In this document: piece after piece, positions 1 to 64,000 of the stretch
Position numbering within the stretch: the first letter of the stretch is position 1
Layout: each line of letters starts with the position of its first letter
NCBI GenBank assembly: GCA_016202645.1
Contig: JACQOF010000003.1
Location: forward strand, 32,243 to 96,242
From: a bacterium
GTDB lineage: Bacteria; Lindowbacteria; 2-12-FULL-62-27
Reading direction: 5' to 3'
DNA length: 64,000 nt
The notes under the pieces: model-generated
Seen by the model: the letters and a program-made list of their open reading frames with translations, nothing else
Database searches by the model: none
What the model was told of the DNA's origin: nothing
Position numbers and translations under genes: made by a program

Positions 1-906
1 GAGCGTTTTGCCGGCTTCGAAATTGGAAAATTTAAACAGGAAAGAAATCACGCCGGCCAAGGGAGGAAAATCTTTGGCGTTCACAAACAGGCGTTCCACC
101 GCTTCGGCCTCCGGATATCCGAATCCGGTCACGACGTTGTACCCGCGATTTTCGAGACCCGCGATCAGGGTGTCTTCAAGCTGCGTCTGTCCGTTGTAAT
201 AGAACGACCGAAACGCAAGCAGACCGGCCCAGGGCGCGCCCTCCCGGTAATATCCGTTCTTCCGGTACCAGACTGCGTAACTGTCGAACGTCTCGAACAC
301 TTCTCCGCCACTGGGATGAGGGTGGTAGTATCCGAATTCCAGCGGCGGCCGCGGCGGCTGAACCTTCAGATCGTGATACCCGAACTGCGTTTTCAGGATC
401 ATCCGGAGCATGTTCATGCGGTTGACATGGCCGTCGAACTGCCAGTACGTCCTGACCTGATCGTCGTACCAGAGGCCGATGGAGGCATATTCGTCGTCGA
501 GCCCGGCCGTCTGGCCGACCGCGTAAATTTTTGCGCCGCGCCGTTTAGCCGCGCGAAGCGGCGCCGACGGAAATCCGTCCTGCACGTCCGTTGCGATGCG
601 GATGGTGTGAACGTCAAAAAAAATCAGGTCGGCCCGATCAAACTCGTTCTCGTCGTAAATTTCCAAATCAATCAAATCGGCCTTGTTCATCATGGAAATC
701 CGGACGCTGTCCCGGAGGTCGGGGTGAGCCTGGTAAAAGGCCCTAGTCATGGAGGCGATGTCCGTGGAAACATAATTCCCGGCGACAAACAGAACATTGA
801 CGTGCCGGCCATGGTGGCCTTCGTGCGCCTCGGACAGCTGGAAAGGCAATAAGAAATAGGCGATGGGCAATAGGACGGAGAGAACCTGCCGCCGGAGCGC
901 AGTCAT
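1..906 (-). CDS. CobN/HmuS-like metallo-tetrapyrrole chelatase, N-terminal part (runs off window)
   Basis: The frame opens at the ATG at 906 and stays open to base 1, giving about 302 N-terminal residues of a protein whose family usually exceeds 1200. The start overlaps the stop of the upstream DUF2149 gene (ATGA). The protein begins with a signal-peptide-like segment (residues 1-26), after which the mature end would be His-rich (HEGHHGRH). The following sequence (VLFVAGNYVSTDIASM..., IFFDVHTIRIATD, KIYAVGQTAGLDDEYAS, 'YYHP' and a FRSFYYNGQ motif) resembles the N-terminal region of CobN/ChlH-type chelatases. Family knowledge: CobN inserts cobalt in B12 synthesis, but copies beside DUF2149, MotA and DUF2162 genes and a TonB receptor belong to the HmuS type, linked to haem de-metallation. 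The exported location and neighbours favour HmuS over a cobalt-inserting CobN; the catalytic C-terminus is not visible. Confidence 0.8.
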   Translation of the reverse strand, partial: MTALRRQVLSVLLPIAYFLLPFQLSEAHEGHHGRHVNVLFVAGNYVSTDIASMTRAFYQAHPDLRDSVRISMMNKADLIDLEIYDENEFDRADLIFFDVHTIRIATDVQDGFPSAPLRAAKRRGAKIYAVGQTAGLDDEYASIGLWYDDQVRTYWQFDGHVNRMNMLRMILKTQFGYHDLKVQPPRPPLEFGYYHPHPSGGEVFETFDSYAVWYRKNGYYREGAPWAGLLAFRSFYYNGQTQLEDTLIAGLENRGYNVVTGFGYPEAEAVERLFVNAKDFPPLAGVISFLFKFSNFEAGKTL

Positions 907-1253
907 TTTTGCCCCTCCGGAACATAAATCACACGGCCGTCCGCCAGTTTATAGGCGACACCAAGCCGGAGGCCCTGGCCCTGAAGAGACTTGTCGGTCA
1001 CCTTCTGAATTTTGACTTCCTTGCCTTTCTTCACGATCACCTCAAGATTCCCCCGGGCGTCCTGTTTGGTGATCGTGACTTCCGTCTCGGGCGACAGAAG
1101 ATCCATCAGCCGGTAGGCTGACACGAGGGCAAACATGAGTCCGACCGCGAGGACCGTGGCCACGTCAAACAGATTGGCGACCATATCAAGCGGATTGTCA
1201 TCGGCAACGTCTTCGGCGCCCGCCACGCGCCTTCGACCCAGAAATTTCATCAT
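903..1253 (-). CDS. DUF2149 membrane protein (HmuT-like)
   Basis: A 116-aa protein with one clear membrane segment (about residues 30-50, VATVLAVGLMFALVSAYRLM) followed by a small beta-rich domain containing 'EVIVKKGKEVKIQKV' and ending 'GVAYKLADGRVIYVPEG', typical of DUF2149. I chose the ATG at 1253 (MMKFLG...) because it overlaps the stop of the upstream MotA/TolQ gene by four bases (ATGA), matching the other junctions of this operon; a longer frame starting further upstream would run deep into that gene. Its stop overlaps the start of the CobN-like gene. DUF2149 proteins of this layout resemble ExbD (one membrane segment plus periplasmic domain), so with the MotA/TolQ neighbour it may form an energising pair dedicated to the chelatase. 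That role is inferred. Confidence 0.82.
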   Translation of the reverse strand: MMKFLGRRRVAGAEDVADDNPLDMVANLFDVATVLAVGLMFALVSAYRLMDLLSPETEVTITKQDARGNLEVIVKKGKEVKIQKVTDKSLQGQGLRLGVAYKLADGRVIYVPEGQK

Positions 1254-1855
1254 CGCCCGCCGGGTTTTCCCGCCGCAGCCAGTTCGGCGAACAATTCCAT
1301 GGTCCGGCGGTCCTGCGACGTCCATCGGGCCTTGTACTGGGACAACACATAGGCGACGCCCGCGATGAAGAGTCCGACGACGGTCGTGGTAAACGCGATG
1401 ATCAACGCATTGGCCATCTTGTCCATTTCGCCTTCCGCCAAGGCCGCCAATGCCTGGCCCATCGGAATGAGCGTGCCCATGAGCCCGAGCATGGGACTGA
1501 TCCGGACCAGGCGCCGGTGCCGGGCCAGCTCCCAGTTCAGCGCCTCTTCGCGCTCCTGCAGACGGTAGGCAATCTGAATTTCCGCCGAAACGGATGCCGG
1601 GAGATTCTGGATTGATTGCAAAAACCGCCGGACCGCGGGAGACAACGCGGAGAGATCCGCGCCAGTTGAGAGGAACGCGGCGGCCTCGGCCGGCTCGGGG
1701 ATGTTGACCGAGCGGCGTTTTAATCCTTCCGCCAATATCTCACCCATCCGAAAAATGATCACGCCAAACAGGGCGATCAGAATCGCCATGACCGGATAGA
1801 GGAGGGCCTCGGAAATCACATACAGAGCGGACTGCAAAAGGGCCATGAGGTTCAT
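1250..1855 (-). CDS. MotA/TolQ/ExbB-type proton channel protein (HmuU-like)
   Basis: A 201-aa protein with three membrane segments: one near the N-terminus (about 15-35), and two in the second half bounded by 'SPMLGLMGTLIPMG' and 'ALIIAFTTTVVGLFIAGVAYVL', the signature pair of the MotA/TolQ/ExbB channel family. Length fits the family. It is a second copy within the same operon (ExbB is at 10879-11517), so two energy-coupling units are present: one for the outer-membrane receptor and one next to the chelatase. It lies 12 nt after the DUF2162 gene and overlaps the DUF2149 gene by four bases. Coupling of proton flow to the chelatase or to tetrapyrrole movement is inferred from gene order. Confidence 0.9.
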   Translation of the reverse strand: MNLMALLQSALYVISEALLYPVMAILIALFGVIIFRMGEILAEGLKRRSVNIPEPAEAAAFLSTGADLSALSPAVRRFLQSIQNLPASVSAEIQIAYRLQEREEALNWELARHRRLVRISPMLGLMGTLIPMGQALAALAEGEMDKMANALIIAFTTTVVGLFIAGVAYVLSQYKARWTSQDRRTMELFAELAAAGKPGGR

Positions 1856-1867
1856 GGAATGTCCGTG

Positions 1868-2587
1868 TCAGCCGGCCGAAGCCCGACGATGTTTCCGAAA
1901 TCCGGCCCAAAGACCCAGTCCAAAGAGGGCGGCGGCCGGTGCCGCCACCCGGATCAGCTCCCAACCGCTGACGCGGGATCCGGAATTGAGCAGTTCGGAC
2001 AGCGCATAAATCTCTGACGCTTTGGCATACGCCGGCGCCACGGCCAGCGAAAGCAGAAAGTAGGCGGAAACCAACAGACACACAAGTCCCAGCGAATCGG
2101 CGCCCAATCGAAGCCGCGAGCTGCCGAGATAGACCAAGCCAGACAGAACAAAAAACACAATGCCCAGGAGGCCGGCCAGCCGCACGGGTGACAGCGCCGA
2201 CACAAACGCGGCCATCATGACCGACAGCAGAAGTGAGGACACGCAGACGGGGCACGGGGTCACGACCAGCCACGCCGCTCCTTTTTTCAGGCCCCCTTCG
2301 GAAGACCGGGTCCTTAGAAGGCTCCATCCCCAGACGCCCATGCCCAGCGCCATTAATATATGGAGAGAGACGCCGTTTTGAAGCAGGGGATAAACCCAGG
2401 ACTGGACATGCCGGGTCTCCATCGCGCGTCCGGCGACGGCGGCGGCCACAAACACCGCCAGATACAGACCCGCGAGAGCCGTCAATTCCTTCGGCCCAAA
2501 TTTCCCGGCCGCCGCGCCAACCCCGGCCTTCACGGCGAAAAATCCAACGCTAAGACTTACGCCGATCAGAAAAAGTGTTTCATTCAT
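1868..2587 (-). CDS. DUF2162 family polytopic membrane protein (HmuV-like)
   Basis: A 239-aa protein almost entirely made of hydrophobic segments (about seven), opening MNETLFLIGVSLSVGFFAVKAGVG and carrying a conserved 'VTPCPVCVSSLL' Cys-Pro-Cys motif in mid-protein, characteristic of DUF2162 predicted transporters. It sits 8 nt after the PepSY gene and 12 nt before the MotA/TolQ-type gene, in the DUF2162-MotA-DUF2149-CobN order seen in hmu-type haem utilisation loci. The paired cysteines could bind a metal or a haem-like ligand. It could transport the released metal or the de-metallated ring across the inner membrane; no direct evidence for either is in the sequence. Confidence 0.82.
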   Translation of the reverse strand: MNETLFLIGVSLSVGFFAVKAGVGAAAGKFGPKELTALAGLYLAVFVAAAVAGRAMETRHVQSWVYPLLQNGVSLHILMALGMGVWGWSLLRTRSSEGGLKKGAAWLVVTPCPVCVSSLLLSVMMAAFVSALSPVRLAGLLGIVFFVLSGLVYLGSSRLRLGADSLGLVCLLVSAYFLLSLAVAPAYAKASEIYALSELLNSGSRVSGWELIRVAAPAAALFGLGLWAGFRKHRRASAG

Positions 2588-2595
2588 TGGAATCC

Positions 2596-4173
2596 CTATC
2601 CTCTGGGAACCATGCGTTGCCTGCCGCCGACCCCGGAAGGTTCAGCCGCCTCAACGCCGTTCGTTTTTTTCCGCCTGAAATAGGGGAAATACAGCAACGT
2701 GCCGGCCACAACCGCCAAAAACGTCAAAATTCCGGAAATGATGATTCCAGGATTGCCGATGCGGCTCCGATTCACATACGAGAACACGTGAACTTCGTAG
2801 AACGAATAGAACAAACTATTGTGGATGTTGCGGCGCGCCAGAATCTGCCCGGTCACAGGTGAAATATAAATTCGGGTCCGCTTCCAGTTCGTAAAATTCA
2901 CCCGGTAGACCGGCAATTCCCCGAAGTAATCATAGCCCTTCTGATACTGCCCTGTGACCCACTCAACGTCCCGAACATCTCCCGGTCCGTCGAAATCCCG
3001 TTGCGCGATGACCCGCGCGTCGTCCTCCGTCAATCGCTGTAACCTGCGGCCCGTCTCCGCGCTGAAGATGTACGGATCCGAATCACCCCGGATGCGAACC
3101 CTATACACGGGCCGAGCTTCCAGTCCGTGGCCGTGCAAAACAACGTCCTCAATTCGTGGTGCATCCAGCGCCGCCGCTGATTGCCGCAAAAGTTCCGGCA
3201 CTTGCCAGGGCATGATGCGCACCGCCGCGGTCGAGAGGGGCGGCAAGGGCGTTCGTATCCGGTGGACGATTTCATCCGGAGGCGGATCGGACTTTAGCAT
3301 GCGGCTTTCGGCCACGCCACCCATGTTGCGGTTGGTGATCAGCGTAAATGCGATGCCGCCGACGATCCAGATCAGGACCTGGGCGGCCACCGCCCAGCCA
3401 AGCCAGACATGCGTTTTTCTCCAGATTGAATTCGCCTCCGCGGATTTCGAAAGATACGAACGCCAGAGAAACATGCCGGCGAGGACGGACACCAGCGACA
3501 GGACACTGAAAAACAAAACGCCCGGGTTGAATTGGAGTTCGGGATTGACCCAGGCGAAAATATGGAGGTTCCAAATCAGCGAGAAGGCGCTCATGTAGAC
3601 GTTCCGCCGGGAGATGATTTTCCCGGTGTACGGCGAAATGTACAGGCGCGTCTTTTTTGGGTTTGAAAAATTGACCCGATACACGGGCAGGTCCAGTCCG
3701 TAATCGCGCCCCTTCTGATGCCGGCGATAAATCCACTCGACGCTGGTCACACCGCCTTCATCCGTATAATCCAGCCGGGCGATTTCGGCCGCCTCGGTTT
3801 CAGAAAACCGGGAGATCACACGTTCGGACGCGGCGTCGATCAATGCGGGCGTGTCGCTTCGCGCAAAGCGGACCAGGTAGACCGAGCGGCCGCTTAGGGG
3901 ATGATTGAAAAATTGGATGTCTCGAATTTCTCCGGAAACGCCGGAGTCCGTTCCCAGGATTGAAGGGACACGGGAGGGATCCAGCCGGGCCGACTCGAAC
4001 GAAACCGGCGGCGATTCAAATCCGCGGCTTTCATACTGGCCGTTCATCTCATCCCGCGGGAGGAGCGCGAATCCCACGCCGGTGACAATCCAGATGACCA
4101 CCGGGATCAACACGACCAAGCCCAGCCAATAATGGATCTTCCGCCAATTGGCTTTGAGCGGCACCGGACTCAA
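2596..4173 (-). CDS. PepSY-associated membrane protein with two tandem copies
   Basis: A 525-aa protein consisting of two clearly homologous halves. Each half opens with a membrane segment after 'WRK(I/T)H(Y/V)WLG', carries a periplasmic PepSY-like region ending in '(L)PVYRVNF(S/T)N..K(K/R)TR(L/I)YISP(Y/V)TG', then a His-containing segment ('NLHIFAWVN' and 'EVHVFSYVN') and a closing membrane helix. Four or more membrane segments result. PepSY membrane proteins in iron/haem uptake loci are often ferric-chelate or flavin-linked reductases; the paired membrane histidines (HYWLG, LHIF / HVWLG, VHVF) would suit haem binding. Its stop lies 8 nt before DUF2162, and its start overlaps the end of the upstream permease gene by four bases. 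A transmembrane redox role that supports the chelatase is inferred. Confidence 0.85.
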   Translation of the reverse strand: MSPVPLKANWRKIHYWLGLVVLIPVVIWIVTGVGFALLPRDEMNGQYESRGFESPPVSFESARLDPSRVPSILGTDSGVSGEIRDIQFFNHPLSGRSVYLVRFARSDTPALIDAASERVISRFSETEAAEIARLDYTDEGGVTSVEWIYRRHQKGRDYGLDLPVYRVNFSNPKKTRLYISPYTGKIISRRNVYMSAFSLIWNLHIFAWVNPELQFNPGVLFFSVLSLVSVLAGMFLWRSYLSKSAEANSIWRKTHVWLGWAVAAQVLIWIVGGIAFTLITNRNMGGVAESRMLKSDPPPDEIVHRIRTPLPPLSTAAVRIMPWQVPELLRQSAAALDAPRIEDVVLHGHGLEARPVYRVRIRGDSDPYIFSAETGRRLQRLTEDDARVIAQRDFDGPGDVRDVEWVTGQYQKGYDYFGELPVYRVNFTNWKRTRIYISPVTGQILARRNIHNSLFYSFYEVHVFSYVNRSRIGNPGIIISGILTFLAVVAGTLLYFPYFRRKKTNGVEAAEPSGVGGRQRMVPRG

Positions 4174-5600
4174 GCCTCCAGCCCCATCACCTTCAAACGG
4201 CGCATGCCCCCCAAGGCAAATCCGAGAGCGAGGATGGACAGGAGGGCCGCGCCGGGCAAGATACGTCTGCCCATGGACAAGACAGATTCTTCTCGGAACT
4301 CAAACGCCGGCAGAGCGTCCAAGTCTGACACCGTCACCAGTTCCTGTTTAAAAATCTTCGGTTCGAGAAGCTCCTTCATCCGCGCCTGATAGACCAGGGC
4401 CTGGTCTTCAAACCTGTTGTGCCTGGCGATACCGGTTCCGGCGATGTCGTTTAATCCTTCCTGCAGAACCAGGGCCGGCGAAAGAAAGGCCATGCGGAGC
4501 TGGAGGGTTTGCCGACGGCGCAATTCGGACTCATGGGCGTCGACCAGCGTGTTGAGCTCACGGTCGGTCAGTTTCTGCACGGCGAAATATTTATTGAAAA
4601 ACTGTTTGAAGTCCGGAATGTCATGGCCTGGCTCAAGGTAGAACCGTTCCAGAACCTTGTCGCCGCCAGCGTTGATCCGATTGCCGACATCCCGTGCCGC
4701 GACGGCAAGATTCACCCGGGAGGGCGGAGGCGCCAGTATCCCCAGAAGCGTCCCCATCACCGATGGCAGAACCAAGACCAACGTCAACCAAGCTCCGGCC
4801 AGCACCGTCGCATTGTACACCGCCGACCGGCCCAGGCCGTTGACCCAAATGCTGAGCGACATCCAAAACGCCAGATAGGCCAGAAGCAGAAACAGGGTCA
4901 GTCCAAACTCGCCGGGGAATTTGGCCACGGAAACGCCCGCGAGGAAAAGGCCGATCCCCAAAGACGACGCCGATACGCCCCAGAGGAGGAGCAATCGCGC
5001 CGCCGCTCTCGACAGCGCCAGATGCGCCAGGCCCGTTGTCTGGGACAAAACCAAGGGCAAAATTCCCCGGTCCCGGTCGCCGGCGACGATCCCAAAACCC
5101 AGCGCGAGGGCCAGGAGGGGGAGAAGGTAGACCATCACAAAAGCGGCGTCAAACCCTCCCACCTGGAGATTCAAGGGATTTTCGATGTCCTGGGAAAAAT
5201 AATTCCGGCCCTCCCAGAATTGGGCCCGGTTCAACAGGTTCAGCCGCGCCACTCCGTTCAACAAGTCGCTCTGGCCGATGGACAACGGCGCAAGGGGCGC
5301 CGGCGGAAGAACCGCCTGCCGGCTGCCCGAATACAACGAAAAAACTGACGTGGTGCGGGGGTCGTCCTCTCCCGGAGGCAATTTCTCCCGGCCGGTTTCC
5401 AGGGATTCAAACCGCGCGCGAGTGTTGGCAAATTTTTCCGCGTCTTTCGCCATCAGAAACCGGCCTTGTTTGTCCAAACGTTCCGATGCGGTCTGTCCTC
5501 CAAACACGCCCACAATCAGGAGGACAGCGGCCGCGGCGAGAGCCGGAATCGTGGCGGCTTCTCGCCATGTCCGTTTCAGTTCAATCCGAAAGAGCCGCAT
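4170..5600 (-). CDS. ABC-2 type permease, DUF3526 family (second of pair)
   Basis: A 476-aa integral membrane protein: an N-terminal membrane segment after 'LFRIELKRTWREA', a large extracytoplasmic loop (about residues 35-155), a block of five or six membrane segments ('VMVYLLPLLALALGFGIVAGDRDRG' is the typical DUF3526/ABC-2 stretch), a further cytoplasmic or periplasmic domain and one last membrane helix. It is homologous to the preceding permease at 5611-7026 and the two together with the ATPase at 7028-7729 form one ABC transporter. It lies 10 nt after its partner and overlaps the PepSY gene by four bases. DUF3526 transporters are frequent beside TonB-dependent receptors; their substrate is not established. 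Confidence 0.85.
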   Translation of the reverse strand: MRLFRIELKRTWREAATIPALAAAAVLLIVGVFGGQTASERLDKQGRFLMAKDAEKFANTRARFESLETGREKLPPGEDDPRTTSVFSLYSGSRQAVLPPAPLAPLSIGQSDLLNGVARLNLLNRAQFWEGRNYFSQDIENPLNLQVGGFDAAFVMVYLLPLLALALGFGIVAGDRDRGILPLVLSQTTGLAHLALSRAAARLLLLWGVSASSLGIGLFLAGVSVAKFPGEFGLTLFLLLAYLAFWMSLSIWVNGLGRSAVYNATVLAGAWLTLVLVLPSVMGTLLGILAPPPSRVNLAVAARDVGNRINAGGDKVLERFYLEPGHDIPDFKQFFNKYFAVQKLTDRELNTLVDAHESELRRRQTLQLRMAFLSPALVLQEGLNDIAGTGIARHNRFEDQALVYQARMKELLEPKIFKQELVTVSDLDALPAFEFREESVLSMGRRILPGAALLSILALGFALGGMRRLKVMGLEA

Positions 5601-5610
5601 CGGTTGGCGA

Positions 5611-7026
5611 TCAGTCGACGTTCAAACGGCGCGCGGAGTTTCGCATGAACCAGAGGCCCGCCATCAGCCATGCCGAGAGCATCGCCAGGGACCTCCAAGC
5701 CTGGCCGATCGCATGATCGACCCCGAACGATGGATACTCAAACGCCGGCATGGACGCCCAGAGATCCGGCCCGCCGCGGTAATCCGAGTCCCATTTTTCC
5801 TGGCGTTTGGCGTTCCGGAGGACATCATCATTCAAGCGCCGAATAAAAGCGCGGCGATACTGTTCCGCCTTGAAGGCGAAATCCCGATGGACCGACAGAT
5901 CCGTGCCGGCCAACGCCATGGACGCCAGGCGCAAAGGCTGGAGGGGTGATGCCAGACCCGTAACCAAGTGCAGATCCCTCTGTCTTTCGAGAATGCCGAA
6001 GAGTTCCGAAAATCTCCTGTCAAAAATCTGGTCTCCGTGCCGTTCTCCCTCGATGAGACGAATTCCGCTGAAGGACACCGGCAACTCCTCGATCGTCTTG
6101 GCCCCGTAGAGCCGGAGTGCGTTTGCCTTGTCCAATTTCATTGAATCCGGCCTCTGGGTTTCTTTTGAGATCTGATCGGAAAATTCCGCGGCGAGGGGCG
6201 TTGGGGAGACCGCCTTGGACAGCGCCACGGCGAATCGCGGCACAAGAACGCAGGCGGCGAGCCATATTCCCAGCAACGCGAGCAGGGTGTTCCGTGGTTT
6301 GGTCATCCTCGCCGAAACTCCCAAAACCACGGCAATCCAGAAAGCGATATAGAACGCGTAGGCGAGACTGAGCCACCCCAGACGCAGGAGAACGTCCATA
6401 CGGGTGCCAGGCTCGGCCAGAAACAGGGACGCGGCGATGGCCGCGGTCCAGGGCAGAATCGTCCAGACCAGCAACGCGCGAAGGAATCCCATCCATTTCC
6501 CCCACGCCAGAATTTCCGGAGAGACTCCCTGACTCAACGCCAATTTCAGCACGCGGCTCTCCCGTTCGCCAGAGAACGACGCGTAAGAAAGGAAGATAAT
6601 CAGCAGCGGCGCGATGACCTGCAAAATAAACGCGGGACTCAATTCTCCGAACCTCTGCATCACGCCGGCGTCCATGGCCGGGCGGTATTTGAAGTCATTC
6701 TGTTTGTGAGCTTCGAGCCACACGGTGGCCCCGACCCAAGGCTCGATGCCGCGGTCAAAGACGGCCAGGGCCTGCGCGGGCTTGAAGGCGTAGACTCCGT
6801 AATGAGCGGCGCTGTGCGGGTTCTTGATACCCTGTTCCAGAAACTGCCGGCGATTGTCGGCCCATGCCGCGGAGCGTTCCTGGCCCAGCCGGAGGGCATA
6901 CCGGCCGCCGGCGAAGGCCGACGCGAGGGTCAGGATTAGGAAGACCCACCCCAGAACGCGGGCGCGCCCGTCTCTTCTTAACGATTCGCCCTCGCGGGCG
7001 GCGATGACGCGCAGGATTACCGGCAC
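5611..7026 (-). CDS. ABC-2 type permease, DUF3526 family (first of pair)
   Basis: A 471-aa membrane protein with the same plan as its neighbour: N-terminal membrane helix (about 25-45), long soluble loop (50-150), then the block starting 'ILQVIAPLLIIFLSYASFSGERESRVLKLALSQG', which is the DUF3526/ABC-2 core, several more helices, a soluble region (about 260-410), and a C-terminal helix near 'AWRSLAMLSAWLMAGLWFM'. It starts one nucleotide after the ATPase gene ends and is separated from the second permease by 10 nt, so the three genes are co-translated. The two permeases probably form a heterodimer driven by the single ATPase. Confidence 0.85.
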   Translation of the reverse strand: MPVILRVIAAREGESLRRDGRARVLGWVFLILTLASAFAGGRYALRLGQERSAAWADNRRQFLEQGIKNPHSAAHYGVYAFKPAQALAVFDRGIEPWVGATVWLEAHKQNDFKYRPAMDAGVMQRFGELSPAFILQVIAPLLIIFLSYASFSGERESRVLKLALSQGVSPEILAWGKWMGFLRALLVWTILPWTAAIAASLFLAEPGTRMDVLLRLGWLSLAYAFYIAFWIAVVLGVSARMTKPRNTLLALLGIWLAACVLVPRFAVALSKAVSPTPLAAEFSDQISKETQRPDSMKLDKANALRLYGAKTIEELPVSFSGIRLIEGERHGDQIFDRRFSELFGILERQRDLHLVTGLASPLQPLRLASMALAGTDLSVHRDFAFKAEQYRRAFIRRLNDDVLRNAKRQEKWDSDYRGGPDLWASMPAFEYPSFGVDHAIGQAWRSLAMLSAWLMAGLWFMRNSARRLNVD

Positions 7027-7027
7027 T

Positions 7028-7729
7028 TCAGTTCGCCATGTGATCGAGATAGATTTTTTCCAATTCGGAATGCCCGAGTTTCTCGGTATCGAGGACGGTG
7101 TTCATCTTTCCCTCCCGCATGATTCCCACGCGGTGTCCGCTTTCCTTGGCCCTGAAGAGGTCGTGCGTGGCCATCAGGACCGCGATTCCCTGATCGCCGA
7201 GTTTCCGGAGCAGGAGGCTAAACTCGTTGCTCGCCTTGGGATCAAGGCCGGATGTGGGCTCGTCCAACATGAGCGCCCGCGCGCGCTTGCTGAGCGCCAG
7301 CGCGATCCCGACTTTCTGACGCATGCCTTTGCTGTACGTGCCGACGGGCCGCCCGTGTGCCTCGTCCTGCAGTCCCGCGTCCCGCAGAAAAGCGCTTAAG
7401 TCACCCGGGGCGTAGTCGAATCCGGCCAAGGCGCTGAAGTATCCAAGATTTTCCGTGCCGGTCATCGAGGAATAAAAATTCACCTGTTCCGGAATATAGG
7501 CGATGAGCCGCCGCGCCTCCAGAGGGTTCTTTGCCACCTCGCGCCCGTCGACGAAGGCCTGGCCGCCGGTGGGTTCGACAAAATGGAGGAACAGATGGAT
7601 GGTCGTGGTTTTCCCGGCGCCGTTTGCGCCCAGGAGACAGAACACTTCCCCTTCCTTGACCTTGAGATCCAATCCATCCAACGCGAGCACGTCGCCGTAC
7701 CGTTTTGTTAGGCTTTTAGCTTCGAGCAT
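7028..7729 (-). CDS. ABC transporter ATP-binding protein
   Basis: A 233-aa nucleotide-binding subunit. Visible motifs in order: Walker A 'GANGAGKTTT' (about 34-43), Q-loop in 'PEQVNFYSS', a degenerate signature 'YSKGMRQKV', Walker B 'ALMLDEPTSGLD', and the H-loop His in 'ATHDLF'. Length and motif spacing are normal. It sits between the TonB-dependent receptor (9 nt away) and the two DUF3526 permeases (1 nt), so it almost certainly powers them. The class (ABC-2 permease with a separate ATPase) is usually an exporter or a system acting on a periplasmic substrate; no periplasmic binding protein is encoded here, so a classical importer is less likely. Confidence 0.93.
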   Translation of the reverse strand: MLEAKSLTKRYGDVLALDGLDLKVKEGEVFCLLGANGAGKTTTIHLFLHFVEPTGGQAFVDGREVAKNPLEARRLIAYIPEQVNFYSSMTGTENLGYFSALAGFDYAPGDLSAFLRDAGLQDEAHGRPVGTYSKGMRQKVGIALALSKRARALMLDEPTSGLDPKASNEFSLLLRKLGDQGIAVLMATHDLFRAKESGHRVGIMREGKMNTVLDTEKLGHSELEKIYLDHMAN

Positions 7730-7738
7730 GCGAATTCC

Positions 7739-9676
7739 TCATTTCTTCCACGTGTAGGTCAGCCAATGGCTCCGCTGCTGATGGGCAGCCCCGGTGGATT
7801 CGACGTTGACTTCATCAAACAGGTTTTCCGTCCGGAAACTCCATTCGCCGGCGCGACCGCCGAAGGGCCGGTAGTTGAAAATGAGATCGGTGATCGTCGC
7901 CTGGGCCAGTTTGTCCGTCGACGTGTTCGAATTCCAGCGTTTCCCGATGAACCGGACGACGGAAACCACGTCCAAGGCGTCGCTGATGGCGTAGCGCACC
8001 GTGGCGGTGGCTTTCTTGTCCGCGGCTTTGTCAAATTCTCCCTGAACCACCGTTCCCGTATCCTCAATGTTAGACTGCGTGAACGTCGCGGTGAGCCCGA
8101 CCGAAAGGCGGCGGGTCAGATCGTAATTTCCCTCTATATCAAACCCTTGGGTCACGGCCCTGTTCGCGTTCAAATTCGGTCCTGTGGGGTTTCCCGTTGC
8201 GAACTGCCGGACGATGAGCTGGTTGTACCGGGTCTTGAAGTACGTGACGTCCCCGCGAAATTTGTTGTCCGGGGAGGAATACTCAACCCCGACGTCCCAT
8301 CCCTTTGAGAATTCCGGCTTCAGGCGGGAGTTTCCGGATACGCCCGGGAAAATGAGATCAAAAATCGTGGGATCGCGGAATCCGGTTCCAAACGACCCGT
8401 GAAACCGCGTCTGCTCGTCGATTGGACGGGAAGCCGACGTCCGGAACGTCCGGGCCACCAACTTCGGCAAATAGGCGATTCCGCTGTCCGGCATAATGTG
8501 ATCTGTCCGGCCTCCGAGGGTCAGCGTCCACCCTTTCCAGTCCACCAAGTCCTGCATGTACATCGACCGTTTCACGATGGTCTGGGCGTAGGGCGTGGCT
8601 CGTTTGACGTCCTTGCCCACGTCGATCTCTCCCGCCCAGCCGAAAGTCAACGTGTGATCTTTGACGCGGTAGTTATTCTGGAAATCGATCGTGGACGTAT
8701 GGTTAATACGGGTGAGGTTGCTGGATCCTTTTGGGTTCCCGAAATCAGTATTTTCCAGTCTCTCCTCATAGTACCCATACATCATGGAATAATCCCAGCG
8801 GTCAGTGACCGCCCGGGAGAGCTTGATTGAGCTTGTGATCTGATCCATGTACGAAAAGATTTTCGTGGTGTCGGCGCCGCCGAAGATGTCGAGGCCCGCC
8901 ACCATGTTCACATAGGAGACGGACGCGTTCAGGTCATGATCGTAGAAAGGCAGGGGGTAGGAGACCGACGCCGACATGTTCTTGGTCAGGAACAAGTCAT
9001 TTTCCAGTCCCGAGCTGTCCGTATTCCCGGAATTCCCGGAGGACGAGTAGCCATCGCTGTTTTCATAGTAAGCGCTCAAGGTATATCTGGCTTCGCCGGC
9101 CGATCCCCGGAGCCCCAAGGAAGACCTCCGTGTCCTCCAACTACCCACTTCCATCATGGCATCCATCGAAGGTTTTACGGTCCCGCGTTTGGTGATGATA
9201 TTGATCACGCCGGACATTGCGTTGGATCCATAGAGCGTGCTCATGTTTCCGCGGACGATTTCAATCCGCTCGATATTCTCGACCGAAAAGGACGGTATCA
9301 TGGCGTCGCCGCCAAGAGCGCGGCGCCACGGCACGCCGTCGACGAGAGTCAGCACATGCTTTTGGTTGCCTCCCCGGAGACTAAAATTGGTCTGCGTGCC
9401 GGGACTGCCAAACCGGGTGACGTCGACGTACGCCGACCTGCGCAGGACGTCCTGAATCGACCTCGATTTTTGCATTTCAATATCCTTGGCCGTAATCACC
9501 GTCACCGCCGCGCCGACTTTGTCCCTGGACACCGGCACGCGGGACGCTGTAACGACAACTTCAGGCAGGCCATAGGCCTCCTCTTCGGGTTCGACTGCCC
9601 GACTTGCGGCCGGGAAGAGCACCGCGCACCCCAGCGCCACGAGGGGCGCAATCCATTTTGCTCTAAAAAAGTTCAT
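7739..9676 (-). CDS. TonB-dependent outer-membrane receptor
   Basis: A 645-aa outer-membrane receptor. Residues 1-27 form a signal peptide (PAASRA cleavage). A TonB-box-like 'PEVVVTASR' follows at about 38-46, then the plug domain ('QDVLRRSAYVDV', 'LRGGNQKHVLTLVDGVP', 'IERIEIVRGNMSTLYGSNAMSGVINIITK') and a beta-barrel ending in 'HWLTYTWKK'. The frame is open further upstream, but the ATG at 9676 is preferred: it gives a clean signal peptide and overlaps the tonB stop by four bases (ATGA). BtuB/HmuR-like receptors look like this; the co-transcribed CobN-like, DUF2149 and DUF2162 genes suggest haem or another metallo-tetrapyrrole as cargo. The barrel sequence alone does not identify the ligand. 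Confidence 0.93.
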   Translation of the reverse strand: MNFFRAKWIAPLVALGCAVLFPAASRAVEPEEEAYGLPEVVVTASRVPVSRDKVGAAVTVITAKDIEMQKSRSIQDVLRRSAYVDVTRFGSPGTQTNFSLRGGNQKHVLTLVDGVPWRRALGGDAMIPSFSVENIERIEIVRGNMSTLYGSNAMSGVINIITKRGTVKPSMDAMMEVGSWRTRRSSLGLRGSAGEARYTLSAYYENSDGYSSSGNSGNTDSSGLENDLFLTKNMSASVSYPLPFYDHDLNASVSYVNMVAGLDIFGGADTTKIFSYMDQITSSIKLSRAVTDRWDYSMMYGYYEERLENTDFGNPKGSSNLTRINHTSTIDFQNNYRVKDHTLTFGWAGEIDVGKDVKRATPYAQTIVKRSMYMQDLVDWKGWTLTLGGRTDHIMPDSGIAYLPKLVARTFRTSASRPIDEQTRFHGSFGTGFRDPTIFDLIFPGVSGNSRLKPEFSKGWDVGVEYSSPDNKFRGDVTYFKTRYNQLIVRQFATGNPTGPNLNANRAVTQGFDIEGNYDLTRRLSVGLTATFTQSNIEDTGTVVQGEFDKAADKKATATVRYAISDALDVVSVVRFIGKRWNSNTSTDKLAQATITDLIFNYRPFGGRAGEWSFRTENLFDEVNVESTGAAHQQRSHWLTYTWKK

Positions 9677-10455
9677 TCGACGTTCACTCCTTTGTTCAAA
9701 CTGAATCGGATGGGTACCAAGCATTCGCTGGTTATCTCGACCGGCCCTCTCCGGGCCGGGATAAATTTCCATTGTTTCACGGCGCGCTGCGCCGCGAGGT
9801 CCAAAATCCGGTAACCGCTGCTGACATCGACGGTCACAGCCATCGCCTCTCCTTTTTCCGAAACCGCAACCCGCAAGATCACCCGGCCCTCGTACCATGA
9901 CCGCTGGGCGGCCAGGGGGTACTCGGGTTTGGGATTGTTCAAATAGGCGGGCGCGGACGAAACGTGTATTTCTTGGGCCTCACTCAACTGCATCCCCGTT
10001 GCCGGCGCCGGATCCGATACGGCCGTCGGCGCATCTTCGGTCATTTTTTCCTGGACGGGTTCCGTCGCCGGTTCCCGGATCGGTTCCTGCACAGGTTCCG
10101 GGGGGATTTGTTCGACTTCCATCACCAACATTGCCGGGACTTCCGGGACCGGCGGTTCGGCCGGCGGGATTTCCACCGGGTTGACGGCCTCCTCCACGAC
10201 GGCCGGAAGAGGCTCCGGCCTGGGTTTGGGAACGGGCTTTTTCCGCGGGAGCACAACCGGCGTGGCGACAAGTTGGAGGGACATGCGTCCAACGGCGCTT
10301 TCCATCGGAATTTGGACAGGTGAAAACGGCCAGAACCAGAACAACAAAAAGGCGTGGAACCCCGCGGAGATCACCGTCGCCGTCCACATGGCGCCGGGCG
10401 GCTGATACAAAGGGACGGCGCGGCCGCGTCCGTTGGCATGCAGAACTTCGATCAT
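9673..10455 (-). CDS. tonB: TonB energy-transducing protein
   Basis: A 260-aa protein with the TonB layout: a short cytoplasmic N-terminus, one membrane anchor (about 28-46, 'GFHAFLLFWFWPF'), a long Pro/Glu-rich periplasmic spacer (about 75-165, with repeated EP, PVQEP and PKP motifs) and a globular C-terminal domain from 'PEYPLAAQRSWYEGRVILRVAVSEKG' to the end. It transmits the proton-motive force gathered by ExbB/ExbD to the receptor. It starts one nucleotide after exbD ends and overlaps the receptor gene, so this TonB is dedicated to the locus. Confidence 0.93.
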   Translation of the reverse strand: MIEVLHANGRGRAVPLYQPPGAMWTATVISAGFHAFLLFWFWPFSPVQIPMESAVGRMSLQLVATPVVLPRKKPVPKPRPEPLPAVVEEAVNPVEIPPAEPPVPEVPAMLVMEVEQIPPEPVQEPIREPATEPVQEKMTEDAPTAVSDPAPATGMQLSEAQEIHVSSAPAYLNNPKPEYPLAAQRSWYEGRVILRVAVSEKGEAMAVTVDVSSGYRILDLAAQRAVKQWKFIPARRGPVEITSECLVPIRFSLNKGVNVE

Positions 10456-10456
10456 G

Positions 10457-10882
10457 TCAGCGTTTCACCGTCGTTTCCAGGGAAATGCGGACCAGCCCCG
10501 CCGTCCGGCAGGCGTCCAGAACTTCAATGACAATCCCGTAGTCCGCCGCCCGGTCGGCGTCAACGTAGACTTCCTCCGTATTCGGCTCGGCCGACCGATA
10601 AGCGGTGATGCGCCGCAGGAGGTCATTTTTGTCGACCCGGACCCGGTTCATATAAATTTCCCCGGCGGACGTGACCGTAAACGTCAGGAGGTCCTTTTTT
10701 TCCTTGATGGACGTCAGAGCCTGCGGCAGTTCCACTTTGATCCCGCGGTGGACCGTCATCGTGAGCATGCTGTAGATCAGCACCGTCAGAATCAGAAAGA
10801 TGGTGTCGATCATCGGGATCATGTCGATGCGCGCTTCGCGGGCCTCCAAGTGCGCTCCAAAGAACCTCCGCCGGATTTTCAC
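10457..10882 (-). CDS. exbD: ExbD/TolR family biopolymer transport protein
   Basis: A 141-aa protein with one membrane segment (about 22-45) containing the family's essential Asp ('RIDMIPMIDTIFLIL') followed by a periplasmic domain with 'NRVRVDKNDLLRRI' and 'VYVDADRAADYGIVIEVLDACRTAG', the classical ExbD pattern. The start is a GTG at 10882 overlapping the exbB stop (GTGA). It works with ExbB and TonB. Confidence 0.93.
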   Translation of the reverse strand: MKIRRRFFGAHLEAREARIDMIPMIDTIFLILTVLIYSMLTMTVHRGIKVELPQALTSIKEKKDLLTFTVTSAGEIYMNRVRVDKNDLLRRITAYRSAEPNTEEVYVDADRAADYGIVIEVLDACRTAGLVRISLETTVKR

Positions 10883-11517
10883 GCCGCTTCCGTCTTTCCA
10901 ATGCGGGTTCGATTCTCCTCCGACTCATGGATGGCGATTTCCATGTTCGACAAGGCGGATTCCATGCGGTGCCGGGCGCGCGTAACCTGGGACTGAAAGA
11001 AGTTGTAGAAGATGAGGGTTGGCATGGCGATGGCAAGGCCGAAAACAGTCGTGATGAGGGCCTGGGAAACGCCCGACGCCACCTGGCTGACGTTGTCGAC
11101 GTTGCCGCCGAGGGCGTCGAAGGCGAAAACGATTCCGACAACGGTGCCGAATATTCCCAGGAGCGGCGAGAGGGAGATGATGGTTTCGAAGACCGTCAAA
11201 TATTTTTTCATGAGGATATACCGTTCCGAGGACGCCTGATCGAGCGCCACAAAGAGGCTCGTGTGCGGCCCGCCGGCCCGGAGGCCTTCGTGGAACATGG
11301 AAAGCACGTAGTCCCTCCCCCCGGCACAGACCTTGAGCGCCTCCTCCCGCCGGCCGTCTCCGACCAGTTGGAGCGCGCGGCTGACCGCATCGGGCTGTTC
11401 CCGGCGCCAGATGCGGATCCAGAACCAGATCCGTTCCAGGGCGAAGGCCAGCGACAGGAGCGAACACATGAGCAGGGGCCACATCACCGGCCCCCCTCTT
11501 TGGAAATACTCGATCAT
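10879..11517 (-). CDS. exbB: ExbB/TolQ proton channel protein, first gene of the operon
   Basis: A 212-aa protein with three membrane segments: one near residues 10-30, and two in 'TIISLSPLLGIFGTVVGIVFAFDAL' and 'SQALITTVFGLAIAMPTLIFYNFF', the ExbB/TolQ signature. The frame is open further upstream to 11568, but the ATG at 11517 (MIEYFQRGG) is preferred because an AGGCGG-like ribosome-binding site lies just upstream and the extra residues are not family-like. It is the promoter-proximal gene of the 12-gene operon that ends with the CobN-like chelatase, and overlaps exbD by four bases. Confidence 0.92.
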   Translation of the reverse strand: MIEYFQRGGPVMWPLLMCSLLSLAFALERIWFWIRIWRREQPDAVSRALQLVGDGRREEALKVCAGGRDYVLSMFHEGLRAGGPHTSLFVALDQASSERYILMKKYLTVFETIISLSPLLGIFGTVVGIVFAFDALGGNVDNVSQVASGVSQALITTVFGLAIAMPTLIFYNFFQSQVTRARHRMESALSNMEIAIHESEENRTRIGKTEAA

Positions 11518-11549
11518 CCTCTTCCGCCTTTCGTCAAACAGTAAATTGC

Positions 11550-11594
11550 AATATACTCGCATTTTCATCGCCCGGTGTCAACTAAAATGCGAGT
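11550..11594 (-). promoter_or_regulatory. Likely operon promoter with perfect 11-bp inverted repeat (operator candidate)
   Basis: On the minus strand a consensus -35 TTGACA lies at 11581-11576. A TATATT (11555-11550, spacing 20) or GAGTAT (11558-11553, spacing 17) could serve as -10. A perfect inverted repeat, ACTCGCATTTT (11555-11565) and AAAATGCGAGT (11584-11594), flanks the -35 box with an 18-nt centre. Such a placement is typical of a repressor operator; the binding protein is not identified. It would control the whole exbB-to-chelatase operon. Confidence 0.55.
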
Positions 11595-11712
11595 TCTTTG
11601 CAAGAGCCGCAATCTCGCAATAATATCGGCGCCCGGATAGGCTTCGAATTGGGGTTGGTGGGTTATTTGCGGGTGTATTTGGAGACGTCGCCGACCATTT
11701 TGGCGGTCTGCG

Positions 11713-12516
11713 CTACACCAGCAGGGCGAGTCCCAAGGCGGCGCAGTAGAGGGCGAAGTAGTGGAATTTGGCGGACTGAAGGATTTTGAGCAGGACCCGG
11801 ATGGCCAGGACGCCGACCGCGCCCGCCACCGCCGCGGAACCCGCGTAGAGCGCGAGATTCACGCCCGATCCGAGTTCCCCGGCGATGTCGCGGGCCTCCA
11901 GGAGTGTCGCTCCGAGGATGGCCGGGATGAAGAGCAGGAAAGAAAACCTTGCTGCCAAGTCCGGGCGGAGGCCGAGGATCAGCGCGGCGGAAATCGTCGC
12001 GCCCGACCGGGACACGCCTGGAAAGATTGCAGCGCCTTGTAGAAGGCCGATGAATACCGCATCCCAAATTCCCATTTGAGCGAGGGACCGGTCCCGGGTT
12101 TTCCGAAAGACCGTCGCACCCATGATGAGTCCTCCCGCTAGAAATCCGAAGGCCACCGCGCGCAGGTCGGAAAACGCCGCTTCGACCGCCGATTTCAAAC
12201 CGAAGCCGATTGCCGCCGTGGGGACGCAGGCGATCAGGATGAGCAGAAGCAATTTTCCCGGCGAGTCGGAGCGCCAGTCCGCTTTCAGCCACCGGCCGGG
12301 GTGGACCAGTTCGCCGGCCATGTCCGCAACGTCCCGCCGGTAGACCGCGAGAACCGCAACCAGCGTTCCGAGATGGAGAACGATGTCGAACGCGAGAGGC
12401 GGGTTGGAGAATCCGAGCCACACCTGCGCGACGGCCAGGTGCCCGGATGAACTCACGGGCAGGAATTCGGTGACGCCCTGGATGACAGCCAGGACCAAGG
12501 CGATCCAGAGTGTCAT
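11713..12516 (-). CDS. uppP: Undecaprenyl-diphosphatase UppP (BacA)
   Basis: A 267-aa polytopic membrane enzyme that dephosphorylates undecaprenyl pyrophosphate, recycling the lipid carrier for peptidoglycan and surface polysaccharides. The two family signatures are present: 'QGVTEFLPVSSSGHL' at residues 13-27 and 'FPGVSRSGATI' in the second half, with about eight membrane segments and normal length. The ATG at 12516 lies 16 nt downstream of the O-methyltransferase stop, so the two are probably co-transcribed; a GAGG lies about 12 nt before the start. About 195 nt separate it from exbB. Confidence 0.95.
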   Translation of the reverse strand: MTLWIALVLAVIQGVTEFLPVSSSGHLAVAQVWLGFSNPPLAFDIVLHLGTLVAVLAVYRRDVADMAGELVHPGRWLKADWRSDSPGKLLLLILIACVPTAAIGFGLKSAVEAAFSDLRAVAFGFLAGGLIMGATVFRKTRDRSLAQMGIWDAVFIGLLQGAAIFPGVSRSGATISAALILGLRPDLAARFSFLLFIPAILGATLLEARDIAGELGSGVNLALYAGSAAVAGAVGVLAIRVLLKILQSAKFHYFALYCAALGLALLV

Positions 12517-12532
12517 GAGATTTGGATCATCC

Positions 12533-13189
12533 TCAGGATGTCTTGAGACTCACGGCAACGCCATCCCGGACCGGGACGATGGTCGTGACGAATCGCTTGT
12601 CGGCCAGAATCAGGTCGGTGTATCGTTTGACGCCCAGGGTACTCTTCTCCGTGTTCTTCATGTCGATGACCCTTCCGTCCCAGAGGAGATTGTCCACGAT
12701 AACCAGCGCGCCCGGGTTGAGACGGTCTTTGAAGGCTTCATATCCCGCCGGGTATTGCTCCTTGTCGATGTCCATGAAGAGGATGTCCGGCGTCACGCCG
12801 CTTTTTTTGAAAGCCTCGACCGCATCGCCTTCGTGAAACCGGACCCGGTCGATCACGCCCGCGCACGTCAGGTACTCCCGAGCTTTGGTTCTGTTTTCTC
12901 CGGAAAGGTCGGTGTGATGGACCACGCCTTCCGGCCCCATCGCCCGCGCAAACCAGAGGGTCGAATACCCGTACCCGGATCCGAGTTCAAAGACCGTTTT
13001 GGCCCTGGACAAAAGCGTGAGCACCTGCAGGAGCCGCCCGACCTGTGGTCCGACGATCGGAAAATCCTTTTCGATCCCGACCGCCTCCATTTCAAGCAGC
13101 ACCTCGTCGTCCTTCGAGACCGCAAGCTGTGTCAGGTACGCGTCAATGTAGGGGTTGATGATGTCCATCCGGATCATCCCATCGGCCAT
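12533..13189 (-). CDS. SAM-dependent O-methyltransferase (CCoAOMT-like family)
   Basis: A 218-aa class I methyltransferase. The SAM-binding motif is 'VFELGSGYGYSTLWFA' (about 66-81), followed by 'HTDLSGENR', the metal/substrate region 'ILFMDIDKEQYPAGYE' and 'VIVDNLLWDGRV', matching the caffeoyl-CoA/catechol O-methyltransferase-like family (DNxLWxG motif). Such proteins methylate small catechol-like or other hydroxylated substrates with a divalent metal; the substrate here cannot be told. It precedes uppP by 16 nt on the same strand and is divergent from the FG-GAP gene. Confidence 0.87.
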   Translation of the reverse strand: MADGMIRMDIINPYIDAYLTQLAVSKDDEVLLEMEAVGIEKDFPIVGPQVGRLLQVLTLLSRAKTVFELGSGYGYSTLWFARAMGPEGVVHHTDLSGENRTKAREYLTCAGVIDRVRFHEGDAVEAFKKSGVTPDILFMDIDKEQYPAGYEAFKDRLNPGALVIVDNLLWDGRVIDMKNTEKSTLGVKRYTDLILADKRFVTTIVPVRDGVAVSLKTS

Positions 13190-13241
13190 GGGCTATTGCC
13201 TTAGCAGGAAACCGTTCAAAATTCCATCATAACCCCGGATT

Positions 13242-13269
13242 TTGAAAGTTCATCAACCTTTGGTATAGT
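13242..13269 (+). promoter_or_regulatory. Sigma-70-like promoter of the FG-GAP gene (leaderless)
   Basis: TTGAAA (13242-13247), 16-nt spacer, TATAGT (13264-13269). Transcription would begin about 13276, which is the A of the start codon itself, and no Shine-Dalgarno sequence is present. Confidence 0.65.
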
Positions 13270-13275
13270 GCGGGC

Positions 13276-14805
13276 ATGCGGGTTGCAGGGGGGTTTTCGG
13301 CGCTGTGCCTCTCCATATTATATATAGGCCTTCCGGGGGCCTCGGACGCCTCCCAGTTCAGGTTGGTGAATGAGGAACTCGGGATTGTGGATCACCACAT
13401 GGGGATGAGTGTGACGTGGGGCGACTACGACGGGAACGGGTACCCGGAATTCTTCATCAACGGATACCGCCGCCATCCCGAGATTCTCTACCGGAACCTT
13501 GGGCCTGACGGGTTCCGCCGCGCCGACACCGAGGCGGGGGTGTTCGGGTGGAAGGACAGAAACAGGGCGCCTGAATCGGGGTTCGGATCGGGCTGGGCCG
13601 ACTACGACAACGACGGAGACTTGGATCTTCTGGTGGTCAACACGGACGGCCAGGTCAGTTTCCTGTACCGTAGTGACGGTCCGAACGAATCCGGCATGAT
13701 GACGTTCAAGGACGTTGCCGCCGCTTCGGGCTTTGGCGCTCCAAGCAACGCCGTCGGCTGTGCGTGGGCCGATTACGACGGCGACGGATACTTGGACGTT
13801 TTCCTCAGCAACGGCGCGGGCCTGCCGGATCTCCTCTACCGCAATCTCGGCAACGGGACTTTTCAAAACGTTTCCAAACGTGCCGGCATCGCCGACACCG
13901 CGAGCGGCGCGGGCGTGGCCTGGGGCGACTACGACAACGACGGCGATCTGGATCTTTTCGTGAATAATTCCTCCACCCATCCCAAATTTCTCTACCGCAA
14001 CAACGGCAACGGCACGTTCACAGACGTCGCTTTCGAAGCGGGCGTTGCCCAGCCTTCCGACGGCCAGGGCTGTGCCTGGTCCGACCACGACAATGACGGC
14101 GATCTCGACCTCTACGTCTCCAACTACGGCGGGGCCCAGGATTTTTTCTACAGGAACAACGGCGACGGAATGTTCACCCAGACCGCCGAAAAGGTGGGGC
14201 TGAAAAGTTCCGCCAAAAGCCGCGGCGCCGCGTGGGGTGACATCGACAACGACGGAGATTTTGATCTTCTGGTCGGCGTCGACTGGGGCATGGCCGACAT
14301 GCTCTTCGTGAATTACGACGGCGGAAAGTTCGTCGACCTCGGCGTCCCGCTCGGCATGGTCGGCGGATGGACCATCAGCACGAGTTTTGCGGACTATGAT
14401 ATGGATGGCCGCATGGACATTTATGTGTCGACCCAGGTGAGTCACGTCGATTTGATCTACCACAACGAGGACACCCGGGGACTGAACTGGATCAAGGTCA
14501 ATCCCCTGACGGCCGGGCCGCGGGATCTGCCGAAGGAACAGAAGACGGACCCGCCGATGCGGCTGGCGATCGGCGCGTGGGTGGAAGTGGACATGGACGG
14601 CGGCGCGGACTTCGCCAAAGGCCCCGGCCGATACGCCGCTCAGATCGTCGGCGCGGGCGACGGGTATGCTTCGAATGCCCTCCCGGTTCATTTCGGGGTT
14701 CGCCGCGCCAAAACGGTGGATGTGCGCGTGCGGTACCCGACGGGTCAAGTCATCACGCAAAAAAATATCCCGGTGAATCAGGTCCTGGTCGTCAAGGATC
14801 GTTAG
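13276..14805 (+). CDS. Secreted FG-GAP/VCBS repeat protein with ASPIC/UnbV C-terminus
   Basis: A 509-aa exported protein: signal peptide at residues 1-25, then about seven repeats each containing a calcium-binding-type loop (for example 'DYDGNGYPEF', 'DYDNDGDLDL', 'DYDGDGYLDV', 'DHDNDGDLDL', 'DIDNDGDFDL', 'DYDMDGRMDI'), predicted to close into an integrin-like beta-propeller, followed by an ASPIC/UnbV-like domain (from about residue 415, 'LNWIKVNPL', to 'VDVRVRYPTGQV'). These proteins are surface or periplasmic and probably mediate protein or polysaccharide contact; the actual role is unknown. The start coincides with the predicted transcription start. hemB follows after 3 nt. Confidence 0.88.
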   Translation: MRVAGGFSALCLSILYIGLPGASDASQFRLVNEELGIVDHHMGMSVTWGDYDGNGYPEFFINGYRRHPEILYRNLGPDGFRRADTEAGVFGWKDRNRAPESGFGSGWADYDNDGDLDLLVVNTDGQVSFLYRSDGPNESGMMTFKDVAAASGFGAPSNAVGCAWADYDGDGYLDVFLSNGAGLPDLLYRNLGNGTFQNVSKRAGIADTASGAGVAWGDYDNDGDLDLFVNNSSTHPKFLYRNNGNGTFTDVAFEAGVAQPSDGQGCAWSDHDNDGDLDLYVSNYGGAQDFFYRNNGDGMFTQTAEKVGLKSSAKSRGAAWGDIDNDGDFDLLVGVDWGMADMLFVNYDGGKFVDLGVPLGMVGGWTISTSFADYDMDGRMDIYVSTQVSHVDLIYHNEDTRGLNWIKVNPLTAGPRDLPKEQKTDPPMRLAIGAWVEVDMDGGADFAKGPGRYAAQIVGAGDGYASNALPVHFGVRRAKTVDVRVRYPTGQVITQKNIPVNQVLVVKDR

Positions 14806-14808
14806 CCC

Positions 14809-15819
14809 ATGTCAACCTTCCCCACAATGCGCCTTCGCCGACTGCGTTCCTCAGCCCCGATCCGCCGGCTTGTCCGTGAGACCCGTCTTCATGCGGCGGA
14901 ACTGATCTACCCGCTCTTTGTCCGGGCCGGCCGGTCCGTCCGGGAACCGATTCCGTCCATGCCCGGGCAATTTCGATATTCCCCAGATACCATCGTCCGT
15001 GAATGCGAGCGTGCTCTAAAGGCCGGCGTGCATGCGGTCCTCCTGTTTGGTATTCCCTCCTCCAAAGATGCCTTGGGCAAATCCGGTACGGATCCGAAGG
15101 GCGTGGTGCCGCAGGCGGTCCGGGCGATCAAGCGCGCGCTTCCGGAACTGGTCGTGATCACGGATGTGTGTCTGTGCGAGTATACGGATCATGGTCATTG
15201 CGGATTGGTGAGGGAGAAAGGGAGAAAGGGAGAGAGGGAGAAAGTCAAAACCGTGGACAATGATGCGACACTCCCGCTCCTGGCGAAAATGTCGCTCGTT
15301 CATGCCGAGTCCGGCGCGGACATCATCGCGCCGTCGGACATGATGGACGGGCGGGTGGGGGCGATTCGTTCAGCCTTGGACAAACGTGGATTCGATCAGA
15401 CGCCAATTCTTTCCTACGCGGCCAAATACGCAAGCGCCTTTTACGGGCCATTCCGGGACGCGGCCGGCAGTACGCCGAAATTCGGCGACCGCGCGGGATA
15501 CCAGATGGACCCGCCGAATGTTCGGGAGGCGCTTCGGGAGATCGAGATGGACCTTTCGGAAGGCGCCGACGCGGTGATGGTGAAGCCCGCGCTGGCGTAT
15601 CTGGACGTCATCCGCGCCGCCCGTTCCAAATTCGACGTTCCGATCGCGGCCTACAATGTCAGCGGCGAATACAGTCTCGTGAAAGCGGCCGCCGTGAAGG
15701 GGTGGATCGACGAGCGCCGGGCGGCGCTGGAAATTCTGACCGCCATCAAGCGCGCCGGGGCGGATTTGATCCTGACCTATTGGGCCATCGACGCCGCCCG
15801 CTGGATCGCCTCGGATTGA
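14809..15819 (+). CDS. hemB: Delta-aminolevulinic acid dehydratase (porphobilinogen synthase)
   Basis: A 336-aa enzyme that condenses two 5-aminolevulinate molecules to porphobilinogen in haem and corrin synthesis. The Cys-rich zinc site 'DVCLCEYTDHGHCG' marks the zinc-dependent class; the catalytic lysines sit in 'SYAAKYASAFYGPFR' and 'AVMVKPALAYLD'. Immediately after the zinc site, in the active-site lid, about a dozen extra charged residues (REKGRKGEREK) are encoded by a purine-only microsatellite-like tract at 15210-15244; the family normally has a short loop there. The frame is kept, so the enzyme is probably intact. It starts 3 nt after the FG-GAP gene. Confidence 0.96.
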   Translation: MSTFPTMRLRRLRSSAPIRRLVRETRLHAAELIYPLFVRAGRSVREPIPSMPGQFRYSPDTIVRECERALKAGVHAVLLFGIPSSKDALGKSGTDPKGVVPQAVRAIKRALPELVVITDVCLCEYTDHGHCGLVREKGRKGEREKVKTVDNDATLPLLAKMSLVHAESGADIIAPSDMMDGRVGAIRSALDKRGFDQTPILSYAAKYASAFYGPFRDAAGSTPKFGDRAGYQMDPPNVREALREIEMDLSEGADAVMVKPALAYLDVIRAARSKFDVPIAAYNVSGEYSLVKAAAVKGWIDERRAALEILTAIKRAGADLILTYWAIDAARWIASD

Positions 15820-15844
15820 CTCCCGCCGATTCGTTATAGATAAT
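15816..15844 (+). promoter_or_regulatory. Promoter of the FmdB-type zinc-ribbon gene
   Basis: TTGACT (15816-15821), 17-nt spacer, GATAAT (15839-15844), overlapping the hemB stop codon. A GAGGTG ribosome-binding site follows before the ATG at 15865, so this transcript has an ordinary short leader. Confidence 0.55.
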
Positions 15845-15864
15845 TTCCGTTGAGGTGATGAGAC

Positions 15865-16119
15865 ATGCCGATCTATGAATTCAACTGTCCGTCCTGCCGG
15901 AAACCGTTCCAGAAACTGCTGCCCAGCATGTCCTGGAAGGGCGTTGTCTGCCCGGCCTGCGGCAGTGACAAAGTCGAGAAGAAGCTTTCGCGGTTCGCGG
16001 TTGTCGGCGGAGAAGACTCGGGGGACTCTGATTTCGGAAGCGGCGATTCCGACGCCGACGGGGACGCGGCCTGTTCCGGAGATCCGTCGGACTGTTCGCG
16101 CTGTGATCTTGACGATTAA
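15865..16119 (+). CDS. FmdB-family small zinc-ribbon protein
   Basis: An 84-aa protein opening MPIYEFNCPSCRKPFQKLL, with a second CxxC at 'VCPACGS', the classical FmdB/CxxC_CxxC_SSSS zinc ribbon (Cys at about 9, 12, 31, 34). The C-terminal half is acidic and low in complexity (Asp/Ser/Gly) and ends with three further cysteines ('ACSGDPSDCSRCDLDD'). The family has regulatory or unknown function. A GAGGTG ribosome-binding site is well placed. Confidence 0.82.
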   Translation: MPIYEFNCPSCRKPFQKLLPSMSWKGVVCPACGSDKVEKKLSRFAVVGGEDSGDSDFGSGDSDADGDAACSGDPSDCSRCDLDD

Positions 16120-16140
16120 TCACCAGGGAAGGGGGACCGA

Positions 16141-16359
16141 ATGGCCGTCATAGACGATCTGAACAGTTCCGACGATTACATGCGCAGTACGGCGGCTTCC
16201 TACCGCTGCGAGGAATGCGGCTACAAGTGGAAGGTCAAGGAATCGGGGATGGATGATGAGGCAGACGAGTTGAGCGACACGGTCTCCTACGACGCCAACG
16301 ACGACGTCGAGCCTTCCAGCTGTCCCCTGTGCGGCTGTTCGGACATTTTGACGCTCTGA
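16141..16359 (+). CDS. Small zinc-ribbon hypothetical protein
   Basis: A 72-aa acidic protein with two CxxC pairs ('YRCEECGYKWKVKE' near residue 24 and 'SSCPLCGCSDIL' near the C-terminus), i.e. a zinc ribbon interrupted by an acidic spacer rich in Asp/Glu. An AGGGAAGGGGG-type ribosome-binding stretch precedes the ATG. It follows the FmdB-like gene by 21 nt and probably shares its transcript. I do not recognise a named family. Confidence 0.7.
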   Translation: MAVIDDLNSSDDYMRSTAASYRCEECGYKWKVKESGMDDEADELSDTVSYDANDDVEPSSCPLCGCSDILTL

Positions 16360-16405
16360 TCCCGCCCTTGACCGCCGCGCGCCGCGTGCCTCCCGCCAAC
16401 TAACC

Positions 16406-17539
16406 ATGCGCAACGTCTACATCCGCGGCGTCGGGATGACGAAATTCGGCCCGACACAGTCCCGGCTGGAGGAAATGATGTACGAAGCCGCAGTGCAGGC
16501 GATGTCGGACGCCGCCGTGGAGGACGTCGACGCGGTCGTGGTCGGCGCCATGAGCCCGGAGTCCTTCACGGGTGAAAGCAATATTTCCGCCTTCATCACC
16601 GATTACCTGGGCCTTGTTCCCAAGCCGACCATCCGCATCGAAACGGCCTCCTCGACCGGCGCCGCGATTTTCGACGGCGCGTTTTTTGCGCTCGCCAGCG
16701 GATTCTTCCGGAACATCCTGGTTCTCGCCGGCGAGAAGATGACGACCCTCGGCACGGCCGCCGCCACCCGGATCCTTTCCGAAGTCCTGTCCCCCCAGGA
16801 ACGCCGCCAGGGCGGGACGATGCCGGCGCTTGCGGCGCTGGTTTGCCGGGCCTACATGCACGCCAGCGGCTGTCCGCGCGAGGCGTTAACGTATGTCGCG
16901 GTCAAAAATCACCGGAACGCCGTTAAAAATCCCTACGCCCATTTCCAGTTCCCGGTCGACGCCGCCCGGGTCGAGACAAGCAAAGTCATCGCCGACCCCC
17001 TGCGGCTCTATGACTGCAGTCCCATGTCGGACGGCGCCGCCGCGATGGTGATGACCACCGACAAAACGCCGATCCGCGTGGCCGGCATCGGCCACGGCAC
17101 GGATTATGTTTCTCTGGCCCAGCGGGAGAGCCTGACCAGTTTTTCCTCCACGCGGGTCGCGGCCCAGAAGGCTTTCAAACTGGCCGAGATCAAGCCCTCG
17201 AAAATCGACATCGCCGAAATCCACGACGCTTTCACGCCTTTCGAACTGATCGGCTGCGAAGACGTCGGGTTTTTCGATCCGGGAACCAGCTGGAAAGAAA
17301 TTCTGAAGGGTGAAACCGCCCTTGACGGACCTCTGCCCGTGAATCCGTCCGGCGGCCTCAAGGCCCGCGGCCATCCGGTCGGGGCTTCCGGCCTGGCGCA
17401 GATCATTGAAATCGTGTGGCAGCTGCGCGGCCATGCCGGCGCGCGCCAAGTCGGGAAACCTTTGAGGTACGGCCTCACGCAGAGCGTCGGCGGCATGGCG
17501 ACCAGCAACATCGTGACCATTCTGGAGAAAACCGGATGA
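16406..17539 (+). CDS. Thiolase-fold protein (SCP2/archaeal type) lacking the nucleophilic Cys
   Basis: A 377-aa thiolase-superfamily protein: N-terminal 'VYIRGVGMTKFG', C-terminal catalytic region with 'EIHDAFTPFELI' and 'NPSGGLKARGHPVGASGLAQ' (the GHP His is kept) and 'SVGGMATSNIVTIL'. Where active thiolases have Cys in 'E(A/T)AC(A/S)SG', this protein reads 'IETASSTGAA', i.e. Ser in place of Cys (codon TCC), so ordinary Claisen chemistry through a Cys thioester is doubtful. It overlaps the DUF35 gene by four bases; thiolase/DUF35 pairs form complexes in archaeal mevalonate, steroid and aldolase systems. It may be a retro-aldolase-like or non-catalytic partner. No classical thiolase is visible nearby. 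Confidence 0.88.
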   Translation: MRNVYIRGVGMTKFGPTQSRLEEMMYEAAVQAMSDAAVEDVDAVVVGAMSPESFTGESNISAFITDYLGLVPKPTIRIETASSTGAAIFDGAFFALASGFFRNILVLAGEKMTTLGTAAATRILSEVLSPQERRQGGTMPALAALVCRAYMHASGCPREALTYVAVKNHRNAVKNPYAHFQFPVDAARVETSKVIADPLRLYDCSPMSDGAAAMVMTTDKTPIRVAGIGHGTDYVSLAQRESLTSFSSTRVAAQKAFKLAEIKPSKIDIAEIHDAFTPFELIGCEDVGFFDPGTSWKEILKGETALDGPLPVNPSGGLKARGHPVGASGLAQIIEIVWQLRGHAGARQVGKPLRYGLTQSVGGMATSNIVTILEKTG

Positions 17540-17910
17540 GTCCCGAACTGACCCCGGGTCCGGGCGCGGGCGGCTCCCTCGAAACGCGCCTTGAGGCTTC
17601 CATCTGCGGAAAATGCCACAAGCAATATGTCCCGGTCCGGGCCTACTGCTCGGCCTGCCGTGGCCGGACGGAGCGGATCTACGTGGAGGGCCGCGGAAAA
17701 CTGAAAACCTTCACCACGCTTTTCGTCACGCCCGACGGATTCACGCCACCGCTCGTGCTGGGCATTTGTGAGCTGGACAGCGGCACGCGAGTCCTCGGGG
17801 AGATCCTGGATTACCGCCTGAAGGAAAGTCTCGAGATCGACGAAGGGGTGATCGTGTCGGAAAAAGACGGCAAGTATCTCTTCCGCTTGGAGCGGGGTCT
17901 TTCCGCGTGA
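17536..17910 (+). CDS. DUF35 OB-fold/zinc-ribbon acyl-CoA-binding partner of the thiolase
   Basis: A 124-aa protein with a rubredoxin-like zinc ribbon ('SICGKCHKQYVPVRAYCSAC', Cys at about 23, 26, 37, 40) followed by an OB-fold domain ('EGRGKLKTFTTLFVTPDGFTPP', 'LGICELDSGTRVLGEI'), the DUF35 layout. The ATG at 17536 overlaps the thiolase stop (ATGA); the longer frame from 17416 is mostly shadow inside the thiolase gene. DUF35 proteins bridge thiolase-fold enzymes and bind acyl-CoA. Overlaps the next gene by a GTGA. Confidence 0.88.
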   Translation: MSPELTPGPGAGGSLETRLEASICGKCHKQYVPVRAYCSACRGRTERIYVEGRGKLKTFTTLFVTPDGFTPPLVLGICELDSGTRVLGEILDYRLKESLEIDEGVIVSEKDGKYLFRLERGLSA

Positions 17911-18320
17911 CGTTCCGGGCAGGCCTTGCCGCGCTGATGATGTTCGCCGTTGCCTGCGGCCCGGCCGTGGAAACGCCGGAGCCGCGCGAGCTGGTTCTGC
18001 ACGCGCGCACCGTGGACGGCCTGAAGATCGGCGCGCCGGTGTATCGGATCGTCAGTCAAGGAGACGATGCGCCTGTGGAAATCGGCCAAGTTGTTCGGCT
18101 CAGTTCCCGGCTCGATCAGGTCGAAGTGACAATTCGAATCGTGTCTCCCATACAGGTGTTCCGGGCGACCCGATTTGAACTCGCGCGGGATGAGGATTCC
18201 CGCCGCATCGTCCTCCTGCGTGAAACGGACCCGCCCGGACTTCCCGTCAACGCCGGTGAAAAAATCCCGCTCGAAGTCCCGCCGGAAACCTTGGAGGACC
18301 GTCTTTGGGTCGCGCGCTGA
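17907..18320 (+). CDS. Putative lipoprotein with MlaD/MCE-like domain
   Basis: A 137-aa protein with a lipobox-type signal ('LMMFAVAC', Cys at about 17). The remainder resembles the core of MCE/MlaD domains: 'LHARTVDGLKIGAPVYRI' followed by 'EIGQVVRLSSRLDQVEVTIRI', where MlaD has a 'GLKxGAxV...xVGxV' pattern. MCE proteins bind or channel lipids between membranes. The similarity is weak, no ABC partner is adjacent, and a different function is possible. The start is GTG (GTGA overlap with DUF35). Confidence 0.6.
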   Translation: MTFRAGLAALMMFAVACGPAVETPEPRELVLHARTVDGLKIGAPVYRIVSQGDDAPVEIGQVVRLSSRLDQVEVTIRIVSPIQVFRATRFELARDEDSRRIVLLRETDPPGLPVNAGEKIPLEVPPETLEDRLWVAR

Positions 18321-21151
18321 CGATCCTCGCCGCCGGCGCGGTTTCTCTCATCCTGTTTGTATTTCCAGCGTCCGGGGTTTCATCCCCCGGCGACGCCGCC
18401 CGCCCGCTTTCCCGGCTGGTCCGCGAGCTGATCGCGGCGCCGGATTCTCCGGTTCTGCATTTTGAGCTGGGGGAAGCATATTTCCGCGGCGGCGTTCTAC
18501 CCCAGGCGGAAAAAGAATATCTGGCGGCTCTGCGGCTCGGTGGCGCATCTCTCGGACCTGGTCCGCTGAAATCCTATCTCCGCGCCGTGCGGTCCCAGAG
18601 GTCGTTGTCCGCCGAGGAGGCCCGCCTGATGGACCTGCACCGGATGACCCCGCAAGATCCGGAGGCCGCGCTCTGGCTGATCGACGTGCATTTGGAAAAA
18701 GGCGATGCCGCCGCCGCGCGGGCGCTGCTCAACGCTTTTCCCCAGTTCCGCCGCAACGAGGACATTCTCTCCAAATGGGTTGGTGTTTCGGGCGCAAGGC
18801 CTCCGCCCGGCGCGTCCGACCAGCCGGCCATCGATGAGCGCTTCACGGACCTGACAACCCTTCTTCAAGTGGGCAGTCCGGCCCATCAGACCGGAGCGGC
18901 CCGGCAGATCATGGGTCTTGCGGCGACGAGCGCGCCGGCGGTCCTTGCCCCGGCGCACCGCCGCGCTGTGCAGACATCCTTCGACATTCTCAAAACCGTC
19001 CTGGCCGAGACCGAGCAGTATCAACTTCACCAGGATTATCTGGATGTCCTCGAACTCTGGAAGTCCTCCTCGCAAGCTCTTGATGTCATGTCGGTCATGC
19101 GCCGGAAATTTCCGGCGCTCGCGTCCGATCCGGAATTTCTATATCGGCTGGCCCGGATGCAATCCGCGGCCGGCAAGCCCGTTGATGCGCTGACTTCCGT
19201 TCAGGAATCTTTCCGGCGCGGCCTCGATCTCGCGACGGCGCGTCTGTTTCTGGCTGATCTTTTGGACCGGAAGGGATCCGTCGCCGAAGCCATTGAAGAA
19301 TACGTGAAATCTCTGGAGGGATTGATGCCGGCCCCCGACCGCATCCACGCAATGACCCGGATCGAAAAATGGCTTCCATCCGCCGCGGCGGCTTCCGTGA
19401 CTCTCCTTGAACGGATCGCCCGCGTGATGCCGCAATCGGTCTCGGCGCAAGTTCTGCTGGCATCGCGGCTGGAGTCCTCCGGCAAAATCGAGGAATCTTA
19501 CGGCCTGTATCTGGCGGCATTCAAGCTCGACCCGCAATCTCCGACCGTCCTGGCCGGTCTGGCGCGGACGCTGATTCGGATGGAACGGTGGTACGAGGCG
19601 GATGAGACTCTTCGGAAAATGGGCGCGGACCCGATTCTCGCTCTCTGGGGCCGCGCGCCCGTCTACGTCGTCGGCAGGCGGCTTTTCGAACTCGGAGAAA
19701 CCGCGACGGTCCGTCGAACCATCGACGCCGCCCAGGCGGGAAGGGGATCTCCCGGAGGAGAAATGACCGCAGATCAGATTGCGCTGGCCGCGGACCTGGC
19801 TTTGTCGGACCGCCGGATGTCCGATGTGATCCGGCTGTATTTGCGATTGAAGCGGTTCCGGCCGCTCCATCAGGAGGAAACTCACAAACTCATTTTCGCA
19901 CAGCGGAAATTTTCCGCTTCTCTTAAAAAGGAGGACCGCATTCCGGAGGAAGTCCCTCCCGTGCCCGCGCCTCCGCCGGGCGCCGTCGAAGAACAGCTGT
20001 CATGGATCCGGGCGAATATTGCTTCCGGCGATTTTTCATCCGCCGCGCGAATGTTGGAAATCCTGGAATCCGTTCTGTCCGCCGGCCCCGGCCCGGTCGT
20101 TCCGGAGGCGAATTCGCTCCTGGGCCGGATAGAACTGGCTCTGGGCAACAAATCCGCCGCGCGGGCCGCCTTCGGCCGCGCTCTCGCCCAAAATCCGCGG
20201 GATGCGGCGGCCGCGCTTGGTCTTGCCGGATTGCTCCGGGACGAAAAGGATCCCGCCGGCGCCGTTCAGATCCTGTCGGATCTCGAACCGAAACCTTCAA
20301 ACGTCATGCGAGCGCTCTCAGACCTGTATGCGTCGCTTGGCCAGTGGGGGATGGCGGCGGCCTGGCAGGAAAAATCGGCCGGCGACCGTTCCGACAAGAT
20401 CCGTGCGGCGTGGTACTGGTTCCGGGCGGGCCAGTACGAGGAAGCATCCCGGTTTGTCCCGCCGGGCGGTCTCTTTGAGGCCGTTCTCGAAGCGGAATCC
20501 GGACGGCCGGAAAAACTGGAGCGGCGAAGCGAAACCCTTCTGAAAAAAATCGTGGGAGAGCCTCTTCGTCCGGAAGGCGGTAAGGACCGCCCGATGGACC
20601 GCTGGACTCGCTCAGTTCTTGACGCCGCGAGATCGCGTCTGGAATCCGGGGACCTGGAGGCCGCGGTGGGACTCTGCGATTCCATTCTACGCCGAATTGC
20701 GCACCCGGAGGGATTGTATCTCAAGGCAGTCGCGTTCCTGCGTCTTGGATTTTATGACGAAGCCGAGATCGCGCTCGATCGGGTGACGGCGGACACCGCA
20801 TGGAGTGTGTCGGCGCATCTCCGGCTTGGCCAGCTGGAACTCATCCGCGGCCGGCCGGCCGAGGCGCTCCGGCATCTGGACCGCGCGGGTCCCGGCACGG
20901 ACCCGGGCGAACTCATCCTGGCCTGGGGGATGGCCCTCGCGCGGACGAAATCTCCCGAGCAGGGGGAACAAATACTCCGGCAGGCCGCCCGCCGGGGCGA
21001 CCGCGGAAAATTTTTCCTCGCGCGTTTTCTGGAGGAACAGGGCCGCTCACAGGAATCCCGGGACCTCTACGCCGCAATCGTTACCCCGCCCTACCGGGAT
21101 TTCTCCCGGGAGCGCCGGGAAAAACTTGACAAGCCTCCGGGGCTTCGTTAG
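18305..21151 (+). CDS. Large exported TPR protein
   Basis: A 948-aa protein with an N-terminal signal peptide (about residues 1-26, 'LAAGAVSLILFVFPASG') followed by many degenerate tetratricopeptide repeats ('LHFELGEAYFRGGVLPQAEKEY', 'NSLLGRIELALGNKSAARAAFGRAL', 'GLYLKAVAFLRLGFYDEAEIAL' and others), with a Pro-rich gap near residue 550. TPR arrays are protein-binding scaffolds, here on the periplasmic side. The start is TTG at 18305, overlapping the preceding gene by 16 nt. Its stop overlaps the -10 box of the next gene's promoter. Specific partners are unknown. Confidence 0.83.
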   Translation: MGRALTILAAGAVSLILFVFPASGVSSPGDAARPLSRLVRELIAAPDSPVLHFELGEAYFRGGVLPQAEKEYLAALRLGGASLGPGPLKSYLRAVRSQRSLSAEEARLMDLHRMTPQDPEAALWLIDVHLEKGDAAAARALLNAFPQFRRNEDILSKWVGVSGARPPPGASDQPAIDERFTDLTTLLQVGSPAHQTGAARQIMGLAATSAPAVLAPAHRRAVQTSFDILKTVLAETEQYQLHQDYLDVLELWKSSSQALDVMSVMRRKFPALASDPEFLYRLARMQSAAGKPVDALTSVQESFRRGLDLATARLFLADLLDRKGSVAEAIEEYVKSLEGLMPAPDRIHAMTRIEKWLPSAAAASVTLLERIARVMPQSVSAQVLLASRLESSGKIEESYGLYLAAFKLDPQSPTVLAGLARTLIRMERWYEADETLRKMGADPILALWGRAPVYVVGRRLFELGETATVRRTIDAAQAGRGSPGGEMTADQIALAADLALSDRRMSDVIRLYLRLKRFRPLHQEETHKLIFAQRKFSASLKKEDRIPEEVPPVPAPPPGAVEEQLSWIRANIASGDFSSAARMLEILESVLSAGPGPVVPEANSLLGRIELALGNKSAARAAFGRALAQNPRDAAAALGLAGLLRDEKDPAGAVQILSDLEPKPSNVMRALSDLYASLGQWGMAAAWQEKSAGDRSDKIRAAWYWFRAGQYEEASRFVPPGGLFEAVLEAESGRPEKLERRSETLLKKIVGEPLRPEGGKDRPMDRWTRSVLDAARSRLESGDLEAAVGLCDSILRRIAHPEGLYLKAVAFLRLGFYDEAEIALDRVTADTAWSVSAHLRLGQLELIRGRPAEALRHLDRAGPGTDPGELILAWGMALARTKSPEQGEQILRQAARRGDRGKFFLARFLEEQGRSQESRDLYAAIVTPPYRDFSRERREKLDKPPGLR

Positions 21152-21154
21152 AAT
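21126..21154 (+). promoter_or_regulatory. Near-consensus promoter inside the end of the TPR gene (leaderless)
   Basis: TTGACA (21126-21131), 17-nt spacer, TAGAAT (21149-21154). The predicted transcription start (about 21161) is within two bases of the ATG at 21163 and no ribosome-binding site is present. Confidence 0.7.
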
Positions 21155-21162
21155 GCCCGCGC

Positions 21163-22155
21163 ATGGTGAGTAATGTTCGTGCTGGACCTATGTCGAGGCT
21201 CCTGACCGGGATCATTCCGATTCTGTTTTTCAGCGGATCAGCCTATGCGGAAATGTTCGTGGCCGATTTCAACGGCGACGGCAAACCCGACGTCATCATG
21301 ACGTCGGCCGCCTCTCCGGAAGGTTTCGTTGTGTTGCTCAATCAGGGCGAATGGGACGGTAAAGTGACGTTCCGCAAGACCTGGCCTGAGGTGAAATCCT
21401 CCGACGCCAGCCCGGCCTTTTCCGGCCACATGCCTGCTCCCGCCGCCATGCCAACCGCTTCATGGCCGTCGGCCTCGACGCCGACTTCCGCGCCGGCTTG
21501 GACTCCGCCGCCCGCGCCGACTTCCGCGCCGGCCTGGACGCCGCCGCCCGCGCCGACTTCCGCGCCGGCTTGGACTCCGCCGCCGGCGGCGCCGCCACCC
21601 GCCAAGCCGTCCATCGCGCCGCCTCCGTCGCCGACATTGGCCGGCTCGTCGCCGAAGCTGAAGTCCCCCGGCCTGATGTCCCGATCCGGTTCGGCCTCAA
21701 AAGCCGAGTGGACGCCTCCGGCCCAGACTCCGCCGGCCACTCCGGCCGCTACGGCCGCTCCGCCTGCTTCAAACTGGGTTCCCGGCGGGCGCCGGGTGGC
21801 ACTGTTCAATTACAAGGACAAGACCGCCGGCGGGCAATTTGCGTGGCTGGAGCGCGGCATCGCGAACATTCTAAAATTCGACGTCATTGAAGTCAAAAGT
21901 ATTCAGCTCGTCGACCGGGAACAGACCGACGTCACGTTCGATCCGGCCTGGTACCGGGACCGGGGCCTGACCGCCGATCTTATCATCACGGGCGAATTCA
22001 GCGAGGCCGGGCCTCAGCTCAAAGTCACCACTTGGTTTCTTTCCCCGACGATGGCGTCGGTCGGCCAATTCGAGATCGAGGGCGACCGCGCCGATATTTT
22101 TTCGTTGATCGAAAAAGTCGGGTTGCGGCTCAAGCAGGAATTATCCTCCCTCTAA
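21163..22155 (+). CDS. Exported Pro-rich protein with FG-GAP-like start and CsgG/FlgO-like C-terminus
   Basis: A 330-aa protein with four visible parts: a signal peptide ending 'SGSAYA' (about residue 29); one FG-GAP-like loop 'FVADFNGDGKPDVI'; a long Pro/Ala linker with three perfect 12-residue repeats (PTSAPAWTPPPA, 107-142); and a C-terminal domain ('RRVALFNYKDKTAGGQFAWLERGIANIL', 'LVDREQTD', 'DLIITGEFSEAGPQLKVTTWFL') resembling the nucleotide-fold domain of CsgG/FlgO/TolB-N type outer-membrane proteins. I keep the ATG at 21163 because the upstream promoter would make it leaderless; ATG 21190 is an alternative. The function is unknown, probably at the cell envelope. Confidence 0.78.
   Translation: MVSNVRAGPMSRLLTGIIPILFFSGSAYAEMFVADFNGDGKPDVIMTSAASPEGFVVLLNQGEWDGKVTFRKTWPEVKSSDASPAFSGHMPAPAAMPTASWPSASTPTSAPAWTPPPAPTSAPAWTPPPAPTSAPAWTPPPAAPPPAKPSIAPPPSPTLAGSSPKLKSPGLMSRSGSASKAEWTPPAQTPPATPAATAAPPASNWVPGGRRVALFNYKDKTAGGQFAWLERGIANILKFDVIEVKSIQLVDREQTDVTFDPAWYRDRGLTADLIITGEFSEAGPQLKVTTWFLSPTMASVGQFEIEGDRADIFSLIEKVGLRLKQELSSL
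21481..21588 (+). repeat. Three 36-nt in-frame tandem repeats
   Basis: Three tandem copies (21481-21516, 21517-21552, 21553-21588) encode PTSAPAWTPPPA with only third-position or single-base differences, which indicates recent expansion in the linker of the Pro-rich protein. Confidence 0.9.
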
Positions 22156-22180
22156 GTCAGTGTTGCCATACAGCCTTCTT

Positions 22181-22252
22181 CGTCATTCCCGCGAAAGCGG
22201 GAATCCAGTCTTTTGCCGATGGGTCTGGATGCCCGCATTCGCGGGCATGACG
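22181..22252. repeat. REP-type palindromic element, paired form
   Basis: Two hairpins in inverted orientation: CGTCATTCCCGC-GAAA-GCGGGAATCCAG (22181-22208) and CTGGATGCCCGC-ATTC-GCGGGCATGACG (22225-22251). The outer ends CGTCAT/ATGACG are also complementary, as in BIME/REPIN elements. A single copy of the first half recurs at 26271-26300. It lies between the Pro-rich gene and deoB. Confidence 0.85.
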
Positions 22253-22295
22253 GCCTGAACAGCTGCAAGTCTCCGATACAGCCGGAAATCCTGTT

Positions 22296-23465
22296 ATGAA
22301 GTTCTCCCGGGTTTTTCTGATTGTTCTGGACGGCGTCGGCTGCGGCGAGGCCCCGGACACCGCCGCGTTTGGCGATTCGGGATCGGATACGCTCGGCAAC
22401 ATCGCACGGGCGGTCGGCGGGGTGTCGCTTCCGACGCTGGAAGCCATGGGACTTGGACGGGTCGGATCCATTCAGGGCGTGAACCCGGCCCGGGCGCGAG
22501 CCGGGGCCTACGGCGTGATGATCGAAAAATCCTCCAACAAGGACACCACGAGCGGCCACTGGGAGATGGCGGGGGTGGTGGTCAAGGATGCCTTTCCGAC
22601 GTATCCGCGCGGGTTTCCGCCGGAGATCATCGACGCATTCGAGAAGGAGATCGACCGGAAGGTCCTGGGGAACAAGGCCGCGTCCGGAACGGACATCATC
22701 AAGGAACTCGGCGGGGAACACGTGCGGACGGGCCGGCCGATCGTGTACACGTCCGCCGACAGCGTATTCCAGATTGCCGCGCATGAGGATGTCATTCCAT
22801 TGGAGGAATTGTACTCGATCTGCAAAACCGCCCGGCGCATTCTCCAGGGCAGGCACCGGGTGGGCCGTGTCATTGCCCGGCCATTCACCGGCCCGGCCGG
22901 ACAGTTCAAGAGGACGCCGCACCGGCATGATTATTCCATTGAACCGCCAGAGCCCACTCTGCTGGACCGCCTGAAGGCCGCGCGGATCGACTCGCTGAGC
23001 ATCGGAAAAATCAGCGACATTTTCGCCGGGCGGGGAATTACCGGCCACTATGGGATGGAGACCAACGCGGAAGGAATGAAGCAGCTGGCCGATCTGGCCG
23101 ACGGAAAATTCCGGGGGCTCGCATTTCTCAACCTCGTCGATTTCGACATGCTCTACGGCCATCGGAACGATGTTCAGGGGTTTGCGGCGTCGCTGAAGGA
23201 GTTCGACACGGCCCTCGGCGGCTTTCTCAAAAAAATGAAACCAACCGACCTCGCGATCCTGACCGCCGACCACGGAAACGATCCGACCACGCCTTCCACC
23301 GACCACTCCCGGGAACTGGTCCCGCTGCTCGCCTGGCATTCGGGCATGACGCGTCTCGTCGATCTGGGCCGCCGCCAGGGATTCTGGGACATCGGGCAGA
23401 CCGTTGCGGAGAATTTCGGAGTGGAAGGCTGGAGCGGCGCGGCGAGTTTTCTGGCCGAACTCTAA
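22296..23465 (+). CDS. deoB: Phosphopentomutase
   Basis: A 389-aa enzyme of the alkaline-phosphatase superfamily that interconverts (deoxy)ribose 1- and 5-phosphate in nucleoside salvage. Metal-binding and catalytic motifs: 'FLIVLDGVGCGEAPD' (8-22), the phosphothreonine site in 'SNKDTTSGHWEMAG' (about 87-92), 'NLVDFDMLYGHRND' and 'LTADHGNDPTTPSTDHSRE'. Length is normal. It stands alone between a palindromic element and a strong minus-strand terminator; the ribosome-binding site is weak. Confidence 0.96.
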   Translation: MKFSRVFLIVLDGVGCGEAPDTAAFGDSGSDTLGNIARAVGGVSLPTLEAMGLGRVGSIQGVNPARARAGAYGVMIEKSSNKDTTSGHWEMAGVVVKDAFPTYPRGFPPEIIDAFEKEIDRKVLGNKAASGTDIIKELGGEHVRTGRPIVYTSADSVFQIAAHEDVIPLEELYSICKTARRILQGRHRVGRVIARPFTGPAGQFKRTPHRHDYSIEPPEPTLLDRLKAARIDSLSIGKISDIFAGRGITGHYGMETNAEGMKQLADLADGKFRGLAFLNLVDFDMLYGHRNDVQGFAASLKEFDTALGGFLKKMKPTDLAILTADHGNDPTTPSTDHSRELVPLLAWHSGMTRLVDLGRRQGFWDIGQTVAENFGVEGWSGAASFLAEL

Positions 23466-23539
23466 AAAAAAAGTTGCAGGTTTTAGTTTCGCCTGGGATT
23501 CGTTTTCGCGTTCCCGGCGGAACCTGAAAACCTGCAACT
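23464..23539 (-). terminator. Strong rho-independent terminator (minus strand)
   Basis: A perfect 13-bp inverted repeat (AGTTGCAGGTTTT 23472-23484 and AAAACCTGCAACT 23527-23539), extended by partial pairing inside the loop (CGCC/GGCGG), is followed on the minus strand by nine T residues (23472-23464). It would end transcripts of the two small minus-strand genes at 23608-24244, and the stem could also stop deoB transcripts. Confidence 0.75.
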
Positions 23540-23607
23540 CGACTTAGCAAGGGAGCCCGGATCAAAGGGCGCGCCCTTTAAGACGATGGTGCGTGGGGAT
23601 AAAAGTC

Positions 23608-23763
23608 CTACACGTACGTGTCTACGAGGGTGCCGCTCCCACTGTCCTGGCTCGGCTCAACCTTGATCGACCCGGGGTCCGGCAACGCGCTTGGATTCAT
23701 CTGCTGCGCGAATGCGTAGTACCTCTGGCTGATGTCGGAGAGCGTCACGTTTTGGATATTCAT
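23608..23763 (-). CDS. Small unrecognised protein (51 aa)
   Basis: A 51-codon frame opening with ATG at 23763 (MNIQNVTLSDISQRYY...) and ending ...GTLVDTYV. An AGGTGG ribosome-binding site lies 6 nt upstream, the stop is followed by a strong terminator, and the gene lies 10 nt downstream of the next small gene. The opening half could form an amphipathic helix; the rest is Pro/Gly/Ser/Asp-rich and probably disordered. There is no signal peptide or membrane segment. I do not recognise a family. Confidence 0.55.
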   Translation of the reverse strand: MNIQNVTLSDISQRYYAFAQQMNPSALPDPGSIKVEPSQDSGSGTLVDTYV

Positions 23764-23773
23764 GGGACGCCAC

Positions 23774-24244
23774 CTATATCACTAGGGACACCGAAACTGG
23801 TGCCTTCGTAGATGCGGATCCCGAAACCGGGATCGCGCCTGTCGGGGAAAACGAATAAGATGAAGATGAGTAATGGGCGCCCGCGCTTCCCCCGGGTTGG
23901 TTACCGGAGGAAGCGACGGGCGACGCTATGGAATAATGCCCCGACAGGGGATAAGCAGTAATAAGGCCTGCTTCTTGATCTGTTGAGTTTCCGCGCGCCG
24001 GTGGCGCAGGCGGGGCGTACGAATCGGCCGTGGCCTTCAAGCGTCGGGCGTGATCGTCAATATAGTCCAGGACGACATCCGCGGAGTTTGGAGCCAGGCG
24101 GCGAAGCATGTCCACCGTCGGCTGGGCGCCGTGTCCCAGGGGCATGTCAGACGGGGTTCCCGGGTGGACGATCGACGGAGATTGTGTTTGAATGGGGTCT
24201 GTGATGACTGAAACGTCCATGTCTTTGATCCTTTCCCTGATCAC
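23774..24244 (-). CDS. Unrecognised low-complexity protein (about 156 aa)
   Basis: The frame starts at a GTG (24244) preceded at the right distance by GGAGG; an internal ATG at 24220 (MDVSVITDPIQTQ) with an AGGA upstream is an alternative. Residues about 45-75 ('TVDMLRRLAPNSADVVLDYIDDHARRL') look helical; the rest is rich in Pro, Ser, Ala and Gly, and the C-terminus reads 'APVSVSLVI'. There is no signal peptide or membrane helix. It precedes the 51-aa gene by 10 nt and both share the terminator at 23464-23539. The function is unknown. Confidence 0.55.
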   Translation of the reverse strand: MIRERIKDMDVSVITDPIQTQSPSIVHPGTPSDMPLGHGAQPTVDMLRRLAPNSADVVLDYIDDHARRLKATADSYAPPAPPARGNSTDQEAGLITAYPLSGHYSIASPVASSGNQPGGSAGAHYSSSSYSFSPTGAIPVSGSASTKAPVSVSLVI

Positions 24245-24366
24245 TTTCCGCCTCCATGGCTTGTCGGAATCCCTTCCTTACTCAACAGGTCGGTATGCGG
24301 CGATGGAAAGGTTAGTCAAAGCTGGGGGTTTTTTGAAAATATCCTTCTCAAGCGCAGGTTGACATA

Positions 24367-26250
24367 ATGTGCGGGATCGCCGGCTGGCTGTGGAATCAAC
24401 CTCCTTCCGACCCCAAATTGACTCTCTCCCGGATGGCCGACCGGATCGTCCACCGCGGTCCCGACGCCGGCGGATTTTATGTGGATGCCAAAGCGGGCCT
24501 GGCTCACCGGCGGCTCTCCATCATCGACCTCAACACCGGCGATCAGCCGATGGCCAACGCCGACAAGACCATCCATGTTGTCTTCAACGGGGAGATCTAC
24601 AATTTCCTGGATATCCGAAAAGACCTTCAAGCACGCGGCCACCGGCTGGCGACACGCTCGGACACGGAAGTCCTCCTCTACCTCTGGCAGGATTACGGTC
24701 CCCGGATGCTGGAGCATCTCCGGGGGATGTTCGCCTTCGCGATCTGGGACACCCGGTCGGAGACGTTGTTTCTGGCCCGGGACCGGTTGGGCGTCAAGCC
24801 CCTGCTCTACGCCGAAACGCCGTCCGGTCTTTTCTTCGCGTCGGAACTCCAGGCTCTCCTCGCCGCGCCGGATGTCTCTCCCGTTCTGGATATCGAATCT
24901 CTCGACCTCTACCTGAGTCTTCAGTATGTTCCCGCGCCCCGCACCATCTACACGTCCATTCGGAAACTTCCGCCCGGACACTTCCTCATCGCCCGGAAAG
25001 GCCGCGTCGAGAGGATCGAGCGATACTGGGACGTAACGCCTGCGCCGCGGAAGTGGGACCGGCGCGAGGCGGTGGAGACCCTGCGGGAGAAAGTTCAGGA
25101 GGCGGTGCGGATCCGGATGATTTCGGATGTTCCGCTCGGCGCGTTTCTCTCCGGCGGAATCGATTCGTCAATCACGGTGGGCCTGATGTCCCGCTGTGCG
25201 GACCAGCCGGTCAAAACATTTTCAATCGGGTTTGAAGAATCCGATTATTCGGAACTTGCCCACGCCCGGCGCGTCGCGGAATTTCACGCCACCGATCACC
25301 GGGAATTCGTCGTCCGGCCAGACGCGATCGAGCTTCTTCCCACCCTCGTCCGGCACTACGGCGAACCCTACGCCGACAGTTCCGCCATCCCGACGTATTA
25401 CCTGTGCCGGGAGACCCGGCGGCACGTCACGGTGGCGCTGTCCGGTGACGGCGGAGACGAAGGGTTTCTCGGATACAACCGGTACCTCGCGATGCGCGTG
25501 GCGCCGGCATTGGGGAAAATCCCGGCGTCTCTGCGAAATCTGTCCATGGCGCTCCTGCGCCCTCTTCGAAAAAATAAAATCGCCAGGCAGGCCGCGCGCC
25601 TCCTCGACATGAGCGGACGCGGCACAGATCTGGCGATGTACCTCGACGCGGTTTCTCATTTCTCGGAAGCCGACAAGGCCGGCCTCTACACGGCCAATCA
25701 CCGGCGGCGGATGACGGAGCGGGAGGGAGGTTTGGCCGAGTCGTACCTTCGGTCGGCATTCCGGACGGACGTGCCGCTCGTTCAGGCCCTTTCATATTTG
25801 GATCTTCAGACCTACCTGCCGGAGGACATTTTGGTGAAAGTCGACATCGCGTCGATGGCAAATTCACTGGAGACCCGGTCGGCGTTTCTTGATCAGGACG
25901 TGATCCAATTCGCGATGTCCCTGCCGCCGGAACTGAAAATGCCGGGGTGGAGAAAAAAAGATCTTTTGAAAAACGCGTTCTCGGACCTTTTCCCGCCAGG
26001 CCTCCTGCGCCGCGGCAAAATGGGATTCGGCGTGCCGCTCGAACACTGGTTCAGAAAGGAACTCAAGTCATTCGCAGAGGAAGCCCTGGACCGGCCCCCG
26101 GAACCTCTCCGCACGCTCTTTCAGCCGGACGCCGCACGGAACCTCCTGCGGGACCACATCGAAGGCCGAAGAAAAAACGACCAGCGCCTCTGGAACCTGC
26201 TGTTTCTTTATACGTGGGCAAGACTTTTTCCGATCTCCGATATTCGTTAG
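24367..26250 (+). CDS. asnB: Asparagine synthase (glutamine-hydrolysing)
   Basis: A 627-aa two-domain enzyme. Residues 1 to about 200 are the class II glutaminase, with the catalytic Cys2 in 'MCGIAGWLW', 'RIVHRGPDAGGFY', and 'FNGEIYNFLDIRK'. The synthetase domain has the PP-loop 'GAFLSGGIDSSITVG' (about 257-271) and 'VALSGDGGDEGFLGYNRY'. The family transfers amide nitrogen to aspartate, but related AsnB-like proteins act in exopolysaccharide or secondary-metabolite clusters. The ATG is required so that Cys2 becomes N-terminal after Met removal. The ribosome-binding site is weak. Confidence 0.94.
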   Translation: MCGIAGWLWNQPPSDPKLTLSRMADRIVHRGPDAGGFYVDAKAGLAHRRLSIIDLNTGDQPMANADKTIHVVFNGEIYNFLDIRKDLQARGHRLATRSDTEVLLYLWQDYGPRMLEHLRGMFAFAIWDTRSETLFLARDRLGVKPLLYAETPSGLFFASELQALLAAPDVSPVLDIESLDLYLSLQYVPAPRTIYTSIRKLPPGHFLIARKGRVERIERYWDVTPAPRKWDRREAVETLREKVQEAVRIRMISDVPLGAFLSGGIDSSITVGLMSRCADQPVKTFSIGFEESDYSELAHARRVAEFHATDHREFVVRPDAIELLPTLVRHYGEPYADSSAIPTYYLCRETRRHVTVALSGDGGDEGFLGYNRYLAMRVAPALGKIPASLRNLSMALLRPLRKNKIARQAARLLDMSGRGTDLAMYLDAVSHFSEADKAGLYTANHRRRMTEREGGLAESYLRSAFRTDVPLVQALSYLDLQTYLPEDILVKVDIASMANSLETRSAFLDQDVIQFAMSLPPELKMPGWRKKDLLKNAFSDLFPPGLLRRGKMGFGVPLEHWFRKELKSFAEEALDRPPEPLRTLFQPDAARNLLRDHIEGRRKNDQRLWNLLFLYTWARLFPISDIR

Positions 26251-26270
26251 CTGATAGCTGCAGTCCTCGC

Positions 26271-26300
26271 CGTCATTCCCGCGAAAGCGGGAATCCAGTC
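26271..26300. repeat. REP-type palindromic element, single copy
   Basis: CGTCATTCCCGCGAAAGCGGGAATCCAGTC is identical to the first 30 bases of the element at 22181. It lies between the convergent asnB and MMPL genes, where its stem could also act as a transcription stop. Confidence 0.85.
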
Positions 26301-26312
26301 TGAAGGCCTTCC

Positions 26313-29030
26313 CTACCGAAGTAATTCCGTCGTCGCCGCCAGCCGCCGGCTGAGGATGGCCGAGAGGTTGTGCAGAACGCGCGTGGCCAGGCGCGGATAC
26401 CGGCGCTCCATCCGCTCGAGGGCTTCGTAGCCGAACGCGAAAACCGTCGTCTCCTCGTTCACGAGAACGTCCGCGCTACGGGGATGCTCACTGATCAGGC
26501 CCATTTCGCCGACGGTCTCGCCCCGGCCGAGGCGGGTGACGACGCGGCCGGATTTGAGGATGGAAACCGACCCGTCAAGAATCACGAACATTTCGTCGCC
26601 GAGAGAGCCTTCCTGCATGAGGGGCCAGTTTTCGGGTATAGTCATCATCCGACCGAGGGACACGATCTTTTTGATCTGGGATTCTGAAAGATTTAAAAAT
26701 AGCGGGATGCCGCGCGTGACGTCGGATTTGAACTTGATCTGCCACCATTCCCAGATGCCGACCAGGGGGATCCAGCCGAGGAGGCCGGGCATCATGACGA
26801 AGTCGTCGAAGCAGGCCATGATCATGGCGATGACCATGAAAAACCCGAAGAGCCGCACCGGCTCGAATTCGGAAAACAAAAGGACCGAAAATCCGACCGC
26901 CAGCGCCGCGTTCGTGTAAAGCATCGCCCGGCCCACCCCGCTGACGACTTCCCGCACCGCCAGCCGCCCCTGCGGCCGCGCGCGGATGTTCCGCATATAG
27001 TGAACGATGAAATGGACGGTGTCGTCGACGGCGATGCCGAGCGCGACAGACGCCAAGAGCGCCGTGGCGATGTCGATGCGGATGCCGAGATAACCCATGA
27101 CGCCCAGCACCGCGGTGATCGGCGCGATGTTCGGGATCATCGCCAGGAAACCGACTTTGGCCGCGCCGAAACAGACCCACATCACCAGAAAAATGCCGAG
27201 CGCGGTCCCGAGAAATCCCTGGATCTGGCCCTTCAGAATCGCCTGATTGGCCCGGCAGGCCATGTAGAGGTCCCCGGTGACGTAGCCCTTGAGGTCCTCG
27301 GGCCAGTTTTCCCGGATGTAGGCGTTGAGACGGTCGGCCAGCGCGAGGATCTCCGGCGAGCTGACGTTTTCCACGCGGATCTCGATCCGTGAGCGGTCGT
27401 AATCGTAGTTGACGAAACGGTCAAAATGCGACGGGTCGTCTCCGACCGTGGCCACCAGGAGAAGCTGTGAAATCTCAAGATGGTCGTCCGGAATTTTTTC
27501 GAGGGCCGGGTCGCCCGAATGCACCGCGCGGTTCAGGCGCTTGACGGTGTCGACGAAGGAGAAGGTTTTCAGGACGTACGGCTGGTCCGCAGCGAAGGCC
27601 TGCAGGGATTCGATGGCTCTGAGGGTTTCCGGATTTTTCATCGACGCGGGCGAGCCGCCCTCCGCCACCACCGACAGGGACAGCGCCCCGCCGAGGTGTT
27701 TTTCGAGCATCTGAAATCCGAGACGCACCGGCGCGTCTTCCTTGAAAAATTGTTTGGGGTCATTTTCCACACGCAAGGACAGGAGCCCCAGAGAAAGAAT
27801 CAGGGTCAGGCCGAATGTGAACACGAGGGTCCGGCCTTTGTTCCTGTAAAACATCTGGGAATACTCGGCGATGGACTTCATCCAGCCGCTCGTCCGCGAC
27901 GGCGTGACGGTTCCCACGCGGACCCGGAACGCCAGGAGCGGGAGCGATGTGAACAGGCAGACCGAGGTGCAGAAAAGTCCCAGGGAGGAAAAAAATCCGA
28001 ACTGGCGGATGGCCGGGATGTCGGTCAGACAGAGAGACGCCATCCCGATCATCGTCGTGAACTGCGCCAGGACCAGCGGGAAAAACGTGTCGGCGGCGGC
28101 GTTTTCACAGATCGTCACCGGGTCCTCCTCGCAGTCCCCATAGAACGACAACCGGGTCAGAAATTGCAGGGAGTAAGTGGTGCTGAGCGTCATGAGGACG
28201 GTCGGCAAAATGACGTCGATGGGCGTCAGGGACCGGCCAAGCCATCCGATCACGCCGAACATCCAGACCAGGGACATGAGCATGAGTCCGAGCGGGAGCA
28301 GAACGCCGGCGGCAGTCCGGAATATCCAGAACAGAAAAATTCCAATGACAAGGGCGGTGAGGGGAAGAAGACGTTTCATTTCCCGAAGCATGGCCTGGTG
28401 GAGCTCGACGGTCTGGAGGTGCCCGCCGGCGAAGTGGACCGGGACCTTCGGCGCTTCCAGTTTGAAGACGTCCTTGAACCGCTTCGTCAGATAGTCGAGC
28501 TGGACCGCGCGGATGTGCGGCCAGGTCCGGACGATCACCGCCGCGTAGCGGCCGTCGGCGGAAATCAGATGGTTGACGAAATGGCGGTCGTCCAAAACAG
28601 CCTGCCGCAGACGCGACGCCTCCTCATCTGTTCCAGGCGGCCGCGAGCCGATCCGGTAGGCCTCGAGTGTCCTGCCCGAACCCCTGTACATCGGTTCGTG
28701 GGTCAGGCTGGTGACCCGTTTGGTTCCCGGCAGGCGCTCGACGGCGGTGGAAACTTTCGACAAGATTGCGAGGTTCTCGGGGGTGAAGACGTCGTCAAAC
28801 TCGAGCAGAGCGATGAGAAACCGGTCGTCCCCGAATTCCTGGACATTCTGCCGGTACTTCAGAAGTTCCGGGTTCTGGGTCTCGATGAAGAGGTCGTCCG
28901 AGGTGTCGACTTGAAGGTTCGGATACGTCAGATGCCAGAGGCCGCCACCGAGCGCGGCCGTGATCAGGACCATCAGGAAAGAGACCTTGCCGCGGTTTCT
29001 ATGCAGGAACTGGATGTATTTTCGCGTCAT
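26313..29030 (-). CDS. MMPL/RND-family exporter fused to a cyclic-nucleotide-binding domain
   Basis: A 905-aa protein with the MMPL plan: membrane helix 1 (about 15-35), periplasmic domain, helix block ('MKRLLPLTALVIGIFLFWIF', 'PIDVILPTVLMTLSTTYSLQFLTRLSFYGD'), second periplasmic domain, second helix block ('LASVALGIAVDDTVHFIVHYMRN'), and then a C-terminal cNMP-binding fold (about 765-895: 'NWPLMQEGSLGDEMFVILDGSVSIL', 'LGRGETVGEMGLISEHPRSADVLV'). The GE...PRSA element is the phosphate-binding cassette pattern. The ATG at 29030 overlaps the LolA-like gene (ATGA). The domain fusion suggests that export is gated by a cytoplasmic nucleotide or used as a docking module. Lipid or hopanoid-like cargo is the usual inference for MMPL/LolA-like pairs. 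Confidence 0.88.
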   Translation of the reverse strand: MTRKYIQFLHRNRGKVSFLMVLITAALGGGLWHLTYPNLQVDTSDDLFIETQNPELLKYRQNVQEFGDDRFLIALLEFDDVFTPENLAILSKVSTAVERLPGTKRVTSLTHEPMYRGSGRTLEAYRIGSRPPGTDEEASRLRQAVLDDRHFVNHLISADGRYAAVIVRTWPHIRAVQLDYLTKRFKDVFKLEAPKVPVHFAGGHLQTVELHQAMLREMKRLLPLTALVIGIFLFWIFRTAAGVLLPLGLMLMSLVWMFGVIGWLGRSLTPIDVILPTVLMTLSTTYSLQFLTRLSFYGDCEEDPVTICENAAADTFFPLVLAQFTTMIGMASLCLTDIPAIRQFGFFSSLGLFCTSVCLFTSLPLLAFRVRVGTVTPSRTSGWMKSIAEYSQMFYRNKGRTLVFTFGLTLILSLGLLSLRVENDPKQFFKEDAPVRLGFQMLEKHLGGALSLSVVAEGGSPASMKNPETLRAIESLQAFAADQPYVLKTFSFVDTVKRLNRAVHSGDPALEKIPDDHLEISQLLLVATVGDDPSHFDRFVNYDYDRSRIEIRVENVSSPEILALADRLNAYIRENWPEDLKGYVTGDLYMACRANQAILKGQIQGFLGTALGIFLVMWVCFGAAKVGFLAMIPNIAPITAVLGVMGYLGIRIDIATALLASVALGIAVDDTVHFIVHYMRNIRARPQGRLAVREVVSGVGRAMLYTNAALAVGFSVLLFSEFEPVRLFGFFMVIAMIMACFDDFVMMPGLLGWIPLVGIWEWWQIKFKSDVTRGIPLFLNLSESQIKKIVSLGRMMTIPENWPLMQEGSLGDEMFVILDGSVSILKSGRVVTRLGRGETVGEMGLISEHPRSADVLVNEETTVFAFGYEALERMERRYPRLATRVLHNLSAILSRRLAATTELLR

Positions 29031-29830
29031 CGCAGAGAGGTCACGTTTTCTTCGGTGAAGAAGTCCACAGGCAGGTTGCGGTTGATTTGAACATCCTCGA
29101 AAGTCATTTCCGTCCAATGGGGACGCAGGGGGCTGAAGACGGCCCGGCGGCGCGCGCGCCAGTGCCGTCCGTCCGGCCGATAAAAATCGGACCAGGTCGA
29201 CGTTTTGAAGAGCCGGCCGAGCGTGTCGAAATAATCGGCGCGCAGGAGCACCAGCCGTTCCGTGTCGACCCACAGAAGCTGGTGGTCGTAGGCCGCGCGG
29301 GACTTGATCGTCTCCGCCGTCGGCGTCACCCGGATGACCTGCGCCGGGCGGCCCTCCAGATTTTCTTCCCGGATGGTTTCAAATGCGTAGTCGTCGAGGA
29401 CAAACGGCACGAAATCCTCATAGGTCAGGTCACTGCCGAAAACGTAATCGCTTTTGCCGCTCTCGGAAAGAATCTTGGGGTTCCGGAACGCCGGCAGATA
29501 AAGCCATTGGTAATTTTCTCCGGCCGGCTGGTTGATGCTCACCAGAGTCATGCCATTGAGATCATTCGGCTCGAGAAACCTGAGAAGCACCGCGCCCATG
29601 TTGTTCTCGGGCGCGCGCTGATAGAAGGTTTTGATCCGCCACCGCTTCTGCTGGCCGTTGGGATGAATAAGCAGAAGGGACGCCACGCTCACTTCATCGG
29701 CCGGCCCCAGATTCGCGTCCACCAGCGCCATCACATTCCGCGCGTTCGGCGCCCCGGGCAGAGTCTCCGCAGGGAGCGTTCCACACATCAGCAGGCACAG
29801 GAGTACTCCCCCCGCAAGTCGCCGGAACAT
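29027..29830 (-). CDS. Outer-membrane lipoprotein-sorting (LolA-like) protein
   Basis: A 267-aa protein with a signal peptide (cleavage near residue 22, 'GTLPAE') and a LolA-like half-barrel: 'LLIHPNGQQKRWRIKTFYQR', 'WLYLPAFRNPKILSESGKSDYVFGSDLTYEDF', 'VIRVTPTAETIKSRAAYDHQLLWVDTERLVLLRADYFD'. Proteins of this type are regularly encoded beside MMPL/RND exporters and are thought to carry lipid cargo across the periplasm. It overlaps the MMPL gene by four bases and is itself overlapped by 137 bases at its start by the 3' end of the upstream membrane-protein frame. Confidence 0.85.
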   Translation of the reverse strand: MFRRLAGGVLLCLLMCGTLPAETLPGAPNARNVMALVDANLGPADEVSVASLLLIHPNGQQKRWRIKTFYQRAPENNMGAVLLRFLEPNDLNGMTLVSINQPAGENYQWLYLPAFRNPKILSESGKSDYVFGSDLTYEDFVPFVLDDYAFETIREENLEGRPAQVIRVTPTAETIKSRAAYDHQLLWVDTERLVLLRADYFDTLGRLFKTSTWSDFYRPDGRHWRARRRAVFSPLRPHWTEMTFEDVQINRNLPVDFFTEENVTSLR

Positions 29831-30707
29831 GGCAGCACCCTACCACAAATCCCGCTCCATAGACCATCCCATCTCCCCCTGAAGGGGGGAGAGGCCATCC
29901 GCCCAAGGCGGACGGGTGAGGGGGGAAAGAATCATCTTGTTTCCATCTTCCCCTCACAATATTTTTTGACTCGCCTTTCATTCCATGCCCCGCCTTTGAA
30001 TTTTTCACGAAAACGCCGGTAAAAGAATAGGCGTAGTGGATGTTGACGGTGTGAGTCTCCCCGCCTTTGACAATCTCCTGTGTTTCCTTTTGTTTATTCT
30101 TCTTTCGAACATCGTCGCAGGCGATTTTTGAGAAGAGTTCTTCGGCCAACGCCTTGCACGCGGGGTCCGGGTGTCGCCGGGCATGATCGTGGCCCAGGAT
30201 GTATTTATCAATAAATCGGAGACCGCCGGAAAACCAAAAGATGACAATGCCCGCGATTACAAAGACCGGCGCCAGCCCTGCTTTACCGAAAAGCCTGGCC
30301 CGCGAAAAAGGATGGAAATACAGGATTGAAGAGACAGCGACAATGGCCCTGACAATCAGGAGCACAAAAACGTACGGTCCGAGCAATCTGTACACGTATC
30401 GACCAGGGCTGAGGCCGATCATGTATCCGAGCGCGACGATTGTGAAAAGGAGCGATACCAAGGTCAGGCAGGAATCAAATGTGATGAGTCGCGACGTCCA
30501 TTTTGTGTCCTTCATTAATACGGCGAGAATCAGAGCGTGATAGACGGCGTAGGCCGCTGTGAAAAGATGCCATTTCGGAAAAGGAAACGCCGGATCCAGC
30601 ACGGATTGGTAGACGCTCCACAGGGCGCTCGCCAGAAACCCCAGGGCAAGAAATCCGTTGAGTCCATAGATCAACCCCCTGGATGCACGGCTTTTTGGAT
30701 CCATCAT
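29694..30707 (-). CDS. Polytopic membrane protein of unknown function with an unusual read-through tail
   Basis: A 337-codon frame. The N-terminal 170 residues carry about five membrane segments ('GLNGFLALGFLASALWSVYQ', 'YAVYHALILAVLM', 'CLTLVSLLFTIVALGYMIGL', 'YVFVLLIVRAIVAVSSILYF', 'APVFVIAGIVIFWFSGGL'), followed by a soluble part with Lys/Glu-rich sequence. From about residue 260 the frame passes through a palindromic repeat (29868-29926) and then runs 137 bases into the LolA-like gene, where the residues are not convincing. The start (ATG 30707) overlaps the stop of the HhH gene. The true ancestral C-terminus is probably near residue 255. Confidence 0.68.
   Translation of the reverse strand: MMDPKSRASRGLIYGLNGFLALGFLASALWSVYQSVLDPAFPFPKWHLFTAAYAVYHALILAVLMKDTKWTSRLITFDSCLTLVSLLFTIVALGYMIGLSPGRYVYRLLGPYVFVLLIVRAIVAVSSILYFHPFSRARLFGKAGLAPVFVIAGIVIFWFSGGLRFIDKYILGHDHARRHPDPACKALAEELFSKIACDDVRKKNKQKETQEIVKGGETHTVNIHYAYSFTGVFVKNSKAGHGMKGESKNIVRGRWKQDDSFPPHPSALGGWPLPPSGGDGMVYGAGFVVGCCHVPATCGGSTPVPADVWNAPCGDSARGAERAECDGAGGRESGAGR
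29868..29926. repeat. GC-rich double-hairpin intergenic repeat inside the reading frame
   Basis: Two adjacent stems, TCTCCCCC/GGGGGGAGA (about 29872-29891) and TCCGCC-CAA-GGCGGA (about 29899-29912), followed by GGGTGAGGGGGGA. Elements of this type are common mobile palindromes between bacterial genes. It sits just upstream of the LolA-like start and is translated as part of the preceding frame. Confidence 0.7.
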
Positions 30708-32335
30708 TTTGGCGAGGGCGTTTCCTCGGTCACATCCATCTTCCGCACGGGCGTTCTCGTGGGATCGGAGTCGATCGATCCCTGCCAGGATAAATCATGA
30801 TCTTCGGGATCAATCTTATGAATATCGGTTCGGCCGGTGAAGGCCACTGCGAACGTCGCTGTTCCATCGAGTCGATAACTTCCAGGGTACAAAAACCCTC
30901 GCCCTCTTTCGCTTCCGGACCACCAAACATGAAAATCGCCGACAAGGATGTGAATATTTTTGGGGTCTAAACGGCCCTGCCCGCGCACAATCCCCGTATC
31001 TTTGAGGGAGAGGAATTTTTTGCCGGACGGTCGCTCACTCCAGTAGAACCATTCGTATTTACCGCGTTCAGGTTCGGTGCGTTGTTCGTCGAGAATCAGA
31101 ACGCCAAGCGCCGACCCGTGTTTGAGCAAAATGACTTCTTTATCTTTGGTTCGTCCCCGAAACGCCTGTCGGCGGCCCCTCTCACCCGTCCAATAGTGCT
31201 CGCACTTTTTAAAATCGTGGCTTCGGATATCAAGGCGGATGGCCTTCCCGGGAACTTTAAAGTCCGACCGGCACAGCGAACATTGGATTCGAAAAAATGC
31301 AAACTTTCTGGGATCGCCGTGATCGTAACGGCTCCACTTTCTAAGTTCGGCAAAGCCCGGCTGCTTACGCGTCTGCCATTGCAGATTTGGGGCGGTCGGA
31401 TCAACTTTGGCAAGATCGGCTTCCTGTGTAAAACAAACGGAAACGGGCGGAGCTTTGGAATTCATATCTCTGGCCGGCAAGAGATTGCCGGAAAGAGTGT
31501 CCCGGCCCGGTTCCCATCCCAAACGGATCGGTCCGAGGATAATTTCCTTTTCTCGGACGTATTCTTCGGAGTTTCGGGTCAGCCGGCCTTTTTTGACATC
31601 GGGATCATCCGGCCGGAATGGTCCCTGCCCATCCTCGCGGAGATACCAACGAAGGTCGAAGTCGGCATCGCGCCCGCGCGCAGAGGTGGTTTGCGAGTCA
31701 AAGATCACCGCGGCCAAAGTTTTTCCCATACGCGCCAATACAATCTCGCCGTTCCATGCCCGGCCGACATAGGCCCGGTACCATCCCGGCGGCATCGCCC
31801 AACTGTGCGAGCACCTGTCAAAATCATGGCCCAACGTGCCCGGCTCGATTTTCGTGCCTGGAAACGATATTTCCGAACCACATTGACCGCAGGTCAGGTA
31901 CACGGTATCTGCCTTGCGTGGGTCCGTGTTGAGTTTTGGGGATGTCGGCGCCCGGTTACCTTGTGGCAACCGGCGGCGTTTCGCCGGAGCGCGTTTCGGA
32001 GATGGCTTCCCGAGCCGACTCATTGTCCGAGTGTCAACGTAGATGCGGTGTTTGATTTGCTGAAAGATTTCGTCGGAAATATCCGGAACGTGCTGGATAT
32101 CTTCCACCGATTTGAACGCCCCATACGTATATCGATATGCGTCGATCATCTTGGCGCGGTATTCATCGATGCCCGGCAGTGTCTTAAGCTCCCCAACACC
32201 GGCGCTGTTGATATCCACACTCCGCGAACCCGGCGGATTTTTGCCGACGGAACGCCCGTCGGCGGCCGTGGCACACATCAGAATGAGGCCGATCCAGACC
32301 AGTACGGATTTCAGGCCCCCTTTCCTCTTATTCAT
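30704..32335 (-). CDS. Secreted ComEA-like HhH protein with two copies of a CxxC...CxH domain
   Basis: A 543-aa protein: signal peptide (1-27), a helix-hairpin-helix motif of ComEA type ('VDINSAGVGELKTLPGIDEYRA' onward, about 40-100), a basic Pro-rich linker (108-135), then two homologous domains at about 147-321 and 350-518. Each starts with a CxxC (C149/C152; C352/C355), then 'HDFxxCxH' (C175, H177; C378, H380), probably a metal site, and ends with a similar '(C/A)FT..(A/T)D(L/I).K(V/I)DP...(L)xWQ'. The ATG at 32335 overlaps the permease stop; the longer frame above it is shadow. I recognise no family for the duplicated domain. A role in binding DNA or another extracytoplasmic polymer is only a possibility from the HhH motif. 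Confidence 0.8.
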   Translation of the reverse strand: MNKRKGGLKSVLVWIGLILMCATAADGRSVGKNPPGSRSVDINSAGVGELKTLPGIDEYRAKMIDAYRYTYGAFKSVEDIQHVPDISDEIFQQIKHRIYVDTRTMSRLGKPSPKRAPAKRRRLPQGNRAPTSPKLNTDPRKADTVYLTCGQCGSEISFPGTKIEPGTLGHDFDRCSHSWAMPPGWYRAYVGRAWNGEIVLARMGKTLAAVIFDSQTTSARGRDADFDLRWYLREDGQGPFRPDDPDVKKGRLTRNSEEYVREKEIILGPIRLGWEPGRDTLSGNLLPARDMNSKAPPVSVCFTQEADLAKVDPTAPNLQWQTRKQPGFAELRKWSRYDHGDPRKFAFFRIQCSLCRSDFKVPGKAIRLDIRSHDFKKCEHYWTGERGRRQAFRGRTKDKEVILLKHGSALGVLILDEQRTEPERGKYEWFYWSERPSGKKFLSLKDTGIVRGQGRLDPKNIHILVGDFHVWWSGSERGRGFLYPGSYRLDGTATFAVAFTGRTDIHKIDPEDHDLSWQGSIDSDPTRTPVRKMDVTEETPSPK

Positions 32336-34326
32336 CTTCGACCCCTCCCTTCGCGGTGGTTCAATGCGTACATCGCCCACAGTCCCCAGACATTGAAAAG
32401 CAGGAGCGTCAGGTAGGGGAAGGACGTCTGTATCAGCATGGGCCGGACATAAAATCTGAACAAAAGCGCGCAGGCCGCAAACGCTATGAAACAGACGATC
32501 CCGCCGCGACGGTATGACGCCGGGTCCATCCCTTCGAAGAAGGCCGACGGCGGGTCGTTCGAGATGAACCGGTCGACCACGAATCCGATCACGCACCAGG
32601 CCGGAAACGGCAGCCACTTTAAGTCGTCGAGAACAGGATGGGAAGGGGCGTCATAGGGAACTTCAACCCGCCTGGCGAGCTGTCCCCTGTTGTCAAAATA
32701 GAGGATCTGCTGGGGTCCGTGTTGAATCATTCTCTGAAACAGCGCAAACCCCCCGGCGTCCAAGATGCCGACGGAGAGAGGGTCGGATGCGGACATGCCC
32801 CCGATGGGAAATCTTGTCCGGCGCAGGGCCGAAGGATCCATGACGAAGCGTTCGTCATCATCGGCGGGATTCTCCTGGAGAGGGAAGGCCGTCAGTTCGC
32901 TATCGGTCAGCAGGGCGACCCAGAATCCGCGCGCGGACAGCCGGTCGAACCGCAGAAGGCCGGCGCCCATGCGCCGGATGTTCCCGTCAAATTCAGCAAT
33001 CTTCCGGGCTGAACTGTGCGTCCGGGCGAACGTCACGTGATAGAGGACGCGGCCCGCAGCCAGAAGACGTTCGTTCGGCCTGTCCGGCAGGGCGATCAGG
33101 TAATCCGCCTGATCGTCTATCTCCTCGAATTCACCCGCCGGCGTTTCGTAATGAAATCCATCCGGAACAAGCCATCCGATGCGTTCGCGGCTCACGGGAT
33201 CGTAGGCGACGATTCGATTTGCTCCGGGATCGAGAAACCAGTTCCAATCGTCTGTCAGATGCCCATAGGAGACGTTTTCCTCGTATGGGACGTAGAGACG
33301 CGTCGTGCCTTTGGCGTTGAGTGAGAATCGTTCGACGGCGTCTTCCATCGGATGATCCAGACGAATGGTTGAGGACGCCGCTTCATAGGGCCACGGCCCG
33401 GCGACCTCCGGAAGCGGACGCCCCTCCAAATCGAATACCCTCGCCAGACGGCCTTCGCCCGGGCTGACCAGCCAGGCGGCGCCGTCGGACTTCACGGAAA
33501 TTTCGCGGTTCGGCCCGGGATTCAACAAATCCGGCAAAATACCCACAACGGCGCCGGGAAAAATAGTCAACGCGGTTGAGACGAATGCCGTGATCCACCA
33601 CGGGAGGGGCTTTGAGCCTGGAGGCGAAACGCTCCATTGCAAAAAAGTTCTTCGAGCAAACAGGATCATCGAAACACACAACAGAACCGCGGCGAGAAAG
33701 AGAGGGAAGCCCATTTTGAATCCATCCCCCAGCGGGGGCTGGGTTGTGCCGCCGGCCATGAGCAAGACTATTCCGAAGGCCAACAAGGTACAGAGCACCA
33801 CCCCCGAATTCCGTTGGGGGGAGAATGAGTAATAGAAGACAAGCAGATAGACGCAGATCCCCCGGACGATGGATGCAGTTGCGGGGACCAGCAAGATCCA
33901 TGAGAATGGCGACGCGAACGAACTCCGGACGAGCGACACCCACGTACAGACCATCAGGGGTGCGCCGAGAGTGACCAGCAAAATCAGAATCCCGGCGGCG
34001 GCTTTGCCGGCGCCGACGGATCCGCGTCCAACCGGCCGTGTGAGCAGGACGGGCCACATTCCGTGGGCGGTTTCGGGACGAATCTGCAGGACCCCCAGGA
34101 CCAATCCCGCGCAACACGCATAGACGTTCAGGGCGACCAGAAACGAAAGCTGGAGATGGGGAAGGATCATGTTTTCCGACAGGATGAGGACGCTGAACCG
34201 GAACGCGCCGATCCGGGCGAATCCGAGCGCGTCCAAGAAAAACGCGCAGATCAGAAATTGGCCGGCGAAGACAACCAGCATCGCACGCCGAAGGGACTGA
34301 AATTCTCTTTTCAGAACGAACGTCAT
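32332..34326 (-). CDS. ABC-2 type permease with a large extracytoplasmic domain
   Basis: A 664-aa protein. The first 260 residues hold about six or seven membrane segments starting 'MTFVLKREFQSLRRAMLVVFAGQFLICAFFL', typical of ABC-2 permeases. A soluble block of about 300 residues follows (275-575), with repeated short beta-like units and 'FDLEGRPLPEVAG', 'WFLDPGANRIVAYDPVSRERIGWLVPDG' stretches reminiscent of a beta-propeller, and three membrane helices close the protein. It overlaps the ATPase gene upstream (four bases) and the HhH gene downstream. The partner ATPase is at 34323-35252. The substrate is unknown. Confidence 0.83.
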   Translation of the reverse strand: MTFVLKREFQSLRRAMLVVFAGQFLICAFFLDALGFARIGAFRFSVLILSENMILPHLQLSFLVALNVYACCAGLVLGVLQIRPETAHGMWPVLLTRPVGRGSVGAGKAAAGILILLVTLGAPLMVCTWVSLVRSSFASPFSWILLVPATASIVRGICVYLLVFYYSFSPQRNSGVVLCTLLAFGIVLLMAGGTTQPPLGDGFKMGFPLFLAAVLLCVSMILFARRTFLQWSVSPPGSKPLPWWITAFVSTALTIFPGAVVGILPDLLNPGPNREISVKSDGAAWLVSPGEGRLARVFDLEGRPLPEVAGPWPYEAASSTIRLDHPMEDAVERFSLNAKGTTRLYVPYEENVSYGHLTDDWNWFLDPGANRIVAYDPVSRERIGWLVPDGFHYETPAGEFEEIDDQADYLIALPDRPNERLLAAGRVLYHVTFARTHSSARKIAEFDGNIRRMGAGLLRFDRLSARGFWVALLTDSELTAFPLQENPADDDERFVMDPSALRRTRFPIGGMSASDPLSVGILDAGGFALFQRMIQHGPQQILYFDNRGQLARRVEVPYDAPSHPVLDDLKWLPFPAWCVIGFVVDRFISNDPPSAFFEGMDPASYRRGGIVCFIAFAACALLFRFYVRPMLIQTSFPYLTLLLFNVWGLWAMYALNHREGRGRR

Positions 34327-35252
34327 CCGGGTTCAACCATCGCAATGAACAATTCCTCGAGGTTCATCTTGTGGACGGAGACGCCCGGATACTCCATGAG
34401 ACGCCGTTCGGCCCGGTCACAGTACGCCACCACGCGCCACTCGTTCTCGGACTGTATCGCCCGAAGGACGCCGGGAATCCGGGGAATGTCCGCAGCGCGG
34501 GCCGGGAAGGGAATGACATACTTTCGGACGGCGCCGAGAATGTCCGACAGCGGTTCATCGAGAATGACGCTGCCGTCCCGCAGAACACCGACTCGGTCTG
34601 CGAGTTTGGCGACGCTGAAGATGTCGTGGGTCGTGAGGAGGATCGAACAGCCGCGGTCAGCAAGCTCCCTCAGAACGACGCCGAAAACTAGGTTACGCGC
34701 GATCTGGTCGAGACCCAGGGTGGGATCGTCGAGGATCAGAAAATCCGGGCGGGCGCTGACACAAAGAGCCAGCGCGGCCAGCGCGCGTTCGCCCCGGGAC
34801 AACTGCGCCGGACGGGCGTCTTCCCGCAGGGAAAAAGATTTCAGGCAGTCGGAAAAAAAAGCGTCATCCCACGACGGGTACAGCGGCCGATGGAGCCTGG
34901 CCGCGTGGCGGATGCTGAACGCCGGGTCCATCGGATGGCCTTCAGGCATATACCCAATCCGTCGGAACGCATCCCGGCCCAATTCGGATGAAGCCCGGCC
35001 AAAAGCAAAAGACTGGCCGGAGGTTGGGTTAAGCAGGCCCAGAAGGACATGGATGGCGGTCGTTTTGCCGGCGCCGTTCCGGCCCAGCAAGGCGTAGATC
35101 GTGCCCGGCTCGATCGAAAAGGAGACTTCAGTCAATATATTTTTGGGATGACCCTTGTTGGGGACCGTGACGGTGACTTGTTCCAGCGCCGCGACAGGAC
35201 CGGGAGGATTATCCGGCAAGTTTGCGTTTCTCCAGGCGCTGGGTCTGGGCAA
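34323..35252 (-). CDS. ABC transporter ATP-binding protein
   Basis: A roughly 300-aa ATPase: Walker A 'LLGRNGAGKTTAIH' (about 54-67), 'IGYMPEGHPMD' Q-loop region (Glu replaces the usual Gln), signature 'LSRGERALAALA', Walker B 'FLILDDPTLGLD' (Asp-Asp rather than Asp-Glu, so the catalytic Glu is replaced), H-loop 'LTTHDIF', and a C-terminal extension after the NBD. The first in-frame start is a TTG at 35252, inside the GntR gene; a TTG at 35219 with GGAG upstream is an equally good choice. GntR-YtrA regulator, ATPase and permease are adjacent, as in the bacitracin/ytr-type transporters. Confidence 0.86.
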   Translation of the reverse strand: MPRPSAWRNANLPDNPPGPVAALEQVTVTVPNKGHPKNILTEVSFSIEPGTIYALLGRNGAGKTTAIHVLLGLLNPTSGQSFAFGRASSELGRDAFRRIGYMPEGHPMDPAFSIRHAARLHRPLYPSWDDAFFSDCLKSFSLREDARPAQLSRGERALAALALCVSARPDFLILDDPTLGLDQIARNLVFGVVLRELADRGCSILLTTHDIFSVAKLADRVGVLRDGSVILDEPLSDILGAVRKYVIPFPARAADIPRIPGVLRAIQSENEWRVVAYCDRAERRLMEYPGVSVHKMNLEELFIAMVEPG

Positions 35253-35616
35253 AGGATTTGCGCGCCAGACCCGCGAACTGCCGGCCGTCCAGCCCCGCCA
35301 GCCTCGCCTCCACGGCCGGCGACTGCAAGAGTCCTTCGACGCGCCGGACGGTCCGGGCGGAGGGTTTCGATCCGAACGAAATAAAACTGCCGGATCCCTG
35401 GATGAGCGTCAGCACGCCGTCCTTTTCAAGCTCGCGGTAGGCCCGGGCGATCGTGTTGGGATTGACCGCGCAAGCCTCGGCCAGCTCCCGGACGGTCATC
35501 AGGGAGTCGCCCGGTTTCAGCTCTCCGGTCGCGACCCGGAGTTTGACCTGGTCGACAATCTGCAGAAAAATCGGTGTCGGCGACGTCGGATCGGCCTTGA
35601 AGGGCGCTCTTGACAT
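35209..35616 (-). CDS. GntR-family (YtrA-type) transcriptional regulator
   Basis: A 135-aa regulator with an N-terminal GntR winged helix ('PIFLQIVDQVKLRVATGELKPGDSL', 'VRELAEACAVNPNTIARAYRELEKDGVL') and a short C-terminal helix region, the YtrA subfamily size. It is the first gene of the minus-strand ABC operon and probably represses it. The start ATG (35616) lies directly next to a palindrome (35617-35637), so it probably regulates itself. No ribosome-binding site precedes the ATG, so initiation may be leaderless. Confidence 0.9.
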   Translation of the reverse strand: MSRAPFKADPTSPTPIFLQIVDQVKLRVATGELKPGDSLMTVRELAEACAVNPNTIARAYRELEKDGVLTLIQGSGSFISFGSKPSARTVRRVEGLLQSPAVEARLAGLDGRQFAGLARKSFAQTQRLEKRKLAG

Positions 35617-35639
35617 TGTATTAGTAGAACTAATACATT
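35610..35639. promoter_or_regulatory. Divergent promoter region with perfect palindromic operator
   Basis: TGTATTAG-TAGAA-CTAATACA (35617-35637) is a perfect 8-bp inverted repeat with a 5-nt centre, abutting the gntR start. On the plus strand it lies between TTGACA (35610-35615) and TACATT (35634-35639, 18-nt spacer), so a bound GntR would block the plus-strand lipoprotein gene as well as its own. The predicted plus-strand start (about 35646) coincides with the GTG at 35646. Confidence 0.7.
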
Positions 35640-35645
35640 AAGGCC

Positions 35646-38231
35646 GTGCCGTCAATAGAAATGTCGAAAAAGGCCGGTCCGCTCCTTGTTCTGTGCGCGG
35701 CCCTCGCGGCGTGCGGGGAATCCCCCGTGACAAATCCCGCCGTCTGGGAGCCGGAATCAAACCACCCGGCGACGCGCGCCATGATTGCCGCGGCGCGGCA
35801 CCTCGGGAAATCCGGCCTGTCAGACGCGCTTCGGACCCATTCCGAAAACATGCCGTTCTCGGGGTATTATCTGAAATTCGTGAGAGAAGGAAATTTCGCG
35901 GCCCGGCGACGCATCGTGAATGATTCCGGTCCCGTCATCACGGAATCCGATGAACAGACGCTCGGTCTGAACCTCACGGACTTCGATCGGCAATTCGAAG
36001 CGGCGGGGGATACGCCCATTCCTCTTTCCGTTGTGCAGACAACCCTCTTTTCCCTGTGCCAGCTTGCCACCTATGCGGTTCATCTCGATTTGGCGGTGGC
36101 GGATGAACTCGCCGGTTCCGCCGCGGCCCTGCTGGCCTGGCTGGAATCATCGATGCAGGAGGAACCGTCCATCCGCCTTTTCCGGGGCTGGATTTTTTAT
36201 CTTGCCGGTGACGCACCGGGCGGCCGGCGGGAATTGTCCGAATGCGGCGGCGAACCCTGGAAAAGCCGGGCGGAGGCGTTGGATTTTTACATCCAGTCAA
36301 AACCAAAAGAGTTGAGAAGCAGGTTGGACAAATCGGAACCGTGGCTGGGAATGCTGTATGCAATGTCCCTGGAATCCGAGGACGTGGATGAGGCCGTCAA
36401 GGCATACAAACGACAGGTTGATCGGGGGCACGATAATCTGCTGCCGATGCTGACTGTCGGTGGTCTGATTGAACTCGGCAACCCACAGGCGTCCAAGCAT
36501 GAGGTGACCGAAGCCGGCGCGTGGATGGTGTTGGACGCCGCCGTCCCGGGTGACGCGAGCTTGCCGGAAAAATACAAGAAACTTCTGAATCTGGGGAACA
36601 CGCGGGCCATTCTCACGCCGCTGATGACGAATTTGTACCTCGGCTATTTTCGCCGGGGCGTTTTCACACGCCACGAGTTTGTCGAAAACGTCCTTGCGGC
36701 CAACGCGATGAAAAAACAATTTCTTGAGGAATTGGCCGAAATCGGAGATCCCATCCTCGATTATCTGGCGGCGTTGACCGACATCCGGGAGAGCCGGCTG
36801 TCGGCGGGCGCTGACCGGTTTCGGAAAATCGCCGCCAATGTCAGGGATCCCTATCTGCTCGAACGGCTCAACTTGGGCCTTCCGGAGGAATGGGGCGCGC
36901 CGTTTGTGAACGAGGTCCAGGACCATCCTTACGAAAGCTGGAGATACTACCGCCATGCCGGACTCCTCTGTGCCCGGTACGGCTGGTTTCGGAAAGCGAC
37001 CAGATTTTTGAACAATTCCCTCGCTCTGAATCCTTACCAGGAAGATTTAAAAAAGATCGTCGCGACCTACAAGGAAATGTCCGCGGGACCGGATGCCTCT
37101 TTTAACCCGCAGAACGATCCGGCGCTCGGAACTCAGTTCGCCTTTTCGATCTGGAGTCCCGAAGTCGACCGCGCGATCGAGCACATCCGCCGGAATCCCG
37201 AATTCGTCCCGAAAGAGGAGGGCATGGCGTTCGACCTGACGACCTGGATGGAATTCCGGGGAGAATACAAAGAAGCGATCGAGTTTGCGGAGCGCTGCCT
37301 GGACGCATGGCCTGAAAACATATTCGCGGCCAATCTTTCCGCAAAGATCGGATGGATCCACCTCAAACGGCTGAAAGACGTGGAAACCGCCCGGAAACAA
37401 TTCGAAAAAATGGAATGGTTTAACAACGGAAGCAACCTCCTCGGGCTGGCCGAATGTTATGAAAAATTGGGAGACGCGGAGGAGGCCGAACGGCGCTATC
37501 TGGACGATGATGAAAGGTATGGCCAAGCCGACAAGCATTTCCCGCTGGCGGCGTACTACATCCGCCGGGGGGAATATGAGAAGGCCCTGGACGCCATCAA
37601 CGACCCGGACCTGTTTTCCGGGCCGAACCCGCGCAGGGAATTTGTGACGTACGCCCTGACCTTTTATGTCGACGAGTCCTATCCGACCCTGGTGCAGATG
37701 CTCTACGAAAAAGTCATCCCCGACCGCAAGAGCTGGATTTCCTATGACTACAGCCAGTGGGCGCTGTCGTATATGCTGATGCAGAATTACGCCAAAGTGG
37801 AGGAGATCGTGGCAGCAGCCAAAAAATCGCGTGAAACGAATCCATTTCTGGATTATTTCCGGTACGTCATCGCCTGCAAACAAAAGAACTGGCCCCAAGC
37901 GGCGCAGGCCATTCAGGCCACAACGGGGAAATATTATCACCGGTACTTGCCGGGTGCGCTGGTCGAGGGAAAAGAACAGGCCGAGCTGGAAGAATACTCC
38001 CGCGGCAAGCCGCAGTATCAAAGCTACCTTTCGACGATGTATGGCCTCCTCGCATACCGTCACATCGCCAAAGGCTCTCTCAAGGAGGCGGAAAAATTCT
38101 TCAAACTGGACGCCGGCAGCATTCGCTACTCAACCTGGCACATCCCCATTCTGGCCTCGTACGAAATTGGCGAGCGAATCCCGGTCACGGGGCCTTCGAG
38201 GACGCCGGGAGGTTCTGATGCAACGCGATAG
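35646..38231 (+). CDS. Large TPR-like lipoprotein
   Basis: An 861-codon frame with a lipobox signal ('LLVLCAALAAC', Cys about residue 23 from the GTG). The rest is helical and repeat-like, with TPR-type units in the last third ('NLLGLAECYEKLGDAEEAERRYL', 'FPLAAYYIRRGEYEKALDAI', 'GLLAYRHIAKGSLKEAEKFF'). The GTG at 35646 fits the predicted transcription start; ATG 35661 gives the same lipoprotein with a shorter N-region. It ends 14 nt inside the M19-like gene. It is divergent from, and shares an operator with, the GntR-ABC operon. The function is not recognised. Confidence 0.75.
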   Translation: MPSIEMSKKAGPLLVLCAALAACGESPVTNPAVWEPESNHPATRAMIAAARHLGKSGLSDALRTHSENMPFSGYYLKFVREGNFAARRRIVNDSGPVITESDEQTLGLNLTDFDRQFEAAGDTPIPLSVVQTTLFSLCQLATYAVHLDLAVADELAGSAAALLAWLESSMQEEPSIRLFRGWIFYLAGDAPGGRRELSECGGEPWKSRAEALDFYIQSKPKELRSRLDKSEPWLGMLYAMSLESEDVDEAVKAYKRQVDRGHDNLLPMLTVGGLIELGNPQASKHEVTEAGAWMVLDAAVPGDASLPEKYKKLLNLGNTRAILTPLMTNLYLGYFRRGVFTRHEFVENVLAANAMKKQFLEELAEIGDPILDYLAALTDIRESRLSAGADRFRKIAANVRDPYLLERLNLGLPEEWGAPFVNEVQDHPYESWRYYRHAGLLCARYGWFRKATRFLNNSLALNPYQEDLKKIVATYKEMSAGPDASFNPQNDPALGTQFAFSIWSPEVDRAIEHIRRNPEFVPKEEGMAFDLTTWMEFRGEYKEAIEFAERCLDAWPENIFAANLSAKIGWIHLKRLKDVETARKQFEKMEWFNNGSNLLGLAECYEKLGDAEEAERRYLDDDERYGQADKHFPLAAYYIRRGEYEKALDAINDPDLFSGPNPRREFVTYALTFYVDESYPTLVQMLYEKVIPDRKSWISYDYSQWALSYMLMQNYAKVEEIVAAAKKSRETNPFLDYFRYVIACKQKNWPQAAQAIQATTGKYYHRYLPGALVEGKEQAELEEYSRGKPQYQSYLSTMYGLLAYRHIAKGSLKEAEKFFKLDAGSIRYSTWHIPILASYEIGERIPVTGPSRTPGGSDATR

Positions 38232-39279
38232 TTTTTCGAGGCGTAATTTTTTACGCTCGATGACACTCGCCGGAGCGGCCTGCCTGTTCCGGCCTCAAAT
38301 AATGATGAATCGAGTCTGGGCAGATGAGAAAAAACTCAGGAAAGCAAGCTTTGTCAGCGATCTGTTTAATGAATCCCTGGTCATCGACGGGATTGTGAAT
38401 TGGCGCGCGAAGAGTCTTGAAGCTGTTCCAAAATCACCCGGAGAAATTAAAAGGTTGACAGGGATTAACGTGGGCGCCCAGACCGTTTTGGTGGAGCAGC
38501 TCGCCAAATTCAACCGCTGGATCCGGGCGCATCGAAACGCATTCACTGTGATACGGACATCCAAGGACATCACCGATGCAAGGACGTCGGGCCGGTATGG
38601 CGTCATTTACTACGTCCAAAAACCTCCGGCGGGGACGATCAACATGGAAAGCCTGGAGCAGTGGAAAAGAGAAGGTCTCCGAATATTTCAAATGACCTAC
38701 AGTGAAAGCAACGCATTGGGCGGCGGGTGCGACGATGGGGATGACGATGGCCTGACGCCATTAGGGGAAGAAGTGGTTCAGAACCTGAACCGGCTGGGAA
38801 TGGTTGTTGATGTATCGCATTGCGGTCGCCAAACGACTTTGGATGTGTGTGAACTGTCGAAATACCCGGTGACCGCCAACCATGCCAACGCGGAAGCCGT
38901 TACAGAACACCAAAGAAACAAGTCCGATGAGGAATTAAAGGCTGTTGCGGCCACGGGCGGCGTTGTCGGTGCCGTGACAGTCGGCCGTTTTCTGCGCCGG
39001 GGCGAGGACCTGATGGTGGGCGGCGGAATCGATGATCTGATCGCCCATATCGATTACATGGTCGACTTGATCGGCATCGACCACGTCGGCTTGGCGAGCG
39101 ACTGTTGGCTCGACGGCATTCAGGTCTATGAATATGATACGACCGACAAGTATTTAAACAGCTATGCTCGCTGGAAACATGTTGTTCGCCGGCTGCGCGA
39201 AATGGGATACTCGAAGGAGAATCTTAAGAAATTGCTGGGCCTGAATTTTTTACGGGTCTATCAAAAGGTGTGGGGGTAA
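38218..39279 (+). CDS. Tat-exported membrane dipeptidase-like (M19) protein with altered metal site
   Basis: A 353-aa protein with a twin-arginine signal ('SRRNFLRSMTLAGAACLF') and an M19 renal-dipeptidase fold: 'LVIDGIVNWRAKS', 'REGLRIFQMTYSESNALGGG', 'GMVVDVSHCGRQTTLDV', 'ANHANAEAVTEHQRNKSDEEL', 'IDHVGLASDC'. In active M19 enzymes the first motif is DGHxD, whose His and Asp bind zinc; here it reads DGIVNW, so both ligands are missing, whereas the later His residues remain. The ATG at 38218 has GGGAGG 5 nt upstream. It may be inactive, or act on another substrate with a mononuclear site. Confidence 0.83.
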   Translation: MQRDSFSRRNFLRSMTLAGAACLFRPQIMMNRVWADEKKLRKASFVSDLFNESLVIDGIVNWRAKSLEAVPKSPGEIKRLTGINVGAQTVLVEQLAKFNRWIRAHRNAFTVIRTSKDITDARTSGRYGVIYYVQKPPAGTINMESLEQWKREGLRIFQMTYSESNALGGGCDDGDDDGLTPLGEEVVQNLNRLGMVVDVSHCGRQTTLDVCELSKYPVTANHANAEAVTEHQRNKSDEELKAVAATGGVVGAVTVGRFLRRGEDLMVGGGIDDLIAHIDYMVDLIGIDHVGLASDCWLDGIQVYEYDTTDKYLNSYARWKHVVRRLREMGYSKENLKKLLGLNFLRVYQKVWG

Positions 39280-39336
39280 GATGACTTTTATGCTTATCAT
39301 GGCGGTCGTGGCATCTGATCCTATGGGGAAAAACAA

Positions 39337-40611
39337 GTGAACAAATTCACACTCATCTCCACATTCCTCATTTTAACAATGTTATTCATCCGAACCCAGG
39401 CCCACGCCGAAAAGGCGATCAACGATGATAAGATATACAAACTGATAGACAGCCTGCGTGGGCAAAGCTCACAGATAAAAGTTGACGGTAGTTCTACCGA
39501 CTGGAAAGGCATTCCCGCTTTCAAAGCCTCGCGGGAAGCTTTCGTAAATGACGGTTCTCGAGATATCGTGAATATTTCAATAGCGCCGCGAGAAGATGAA
39601 CTCCTGATTCTGATTAAAACACGGGGAAGGCCGTCTCAAGATCCCTTGACGTTTTATACTCGTCTCGATTTTATCGGCCAACACGAAAGCGATTGTCAAA
39701 TAGGGTTCGGCCAGGACGGGGTTCATAGATTGAAGGTATATGACGAAAGAAATAATTCAGAAACCATTCTGGAGACAGTCATCCGAGGGCCCGAAATCGT
39801 CGTTGGGGATGCCGTCGAAATTCGTATTCCATTTCAGTCTCTGAAGGAATTGCTTCCCGAAAAAATGGCGAAGCAAATCGACGGCCCTCGGGGACGGCCC
39901 TGGATTCGGGTCTACACTTTTGCTTGGAACCCAAAGACTCAAAAAATTGCAGATTACGGACCGGCAGTCGCGAGTTTTCGTCTTATCAAAACGCCATATC
40001 CGCTCGACCCACCCGCACCGCATAAAATTCGCCCGGAATTCGGCATCCGTGTGCCCTTCAAAAACAAGTGGTTTCTTGGAAATGGAGCGTTCGGCCTTAG
40101 AGCGCATGTGAATGTACATGGATATGACTTTTATATCATGGACGACCATCTCAACCCCGCACAAAACCGGGGAAGCAAGAATAACGAAGACTATTACACA
40201 TGGGGATTGCAATTTCTATCGCCTGTTGACGGAGAAATTACAAAGGTTACGAACAATATGCCGGACAGGAAGCCATTGAACAAAGTTGAAGCGGCAGGAA
40301 ACAATGTATGGATCGCTCTTGATTCAGATCCAGACCTATCCATAAATCTAAATCATTTCCAAATGGGGACGATCAAAGTCCAAACAGGGGACAGTATTCG
40401 TGCGGGTGAAGAGATCGGGTTGGTCGGAAACTCGGGCCAATCGGGATGGCCTCATATCCACATGGGATTGGTTCAGAAAGACCTGTCGACTCTGCCGATC
40501 AGTTTTTCAAATGTCATCGTAAGTTTGAATCCACAGGCCGACGACCCGTGGTCGCGGGATCTGTCTATATGGGAACTCAGAGCGGGAGTCTTCATTCAGA
40601 ATAAAAATTAA
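39337..40611 (+). CDS. Exported M23 (LytM-type) metallopeptidase
   Basis: A 424-aa protein with a signal peptide (about 1-23, 'RTQAHA'), a middle region of beta-rich sequence, and an M23 domain in the last third: 'VNVHGYDFYIMDD' (first His/Asp ligands, with spacing HxxD rather than HxxxD), 'INLNHFQMGTIKVQTGDSIRAGEEIGLVGNSGQSGWPHIHMGL' region (cut here into motifs NHF, GNSG and HIH). M23 enzymes cleave peptidoglycan cross-links or glycyl bonds. The start is GTG after a G-rich stretch. Base composition is lower in GC than in the flanking genes. Confidence 0.82.
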   Translation: MNKFTLISTFLILTMLFIRTQAHAEKAINDDKIYKLIDSLRGQSSQIKVDGSSTDWKGIPAFKASREAFVNDGSRDIVNISIAPREDELLILIKTRGRPSQDPLTFYTRLDFIGQHESDCQIGFGQDGVHRLKVYDERNNSETILETVIRGPEIVVGDAVEIRIPFQSLKELLPEKMAKQIDGPRGRPWIRVYTFAWNPKTQKIADYGPAVASFRLIKTPYPLDPPAPHKIRPEFGIRVPFKNKWFLGNGAFGLRAHVNVHGYDFYIMDDHLNPAQNRGSKNNEDYYTWGLQFLSPVDGEITKVTNNMPDRKPLNKVEAAGNNVWIALDSDPDLSINLNHFQMGTIKVQTGDSIRAGEEIGLVGNSGQSGWPHIHMGLVQKDLSTLPISFSNVIVSLNPQADDPWSRDLSIWELRAGVFIQNKN

Positions 40612-40661
40612 CCTATTGTCAGGCAGACGGAATAGAACGAGAAAAAAATGAAGGAAAAAAT

Positions 40662-42197
40662 ATGACTCCTGATACAACCATATTTCGAGACAGCTTTTTG
40701 CCGCTCTTTTGGAAACCGCTCAGGACGGCCTATATCCTGGGCATACTTCTCGTCATTATTATGGAGTCTACTCTCATGGCAGCCGGCCTGCAAACCCGCT
40801 GGCCCCATCTACTATTCGTGTTTGCCGGTGCTATATTGAGCATGGCAGTGTTGGCCCTGATTATCACACCGGTTTTCATTTTGTTATTCCCAACCAAGCA
40901 GACTCCGGCCGGTGTCTCGACCGCTACCTGTTTGGGCAAAAATTATTTTTTGCGGTGGGACGAAATCAAAAATGCAAAATTGTGGATACTGCCCTTCGTA
41001 AGGCTCGAGTATATTCAAATATCATCCGATCGAACAAAAAGACCTCTGTATATTGGTTGGTTTATCAGGAGGAATAGGGAATTCGTGGAATTAGTGAGGA
41101 AAAACTCTCCAGTGGAAAATCCGCTTAGAAAATGCCTTGAGCAACTGATGGGAGACGTCGGATCGGATCGACCTGTTGATGCCGAACGCCGGTCCATGAT
41201 GAGTCGATTGGCGGACGCCGTCGCGCTGATCCTGATCGTTGGGGCGTTGCTCGTCCTCGCCAGATATGCCATCAACTCCTTTCGCGCAGCCCGCTTCCGA
41301 GCAACACACACGGTTTCCTTCGGTCATCTCAACGCGGGCCGGTACGGCATGCCCGCTGTCACGATCGCAGACGAAATGTTCGTCATCGGAGGGGACGGGT
41401 CTGATGGATATCTTGGCGACGTGGAGAGATTCACTCCGGCCACAGGCCGCGTCCATAGGACGTTTCCGGGACTAATCAAGCGCCGTTACCACACGGCGGA
41501 GGCGTTCGAAGGGAAAATCTACATCCTGGGTGGCTGCGGATCTTGGGCCAGCTTTCCGGATGAATTGGAGATATACGATCCTTCGGACGGTTCGATCCGG
41601 CACGGGTCTCCGATCCCGACGACACGGTATCTTATTTCGTCCGTCGTTCATGACGGCAAGATTTATGTCGTCGGCGGGACTCCTGCCGTGGGATTCTTCA
41701 GCGGCTCCACGGCCTCGCCCGACACCCCAGGCTCCCAACTTGACATCTATACCATTCAAACCAACCGATGGACGCGGGGAGCGCCAATGCCCACTGCGCG
41801 CCAGTGCGATGTGGTCGCGCGCGGCCGCAAGATATACGCGATCGGCGGATACAATGGCGCCCAGGCCATCCGGTCATTCGAGTCGTACGACATAGATTCA
41901 AATCAATGGGAACGGTTGCCGGATATGCCGTTCGCCGTAAGCGCCCATCGTTGCGTACTCGTTGAAGACCGGATTGTCTGTTTTGGCGACCACGCAAAGA
42001 TGGATCGGGTCAGCGCATACGACTTCCGTACCTCACGGTGGGAAACGCTCGAAATCGGATATCACCCCCGCCGTCATGTCGCCGTGACCTCTGTCGAGGA
42101 CACCGTGTATGTGGTCGGCGGCAACGCCGCATCTCCAGGGCTCGACGACATCCAAGCCTTCCCAATCAAGGCGTTTCTTCAGAGTTCGCGCAATTGA
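40662..42197 (+). CDS. Membrane-anchored kelch-repeat protein
   Basis: A 511-aa protein: two membrane segments (about 22-45 and 50-75), a PH-like cytoplasmic stretch, a third membrane helix (about 187-206, 'AVALILIVGALLVLARYAI'), then five kelch-type repeats ('EMFVIGGDGSDG', 'KIYILGGCGSW', 'KIYVVGGTP', 'KIYAIGGYNGA', 'TVYVVGGNAAS') forming a beta-propeller. An AAGGA ribosome-binding site precedes the ATG. The propeller is probably extracytoplasmic. Function unknown. Confidence 0.85.
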   Translation: MTPDTTIFRDSFLPLFWKPLRTAYILGILLVIIMESTLMAAGLQTRWPHLLFVFAGAILSMAVLALIITPVFILLFPTKQTPAGVSTATCLGKNYFLRWDEIKNAKLWILPFVRLEYIQISSDRTKRPLYIGWFIRRNREFVELVRKNSPVENPLRKCLEQLMGDVGSDRPVDAERRSMMSRLADAVALILIVGALLVLARYAINSFRAARFRATHTVSFGHLNAGRYGMPAVTIADEMFVIGGDGSDGYLGDVERFTPATGRVHRTFPGLIKRRYHTAEAFEGKIYILGGCGSWASFPDELEIYDPSDGSIRHGSPIPTTRYLISSVVHDGKIYVVGGTPAVGFFSGSTASPDTPGSQLDIYTIQTNRWTRGAPMPTARQCDVVARGRKIYAIGGYNGAQAIRSFESYDIDSNQWERLPDMPFAVSAHRCVLVEDRIVCFGDHAKMDRVSAYDFRTSRWETLEIGYHPRRHVAVTSVEDTVYVVGGNAASPGLDDIQAFPIKAFLQSSRN

Positions 42198-43009
42198 AGT
42201 CTGACAGGTCGACGTTATTTTTTTGCATTGTCGGAGTGACGGCCTTGGGGTCGGTCGGGTTTGCGTGCGGTTTCTTCGGGCCGATTTTCCTTAACCCCGG
42301 CGCCAATCAAGGGCCGTTGTTTGGAATTTTTTTTACTGGCCCAACCGGTGTTTTGTTGGGATTGGTATTCGGGCTTGCCTCTGCCGCGCTTCGCCTTCGA
42401 CTCAAGATATTTGCCGCCACACTTGGCGGGATTACCTTTGTTTACGCGATGTCGATCCTCTACATGAGTCTTCCGGAGGCCCGGTTGAAGGGATTCGTCA
42501 TCGACGCAGAGGTTCGCAGCTGTGAATCACCCGAATTGTCGGTAGCGGACGCCACATCACGTGTATCACGATGGGAGGCCCGCAGATCGAAGAAATCGAG
42601 GTGGCGACCGGATTGGAGAGAGGATATCAACCGGATGCTCGATGCCGACAGCGGCGTTGTTCTCAAACTATTTGTGCATCGCAGAATGGATATATATGAG
42701 CAGAGAAAACCGTGGAACAAAGGTCAACTAAAACCGACGGCATGGATCGAACAGGACAGTATTCAAATGTTTTTTTCACGTCGTATCGGCCCGTCGTGCA
42801 ACAATTACCCGCCGGGGTATCGAGCCTATTTTTCTCCCCAGTGGGAACCAGCCGGTGTTTCCCCGCCCGACATCCTGCCAACTTTTCTGGGGATGCATGT
42901 TCTTGAGGCAGTTCTGCCGGAATTCCAGCCGTTCATCGACGGTTATGGGACAATGACGGATGAAAAATTGGGCGGCCGCATCAAAACGGAGATCCCCGAA
43001 AACAAATAA
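42194..43009 (+). CDS. Hypothetical membrane protein
   Basis: A 271-aa protein if initiated at the TTG at 42194, which overlaps the kelch stop (TTGA) and is the first plausible start in this frame. Three hydrophobic segments at the N-terminus ('TLFFCIVGVTALGSVGFACGFFGPIF', 'GPTGVLLGLVFGLASAALRL', 'IFAATLGGITFVYAMSILYM') are followed by a soluble domain of about 170 residues with no recognised motif. Translational coupling to the kelch protein suggests a joint function. Confidence 0.65.
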   Translation: MKSDRSTLFFCIVGVTALGSVGFACGFFGPIFLNPGANQGPLFGIFFTGPTGVLLGLVFGLASAALRLRLKIFAATLGGITFVYAMSILYMSLPEARLKGFVIDAEVRSCESPELSVADATSRVSRWEARRSKKSRWRPDWREDINRMLDADSGVVLKLFVHRRMDIYEQRKPWNKGQLKPTAWIEQDSIQMFFSRRIGPSCNNYPPGYRAYFSPQWEPAGVSPPDILPTFLGMHVLEAVLPEFQPFIDGYGTMTDEKLGGRIKTEIPENK

Positions 43010-43065
43010 ACCTAAGTCTGACCCCATGACCCCATGCTGACTCCCACGAATCCCCAAATTATTCC

Positions 43066-43094
43066 TTGACATACCTCATAGTTAAAGGTATAAG
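43066..43094 (+). promoter_or_regulatory. Near-consensus promoter with palindrome in the spacer (PadR autoregulation candidate)
   Basis: TTGACA (43066-43071), 17-nt spacer, TATAAG (43089-43094). The predicted start at about 43101 is the A of the padR ATG, so the transcript is leaderless. ATACCT (43071-43076) and AGGTAT (43086-43091) form an inverted repeat spanning the spacer, a natural place for PadR to bind. Confidence 0.75.
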
Positions 43095-43100
43095 CAGGTC

Positions 43101-43451
43101 ATGGTCAAGACGAACCCCAATTTCATGAACGGTGTGCCCGAGCTTCTGGTGTTGCGGTTGCTTTCCGAGAGGGAGATGTACGGGTACGAGCTGGTCAAGG
43201 AGATCCGGGCTGTGACGAAAGAGAGCCTGGGGTTCGGAGAGGGGTGCATCTACCCCATCCTGCATTCCCTGGAGGAAGACGGTGTCCTAGCCAGTCGGCG
43301 CAGGCAGGTGAATGGCAGATCCCGGTATTACTATCGTTTGACCGCCGCGGGCGCCCCGCGTCTCGAGAAATTGGCCGCGGAATGGGAACGAGTGAGGCGG
43401 GGGATCGTTCTCGCCATGGGAGGCATGCGTGAGCGATTCGCGGGCGTTTGA
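43101..43451 (+). CDS. PadR-family transcriptional regulator
   Basis: A 116-aa winged-helix regulator: 'LVLRLLSEREMYGYELVKEIRAVT', 'GFGEGCIYPILHSLEEDGVLASRRR', 'RSRYYYRLTAAGAPRLEKLAAEW'. These are the DNA-binding wing and dimerisation helix of PadR-s1 proteins. The start codon matches the predicted transcription start. It overlaps the following membrane-protein gene, with which small PadR regulators are commonly paired. Confidence 0.93.
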   Translation: MVKTNPNFMNGVPELLVLRLLSEREMYGYELVKEIRAVTKESLGFGEGCIYPILHSLEEDGVLASRRRQVNGRSRYYYRLTAAGAPRLEKLAAEWERVRRGIVLAMGGMRERFAGV

Positions 43452-44184
43452 CCGACTGCGGCATCTTTTGATCCACCGGGGTTTGCCGCTCGGATATGTG
43501 GACCGGGCGATCACGGAATTATCGGAGCATCGCGAAAACGGAAAGCACGATGCCATGGCCGACGGCATGGATCCCAACCTCGCCGATCAGATCTCCCTTG
43601 AGAACTTGGGTGACATCGACAAACTTGCGGCCGTCATCTCCGAACGGATGCGCCGCCGGACGATACTGGGCCGCCATCCCGTGCTATTTTTTGTGATCGC
43701 CCCGGTTGTGCTTCTTTTCCTGACGGGCGTGTTGGCCATCCTGGCGACGCCGATCATCTGCAATCTGATCCATACGATGTCCGGTGGAGCCGTCAAATAT
43801 GAAGGCCCGCCACCATATCTGTATCCCCATATCCGGGGATTTTTTCATTTTCTGAATTTTGGCCTTCTGCCGATCCTGGCCCTGGCCATGTGCCTGACGG
43901 CCCGCAAGTTTTTTTGTGGGTTCCGCTGGGCCTTCTGCGCGTCTCTGATTCTGGGGTTGGCCGGCTATTTCTTTTTCTACCACGTGCATATCCCGCCGGC
44001 CTGGGCCGACCCGGGTGAATTTGGAATTGGGTATGGGTTCGGAAATTGGTTGAGCCCCGAAATATTCCACCGAAGGGAATGCACTCTCCGGTTTCTTGCC
44101 GCTGTGACGCGGCTTCTCCTGCCTTTGGCCGCGTTTGGGCTTTTTTATTATCTCCATTCTTCCCGGCGGCTCTTGAAGTCCTGA
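43429..44184 (+). CDS. Membrane protein coupled to PadR
   Basis: A 251-aa protein starting at GTG 43429 (23 nt inside padR) with GGGAGG upstream. Residues 1-80 are soluble ('LIHRGLPLGYVDRAITELSEHREN', 'ISLENLGDIDKLAAVISERMRRR'), resembling the N-terminal prefix domain of PadR-partner membrane proteins (HAAS/permease-prefix type). Four or five membrane segments follow ('PVLFFVIAPVVLLFLTGVLAILATPII', 'GLLPILALAMCLTA', 'WAFCASLILGLAGYFFFYHV', 'LLLPLAAFGLFYYL'). It is probably an antagonist or sensor for PadR; its function is not established. Confidence 0.75.
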   Translation: MSDSRAFDRLRHLLIHRGLPLGYVDRAITELSEHRENGKHDAMADGMDPNLADQISLENLGDIDKLAAVISERMRRRTILGRHPVLFFVIAPVVLLFLTGVLAILATPIICNLIHTMSGGAVKYEGPPPYLYPHIRGFFHFLNFGLLPILALAMCLTARKFFCGFRWAFCASLILGLAGYFFFYHVHIPPAWADPGEFGIGYGFGNWLSPEIFHRRECTLRFLAAVTRLLLPLAAFGLFYYLHSSRRLLKS

Positions 44185-44316
44185 CGTTTGTTCCAAATCG
44201 CGCCAAGCGTCGGGCTTCACCTGGGCCGTTTCGAATACAAGCTCGGATACCGCCGGCTCAAGATCTCCGGTGACCGCCTGACCGGCCCCGAATTTTCCGT
44301 GCGGGTGTGGTTTTAG
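44185..44316 (+). pseudogene. Remnant C-terminus of an outer-membrane barrel-like protein
   Basis: Directly after the stop of the previous gene, in the same frame, 43 codons read RLFQIAPSVGLHLGRFEYKL... to ...SVRVWF before TAG. Alternating polar and aromatic residues and a terminal Phe are the signature of the last strands of an outer-membrane beta-barrel. There is no start codon or signal peptide, so this is probably a truncated gene end. Confidence 0.45.
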
Positions 44317-44324
44317 GCCAGTTC

Positions 44325-44353
44325 TTGAGCTTCCGGCCCGGATGGGCTAGGAT
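44325..44353 (+). promoter_or_regulatory. Promoter of ileS (leaderless)
   Basis: TTGAGC (44325-44330), 17-nt spacer, TAGGAT (44348-44353). Transcription would begin about 44360, one or two bases before the ATG at 44362; no ribosome-binding site is present. A T-box leader is absent. Confidence 0.6.
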
Positions 44354-44361
44354 GCGCTTCG

Positions 44362-47067
44362 ATGGCTGAATCCAAATTGTCGGGTACGGTGCTTCTTCCC
44401 AAAACGTCGTTTGCGATGCGCGGACAGATGGCGCGCCAGGAACCTCTGCGGCTGGAGGCTTGGGCGCGGCGCGATGTCTATGCGAAGCTCCGCGCGGCCC
44501 GGAAAAACGCGCCCGCGTTTTATCTGCACGACGGGCCGCCCTACGCGAACGGGAACATCCACATCGGGCACGCGCTGAACAAGATTCTCAAGGACATTGT
44601 CGTCCGATACAAATTTTCGCGCGGGTTCGACGCGCCCTATCTGCCCGGCTGGGACTGTCACGGACTGCCGATCGAGCTCAAGGCTCTCGAAGGCAGGCCC
44701 GGCGGGGACAAGCTGTCGATCCGGAAGGCTTGCCGGGCCTACGCCGAAAAATATCTGTCGATCCAGCGGGAGGAATTCAAGCGGCTCGGGATTCTGGGGG
44801 AATTTGAGAATCCCTACGTCACGATGAATCCCGCCTATCAGGCAGGCATCCTCGAGGGGCTGGCGAACCTGGTCGAGCGTGGATTCATCGCGCGCGCCGA
44901 AAAGCCCGTCCTCTGGTGCGCACGGTGCCGGACGGCGCTGGCGGACGCGGAAGTCGAGTACGAGGAGGACGAGACCCCGGCGATCACCGTGAAGTTTCCG
45001 GTTGATGGCGAATCAAAAACATTTCTACTGATCTGGACGACGACGCCCTGGACATTACCGGCCAACCTTGCCGTCGCCGTGAACCCGGAAGCCCGTTATG
45101 TGCGCGCGAAAGTCGGCGGCGAGACGTGGATCGTCGCCGAATCCCGCGCGGGCGTGTCCGGAGTTCCGGCCGGCGCGGAGGCGGAGACCCTGAAGGGATC
45201 GGACCTCACGTCTCTGACCTACCGGCATCCCTTCGCCGCCAGGACCGGCCGCGTTTTTCCCGCCGGGTTTGTAACGCTTGACGCCGGCACCGGCCTCGTC
45301 CACATCGCGCCGGGCCACGGCGACGAGGATTTCCAGCTCGGCCGGAAAGTCGGTCTTCCGACGTTCTGTCCGGTCGACGCCGCCGGAAAATTGACGGCCG
45401 ACGCCGGCGAATTTGCCGGGCGGTCGGTTTTCGACGCCAACCCCGCCATCATTGACAAACTTGAGTCCAGCGGCTCGCTCGTGAAACACGAAAAGATGAC
45501 CCACAGTTACCCGCACTGCTGGCGATGCAAAAAACCGGTGATCTTCCGCGCCACTCCCCAGTGGTTTCTGAAAGTCGACCATGAGGATCTCCGCAAAAAA
45601 ATGCTGGCGGCGATATCCCGGATCCGGTGGGTCCCGGCCGCCGGCGAAAAGCGGATCGCCGGGATGGTCGAATCGCGGCCGGACTGGTGCATTTCGCGCC
45701 AGCGGGCCTGGGGCGTCCCGATCCCGGCGGTGCACTGCGAATCGTGCGGCAAGGCGCATCTCCGGCCGGACGTGATCCGTAATCTTGCCGGCCGCTGCTC
45801 GGCCGATCCCGCCGGCGCGGATGTCTGGTTTTCGGATTCTCCGTCCGCGTTTCTGCCCGCGGGCTGGACGTGTCCCGACTGTGGCGGGGCGAAGTTCCGG
45901 CGCGAGGAGGACATTCTCGATGTCTGGTTTGACTCCGGCATGTCTCATGTGGCGGCTCTGGAAAAAAGATATGGCGTCTGGCCGGCGGATTTATATCTCG
46001 AAGGATCCGACCAGCACCGCGGCTGGTTTCAGCTGTCTCTCCTGGTGGCCATCGCGCTCAAGGGTCACGCGCCGTTCCGGCAGGTGCTCACGCACGGATT
46101 TGTGATGGACGGCGAAGGCCGGAAGATGTCGAAATCGATCGGCAACGTCGTCACGCCCCAGGAGATCGTCCAACAGCACGGCGCCGACGTTCTTCGTTTG
46201 TGGGCGGCCTCCTGCGATTATTCGGGCGACGTGCGTCTGGGTCCCGCGATCCTGGCCGAGACCGTGGACACGTACCGCCGGATCCGGAATACCATCCGCT
46301 TTCTTCTGGGTGTGCTGTTTGATTTCGAGCCGCGCATGGCCATTCCGGCGCCGGACCTCGACCCAATTGACCGCTACCTACTTGGGCGGCTGGTGGTTCT
46401 GACGCGGGAGTGCCTCGCCGGTTACGACGATTATGATTTCTCGGCGGTAAGCCGCCGTCTCCGGAATTTCTGCGCGGAAGACCTGTCGGGATTTTATCTC
46501 GACGTTCTCAAGGACCGCCTCTACTGTGACGCGGCGGACTCCAAACGCCGCCGTTCTTCACAGACCGTCCTCTGGACCGCTTGCGAACAGATCCTGCAGT
46601 TGATCACGCCGATCCTGCCCTTCACGGCCGACGAGGCGATGGAAAGCTGGAACCGCCCGGACCTGGCGACCGCGGAAATCCGGCCGCCCCAGGTCGCGCC
46701 GGACGAAGAACTGGAGCAGGTGTTTGGGCACCTCCTGCGTGTCCGAAAGGACGTCAACCTAAAGATTGAAGAATGCCGGAAGTCCGGACAGATCGGCGGT
46801 TCGCTTGATGCGCGCGTCTCGATCCGGACGGCCGGGGACGAAGGATCCGCGCTCCGGATGTTCGAATCCTCTCTGCCGGAAATCCTCATCGTCTCCTCGG
46901 TGGAACTTTCAAACTCCGCGGGAGACCGGGACATCCGGGTCGGGCGAGTTTCGGGCGAAAAATGCGAGCGTTGCTGGAAATATGTTCCGGCCCGAATCGC
47001 CGCGCCGCCGGGACTCATCTGCGCCCGTTGCGCGGGGGTTCTGGACAGCGCTCCCGGCCAAGCCTAG
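44362..47067 (+). CDS. ileS: Isoleucyl-tRNA synthetase
   Basis: A 901-aa class Ia synthetase. The HIGH motif is 'GNIHIGHALNKILKD' (about 68-82), the editing domain lies in the middle, and the KMSKS motif is 'GRKMSKSIGNVV' (about 588-599). The C-terminal zinc finger has 'EKCERCWKYVP' and 'LICARCAGVLD'. It charges tRNA-Ile. Length is normal. lspA follows after 7 nt, a common arrangement. Confidence 0.98.
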   Translation: MAESKLSGTVLLPKTSFAMRGQMARQEPLRLEAWARRDVYAKLRAARKNAPAFYLHDGPPYANGNIHIGHALNKILKDIVVRYKFSRGFDAPYLPGWDCHGLPIELKALEGRPGGDKLSIRKACRAYAEKYLSIQREEFKRLGILGEFENPYVTMNPAYQAGILEGLANLVERGFIARAEKPVLWCARCRTALADAEVEYEEDETPAITVKFPVDGESKTFLLIWTTTPWTLPANLAVAVNPEARYVRAKVGGETWIVAESRAGVSGVPAGAEAETLKGSDLTSLTYRHPFAARTGRVFPAGFVTLDAGTGLVHIAPGHGDEDFQLGRKVGLPTFCPVDAAGKLTADAGEFAGRSVFDANPAIIDKLESSGSLVKHEKMTHSYPHCWRCKKPVIFRATPQWFLKVDHEDLRKKMLAAISRIRWVPAAGEKRIAGMVESRPDWCISRQRAWGVPIPAVHCESCGKAHLRPDVIRNLAGRCSADPAGADVWFSDSPSAFLPAGWTCPDCGGAKFRREEDILDVWFDSGMSHVAALEKRYGVWPADLYLEGSDQHRGWFQLSLLVAIALKGHAPFRQVLTHGFVMDGEGRKMSKSIGNVVTPQEIVQQHGADVLRLWAASCDYSGDVRLGPAILAETVDTYRRIRNTIRFLLGVLFDFEPRMAIPAPDLDPIDRYLLGRLVVLTRECLAGYDDYDFSAVSRRLRNFCAEDLSGFYLDVLKDRLYCDAADSKRRRSSQTVLWTACEQILQLITPILPFTADEAMESWNRPDLATAEIRPPQVAPDEELEQVFGHLLRVRKDVNLKIEECRKSGQIGGSLDARVSIRTAGDEGSALRMFESSLPEILIVSSVELSNSAGDRDIRVGRVSGEKCERCWKYVPARIAAPPGLICARCAGVLDSAPGQA

Positions 47068-47074
47068 GCGAACC

Positions 47075-47542
47075 GTGTCACCCTATCTTGGAATTGTGGT
47101 CGCGGTGGTATTGGTGCTTGACCAGGCCACGAAGTGGCTCATCCGCGCGAATTTTCATCCCTACGAAACGCGCCAGATCCTCGGCGACGTTTTTCACCTG
47201 ACCTTCTACCAGAACACCGGCATGGCATTCGGTCTACTGGAAGGCTATTCCGGCGTCATCGCGGTATTTTCGGTGTTTGCCATCGGATTTCTCATTTATT
47301 TTTCTCGAAGATTTCGCAAGGAAAAAATCATCCTCGCCAGTCTCGGCCTCGTCATCGGCGGCGCCCTCGGCAACCTCGTCGATCGGATCGTCCTCACGGG
47401 TGTCGTCGATTTTCTCGATTTTGGATTCGGCAAGTACCGCTGGCCGGCGTTTAACGTCGCCGACATCTGCATTTCCGTCGGCATTGGTCTGCTGGTCCTC
47501 TACTCAGCCCGCCCGCCGGAACCTGGCGATGACCGCCCGTGA
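47075..47542 (+). CDS. lspA: Lipoprotein signal peptidase (signal peptidase II)
   Basis: A 155-aa membrane protease that removes signal peptides from diacylglyceryl-modified prolipoproteins. Four membrane segments; catalytic Asp residues in 'GALGNLVDRIV' and 'FNVADICISVG'; family motif 'FHLTFYQNTGMAFGLL'. The start is the GTG at 47075 with AGGCGA upstream; the longer frame from 46766 is a shadow of ileS. Lipoproteins encoded in this window are its likely substrates. Confidence 0.95.
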   Translation: MSPYLGIVVAVVLVLDQATKWLIRANFHPYETRQILGDVFHLTFYQNTGMAFGLLEGYSGVIAVFSVFAIGFLIYFSRRFRKEKIILASLGLVIGGALGNLVDRIVLTGVVDFLDFGFGKYRWPAFNVADICISVGIGLLVLYSARPPEPGDDRP

Positions 47543-48237
47543 CGGATTTCAAGATCGACGTGGTTTTCGAGGACTCGTTCATGATGGCTGTCAACAAGCC
47601 CGAGGGTCTTCCGGTTCACCCCGGCGCCGGGCATGAACGCGACACGCTCGTGGATCTGCTCCATGCCCGCGGAGTCCCCCTTGCCAATCTGCCGGACGCC
47701 GCCCGGGAGGGATTGGTCCACCGGCTCGACAAGGACACCAGCGGCATCCTGCTCATCGCCAAGGACGCGGCGGTCGGGGAGGCGCTCATGCGGCAGTTTG
47801 CCGAGCGAAAAGTCGAAAAAGAGTACCGGGCCGTGGTGATGGGCCGATTCCCCGCGCGGCCTCTCCGAATCGTCGGCGCGATCGGCCGGGACATCCGAAA
47901 CCGGAAGAAATTGACGGTGCGGCGCGGCGGCCGGCCGGCCGTGACCGTTGCGGAGCTTCTGGAAGTGAGCGGCGGCGCCAGTCTCATCCGCATTCTTCCG
48001 GAAACCGGCCGGACCCACCAGATCCGGGTGCATCTGTCTCACGCCGGGTTTCCCATTCTCGGCGATCCGATCTACGGCCGCACCCAGTCCGCGCGGAGCC
48101 CGGCCCGGCGCATGCTTCTCCACGCCTACCGTCTGAAATTCCAGCATCCCCAAACCCAAAAATGGCTCGATCTGACCGCGCCCCCGCCCGAATCGTTTGC
48201 GAGCGCCCTCCGGGCCATGGGGTTTTCGACGGCGTAA
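47539..48237 (+). CDS. RluD-family 23S rRNA pseudouridine synthase
   Basis: A 232-aa enzyme beginning at a GTG that overlaps the lspA stop (GTGA). The catalytic motif is 'HRLDKDTSGIL' with Asp64; 'ALMRQFAERKVEKEYRAVVMG' and 'ETGRTHQIRVHLSHAGFPILGDPIYG' are typical. It lacks the N-terminal S4 RNA-binding domain of full-length RluD/RluC, so the exact rRNA target is uncertain. The ileS-lspA-rluD order is common. Confidence 0.9.
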   Translation: MTDFKIDVVFEDSFMMAVNKPEGLPVHPGAGHERDTLVDLLHARGVPLANLPDAAREGLVHRLDKDTSGILLIAKDAAVGEALMRQFAERKVEKEYRAVVMGRFPARPLRIVGAIGRDIRNRKKLTVRRGGRPAVTVAELLEVSGGASLIRILPETGRTHQIRVHLSHAGFPILGDPIYGRTQSARSPARRMLLHAYRLKFQHPQTQKWLDLTAPPPESFASALRAMGFSTA

Positions 48238-48282
48238 ATTCCCGCTTTTCACTTCCGTGATTTCATAGTAGCCTCTCCCGTC

Positions 48283-49071
48283 ATGGCGAAGTCACCGAAG
48301 ACGACTTCCGGAGAAACGCGGCCGGACGGCCGGGCGTATGACCAGCTCAGGCCCATTCAGATTCAGATCGGGTATCAGACGGCGGCTGAAGGATCGGCGC
48401 TCATCGAGCAGGGCCAAACGCGCGTCCTCTGCACGGCGTCCGTCGAACACTCCCAGCCGCCTCACCTCAGGGGGACCCCCCGCGGATGGGTCACGGCGGA
48501 GTACGGGATGCTGCCGCGCGCGAATCCCAAACGCCGAGCTCTGCGCGAGTCGGTCACGGGCCGCCGCAAGGGCCGGACGTTTGAAATTGAGCGGATGATC
48601 GGCCGTGCGCTTCGGTCCGTGACGGATCTCACGGCCATCGGGCCGCGAACTCTCTATGTCGACTGCGACGTTCTGCAGGCCGACGGCGGCACGCGGACGG
48701 CGTCGGTGATTGGCGGATTTCTGGCGCTGGCCGACGCGTTTCAGAAAGGCGTTCAGAAAGGTCAGTTCGCGTCTATGCCGATCCACGCCTATGTGGCGGG
48801 GATTTCCGTCGGCCTCATCAGGCGGCGGGGGGTTCGCGCGCCACACCTCGACATGACGTTCGAAGAGGACACGGCCGCGCTCGTCGACATGAACGTGGTC
48901 TGGACGTCGAACGGCCGGCTGGCCGAAGTGGGCGTGGCGGGCGAGGAAGAGACGTTTGCAGAGGAAGAATTGTCGGAACTTTTGGCCTTGTCGAAATCCG
49001 GCGCGGAGACGATTTTCGAAATTCAGCGGCGCCTTTTGCCCCTCGATTTTCCATCGAGTCAGCCGGCATGA
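48283..49071 (+). CDS. rph: Ribonuclease PH
   Basis: A 262-aa phosphorolytic 3'-5' exoribonuclease that trims tRNA precursors: 'RPDGRAYDQLRPIQIQ', 'GQTRVLCTASVE', 'GRALRSVTDLTAIGPRTLYVDCDVLQADGGTRTAS' segments (motifs RALR, DCDVLQADGGTR), 'HLDMTFEEDTAALVDMNVV'. Length slightly above normal because of a short N-terminal extension. rdgB follows with a four-base overlap, the classical rph-rdgB pair. Confidence 0.96.
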   Translation: MAKSPKTTSGETRPDGRAYDQLRPIQIQIGYQTAAEGSALIEQGQTRVLCTASVEHSQPPHLRGTPRGWVTAEYGMLPRANPKRRALRESVTGRRKGRTFEIERMIGRALRSVTDLTAIGPRTLYVDCDVLQADGGTRTASVIGGFLALADAFQKGVQKGQFASMPIHAYVAGISVGLIRRRGVRAPHLDMTFEEDTAALVDMNVVWTSNGRLAEVGVAGEEETFAEEELSELLALSKSGAETIFEIQRRLLPLDFPSSQPA

Positions 49072-49652
49072 AACTCGTTCTCGCGACGAAAAACCGCGGA
49101 AAACAACTTGAACTCCAGGCCCTCCTCGCGCCCTTTCAGGTCGATGTCCACACCATGCCGGCGGACCTGAGCGTCGAGGAGGACGGCGACAGTTATCTTG
49201 AAAACGCGGTGAAAAAGGCCTCGGCGGTGGCGCGGTCGGCCGGCGCGTTTTCCCTCGCCGACGATTCGGGAATCGAAGTTGACGCCATGGACGGCGCGCC
49301 GGGAGTCCATTCCGCGCGGTTCTTGAACGGGGCAACGGATGAGGAAAAATGCCAAAAGATTCTGGATCTCCTTCGGGGCCGGTCCCGCCGCGGCGCGAAA
49401 TTCCGGATTGCATTGGCGCTGGCCGACCCCGCGCGGATTCATTTCGCGGCGCATGCGGAACTCCCCGGCCGGATCGCCGACCAGGTCCGGGGCACTTCGG
49501 GATTTGGCTACGATCCGATCTTCATCCCGGACGGCCACAGCCGGACTCTTGCCGAAATGAACTCGACGGAAAAGAACGCGCTCTCCCACCGGGGCCGCGC
49601 GGTCCGGGCGCTGATCCGGTTTTTAAAATATGCGAAAGTAGCGCACGCATGA
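49068..49652 (+). CDS. rdgB: dITP/XTP pyrophosphatase (RdgB/HAM1)
   Basis: A 194-aa house-cleaning enzyme that hydrolyses non-canonical purine nucleotides. Motifs: 'LVLATKNRGKQLEL' (3-16), 'SLADDSGIEVDAMDGAPGVHSARF', 'GTSGFGYDPIFIPDG', 'NALSHRGRAVRAL'. Overlaps rph by four bases and ugd by four bases (ATGA). Confidence 0.97.
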   Translation: MKLVLATKNRGKQLELQALLAPFQVDVHTMPADLSVEEDGDSYLENAVKKASAVARSAGAFSLADDSGIEVDAMDGAPGVHSARFLNGATDEEKCQKILDLLRGRSRRGAKFRIALALADPARIHFAAHAELPGRIADQVRGTSGFGYDPIFIPDGHSRTLAEMNSTEKNALSHRGRAVRALIRFLKYAKVAHA

Positions 49653-51013
49653 GCCGCATCGCCGTCATCGGCACGGGCTATGTGGGACTGGTGACCGGCG
49701 TGTGCTTCGCCGACCTCGGCAACCGGGTCCTCTGCGTTGACTCGGACCGGAAAAAAATCGAAACGCTTTTGCGCGGCGAATCTCCGATCTTCGAGCCGGG
49801 CCTTTCGGAACTCCTGACGGCGAACATCCAGCGGGGCCGGATCGATTTTACGTCGTCCCTGCAATCGGCGGTCGACCAATCCGAAATTCTCTTCATCGCG
49901 GTCGGCACACCCCAGAACCCCCGCACCGGCGAGGCCGACCTGAGTTTCGTGTGGCAGGTCGCCCGACAGCTCGGGCGGGTCATCCGGTCCGGGCAAAACC
50001 GGACGGTGGTCGTGAAGAGCACGGTGCCGGTCGGAACGACGGTGTCTCTCGAGAAGCGGATCCGGGCGGAACTTGCGCGCCGCAAAGTCCGCGCGGCCGT
50101 GACGGCGGTGTCGAATCCGGAATTTTTGCGGGAGGGCAGCGCCGTCCGGGATTTCATGGAGCCGGACCGGGTCGTGGTCGGATCGCGGGACGCCAAATCC
50201 CGCCGGAAAATTTCCGCCCTCTACAAACCCCTGGGCGCGCCCGTCCTCGAGACGGAGCCGGAAAGCTCCGAGATGATCAAGTACGCCTCGAACGCGCTCC
50301 TGGCCGCGAAGATTTCCTTCATCAACGAAATCGCCAACGTCTGCGAGGGCGTCGGAGCCGACATCATGGACGTCGCGCGGGGGGTCGGGATGGACAAGCG
50401 CATCGGCGCGCATTTTCTGTCGGCCGGGATCGGTTACGGCGGCTCGTGTTTTCCCAAGGATACCGAGGCCCTGGTGTACATCGCCGGCAAGGGCGGCGTG
50501 CGGTCGCATATCCTCGAGTCGGTCGTCGCCGTCAACCGCGCCCAGCGCCGCCGGTTTCTCGACAAGATCGTCCGCTTCTACGGAGGGCGGCTCAAGGGCC
50601 GTCGCTTCGCGGTTCTCGGGCTGGCCTTCAAACCCAACACGGACGACATGCGGGAGGCGCCGGCGATTGACATCATCCGTGGCCTGGTAAAGCGCGGCGC
50701 CCAGGTTTCGGCCTACGACCCGGTGGCGATGTCGGCGGCGCAGGCAAGTCTTCCCCGCATCACCTACGCGCCGGACCCGTATGCGGCGGCCCAAGGCGCC
50801 GATGCGGCGGTGATTCTGACGGAATGGAACGAATTCAAGGAACTGGATCTTCGGAAACTAAGGCGCCTCCTCAAACATCCGGTCCTCTTCGACGGCCGGA
50901 ACATCTTCCCGCCCCGCCAGCTCTCGGAACTCGGGTTCCAGTACATCAGCGTCGGCCGTGCAGCGGTTCCCGTTCTGCGAAGCCCCCAGAAGCGTCAGCG
51001 CAGTCGGGCGTAG
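49649..51013 (+). CDS. ugd: UDP-glucose 6-dehydrogenase
   Basis: A 454-aa NAD-dependent enzyme oxidising UDP-glucose to UDP-glucuronate. N-terminal Rossmann motif '[19 protein letters not shown]' (6-24), catalytic Cys in '[13 protein letters not shown]' (about 257-269), and C-terminal domain '[20 protein letters not shown]'. The ATG at 49649 overlaps the rdgB stop; the longer frame is shadow. The next gene consumes its product. Confidence 0.96.
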
Positions 51014-51017
51014 CAGA

Positions 51018-51953
51018 ATGCGGATTCTCGTCACCGGCGGCGCGGGGTTTTTGGGCTCGCATCTCTGCGGCCGGTTTCTGGCGGAAGGCGAACAGGTCAT
51101 CTGCATGGACAATCTTCTGACCGGAGACAAAAAAAACATCGCGGGATTTTTGAAAAATAAACGGTTCAAATTCGTCAAGCACGACGTCTCCCAGCACATC
51201 AAACTGCCCGGAGCCCTCGACTGGATCCTGCACTTCGCGTCCCCGGCCAGCCCCGTCGACTACGCCAAATATCCGATCCCGACCCTCAAGGTCGGTTCTC
51301 TCGGGACGCACAACGCGCTGGGACTTGCGCGCGCCAAGTCCGCCAAGTTTCTGCTTGCGTCGACGTCGGAAATTTACGGCGATCCGGCCGTGTCGCCCCA
51401 GCCGGAATCCTACTGGGGGAACGTCAATTGCATCGGCCCGCGTGGGGTGTACGACGAGGCGAAGCGCTTCGCGGAAGCCATCACCATGGCCTATCACCGC
51501 ATCCACGGCCTCGACACCCGCATCGTCCGGATCTTCAACACCTACGGCCCCCGCATGAAACTATCGGACGGCAGGCTCATCCCGAACATGCTCGTCCAGA
51601 CCGTCCGGGGCGAGCCTCTCACCGTCTACGGCGACGGCAAACAGACGCGGTCATTTTGTTATGTGGACGATCTGGTCGAAGGCATCGTTCGGCTCATGAA
51701 CTCGAACATCCACGACCCGGTCAACATCGGCAACCCGGAGGAACGGACGATCCTCGATTTCGTGAAAGCTCTCGAAGGCCTCGCCGGAAAACGCCTCGCC
51801 GTGAAACACCTCCCCCTCCCGCAGGACGACCCGAAAGTCCGCTGTCCCAACATCACAATCGCGCAAAAAAAACTCGGCTGGACCCCGAGCGTCGAACTCA
51901 AGGACGGCCTCGCGCGCACCTTGACGGATTTTCGATCTAGGATAACCTCCTGA
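51018..51953 (+). CDS. uxs: UDP-glucuronate decarboxylase (UDP-xylose synthase) family
   Basis: A 311-aa SDR-type enzyme: '[15 protein letters not shown]' NAD-binding loop (3-17), '[11 protein letters not shown]' and '[12 protein letters not shown]', catalytic Tyr/Lys in '[13 protein letters not shown]', '[10 protein letters not shown]'. The 'ASPASP' and 'TYGPRM' motifs are typical of UXS, which decarboxylates UDP-glucuronate to UDP-xylose. It starts 4 nt after ugd, so the pair converts UDP-glucose to UDP-xylose for glycans. Confidence 0.93.
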
Positions 51954-51959
51954 CCGTGC

Positions 51960-52024
51960 GTCCCCGATGCTTGGATCGGAGAGTTTTGCCATCCTTGGCA
52001 AAACTGGGTTGAGGCATCGGGGAC
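51960..52024. other. Two-tier inverted repeat between uxs and tRNA-Glu
   Basis: Outer arms GTCCCCGATGC (51960-51970) and GCATCGGGGAC (52014-52024) enclose an inner perfect hairpin AGTTTTGCCA-TCCT-TGGCAAAACT (51982-52005). No T-run follows on either strand. It may be a transcription stop without a U-tract, a small structured RNA or a mobile palindrome. Confidence 0.6.
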
Positions 52025-52039
52025 AATACATCCCTGTAC

Positions 52040-52115
52040 GGCGCCATCGTCTAGGGGCCCAGGACACCGCCCTCTCAAGGCGGGAACACGGGTTCAAATC
52101 CCGTTGGCGCTACCA
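52040..52115 (+). tRNA. tRNA-Glu (anticodon CTC)
   Basis: A 76-nt cloverleaf: acceptor GGCGCCA pairs with TGGCGCT (G-U at the first pair), anticodon loop CTCTCAA in a CCGCC/GGCGG stem, T-arm ACGGG-TTCAAAT-CCCGT, and an encoded CCA (52113-52115). Confidence 0.95.
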
Positions 52116-52120
52116 AATTA

Positions 52121-52150
52121 TTGACAGGTCTTCGGAACACATGTGATACT
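52121..52150 (+). promoter_or_regulatory. Promoter of the Nfu gene (leaderless)
   Basis: TTGACA (52121-52126), 18-nt spacer, extended -10 TGT-GATACT (52142-52150). The predicted start, about 52157, is the A of the ATG; there is no ribosome-binding site. Confidence 0.65.
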
Positions 52151-52156
52151 CTGATC

Positions 52157-52747
52157 ATGATCACGGTTATCAGCATTGAGCCGACGCCGAATCCCAACGC
52201 GCTGAAATTTATTGTGAGCGAATCGTTTGTGCCGAATGGCGCGACCGTCACCTATAACAGTAGCCGGGACGCCGGGGTTGATCCGCTGGGGGCGGGGCTG
52301 TTTCGGATTCAGGGTGTGACGTCGGTATTTTATATGGATGATTTCATCACGGTCACAAAATCCGGGGATGTTCCCTGGGAGGACATCGTCGAGGAGGCGG
52401 AAGGTCTCATCGGTTCGACGGCGCCCGTGCTGGTCGACCTCGGACCCATGAGCGATCCTTCCGCGGCGGCTTCGGCCGCCCCAGCCGCGGATGGCATCGC
52501 GTTCGATGCAATGTCTGCGGAAGAGCGGCTGGGACGCATCAATCAAATTCTCGATGATGAAATCCGGCCCGCGCTCGCCGGGGACGGCGGCGGCCTTCAA
52601 GTCCTCGGCATTGCCGGCGATCGGGTCCGGGTCCACTACCAGGGCGCGTGCGGCAGTTGTCCCACCTCCACCGCGGGCACGCTCATGTATATCGAAACCC
52701 GCCTGAGGGAACTGCTCAGCGGCAAGTTGACCCTCTCGCCGGAATAG
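52157..52747 (+). CDS. Nfu-type Fe-S cluster scaffold/carrier protein
   Basis: A 196-aa protein with an N-terminal Nfu domain ('PTPNPNALKFIVSESFV', about 8-24, to 'VPWEDI') and a C-terminal NifU domain ('RINQILDDEIRPALAGDGGGLQVLGI' with 'GACGSCPTST', Cys about 168 and 171) that binds a 4Fe-4S cluster. It delivers Fe-S clusters to apo-proteins. The start fits the upstream promoter; the frame extension to 52121 is inside the promoter. It lies next to a DUF971 gene. Confidence 0.92.
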   Translation: MITVISIEPTPNPNALKFIVSESFVPNGATVTYNSSRDAGVDPLGAGLFRIQGVTSVFYMDDFITVTKSGDVPWEDIVEEAEGLIGSTAPVLVDLGPMSDPSAAASAAPAADGIAFDAMSAEERLGRINQILDDEIRPALAGDGGGLQVLGIAGDRVRVHYQGACGSCPTSTAGTLMYIETRLRELLSGKLTLSPE

Positions 52748-52765
52748 ATCCAACGCTCCGATCCG

Positions 52766-53098
52766 TTGACAGCGGCGCCGACACCCGTGGAGATCACCCG
52801 GGCGAATGTTCACGATGTGCGGATTCTCTGGAACGACGGGCACGAAAGCGTTTTCCCGGCCCGTGACCTGCGGCTCGCCTGCTCCTGCGCGGTCTGCGTC
52901 CACGAGATGACAGGCCAGTCCCTGCTCGATCCGAAAGCGGTCCCGCGGGATGTCCGCCCTCTCAAAATCCTTCCGGTGGGACGATACGCCATCCAGATTT
53001 TCTGGAGCGACAACCACAATACCGGCCTCTACGCTTTCGACAGTCTCCGGCGGCTGTGTCCCTGCGCCGCGTGCGTGAGCAGCGCGTCCGCCAACTAG
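52766..53098 (+). CDS. DUF971 (GBBH-like N-terminal) protein
   Basis: A 110-aa protein with 'VRILWNDGHESVFPARDLRLACSCAVCVHEMTG', and 'ILPVGRYAIQIFWSDNHNTGLYAFDSLRRLCPCAAC', the DUF971 pattern with metal-binding Cys residues; the second CxxC is near the C-terminus. DUF971 occurs with Mrp/Nfu Fe-S assembly proteins. The start is uncertain: TTG at 52766 or GTG at about 52787, without a ribosome-binding site; it follows nfu by 18 nt. Confidence 0.85.
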   Translation: MTAAPTPVEITRANVHDVRILWNDGHESVFPARDLRLACSCAVCVHEMTGQSLLDPKAVPRDVRPLKILPVGRYAIQIFWSDNHNTGLYAFDSLRRLCPCAACVSSASAN

Positions 53099-53099
53099 A

Positions 53100-53750
53100 A
53101 TGCACCACCTCTTCCTCAATCTCGCCTACCTCTTCATGGCCGCGGCCCTCACGGTCCGGCACATGTTCCGTCTGCGTCTCCTGCTCCTGGCGTCGCAGGC
53201 CTCCTTCATCACCTACGCCTGCCTGGTCTCCAATCTCGAAATGACGGTTTGGAACACGGTCTTCATCGCCGTCAACGTCTCGCAAGTCGTGCGGCTCTGG
53301 CGCGAGTCCCGGCCGATCGAACTGCCGGAGGAACTCGAAAGAATGCACCAATTGGTTTTTTCGATCATGTCCCGCCGGGAATTCCTCTATTTCTGGGAGA
53401 CGGGAATCATCCGCGAAGTCAATAACACGGACCTGATCCGGGAGGGCGAGCCGCAGAAGGAACTGTCGCTGATCATCGACGGCGACGTGCGCGTGATCAA
53501 GTCCGGCCACGAAGTCGCGCATCTCACCGCCGGGCACTTCATCGCCGAAATCAGTTTCCTGACCGACGAGCCGGCCTCCGCGGACGTCAAAGCCGCCGGC
53601 CCTGTCCGATACATCGGCTGGGACCAGGAGAAACTCTCGGCCCTGCACCAGGTCAACCGGGACCTCATGATCAAACTTCAGGCGATTTTGGGGAAGGATC
53701 TCTCCAACAAACTCAAAGTGTTGACGGCGGCGAAGGCGGGGAAATTCTGA
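53100..53750 (+). CDS. Popeye-like membrane protein with cyclic-nucleotide-binding fold
   Basis: A 216-aa protein with two or three N-terminal membrane segments ('LAYLFMAAALTVRHMF', 'RLLLLASQASFITYACLV', 'TVFIAVNVSQVVRLW') and a C-terminal cNMP-binding-like beta-barrel ('REGEPQKELSLIIDGDVRVIKSGHEVAHLTAGHFIAEISFLTDEPASADV' region; motifs GDVRV, FIAEISFL, ASADV). The arrangement of short helices followed by 'RPIELPEELERMHQLVFSIMSRREF' matches Popeye-domain (POPDC) proteins, which are mostly known from animals. It starts one nucleotide after the DUF971 stop. A role as a cAMP-type sensor is inferred. Confidence 0.78.
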   Translation: MHHLFLNLAYLFMAAALTVRHMFRLRLLLLASQASFITYACLVSNLEMTVWNTVFIAVNVSQVVRLWRESRPIELPEELERMHQLVFSIMSRREFLYFWETGIIREVNNTDLIREGEPQKELSLIIDGDVRVIKSGHEVAHLTAGHFIAEISFLTDEPASADVKAAGPVRYIGWDQEKLSALHQVNRDLMIKLQAILGKDLSNKLKVLTAAKAGKF

Positions 53751-53755
53751 GCCGC

Positions 53756-53828
53756 AGCCGGCGGGCGGAATCGAACCGCCGACCTGCTCATTACAAGTGA
53801 GCTGCTCTGCCGTCTGAGCTACGCCGGC
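53756..53828 (-). tRNA. tRNA-Thr (anticodon TGT)
   Basis: A 73-nt cloverleaf on the minus strand: acceptor GCCGGCG pairs with CGCCGGC, anticodon loop CTTGTAA in a GCTCA/TGAGC stem, T-arm GGCGG-TTCGATT-CCGCC. CCA is not encoded, in contrast to the tRNA-Glu nearby. Confidence 0.95.
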
Positions 53829-53874
53829 ACGAGTTGAGTATCACAAAGTGCGGGGATGAAGAAAAGAGAAAAAA

Positions 53875-56800
53875 TCAGGCGACGCTGACGGGTTCTTCCT
53901 CCGGGGTGGGTGCGTCGGAGGGCGCTTCGCCCTGTTTGACGCTTAGGAGCGCCAGGATCTTCTCGGCATCCATCGGGCGGCCGTCCAGTTGCGACCTGTA
54001 GGGTTTCAGGCCTGTGCCGGCCGGGATGAGGTGGCCGATGATGACGTTTTCCTTCAGGCCCCGCAGCATGTCTTTCGATCCGCTGATGGCGGCGTCGGTG
54101 AGGACGCGGCGGGTTTCCTGGAAGGACGCGGCGGAGATGAAGCTTTCCGTCTCAAGCGAGACTTTCGTGATGCCGAGCAGGACCGGCGTGAAGGAGGCCG
54201 GCTTCTTGCCCTGCCGGATCAGAGCCTCGTTGGCTTCCTTCAGGACAAAGCGGTCGACAAGGCTTCCGATTGAAAATTCCGAATCGCCCTGGTCCTTGAT
54301 CTCGACCTTCCGCAGCATCTGCCGCACGATGATCTCGATGTGCTTGTCGTTGAGATCGACGCCCTGCCGCCGGTAGACTTCCTGGACCTCATTCACGAGA
54401 TACAACATCAGGCCCTTGATCTCCTTCACGTTTAAAATATCGTGCGGATTGACGGGGCCGTCGGTCAGCGGCTCGCCCTGCTTGACTGTGTCTCCCTCGC
54501 GGACCTTGAGATACCGGCCGAGCGGGATGTCGTATTCCTTTTTGACGCCAGTTTCGGTGTTGGTGACGACGACCTTGCGGTGCCCGGCTTTGACCTTCTT
54601 GGCGTCAAACCCGATCACGCCGTCGATGTGGGAGATAAAGGCATCCTTCGGGGTCTTGCCGCGCGCCTCGAACAGTTCCTCCACGCGCGGGAGGCCGCCG
54701 GTGATGTCTTTCGTTTTGGACAGTTCGCGCGGGATCTTGGCGATGACGTCCCCGACGCGGATCTTTTTCATGTCGTCAGTCTCCAGAATACACCCGTAGG
54801 GCAGGTCATAGGTTACCGGCACCTTGCGGCTGGGCGATTCCATCGTCACGCGCGGCAGCAGCTTCTTTTCGCGGTCTTCGACAATTTCCTTGCGAATGAG
54901 GCCGGTCGACTCGTCCACGATTTCCTTGAATGTCCGGCTCTCGATGACGTCCTGAAAGAGTGTCGTGCCGTCGACTTCGGAAAGGATGGTGTCGTTGTAG
55001 GGATCGAATTCGGCGATGATGTTTCCCGCCGGCACCAACGCATCCGGATCGACATGGATGCGCGTGCCGATTTTGACATCATAGAACTGTTCGGCGCCCA
55101 TCACGAGGATACTGCCCTCGCGCAGGTAAACCACGCCGTCTTCCGGCGATTTGAACTCCTCGCCCTTGCCGCCGCCCGAAACGCCAATGACGTCGCCGCG
55201 TTTGACCCAGAGTCCGTCGAAGACCTTCGGCTTGATTTCCTTCGTCTCAAATCTCACCTTCACCTTGCGCACGGCCAGCTTGCCGTCCCGGATCACGATC
55301 CGGAAGTCCAGTTTCCCCTCCGAGCGCTCGATGGTCCGCTCCGGGAACTCGGTGACGAGGACGTCGTAGGTGAGCTGAAGTTCGCGGGTGGCGCCGCCGA
55401 CCGCAATTCCGCCGATGTGAAACGTCCGCATCGTGAGCTGTGTGCCGGGCTCGCCGATCGACTGCGCCGCGATGACCCCGACCGCCTCGCCGATGTCGGC
55501 GAGTTGGCCGGTGGCGAGGTTCCGCCCGTAACAGAGCTGGCAGATCCCGCGACGGGACTCGCAGGAAAGCACCGACCGGATGAACACTTTCTCAACGCCC
55601 GAATCCTCGATCTTGGACGCCAGCTGTTCGCCGACCAGCGTATTGGCCTTGGCGAGAACCTCGCCGGTATCCTGATGCACGACGTCCTCCTGAAGCACGC
55701 GGCCGAGAATCCGGTCGGCGAGGGACTCGATGAGTTCCTCGCCCTCGCGAATGGCTGCGACGTAAATGCCGTCGAGGGTGCCGCAGTCGTGGCCTTCGAT
55801 CACAAGTTCCTGCGCGACGTCGACCAGCCGGCGGGTGAGATATCCGGCGTCGGCGGTCTTGAGGGCGGTATCGGCGAGACCCTTGCGGGCGCCGTGGGTG
55901 GAGATGAAGTACTCGAGGACGGTAAGGCCCTCTTTGAAATTGGATTTAATCGGAAGTTCGATGATCTCGCCCGAAGGTTTGGCCATGAGGCCGCGGATGC
56001 CGGCGAGCTGACGGGCCTGGTCGATGTTTCCGCGGGCGCCGCTGAAGGTCATCATGTAAACGGGATTGAATCCGTCCTTGTCCTTGACCATCTCCTCCAC
56101 CATGGCGGCCGTGATGTCCTTGGTGACTTTCGACCAGATGTCGATCGACCGGTTGTGGAGTTCCTCCTGGGTCAATTTGCCGGCGAGGTACAGGTCCTGG
56201 TACCGCTGGACCTCGGCCTCGGCGCTCTGGAGGATGGGCTTCTTTTTTTGCGGCACGATGAGGTCGTCGAAATATCCGATGGAGCACCCCATGCGGGTGG
56301 CGTAGGTGTATCCAAGCCGTTTGATGCTGTCGAGGATCGAAATGGTGGTGTAGGCGCCGCGGCGGGTCAGGATGTCGGAAACGACGTTCGAGAGAAATTT
56401 TTTGGTCATGGTCTCGTTGACGTAGGCCTCGTCGGCCGGCAGAACGTCGTTGAAAATCGCGCGTCCGGCGGTCGTGATGTACCGGCTGCCCTTGGCGCGG
56501 AGGAAGATCCACTGGTGGAAACTGATCAGGCCGGCGTCAATGGCATGCAGGATCTCGTCCGTATCCCGGAACATGGAAAGTCCCTTCGGCGATTCGGGCT
56601 TCTGCCCCTTGGGCCGCGTGAGATAATGGATTCCCAGCACGATGTCCTGGGTCGGAGCGGCGATGCACTTGCCGTTGGCCGGCGAAAAAAGGTTGTTGGT
56701 CGAGAGCATCAGGATGCGGGCCTCGATCCGGGCGAGTTTGGACAGCGGGACGTGGACGGCCATCTGGTCGCCGTCGAAATCGGCGTTGAAGGCGCTGCAA

Positions 56801-58188
56801 ACGAGCGGATGGAGCCGCATGGCTTTGCCCTCGATCATGACGGGCTCGAATCCCTGAATGCCGAGCCGGTGAAGGGTCGGCGCGCGGTTGAGCAGGACGG
56901 TGTGGCCTTCGATGACTTCCTCGAGCGCGTCCCAGACTTCGGGCGACTCGGCCTCGATTTTTTTCTTCGCTCCCTTGATGTTGTGCACCAGGCCCTTGTC
57001 GAGGAGTTTGCCCATGACGAAGGGTTTGAAGAGTTCGAGGGCCATGCGTTTGGGCAGGCCACACTGGTTGATCTTGAGTTCGGGTCCGATGACGATGACG
57101 GCGCGGCCGGAGTAGTCGACGCGCTTGCCGAGGAGGTTCTGCCGGAAGCGGCCCTGCTTGCCTTTCAGAAGATCTGTGAGGGACTTGAGGGGGCGGTTGC
57201 CGACGCCGCGGACGAGGCGGCCGTGCTGGCCGTTGTCGAAGAGCGCGTCGACGGCCTCCTGGAGCATCCGCTTTTCATTCTTGATGATGATGTCCGGCGC
57301 CTTGTGCTCGATCAGCCGCTTCAGCCGGTTGTTCCGGTTGATGAGGCGGCGGTAGAGGTCGTTGATGTCCGACGTAGCGAACCGGCCGCCCTCGAGCTGG
57401 ACCATCGGCCGGAGGTCCGGCGGGATGACGGGCACGGCGCTCAGGATCATCCAGTCGGGGCTGTTGCTGGACCGCTGGAGAGCGACGCACATTTCGTAAA
57501 GCTTGGACAATTTTTTCTTCTTCTGGACGGACCGCGATCGCTTGAGCTGTTTCCACGTGTCCTCCGCCAGGGCCTTGAGGTCGATTTCGTCCAGAAGTTT
57601 CTTGACGGCCTCGGCGCCGATGCCGACTTCGAAATTCTTGCCGTACCGGGCCTTGAGCTTCCGGATTTCCTGATCGCTTGTGACGGTAATCAGCTGTTTT
57701 TTCTTGTACTCCTTGGATGTCCCGGGATGGAGAACGACATAGTTTTCATAGTAGACAACGCTTTCGAGTTCCTTGGGGCGCATGTCGAGGAGCATCCCGA
57801 TCCGGGACGGGGTGCCCTTGAGAAACCAGATGTGCGTGACGGGCACGACGAGCTTGATGTGCCCCATGCGGACGCGCCGAACCTTCGAGGTGGTCACTTC
57901 GACTTTACAGCGGTCGCAGACAATCCCCTTGAATCGGATGTTCTTGTACTTGCCGCAGTAGCACTCCCAGTCTTTGGACGGCCCGAAAATCCGCTCGCAA
58001 AAAAGCCCTCCGGGCTCGGGTTTCGACGTACGGTAGTTGATGGTCTCGGGCTTCTTCACTTCGCCGTAGGACCACTTCATGATTTTTTCCGGCGATGCGA
58101 TCCGAATCGCGATGCTGCCGAATTCCTGGATGGTCGGTTCGAACTGGGGCCGGTTTGAGGCCGGCGGGGTAAAGGGACTGCCGTTCAA
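53875..58188 (-). CDS. rpoC: RNA polymerase subunit beta'
   Basis: A 1437-aa catalytic subunit. The magnesium-binding site is '[18 protein letters not shown]' (about residue 470); zinc sites are '[19 protein letters not shown]' near the N-terminus and '[13 protein letters not shown]' in the C-terminal half; bridge-helix and trigger-loop regions ('[22 protein letters not shown]', '[17 protein letters not shown]') are intact. It starts with TTG at 58188 after a perfect GAGGAGG ribosome-binding site, 13 nt after rpoB. Confidence 0.99.
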
Positions 58189-58201
58189 CGGGGTTCCTCC
58201 T

Positions 58202-61200
58202 CTATCGAATCATCGAAAGTTTGTCCTCCACCAGTTTTTCCAAACTGACGGGGTTGTCCTTATCGTCGAGGACTTCAATATCGAGCCCGAGGCCCTGAAG
58301 TTCCTTCATGAGGACATTAAACGACTCGGGAATGCCGGGCGCGGTCTGGTCCTTGCCCTTGATGATCGCCTCGTACATCTTCGCCCGGCCCAGCACGTCG
58401 TCGGACTTGATGGTGATCATCTCCTGGAGCATGTGCGCCGCGCCGTACGCCTCGATCGCCCAGACTTCCATCTCGCCCAACCGCTGTCCGCCGAAATTGG
58501 CCTTGCCGCCGAGGGGCTGCTGGGTGACGAGGGAATACGGCCCGATGGACCGGGCATGGATTTTCTCGTCCGCGAGATGATTGAGCTTCATCACGTACAT
58601 GTTTCCCACGGTGACGGTCTGCTCAAAGGGCGCGCCGGTCCGGCCGTCATGGAGAATGGTCTTGCCGGTCTCGGGCAGCTTGGCCTCCTTGAGAAGCGCC
58701 GAGACGTCCGCGGCGCTTGCGCCGTCAAAAACCGGCGTGATGACCTGGACGTTCAGCTTGGAGGCAGCCCAGCCGAGGTGCGCTTCAAGAATCTGGCCAA
58801 TGTTCATGCGGGAAGGCACGCCGAGGGGATTTAAGACCACGTCGACGGGGGTGCCGTCCGGCAAAAACGGCATGTCCTCGATCGGACATATCTTCGACAC
58901 CACGCCCTTGTTCCCGTGCCGGCCGGCAACCTTGTCCCCCACGCTGAGCTTGCGCTTGATGGCGACGTATACCTTGACCATCGTGTGGATTCCGGGGGGC
59001 AGTTCATCTTTTCTCTCACGGCTGAAATGGTGGACGTCGATGACGACGCCCTCGGTGCCGTGGGGAAGGCGCAGGGAGGTATCGCGGCTGTCCTTGGCTT
59101 TTTCTCCGAAAATCGAGTGGAGAAGCTTGAGTTCGGGGGTCATGTCCTGTTCTTTTTTGGGCGTGACCTTTCCAACCAGAATGTCGCCGGACCGCACCTG
59201 CTCGCCGACTTTGATGATGCCGTTTTCGTCCATTTTGGACAGGGATTCCTTGCTGAGATTGGGAATGTCCCGCGTGATTTGTTCCTTGCCGAGTTTCGTG
59301 TCCCGCGCCACGACTTCGAACTCCTCGATGTGGATCGAGGTGAAGACATCCTCGCGGACAAGTTTTTCGGAAATGAGGACCGCATCCTCGAAGTTGTAGC
59401 CCTCCCAGGGGAGCAGAGCCACGAGGACGTTCCGGCCGAGCGCCAGTTCGCCCTGGTCCGTGGCGGGACCATCGGCCAGGGGCTGACCGGCCTGGACTTG
59501 CTCGCCCGCGCGGACGATCGCCGTCTGATTGATGCAGGTTCCCTGATTGGAGCGCTTGTATTTGAGGATCTCATAGACGTCGACGACCGGGGTTCCCTTC
59601 TTGTGGATCACCTTGCGGCCGTCCCGCACGTCCTCTTCATGGCGTTTTTTGGTCTCGACATGGACTTCCTCCGAGGAGACATAGGAGACTTTGCCGGGAT
59701 TTTTCGCAAGAACGACATAGCCGCTGTCCTGGGCGACTTTCTTTTCCAATCCGGTCGATATGATCGGCGCCTTCGGATGCAGGAGCGGCACCGCCTGGCG
59801 CTGCATGTTGGATCCCATGAGAGCGCGGTTGGCGTCGTCATGTTCGAGGAAGGGGATGAGGGCGGTGGAAATACTGACGATCTGTTTCGGCGCGACGTCC
59901 ATGTGCGTGACGTCCTCCGCCGGAACCATCCGGAACTCCCCGCTTTCCCGGACCGAGACCATCGGGTCGGCGAATTTTCCGCCGGTTTTGAGCGGTACGT
60001 TTGCCTGGGCAATCCGGTACTTCTCCTCCTCGTCGGCCGTCAAATAGACGACTTCCTCCGTCACGCGGCTGTCCGTGACTTTCCGGTAGGGCGTGACGAG
60101 AAGCCCGAGGTCGTTGACGCGGGCGTAGGTGGCCATCGAGACGATGAGTCCGATGTTTGGGCCTTCCGGCGTTTCGATCGGGCAGACACGGCCGTAATGG
60201 GAGTAATGCACGTCCCGAACTTCAAACCCCGCGCGCTCCCGGGAAAGACCCCCGGGGCCGAGCGCCGACAGACGTCGTTTGTGAGTGATATCGGCAAGCG
60301 GGTTGGTCTGGTCCATGAACTGGGACAGCTGTGAGGATCCGAAGAACTCGTTGAGGATGGAGGTGAGGGGCCTGGTGTTGACGATGAGCTGCGGGGCCTT
60401 GATCTTGTCAACCGTGAGAACCGTCTCCTCCCGAACCTCCTCGTCGGTATCCGATACTTTGACCTTGGAACCGATTCTCTCGATCGCGTCGAGCCGTTCC
60501 ACAATGTTGCGGCGCATCCGGCTCATCCCTGTGGTAATGTACATCGCCAGCAGTTCCCCGACGGGCCGGACCCTTCGGTTCTGGAGATGGTCAATGTCAT
60601 CCGGGCGGCCTTCGCCGCCGGCAAGCCGGACCAGATGATGAACGATCATCATCAGGTCCTCGAGATCGAGGGTCCGCTGAGTGACGGGTTTTTCAAGGCT
60701 GAATCGCCGGTTGAGGCGGAAGCGGCCCACACGGGAAAGGTCATAATTGGTTGGGTTGTAGAATTTCGCGTTCATGAGGTCCCGGCCGAGGTCCGGGTTA
60801 TACGTGTCGTGAGGCGAAAAATACCGGAAAATTTCTTCAAGGGCCTCCGCCGTGTCGCGAGTCTGGTCCTTGAGGAGGGTTTTCAGGATGAAGGAATTGA
60901 AGGTCGGATCCTCCTGGCCTTTCAAGATCATCACCCGCTGGATCTGCTGGCGCTCCAGAAGAGCCACTTCCTCCGCCGTGATCTCCAGGGGCGCCTCCAG
61001 AAACACTTCGCCGGTTTCCGGGTCGGCCACATCCTCCGCGACGGTCTTGCCGATGAGATTCTGCCCGACAGCCAACTCCTCGAGTTCATAGAACGCCTTG
61101 AGAAGCTCCGCGCTCCCGGACATGCCAAATCCCTTGAGGATGATGCTGCCGAGGATGCGTTTTCCGCGGTCGAGCCGCGCATAGAGAATGCCCGTGTCGC

Positions 61201-61726
61201 GGTCGACTTCAAACTGAAGCCACGCGCCGAAATAGGGAATGACCTTCGCCACATACGCATCCGCGCGATCGTCCAGGCTGAAAAACACGCCGGGCGAGCG
61301 GTGGATTTGCGAGACGACGATGCGCTCGGCGCCGTGGATGACGAAAGTTCCGTATTCGGTCATCATGGGGAATTCGCCCAGGAAGACGTCCTGCTCGACC
61401 GTCGATTTTTCGCGGCGGTCGGTCATGCGGATGCGGACGGTGATGTTCGATCCGAAGGTGACCCCGAGTTCCTTGCATTTCCAGGGGTCGTACTTCGGGG
61501 GCTCAATGGTGTAGTGCAGATACTCCAGGATGATGTCGTTGGACTCGATCGGGAAAGTCGCCCGGATCACTTCCTCGAATCCTTCGATTTTGCGCGGCGC
61601 GCCGGCCGCCACATCCAACTGAAAAAACGCCCGGAAGGAGTCTTTCTGGATGGCCAAAAGGTCGCCCATGTCCATTTGGAATCCTGTCCGCGTGAAGTCC
61701 CGCACCGCCCCGTTGGTTTTACTCAA
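58202..61726 (-). CDS. rpoB: RNA polymerase subunit beta
   Basis: A 1174-aa subunit. Typical segments: '[20 protein letters not shown]', rifampicin-pocket region '[33 protein letters not shown]', '[25 protein letters not shown]', C-terminal '[23 protein letters not shown]' . The protein is about 170 residues shorter than proteobacterial RpoB. The start is TTG at 61726 with GAGGTG upstream. A repeat-rich gap of 150 nt separates it from rplL. Confidence 0.99.
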
Positions 61727-61750
61727 AGTCCCACACCTCTTTTTCTAAGC

Positions 61751-61876
61751 ATTGCGGATTGTGGATCGCGGATTTCGGATTTAACTGCAGAATCCTGAAA
61801 TCCCTGACCACCGGTCCGCTGGTTTTCATTGATTGCGGGGATCAATCCGCAATTCGAAATTGAAAATCCGAAATCC
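61751..61876. repeat. Inverted-repeat-rich gap between rplL and rpoB
   Basis: Perfect complementary pairs GGATTTCGGATTT (61770-61782)/AAATCCGAAATCC (61864-61876) and ATTGCGGATT (61751-61760)/AATCCGCAAT (61844-61853). The order of the arms is not nested, so it looks like two overlapping repeat elements rather than one stem. The last arm ends next to the rplL stop codon. Confidence 0.7.
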
Positions 61877-62260
61877 CTACTTGACGCTCACCGTCGCGCC
61901 CGCCGCTTCGAGCTTCTTCTTCATCTCCTCCGCCTCGGCCTTCGCAACGCCTTCCTTCACCGGCTTCGGCGCGCCCTCCACCAAATCCTTCGCCTCTTTC
62001 AGGCCCAGACTGGTCACTTCCCGGACGGCCTTGATGACGCTGATCTTGTTGTTGCCGAAATTCTCAAGCGTCACCGTGAACTCGGTCTGCTCCTCGGCTG
62101 CCGCGGCCGGAGCCGCTCCACCGCCGGCGGCCGGCGCCATCGCCATTGCCGCGGCCGAAACCCCGAACTTCTCCTCCAGGATTTTGACCAGGTCCGACAG
62201 CTCCAGCACCGTCATGCCTTCAATGGCGCCGACAATCTCGTCTTTCGTTAATGTGGCCAT
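61877..62260 (-). CDS. rplL: Ribosomal protein L7/L12
   Basis: A 127-aa acidic stalk protein: N-terminal '[33 protein letters not shown]', an Ala/Gly hinge, and the conserved C-terminal domain ending '[38 protein letters not shown]'. I chose the ATG at 62260 (MATLTK) rather than 62266 because it places GGAGG at 9 nt instead of 3 nt upstream and matches the family's N-terminus. Confidence 0.97.
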
Positions 62261-62285
62261 TACCATGTACCTCCTTTCTGTTTAA

Positions 62286-62381
62286 CATTTGCTATTTGTC
62301 ATTTGCTATTTGCTATTGGCTATTGGTCAATAACCAATAACCAATAGACAATGACAAATAGCAAATGACAAATAGCAAATG
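62286..62381. repeat. Long near-perfect hairpin between rplJ and rplL
   Basis: Arms of 27 bases are perfectly complementary: 62286-62312 and 62355-62381, built of TATTTG(C/T)/CAAATAG heptamer-like units, and the inner part (CTATTGG... /...CCAATAG) pairs with few mismatches. The hairpin begins 4 nt after the rplJ stop and ends about 26 nt before the rplL start on the transcribed strand. It has no pause T-run. Confidence 0.85.
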
Positions 62382-62385
62382 TCCC

Positions 62386-62904
62386 TCAGGACTTTTTCTT
62401 CGCCACCTGCCCCAACACCTGCACCAGCGCCCGCTGGGGCTGGGAGAGAACCGTCACCAGGCGGCGGATCGGACTTATCAGCATCCCCACCACCTGGCCG
62501 AGCAGAGCTTGGCGGCCGGGTAGTGTCGCGAGACGATTCACCTGGGCCGGATCCAAAACCCGACCCGACACGAGACCCGCCTTGATCCGAAGCGCCTCCT
62601 GATCCACCGCGAATTCCTTCAGGACTTTGGCCGCCTCCACCGGATCGCCGAACGCGAACACGGCGGCCGTCGGGCCTTTCAGATGCTCCGCGAGGGACGC
62701 GGCGGCCGGCATGTCCTTGATGGCGATCCTGGCCAGCCGGTTGTGGAGGATCCGAAGTTCTCCCTGGATGCGCCGGAGTTTCATCCGAAGCTGGGTGAGA
62801 GAGGCAACCGTCAGCCCCTGGTACCCGGCAAAAATCACGGCGTCGGATTTGGAAAATTTCTCCGACAAATCGGAGACGATTTTTCGTTTGTCCTCGTTGG
62901 CCAT
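62386..62904 (-). CDS. rplJ: Ribosomal protein L10
   Basis: A 172-aa protein from the ATG at 62904 (MANEDKRKIVSDLSEKFSKSDAVIFAGYQGLT); GGAG lies 7 nt upstream and this gives the family length. An earlier frame opening at 62952 adds 16 residues that are not family-like. It anchors the L7/L12 stalk. Located 44 nt downstream of rplA. Confidence 0.95.
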   Translation of the reverse strand: MANEDKRKIVSDLSEKFSKSDAVIFAGYQGLTVASLTQLRMKLRRIQGELRILHNRLARIAIKDMPAAASLAEHLKGPTAAVFAFGDPVEAAKVLKEFAVDQEALRIKAGLVSGRVLDPAQVNRLATLPGRQALLGQVVGMLISPIRRLVTVLSQPQRALVQVLGQVAKKKS

Positions 62905-62948
62905 TCGGTTCTCCGTCGATTCGTCCTGTGTCATCTGGGCGCCGCCAC

Positions 62949-63659
62949 TCAAGCGAAATCGTCCCAGAGTCTGGCCGGGTCCAGCGGGACGGCCGGGCCC
63001 ATGCAGGGGGCGATGGAGGCCGACAGGAAATATTCCGCGCGGCCGCCGATGTCCCGTGGTTTGGCGACGATCAGGCTCCGGACCACGGTCTCGGCGTTGC
63101 CCAGAAGCGCGGCCTCGCCGAACGAGGCCTTCCCGACAAACACGTGCACGTTGCCTTCCTTGTCGTTCCGGTACGAAACTTGCCCGGCCCGCAGTTTCTG
63201 GATGGCGCCTTTGAGATCAGCCGTCACGGTTCCGGTCTTGGGCGAAGGCATCAGCCCCCGCGGCCCGAGTATCTTGCCGATTTTGCCGACCTTGGCCATC
63301 TCGTCCGGCGTGGCGACGACGGCGTCGAACTCCAGAAACCCCTCCTGAATTTTTTTGTACAAATCATCATCCGCGATCAGGTCCGCGCCGGCCTCGCGGG
63401 CCTCGCCGATCTTCTCGCCCTTCGCAAATACAAGGATCCGCATCTTTTTCCCGGTCCCGCCCGGCAGCACCACGCTCCCGCGGACCTGCTCCTCGGCCTT
63501 GGTCGGATCGACCCCGAGCCGGAAAGCGAGGGTGACGCTTTCATCAAATTTGGCGGTGGCCATTTTCTTGACGAGGCCAGCGGCGTCCCGCAGGCCGTAC
63601 CGGCGGCCGGCCTCGATAATCTGGGCGGCGGCGCGATATCGCTTGGATCGCTTCTTCAC
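62949..63659 (-). CDS. rplA: Ribosomal protein L1
   Basis: A 236-aa protein starting at GTG 63659 ([13 protein letters not shown]), overlapping the rplK stop by four bases (GTGA). Family motifs: '[27 protein letters not shown]', '[38 protein letters not shown]' parts. The longer frame to 63968 is shadow of rplK. It binds 23S rRNA at the L1 stalk. Confidence 0.97.
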
Positions 63660-64000
63660 TGGATCTCCACCCCCATGCTCCGTGCCGTGCCCGCGATGAT
63701 TTTTTCGGCCTGGTCGATCGAATCGGTGTTCATGTCCGGCAGTTTCATTTTGGCGATCTCCCGTATCTTTTCCCGCGACAGCTTCCCGACCTTCGTCTTG
63801 GCGGGATTGTCCGAGCCCTTGACCAGCCCGGCCTCCCGGCGGATCAGGATGGAGGCGGGCGGGGTCTTCATGATGAACGTGAAACTCTTGTCCTGATAAA
63901 CGTCGATCACCACCGGCAGGACCAGGCCGGCCTCCATGTTCGCGGTTTTGGCGTTGAAGTCCTTGCAAAAATCCATGATGTTCACGCCGTGCTGGCCGAG
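63656..64000 (-). CDS. rplK: Ribosomal protein L11, C-terminal part (runs off window)
   Basis: The frame is open to the right edge, where it reads [20 protein letters not shown], a conserved internal segment of L11; the first 20-30 residues are outside. The visible part contains the typical '[14 protein letters not shown]' and the C-terminal '[34 protein letters not shown]'. L11 forms the GTPase-associated centre with L10/L12. Its stop overlaps the rplA start. Confidence 0.97.

Follow-up and report, generated by a model that had tools for sequence, protein, structure and literature searches.

A twelve-gene operon with a putative role in corrinoid acquisition and extracytoplasmic de-metallation

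Organization of the operon

Twelve genes, all on the minus strand and at the coordinates given by an earlier sequence-only reading, form a compact operon in the window (the entire 64,000-nucleotide stretch of DNA analyzed here); at the eleven junctions the genes overlap by up to 4 nt or are separated by at most 12 nt. First come the genes of a TonB system: an ExbB-type proton channel (10879–11517), ExbD (10457–10882) and TonB (9673–10455; Pfam TonB_C, 1.8e-18). The best start of exbB is the ATG at 11517, preceded by the Shine-Dalgarno-like GGAAGAGG, in agreement with the end coordinate of the sequence-only reading. ExbB and ExbD were recognized by pairwise matches to the exbB and exbD of relatives, including the anammox loci (127–150 bits for ExbB), the other products by Pfam. 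There follow a TonB-dependent receptor (7739–9676; Plug and TonB_dep_Rec), an ABC ATPase (7028–7729; ABC_tran, 2.5e-26), two ABC-2-type permeases (5611–7026 and 4170–5600; DUF3526, 2.6e-23 and 5.9e-23) and a PepSY_TM membrane protein, a candidate periplasmic reductase (2596–4173; PepSY_TM, 6.4e-21, plus PepSY twice). The remaining genes encode a DUF2162 membrane protein (1868–2587; 7.5e-36) with an invariant His76 and P-C-P-x-C (111–115); a second MotA/TolQ/ExbB protein (1250–1855; MotA_ExbB, 2.3e-13); a DUF2149 protein (903–1250; 1.8e-28) with a single TM helix, a near-invariant Asp29 and extracytoplasmic strands; and the N-terminal part of an exported, membrane-anchored CobN-family protein (1–906; CobN-Mg_chel, 1.3e-16 for the part in the window). 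Two energy-coupling units are thus present, as the sequence-only reading had proposed; its view that the operon is complete within the window does not hold, as cobN extends to the left, to G000 C17:29117.

Upstream of exbB lies a perfect 11-bp inverted repeat, ACTCGCATTTT-N18-AAAATGCGAGT (11555–11594, minus strand), with a predicted fold of −22.7 kcal/mol (z −2.9) and a single exact occurrence in the genome. It has no Rfam match and is a candidate operator or RNA hairpin. No cobalamin riboswitch was returned by a scan of the window, nor at permissive thresholds on 9400–13400, and scans for promoters and terminators gave chance-level numbers only.

The ABC–DUF3526–DUF3526–PepSY cassette

The unusual part of the operon is the ABC–DUF3526–DUF3526–PepSY cassette, which was not seen in relatives. 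The sequence-only reading had considered the twelve-gene combination possibly new and suggested a search for its co-occurrence in genomes; among the CobN-family genes examined no other has the DUF3526/PepSY pair nearby, so the combination is indeed unusual. Relatives of the DUF3526 proteins in distant genomes (L099–L109) showed no link to CobN, a receptor or PepSY in phmmer searches with the window proteins, and a literature search found no paper combining DUF3526 and PepSY.

The duplication noted earlier in the PepSY protein is a true repeat within the sequence, at 37% over 246 aa (E 2e-54). Two PepSY repeats, four TM segments and His pairs near the membrane faces give it the layout of FoxB-type PepSY_TM reductases. 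It differs from these in its linkage to a CobN operon and in that no solved chain matches its sequence significantly: PDB sequences returned chance matches to HslV only, so kinship with FoxB rests on Pfam and layout. The roles proposed below for the PepSY and ABC proteins are drawn entirely from family knowledge.

An unlikely but serious alternative, compatible with any substrate for the remaining genes, is that the cassette is an unrelated siderophore module co-transcribed by chance. PepSY_TM proteins include known ferrisiderophore reductases (PMC13038864, PMC13001220), and DUF3526 pairs on plasmids adjoin TonB receptors without CobN. However, the cassette is set between the genes for the receptor and DUF2162 (junctions of −4 to +10 nt), at a place occupied in relatives by CbiZ, by DUF4430 or by a set of reductase genes, and the window receptor does not belong to the type associated with DUF3526.

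The CobN-family protein

The full cobN gene (L003:15118–19149) encodes 1,343 aa and extends 3.1 kb beyond the window. Hydropathy shows an N-terminal signal-like segment (7–26) and a C-terminal TM segment (1318–1337), bearing out the export proposed from the in-window part. The sequence-only reading had advised inspecting the rest of the gene for metal-binding and catalytic residues, and would have been refuted by a cytoplasmic, cobalt-inserting CobN with adjoining B12 genes: the rest of the gene completes the exported layout, and no B12 genes lie beside the operon. We found no other CobN/ChlH-family gene in the genome (assembly 82% complete) and no AAA+/VWA partner genes (CobS/CobT, ChlI/D) among the neighbors of cobN.

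The closest solved structure is HmuS (phmmer, E 1e-135). Its axial His538 motif, HFG(T/A)HG, reads HTGTHG in the window protein, and this catalytic His of the chelatase superfamily is kept in all but one (L056) of 59 CobN-family proteins, which suggests metal chemistry. The residues specific to HmuS are absent: LSLDHxxEFMGG (His1209, Glu1212) is replaced by LDNDDFFMYAGG, with Asp and Met at these positions, and the site-1 haem ligands Met79 and His254 by His100 and Phe291. At the position of HmuS His1209 the window protein and cob-cluster CobN share Asp (LDNDDFF / FDSDDY); HmuS and the ChlH-like L174 have His there. As to a methionine-rich insertion, the maximum is 7 Met per 50 residues (at 1079) in the window protein, and B. 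finegoldii HmuS also reaches merely 6.

A tree of the 59 proteins places the window protein as sister to an anammox clade (SH-aLRT 100). All cobalamin-riboswitch loci in the tree fall with the window protein in one larger clade; haem HmuS is separate and distant.

Receptor, riboswitches and host genome

The receptor groups with receptors of cobalamin-riboswitch loci (97/99), and its stretch from FRDP to SRLKPE contains no His. Grouping with siderophore or vitamin receptors unrelated to tetrapyrroles, the other outcome named by the sequence-only reading as refuting it, was not observed: its neighbors are B12-type, hence tetrapyrrole, receptors. It scores 208 bits with TonB-B12 (the top-scoring model, NCBIfam TIGR01779, whose cut-off for BtuB is 599.7 bits) and 132 with TonB-hemin, both below curated cut-offs, and these models are unreliable at separating haem from B12 receptors. 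Indeed, the receptors of Trichlorobacter and L028, both under riboswitches, score best to the haemin-receptor model, making receptor class a weak guide.

Cobalamin riboswitches are present in 11 of 11 anammox loci in which a receptor adjoins cobN. RF00174 was found upstream of receptor–cobN operons (L028, L030, L031, L035, L036, L038, L039, L041, L042, L043, L045, L046, L048, L063 and L154) and before a divergent receptor (L056–L058); none was found in several relatives. CbiZ or a BtuF–CbiZ fusion lies between receptor and DUF2162 in L028 and L030, and CbiQ/CbiO adjoin cobN in L029. In Trichlorobacter a tandem cobalamin riboswitch is found on a B12-biosynthesis plasmid, where cobyric acid synthase, cobT and bzaF adjoin receptor–DUF2162–MotA–DUF2149–cobN–exbB–exbD–tonB. 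Riboswitch-linked, hmu-like operons have been noted before, in Trichlorobacter lovleyi pSZ77/pGLOV01 (2012, PMC3403914) and, without HmuY, in Bacteroides fragilis (2023, PMC10100974). The Trichlorobacter clusters share with the window these same eight genes and the CobN clade; in contrast to the riboswitch-linked clusters, the window operon has neither riboswitch nor adjoining B12 genes and carries the cassette. Functions are putative on all sides.

The host carries CbiA/C/D/P (confirmed by Pfam) and CobU/T/S, a gene content indicating B12 synthesis by the cobalt-early route, together with a CbiX behind a cobalamin riboswitch and a CbiMQO importer. No strong FecCD match, and hence no BtuC-type permease, was found; at 82% completeness of the assembly (G000) this absence is no proof. 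Seven other genomes with the system and corrin synthesis likewise lack a strong FecCD/BtuC match.

A putative corrinoid de-metallation system

The best explanation, which we hold with a little less than even confidence, is that the operon serves TonB-dependent acquisition of a vitamin-B12-type corrinoid with extracytoplasmic de-metallation for cobalt salvage. Its parts differ in strength: a corrinoid rather than haem as substrate is likely, and, given a corrinoid, de-metallation is somewhat favored by analogy. Most likely the operon is a B12-type relative of the known haem-iron extractor of gut bacteria, and not a further haem system. Of the "haem- or corrin-like compound" of the sequence-only reading, uptake of a tetrapyrrole type is retained, as is the resemblance in kind to HmuSTUV; a haem substrate is improbable, given the missing HmuS-defining residues and the grouping of CobN and receptor with cobalamin-riboswitch loci instead of HmuS/HmuR.

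By family and kinship, ExbB–ExbD–TonB and the receptor would carry a cobalt corrinoid into the periplasm, where the anchored CobN-family enzyme, like HmuS, would remove the metal from the ring, driven by MotA and DUF2149 as a proton-powered motor. The PepSY protein may lower the oxidation state of the metal before release, as FoxB-type proteins do with iron, and freed cobalt could enter through DUF2162 and/or CbiMQO to feed the host's own cobalt-early synthesis. More speculatively, the ABC-2/DUF3526 pair may export or handle the stripped corrin or another complex. The fully specified version, an extracytoplasmic cobalt-corrinoid de-chelatase driven by proton motive force, with a rotary-type MotA/DUF2149 motor in place of the ATP-dependent AAA+ partner of class I chelatases and, here, a PepSY reductase, that mines B12 and its relatives for cobalt, is less likely than not as a whole. 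If cobalt is indeed removed from B12-type rings, B12 would be a source of cobalt as well as a vitamin, a point of relevance to anammox bacteria as well as to other microbes of shared communities. We know of no described bacterial enzyme activity that removes cobalt from B12-type rings, and a literature search returned no description of one.

Against corrinoid de-metallation stands the lack of a cobalamin riboswitch at the window operon itself. Related acidobacterial and gammaproteobacterial systems, moreover, occur mostly in genomes without corrin synthesis but with FecCD permeases, in which removal of the cobalt would serve little purpose.

Corrinoid import without de-metallation is a less probable account, in which the CobN-like protein would be a large periplasmic corrinoid-binding or loading protein, and DUF2162 with MotA/DUF2149 a proton-driven inner-membrane route replacing BtuCDF. 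It fits the riboswitch and receptor evidence equally well, the predicted polytopic DUF2162 would suit it, and so would the lack of strong FecCD/BtuC matches in the host and the seven other corrin-making carriers; several carriers, however, do possess FecCD, the retained catalytic His suggests metal chemistry, and the precedent, HmuS, is a de-chelatase (PMC12583661).

Slightly less probable again is haem uptake and de-metallation by a diverged HmuRSTUV to which reductase and ABC genes have been added. Haem is the only substrate of demonstrated exported CobN-like activity (PMC12583661), and HmuRSTUV shares with the window operon an exported, anchored CobN-family protein (HmuS being the closest solved structure to that of the window), the His538 equivalent, MotA, DUF2149 and a membrane protein at the HmuT position. 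Aureibacter pAT2 has a true hmu operon (HmuY) followed by TBDR–DUF4374–ABC–DUF3526–DUF3526, showing that a DUF3526 transporter can adjoin a haem operon. Yet the window operon has no HmuY, has its own exbBD–tonB, retains in DUF2162 the P-C-P-x-C lost in HmuT, and has Asp for the second axial His; Met79, His254 and Glu1212 of HmuS are not conserved, and neither the His-free receptor stretch, the receptor and CobN trees nor the riboswitch evidence points to haem. PMC6460266, following Rodionov et al. 2003, names a BtuS family, likewise an exported third type of CobN-like protein, proposed to salvage metallo-tetrapyrroles; the BtuS1/BtuS2 studied in Bacteroides affect haem iron use, whereas the window protein lies in another clade than the Bacteroidota HmuS included in our tree.

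It is very unlikely that the system instead takes nickel, or some other metal, out of a nickel tetrapyrrole or a different chelate. In favor of this, a Runella plasmid has a receptor, a NicO/DsbD-like protein (annotation: urease accessory protein), MotA, DUF2149 and cobN amid hyp and NiFe-hydrogenase genes, and DUF4198 genes adjoin the L028 and L048 systems. Runella, however, lies outside the window's CobN clade, the window's closest kin are under cobalamin riboswitches, and no hydrogenase or urease genes were recognized beside the operon.

A proposed proton-driven motor for the chelatase

Like CobNST and ChlHID, the window protein belongs to the CobN/ChlH fold family and has the HxGxHG motif; unlike the aerobic cobaltochelatase and Mg-chelatase it is exported and anchored, with MotA/DUF2149 in place of AAA+ genes. 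The loci compared show the same exchange: cytoplasmic CobN/ChlH genes have AAA+ neighbors (14 loci), exported CobN genes have MotA and DUF2149 (35 loci), and none of these 35 + 14 loci has both. Such mutual exclusion suggests that exported chelatases run on a proton-driven motor instead of an ATP-driven one. HmuU and HmuV have been assigned in published work to powering the outer-membrane receptor. In the window, Trichlorobacter, Kuenenia and Anammoxibacter, however, a separate ExbB–ExbD–TonB set accompanies MotA/DUF2149, which therefore probably serves the chelatase; the split between AAA+ and MotA/DUF2149 offers a testable answer to the role of HmuU and HmuV.

The DUF2162 model (pLDDT 77, pTM 0.66) gave a best Foldseek E of 0.57 and a best VIA-align Z of 8.2, to transporters, a score that helical bundles also reach; we therefore assign it no fold. 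Against PDB, MotA matched just flagellar MotA, weakly, and the DUF2149 profile had no credible match. The DUF2149 model, too weak at pTM 0.29 to support a search by fold, predicts one TM helix plus strands; the profile comparison of DUF2149 with ExbD is not significant (hhalign probability 1%), yet in the one alignment returned the two TM Asp residues are aligned with each other.

The operon and its relatives

The operon comprises twelve minus-strand genes (window 1-11517) in the order exbB, exbD, tonB, TonB receptor, ABC ATPase, two DUF3526 permeases, PepSY_TM protein, DUF2162, MotA/ExbB, DUF2149 and cobN-like; neighbouring genes overlap by at most 4 nt and are never more than 12 nt apart. 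Some 195 nt of non-coding DNA 5′ of exbB separate it from an undecaprenyl-phosphatase-like gene on the same strand; within this stretch is a perfect 11-bp inverted repeat that, in its exact form, occurs once in the host genome. The cobN-like gene extends beyond the window. Its full product is 1,343 aa long, begins with a signal-like stretch and has a membrane segment at the C-terminus. No second CobN/ChlH-family gene was found in the host assembly (2.9 Mb, 82% complete). Two kb past the cobN end, on the opposite strand, lies a gene for a COG0523-type GTP-binding protein (host region L003:11794-13095).

A scan of named genomes recovered 34 loci, the nearest at ∼50% identity, from anammox planctomycetes (Brocadia, Kuenenia, Scalindua, Anammoxibacter), other Planctomycetota, Acidobacteria and Gammaproteobacteria; plasmid records provided additional annotated cases. 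Mapped relatives share a MotA-DUF2149-CobN core; frequent extras are a receptor, the exbB-exbD-tonB genes and a small membrane protein, either DUF2162 or a different one. On the Trichlorobacter lovleyi plasmid the order is receptor-DUF2162-MotA-DUF2149-cobN-exbB-exbD-tonB, and the adjoining cluster contains cobyric acid synthase, cobT and bzaF. Wagner et al. 2012 recorded this cobN-exbBD-tonB cluster, its role then unknown, and noted the absence of CobS/CobT partners (PMC3403914); the name BtuS also predates the present analysis (PMC6460266). The window system is a variant of already recorded cobN-type clusters, with a function that we infer; the present analysis adds its placement, the residue switch and the motor split, together with its host context and extra cassette. 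Among the plasmid records, hmu operons with HmuY occur in Prevotella and Bacteroides finegoldii. The arrangement on Runella slithyformis pRUNSL01 (L155:8287-16321), where receptor, NicO/DsbD-like protein, MotA, DUF2149 and exported cobN lie amid hyp/NiFe-hydrogenase genes, suggests a nickel version of the system.

Haem or corrinoid

In a tree of 59 CobN-family proteins the window protein branches as the sister of the anammox clade (SH-aLRT 100), both nested in a group containing the riboswitch loci, while the three proteins of HmuS type make up a clade of their own. The chelatase His of HmuS (His538) is retained. In place of His1209 the window protein has Asp, and in place of Glu1212 it has Met; Met79 and His254 are not conserved. 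At the His1209 region the riboswitch group reads DNDDFF throughout, whereas cob-cluster CobN has FDSDDY, HmuS has LSLDH and a ChlH-like protein (L174) has His at the His1209 position. The window CobN clade carries a C-terminal C-C-x-x-T-C motif. A cobN-MotA-DUF2149 system near an iron ABC transporter on Azospirillum brasilense p4 (L160:4605-9336) has the His-type signature STDHPFEYLGG, and could represent the haem type in Alphaproteobacteria.

The window receptor groups with anammox and acidobacterial/gammaproteobacterial receptors (bootstrap 97, SH-aLRT 99), apart from HmuR and DUF3526-associated receptors, its finer position being unsure because of its long branch. Model scores alone do not discriminate, since two riboswitch-controlled receptors score best to the haemin model.

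Rfam cobalamin aptamers lie directly before the receptor, on the same strand, in L035, L036, L038, L039, L041, L042, L043, L045, L046, L048 and L063; all 11 anammox loci with a receptor adjoining cobN have such a riboswitch, frequently as tandem aptamers (e.g., L036:6728-7365, L043:7096-7806). Tandem riboswitches also precede the Trichlorobacter operon (L154:8014-8480), and others lie 5′ of the operons in L028, L030 and L031; in L056, L057 and L058 the riboswitch stands ahead of a receptor gene that is divergently oriented. Cobalamin riboswitches have been reported before some hmu-like operons in B. thetaiotaomicron work of 2023 (PMC10100974). The Rfam scan found none in the window; in the host genome a single copy turned up, ahead of a short CbiX-type gene (contig C106, L166:8034-8725).

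By reading, host contig C118 carries cobU, cobT, cobS, cbiB, cbiP, cbiA, cbiC, cbiD and cbiE/T (CbiA, CbiP, CbiC and CbiD confirmed by Pfam), a gene set for cobalt-early B12 synthesis; CbiM, CbiQ and CbiO are on contig C102. FecCD gave only a weak partial match in the host. Eight of 24 carrier genomes have a strong CbiA/CobQ match without a strong FecCD match, which is compatible with cobalt salvage; eight have both, and the eight with FecCD only are at odds with it.

Putative motor partners

Of 59 full-length CobN-family proteins, 35 have hydrophobic segments at both the N- and the C-terminus and adjoin MotA or DUF2149, and AAA+ neighbours accompany 14 that lack this pair of segments; none of the 59 has both kinds of neighbour and nine have neither within reach. 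These counts are not independent events, because the proteins have a common ancestry and were collected by similarity. One further MotA-linked protein lacks the N-terminal segment, probably through a wrong start call.

The periplasm contains no ATP. Because class I chelatases require an ATP motor (PMC7689651), we infer that MotA/DUF2149 would supply proton-driven work to the exported CobN-like protein. According to published studies, HmuU/HmuV serve the receptor (PMC10100974, PMC12583661); in the window group the separate exbB-exbD-tonB set beside the pair speaks against such a role. DUF2149 has a single TM helix carrying a near-invariant Asp. In DUF2162, His76 and P-C-P-x-C are invariant across eight aligned relatives, whereas HmuT has lost them.

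The added cassette

The ABC ATPase, DUF3526 and PepSY_TM genes occupy the slot between receptor and DUF2162. Within 6.5 kb of the other CobN-family genes examined there is neither DUF3526 nor a strong match to PepSY; the Aureibacter plasmid has an hmu operon followed by TBDR-DUF4374-ABC-DUF3526-DUF3526, placing its DUF3526 pair ∼8 kb from cobN. Since PepSY_TM proteins of FoxB type are periplasmic reductases of metal complexes (PMC13038864, PMC13001220), the simplest guess, by analogy, is that the PepSY_TM protein would reduce the complex ahead of metal release.

In L028 and L030 the same slot holds CbiZ or a BtuF-CbiZ fusion: an apparently exported CbiZ (L028:6953-7801) and a BtuF-like/CbiZ fusion (L030:4307-6283) adjoin receptor and DUF2162. 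Elsewhere the receptor-cobN interval contains either DUF4430 or a DUF4198, NapH-like and dehydratase set. The latter, in Anammoxibacter (L048:4137-13909), lies between riboswitch-receptor and cobN and comprises a NapH-like membrane protein of iron-sulphur type, a DUF4198-like gene and a member of the 2-hydroxyglutaryl-CoA dehydratase D family (HGD-D), perhaps acting as a strong corrinoid reductant. The small exported DUF4430 protein (L036:9576-10010 and other anammox loci) may resemble the beta domain of transcobalamin.
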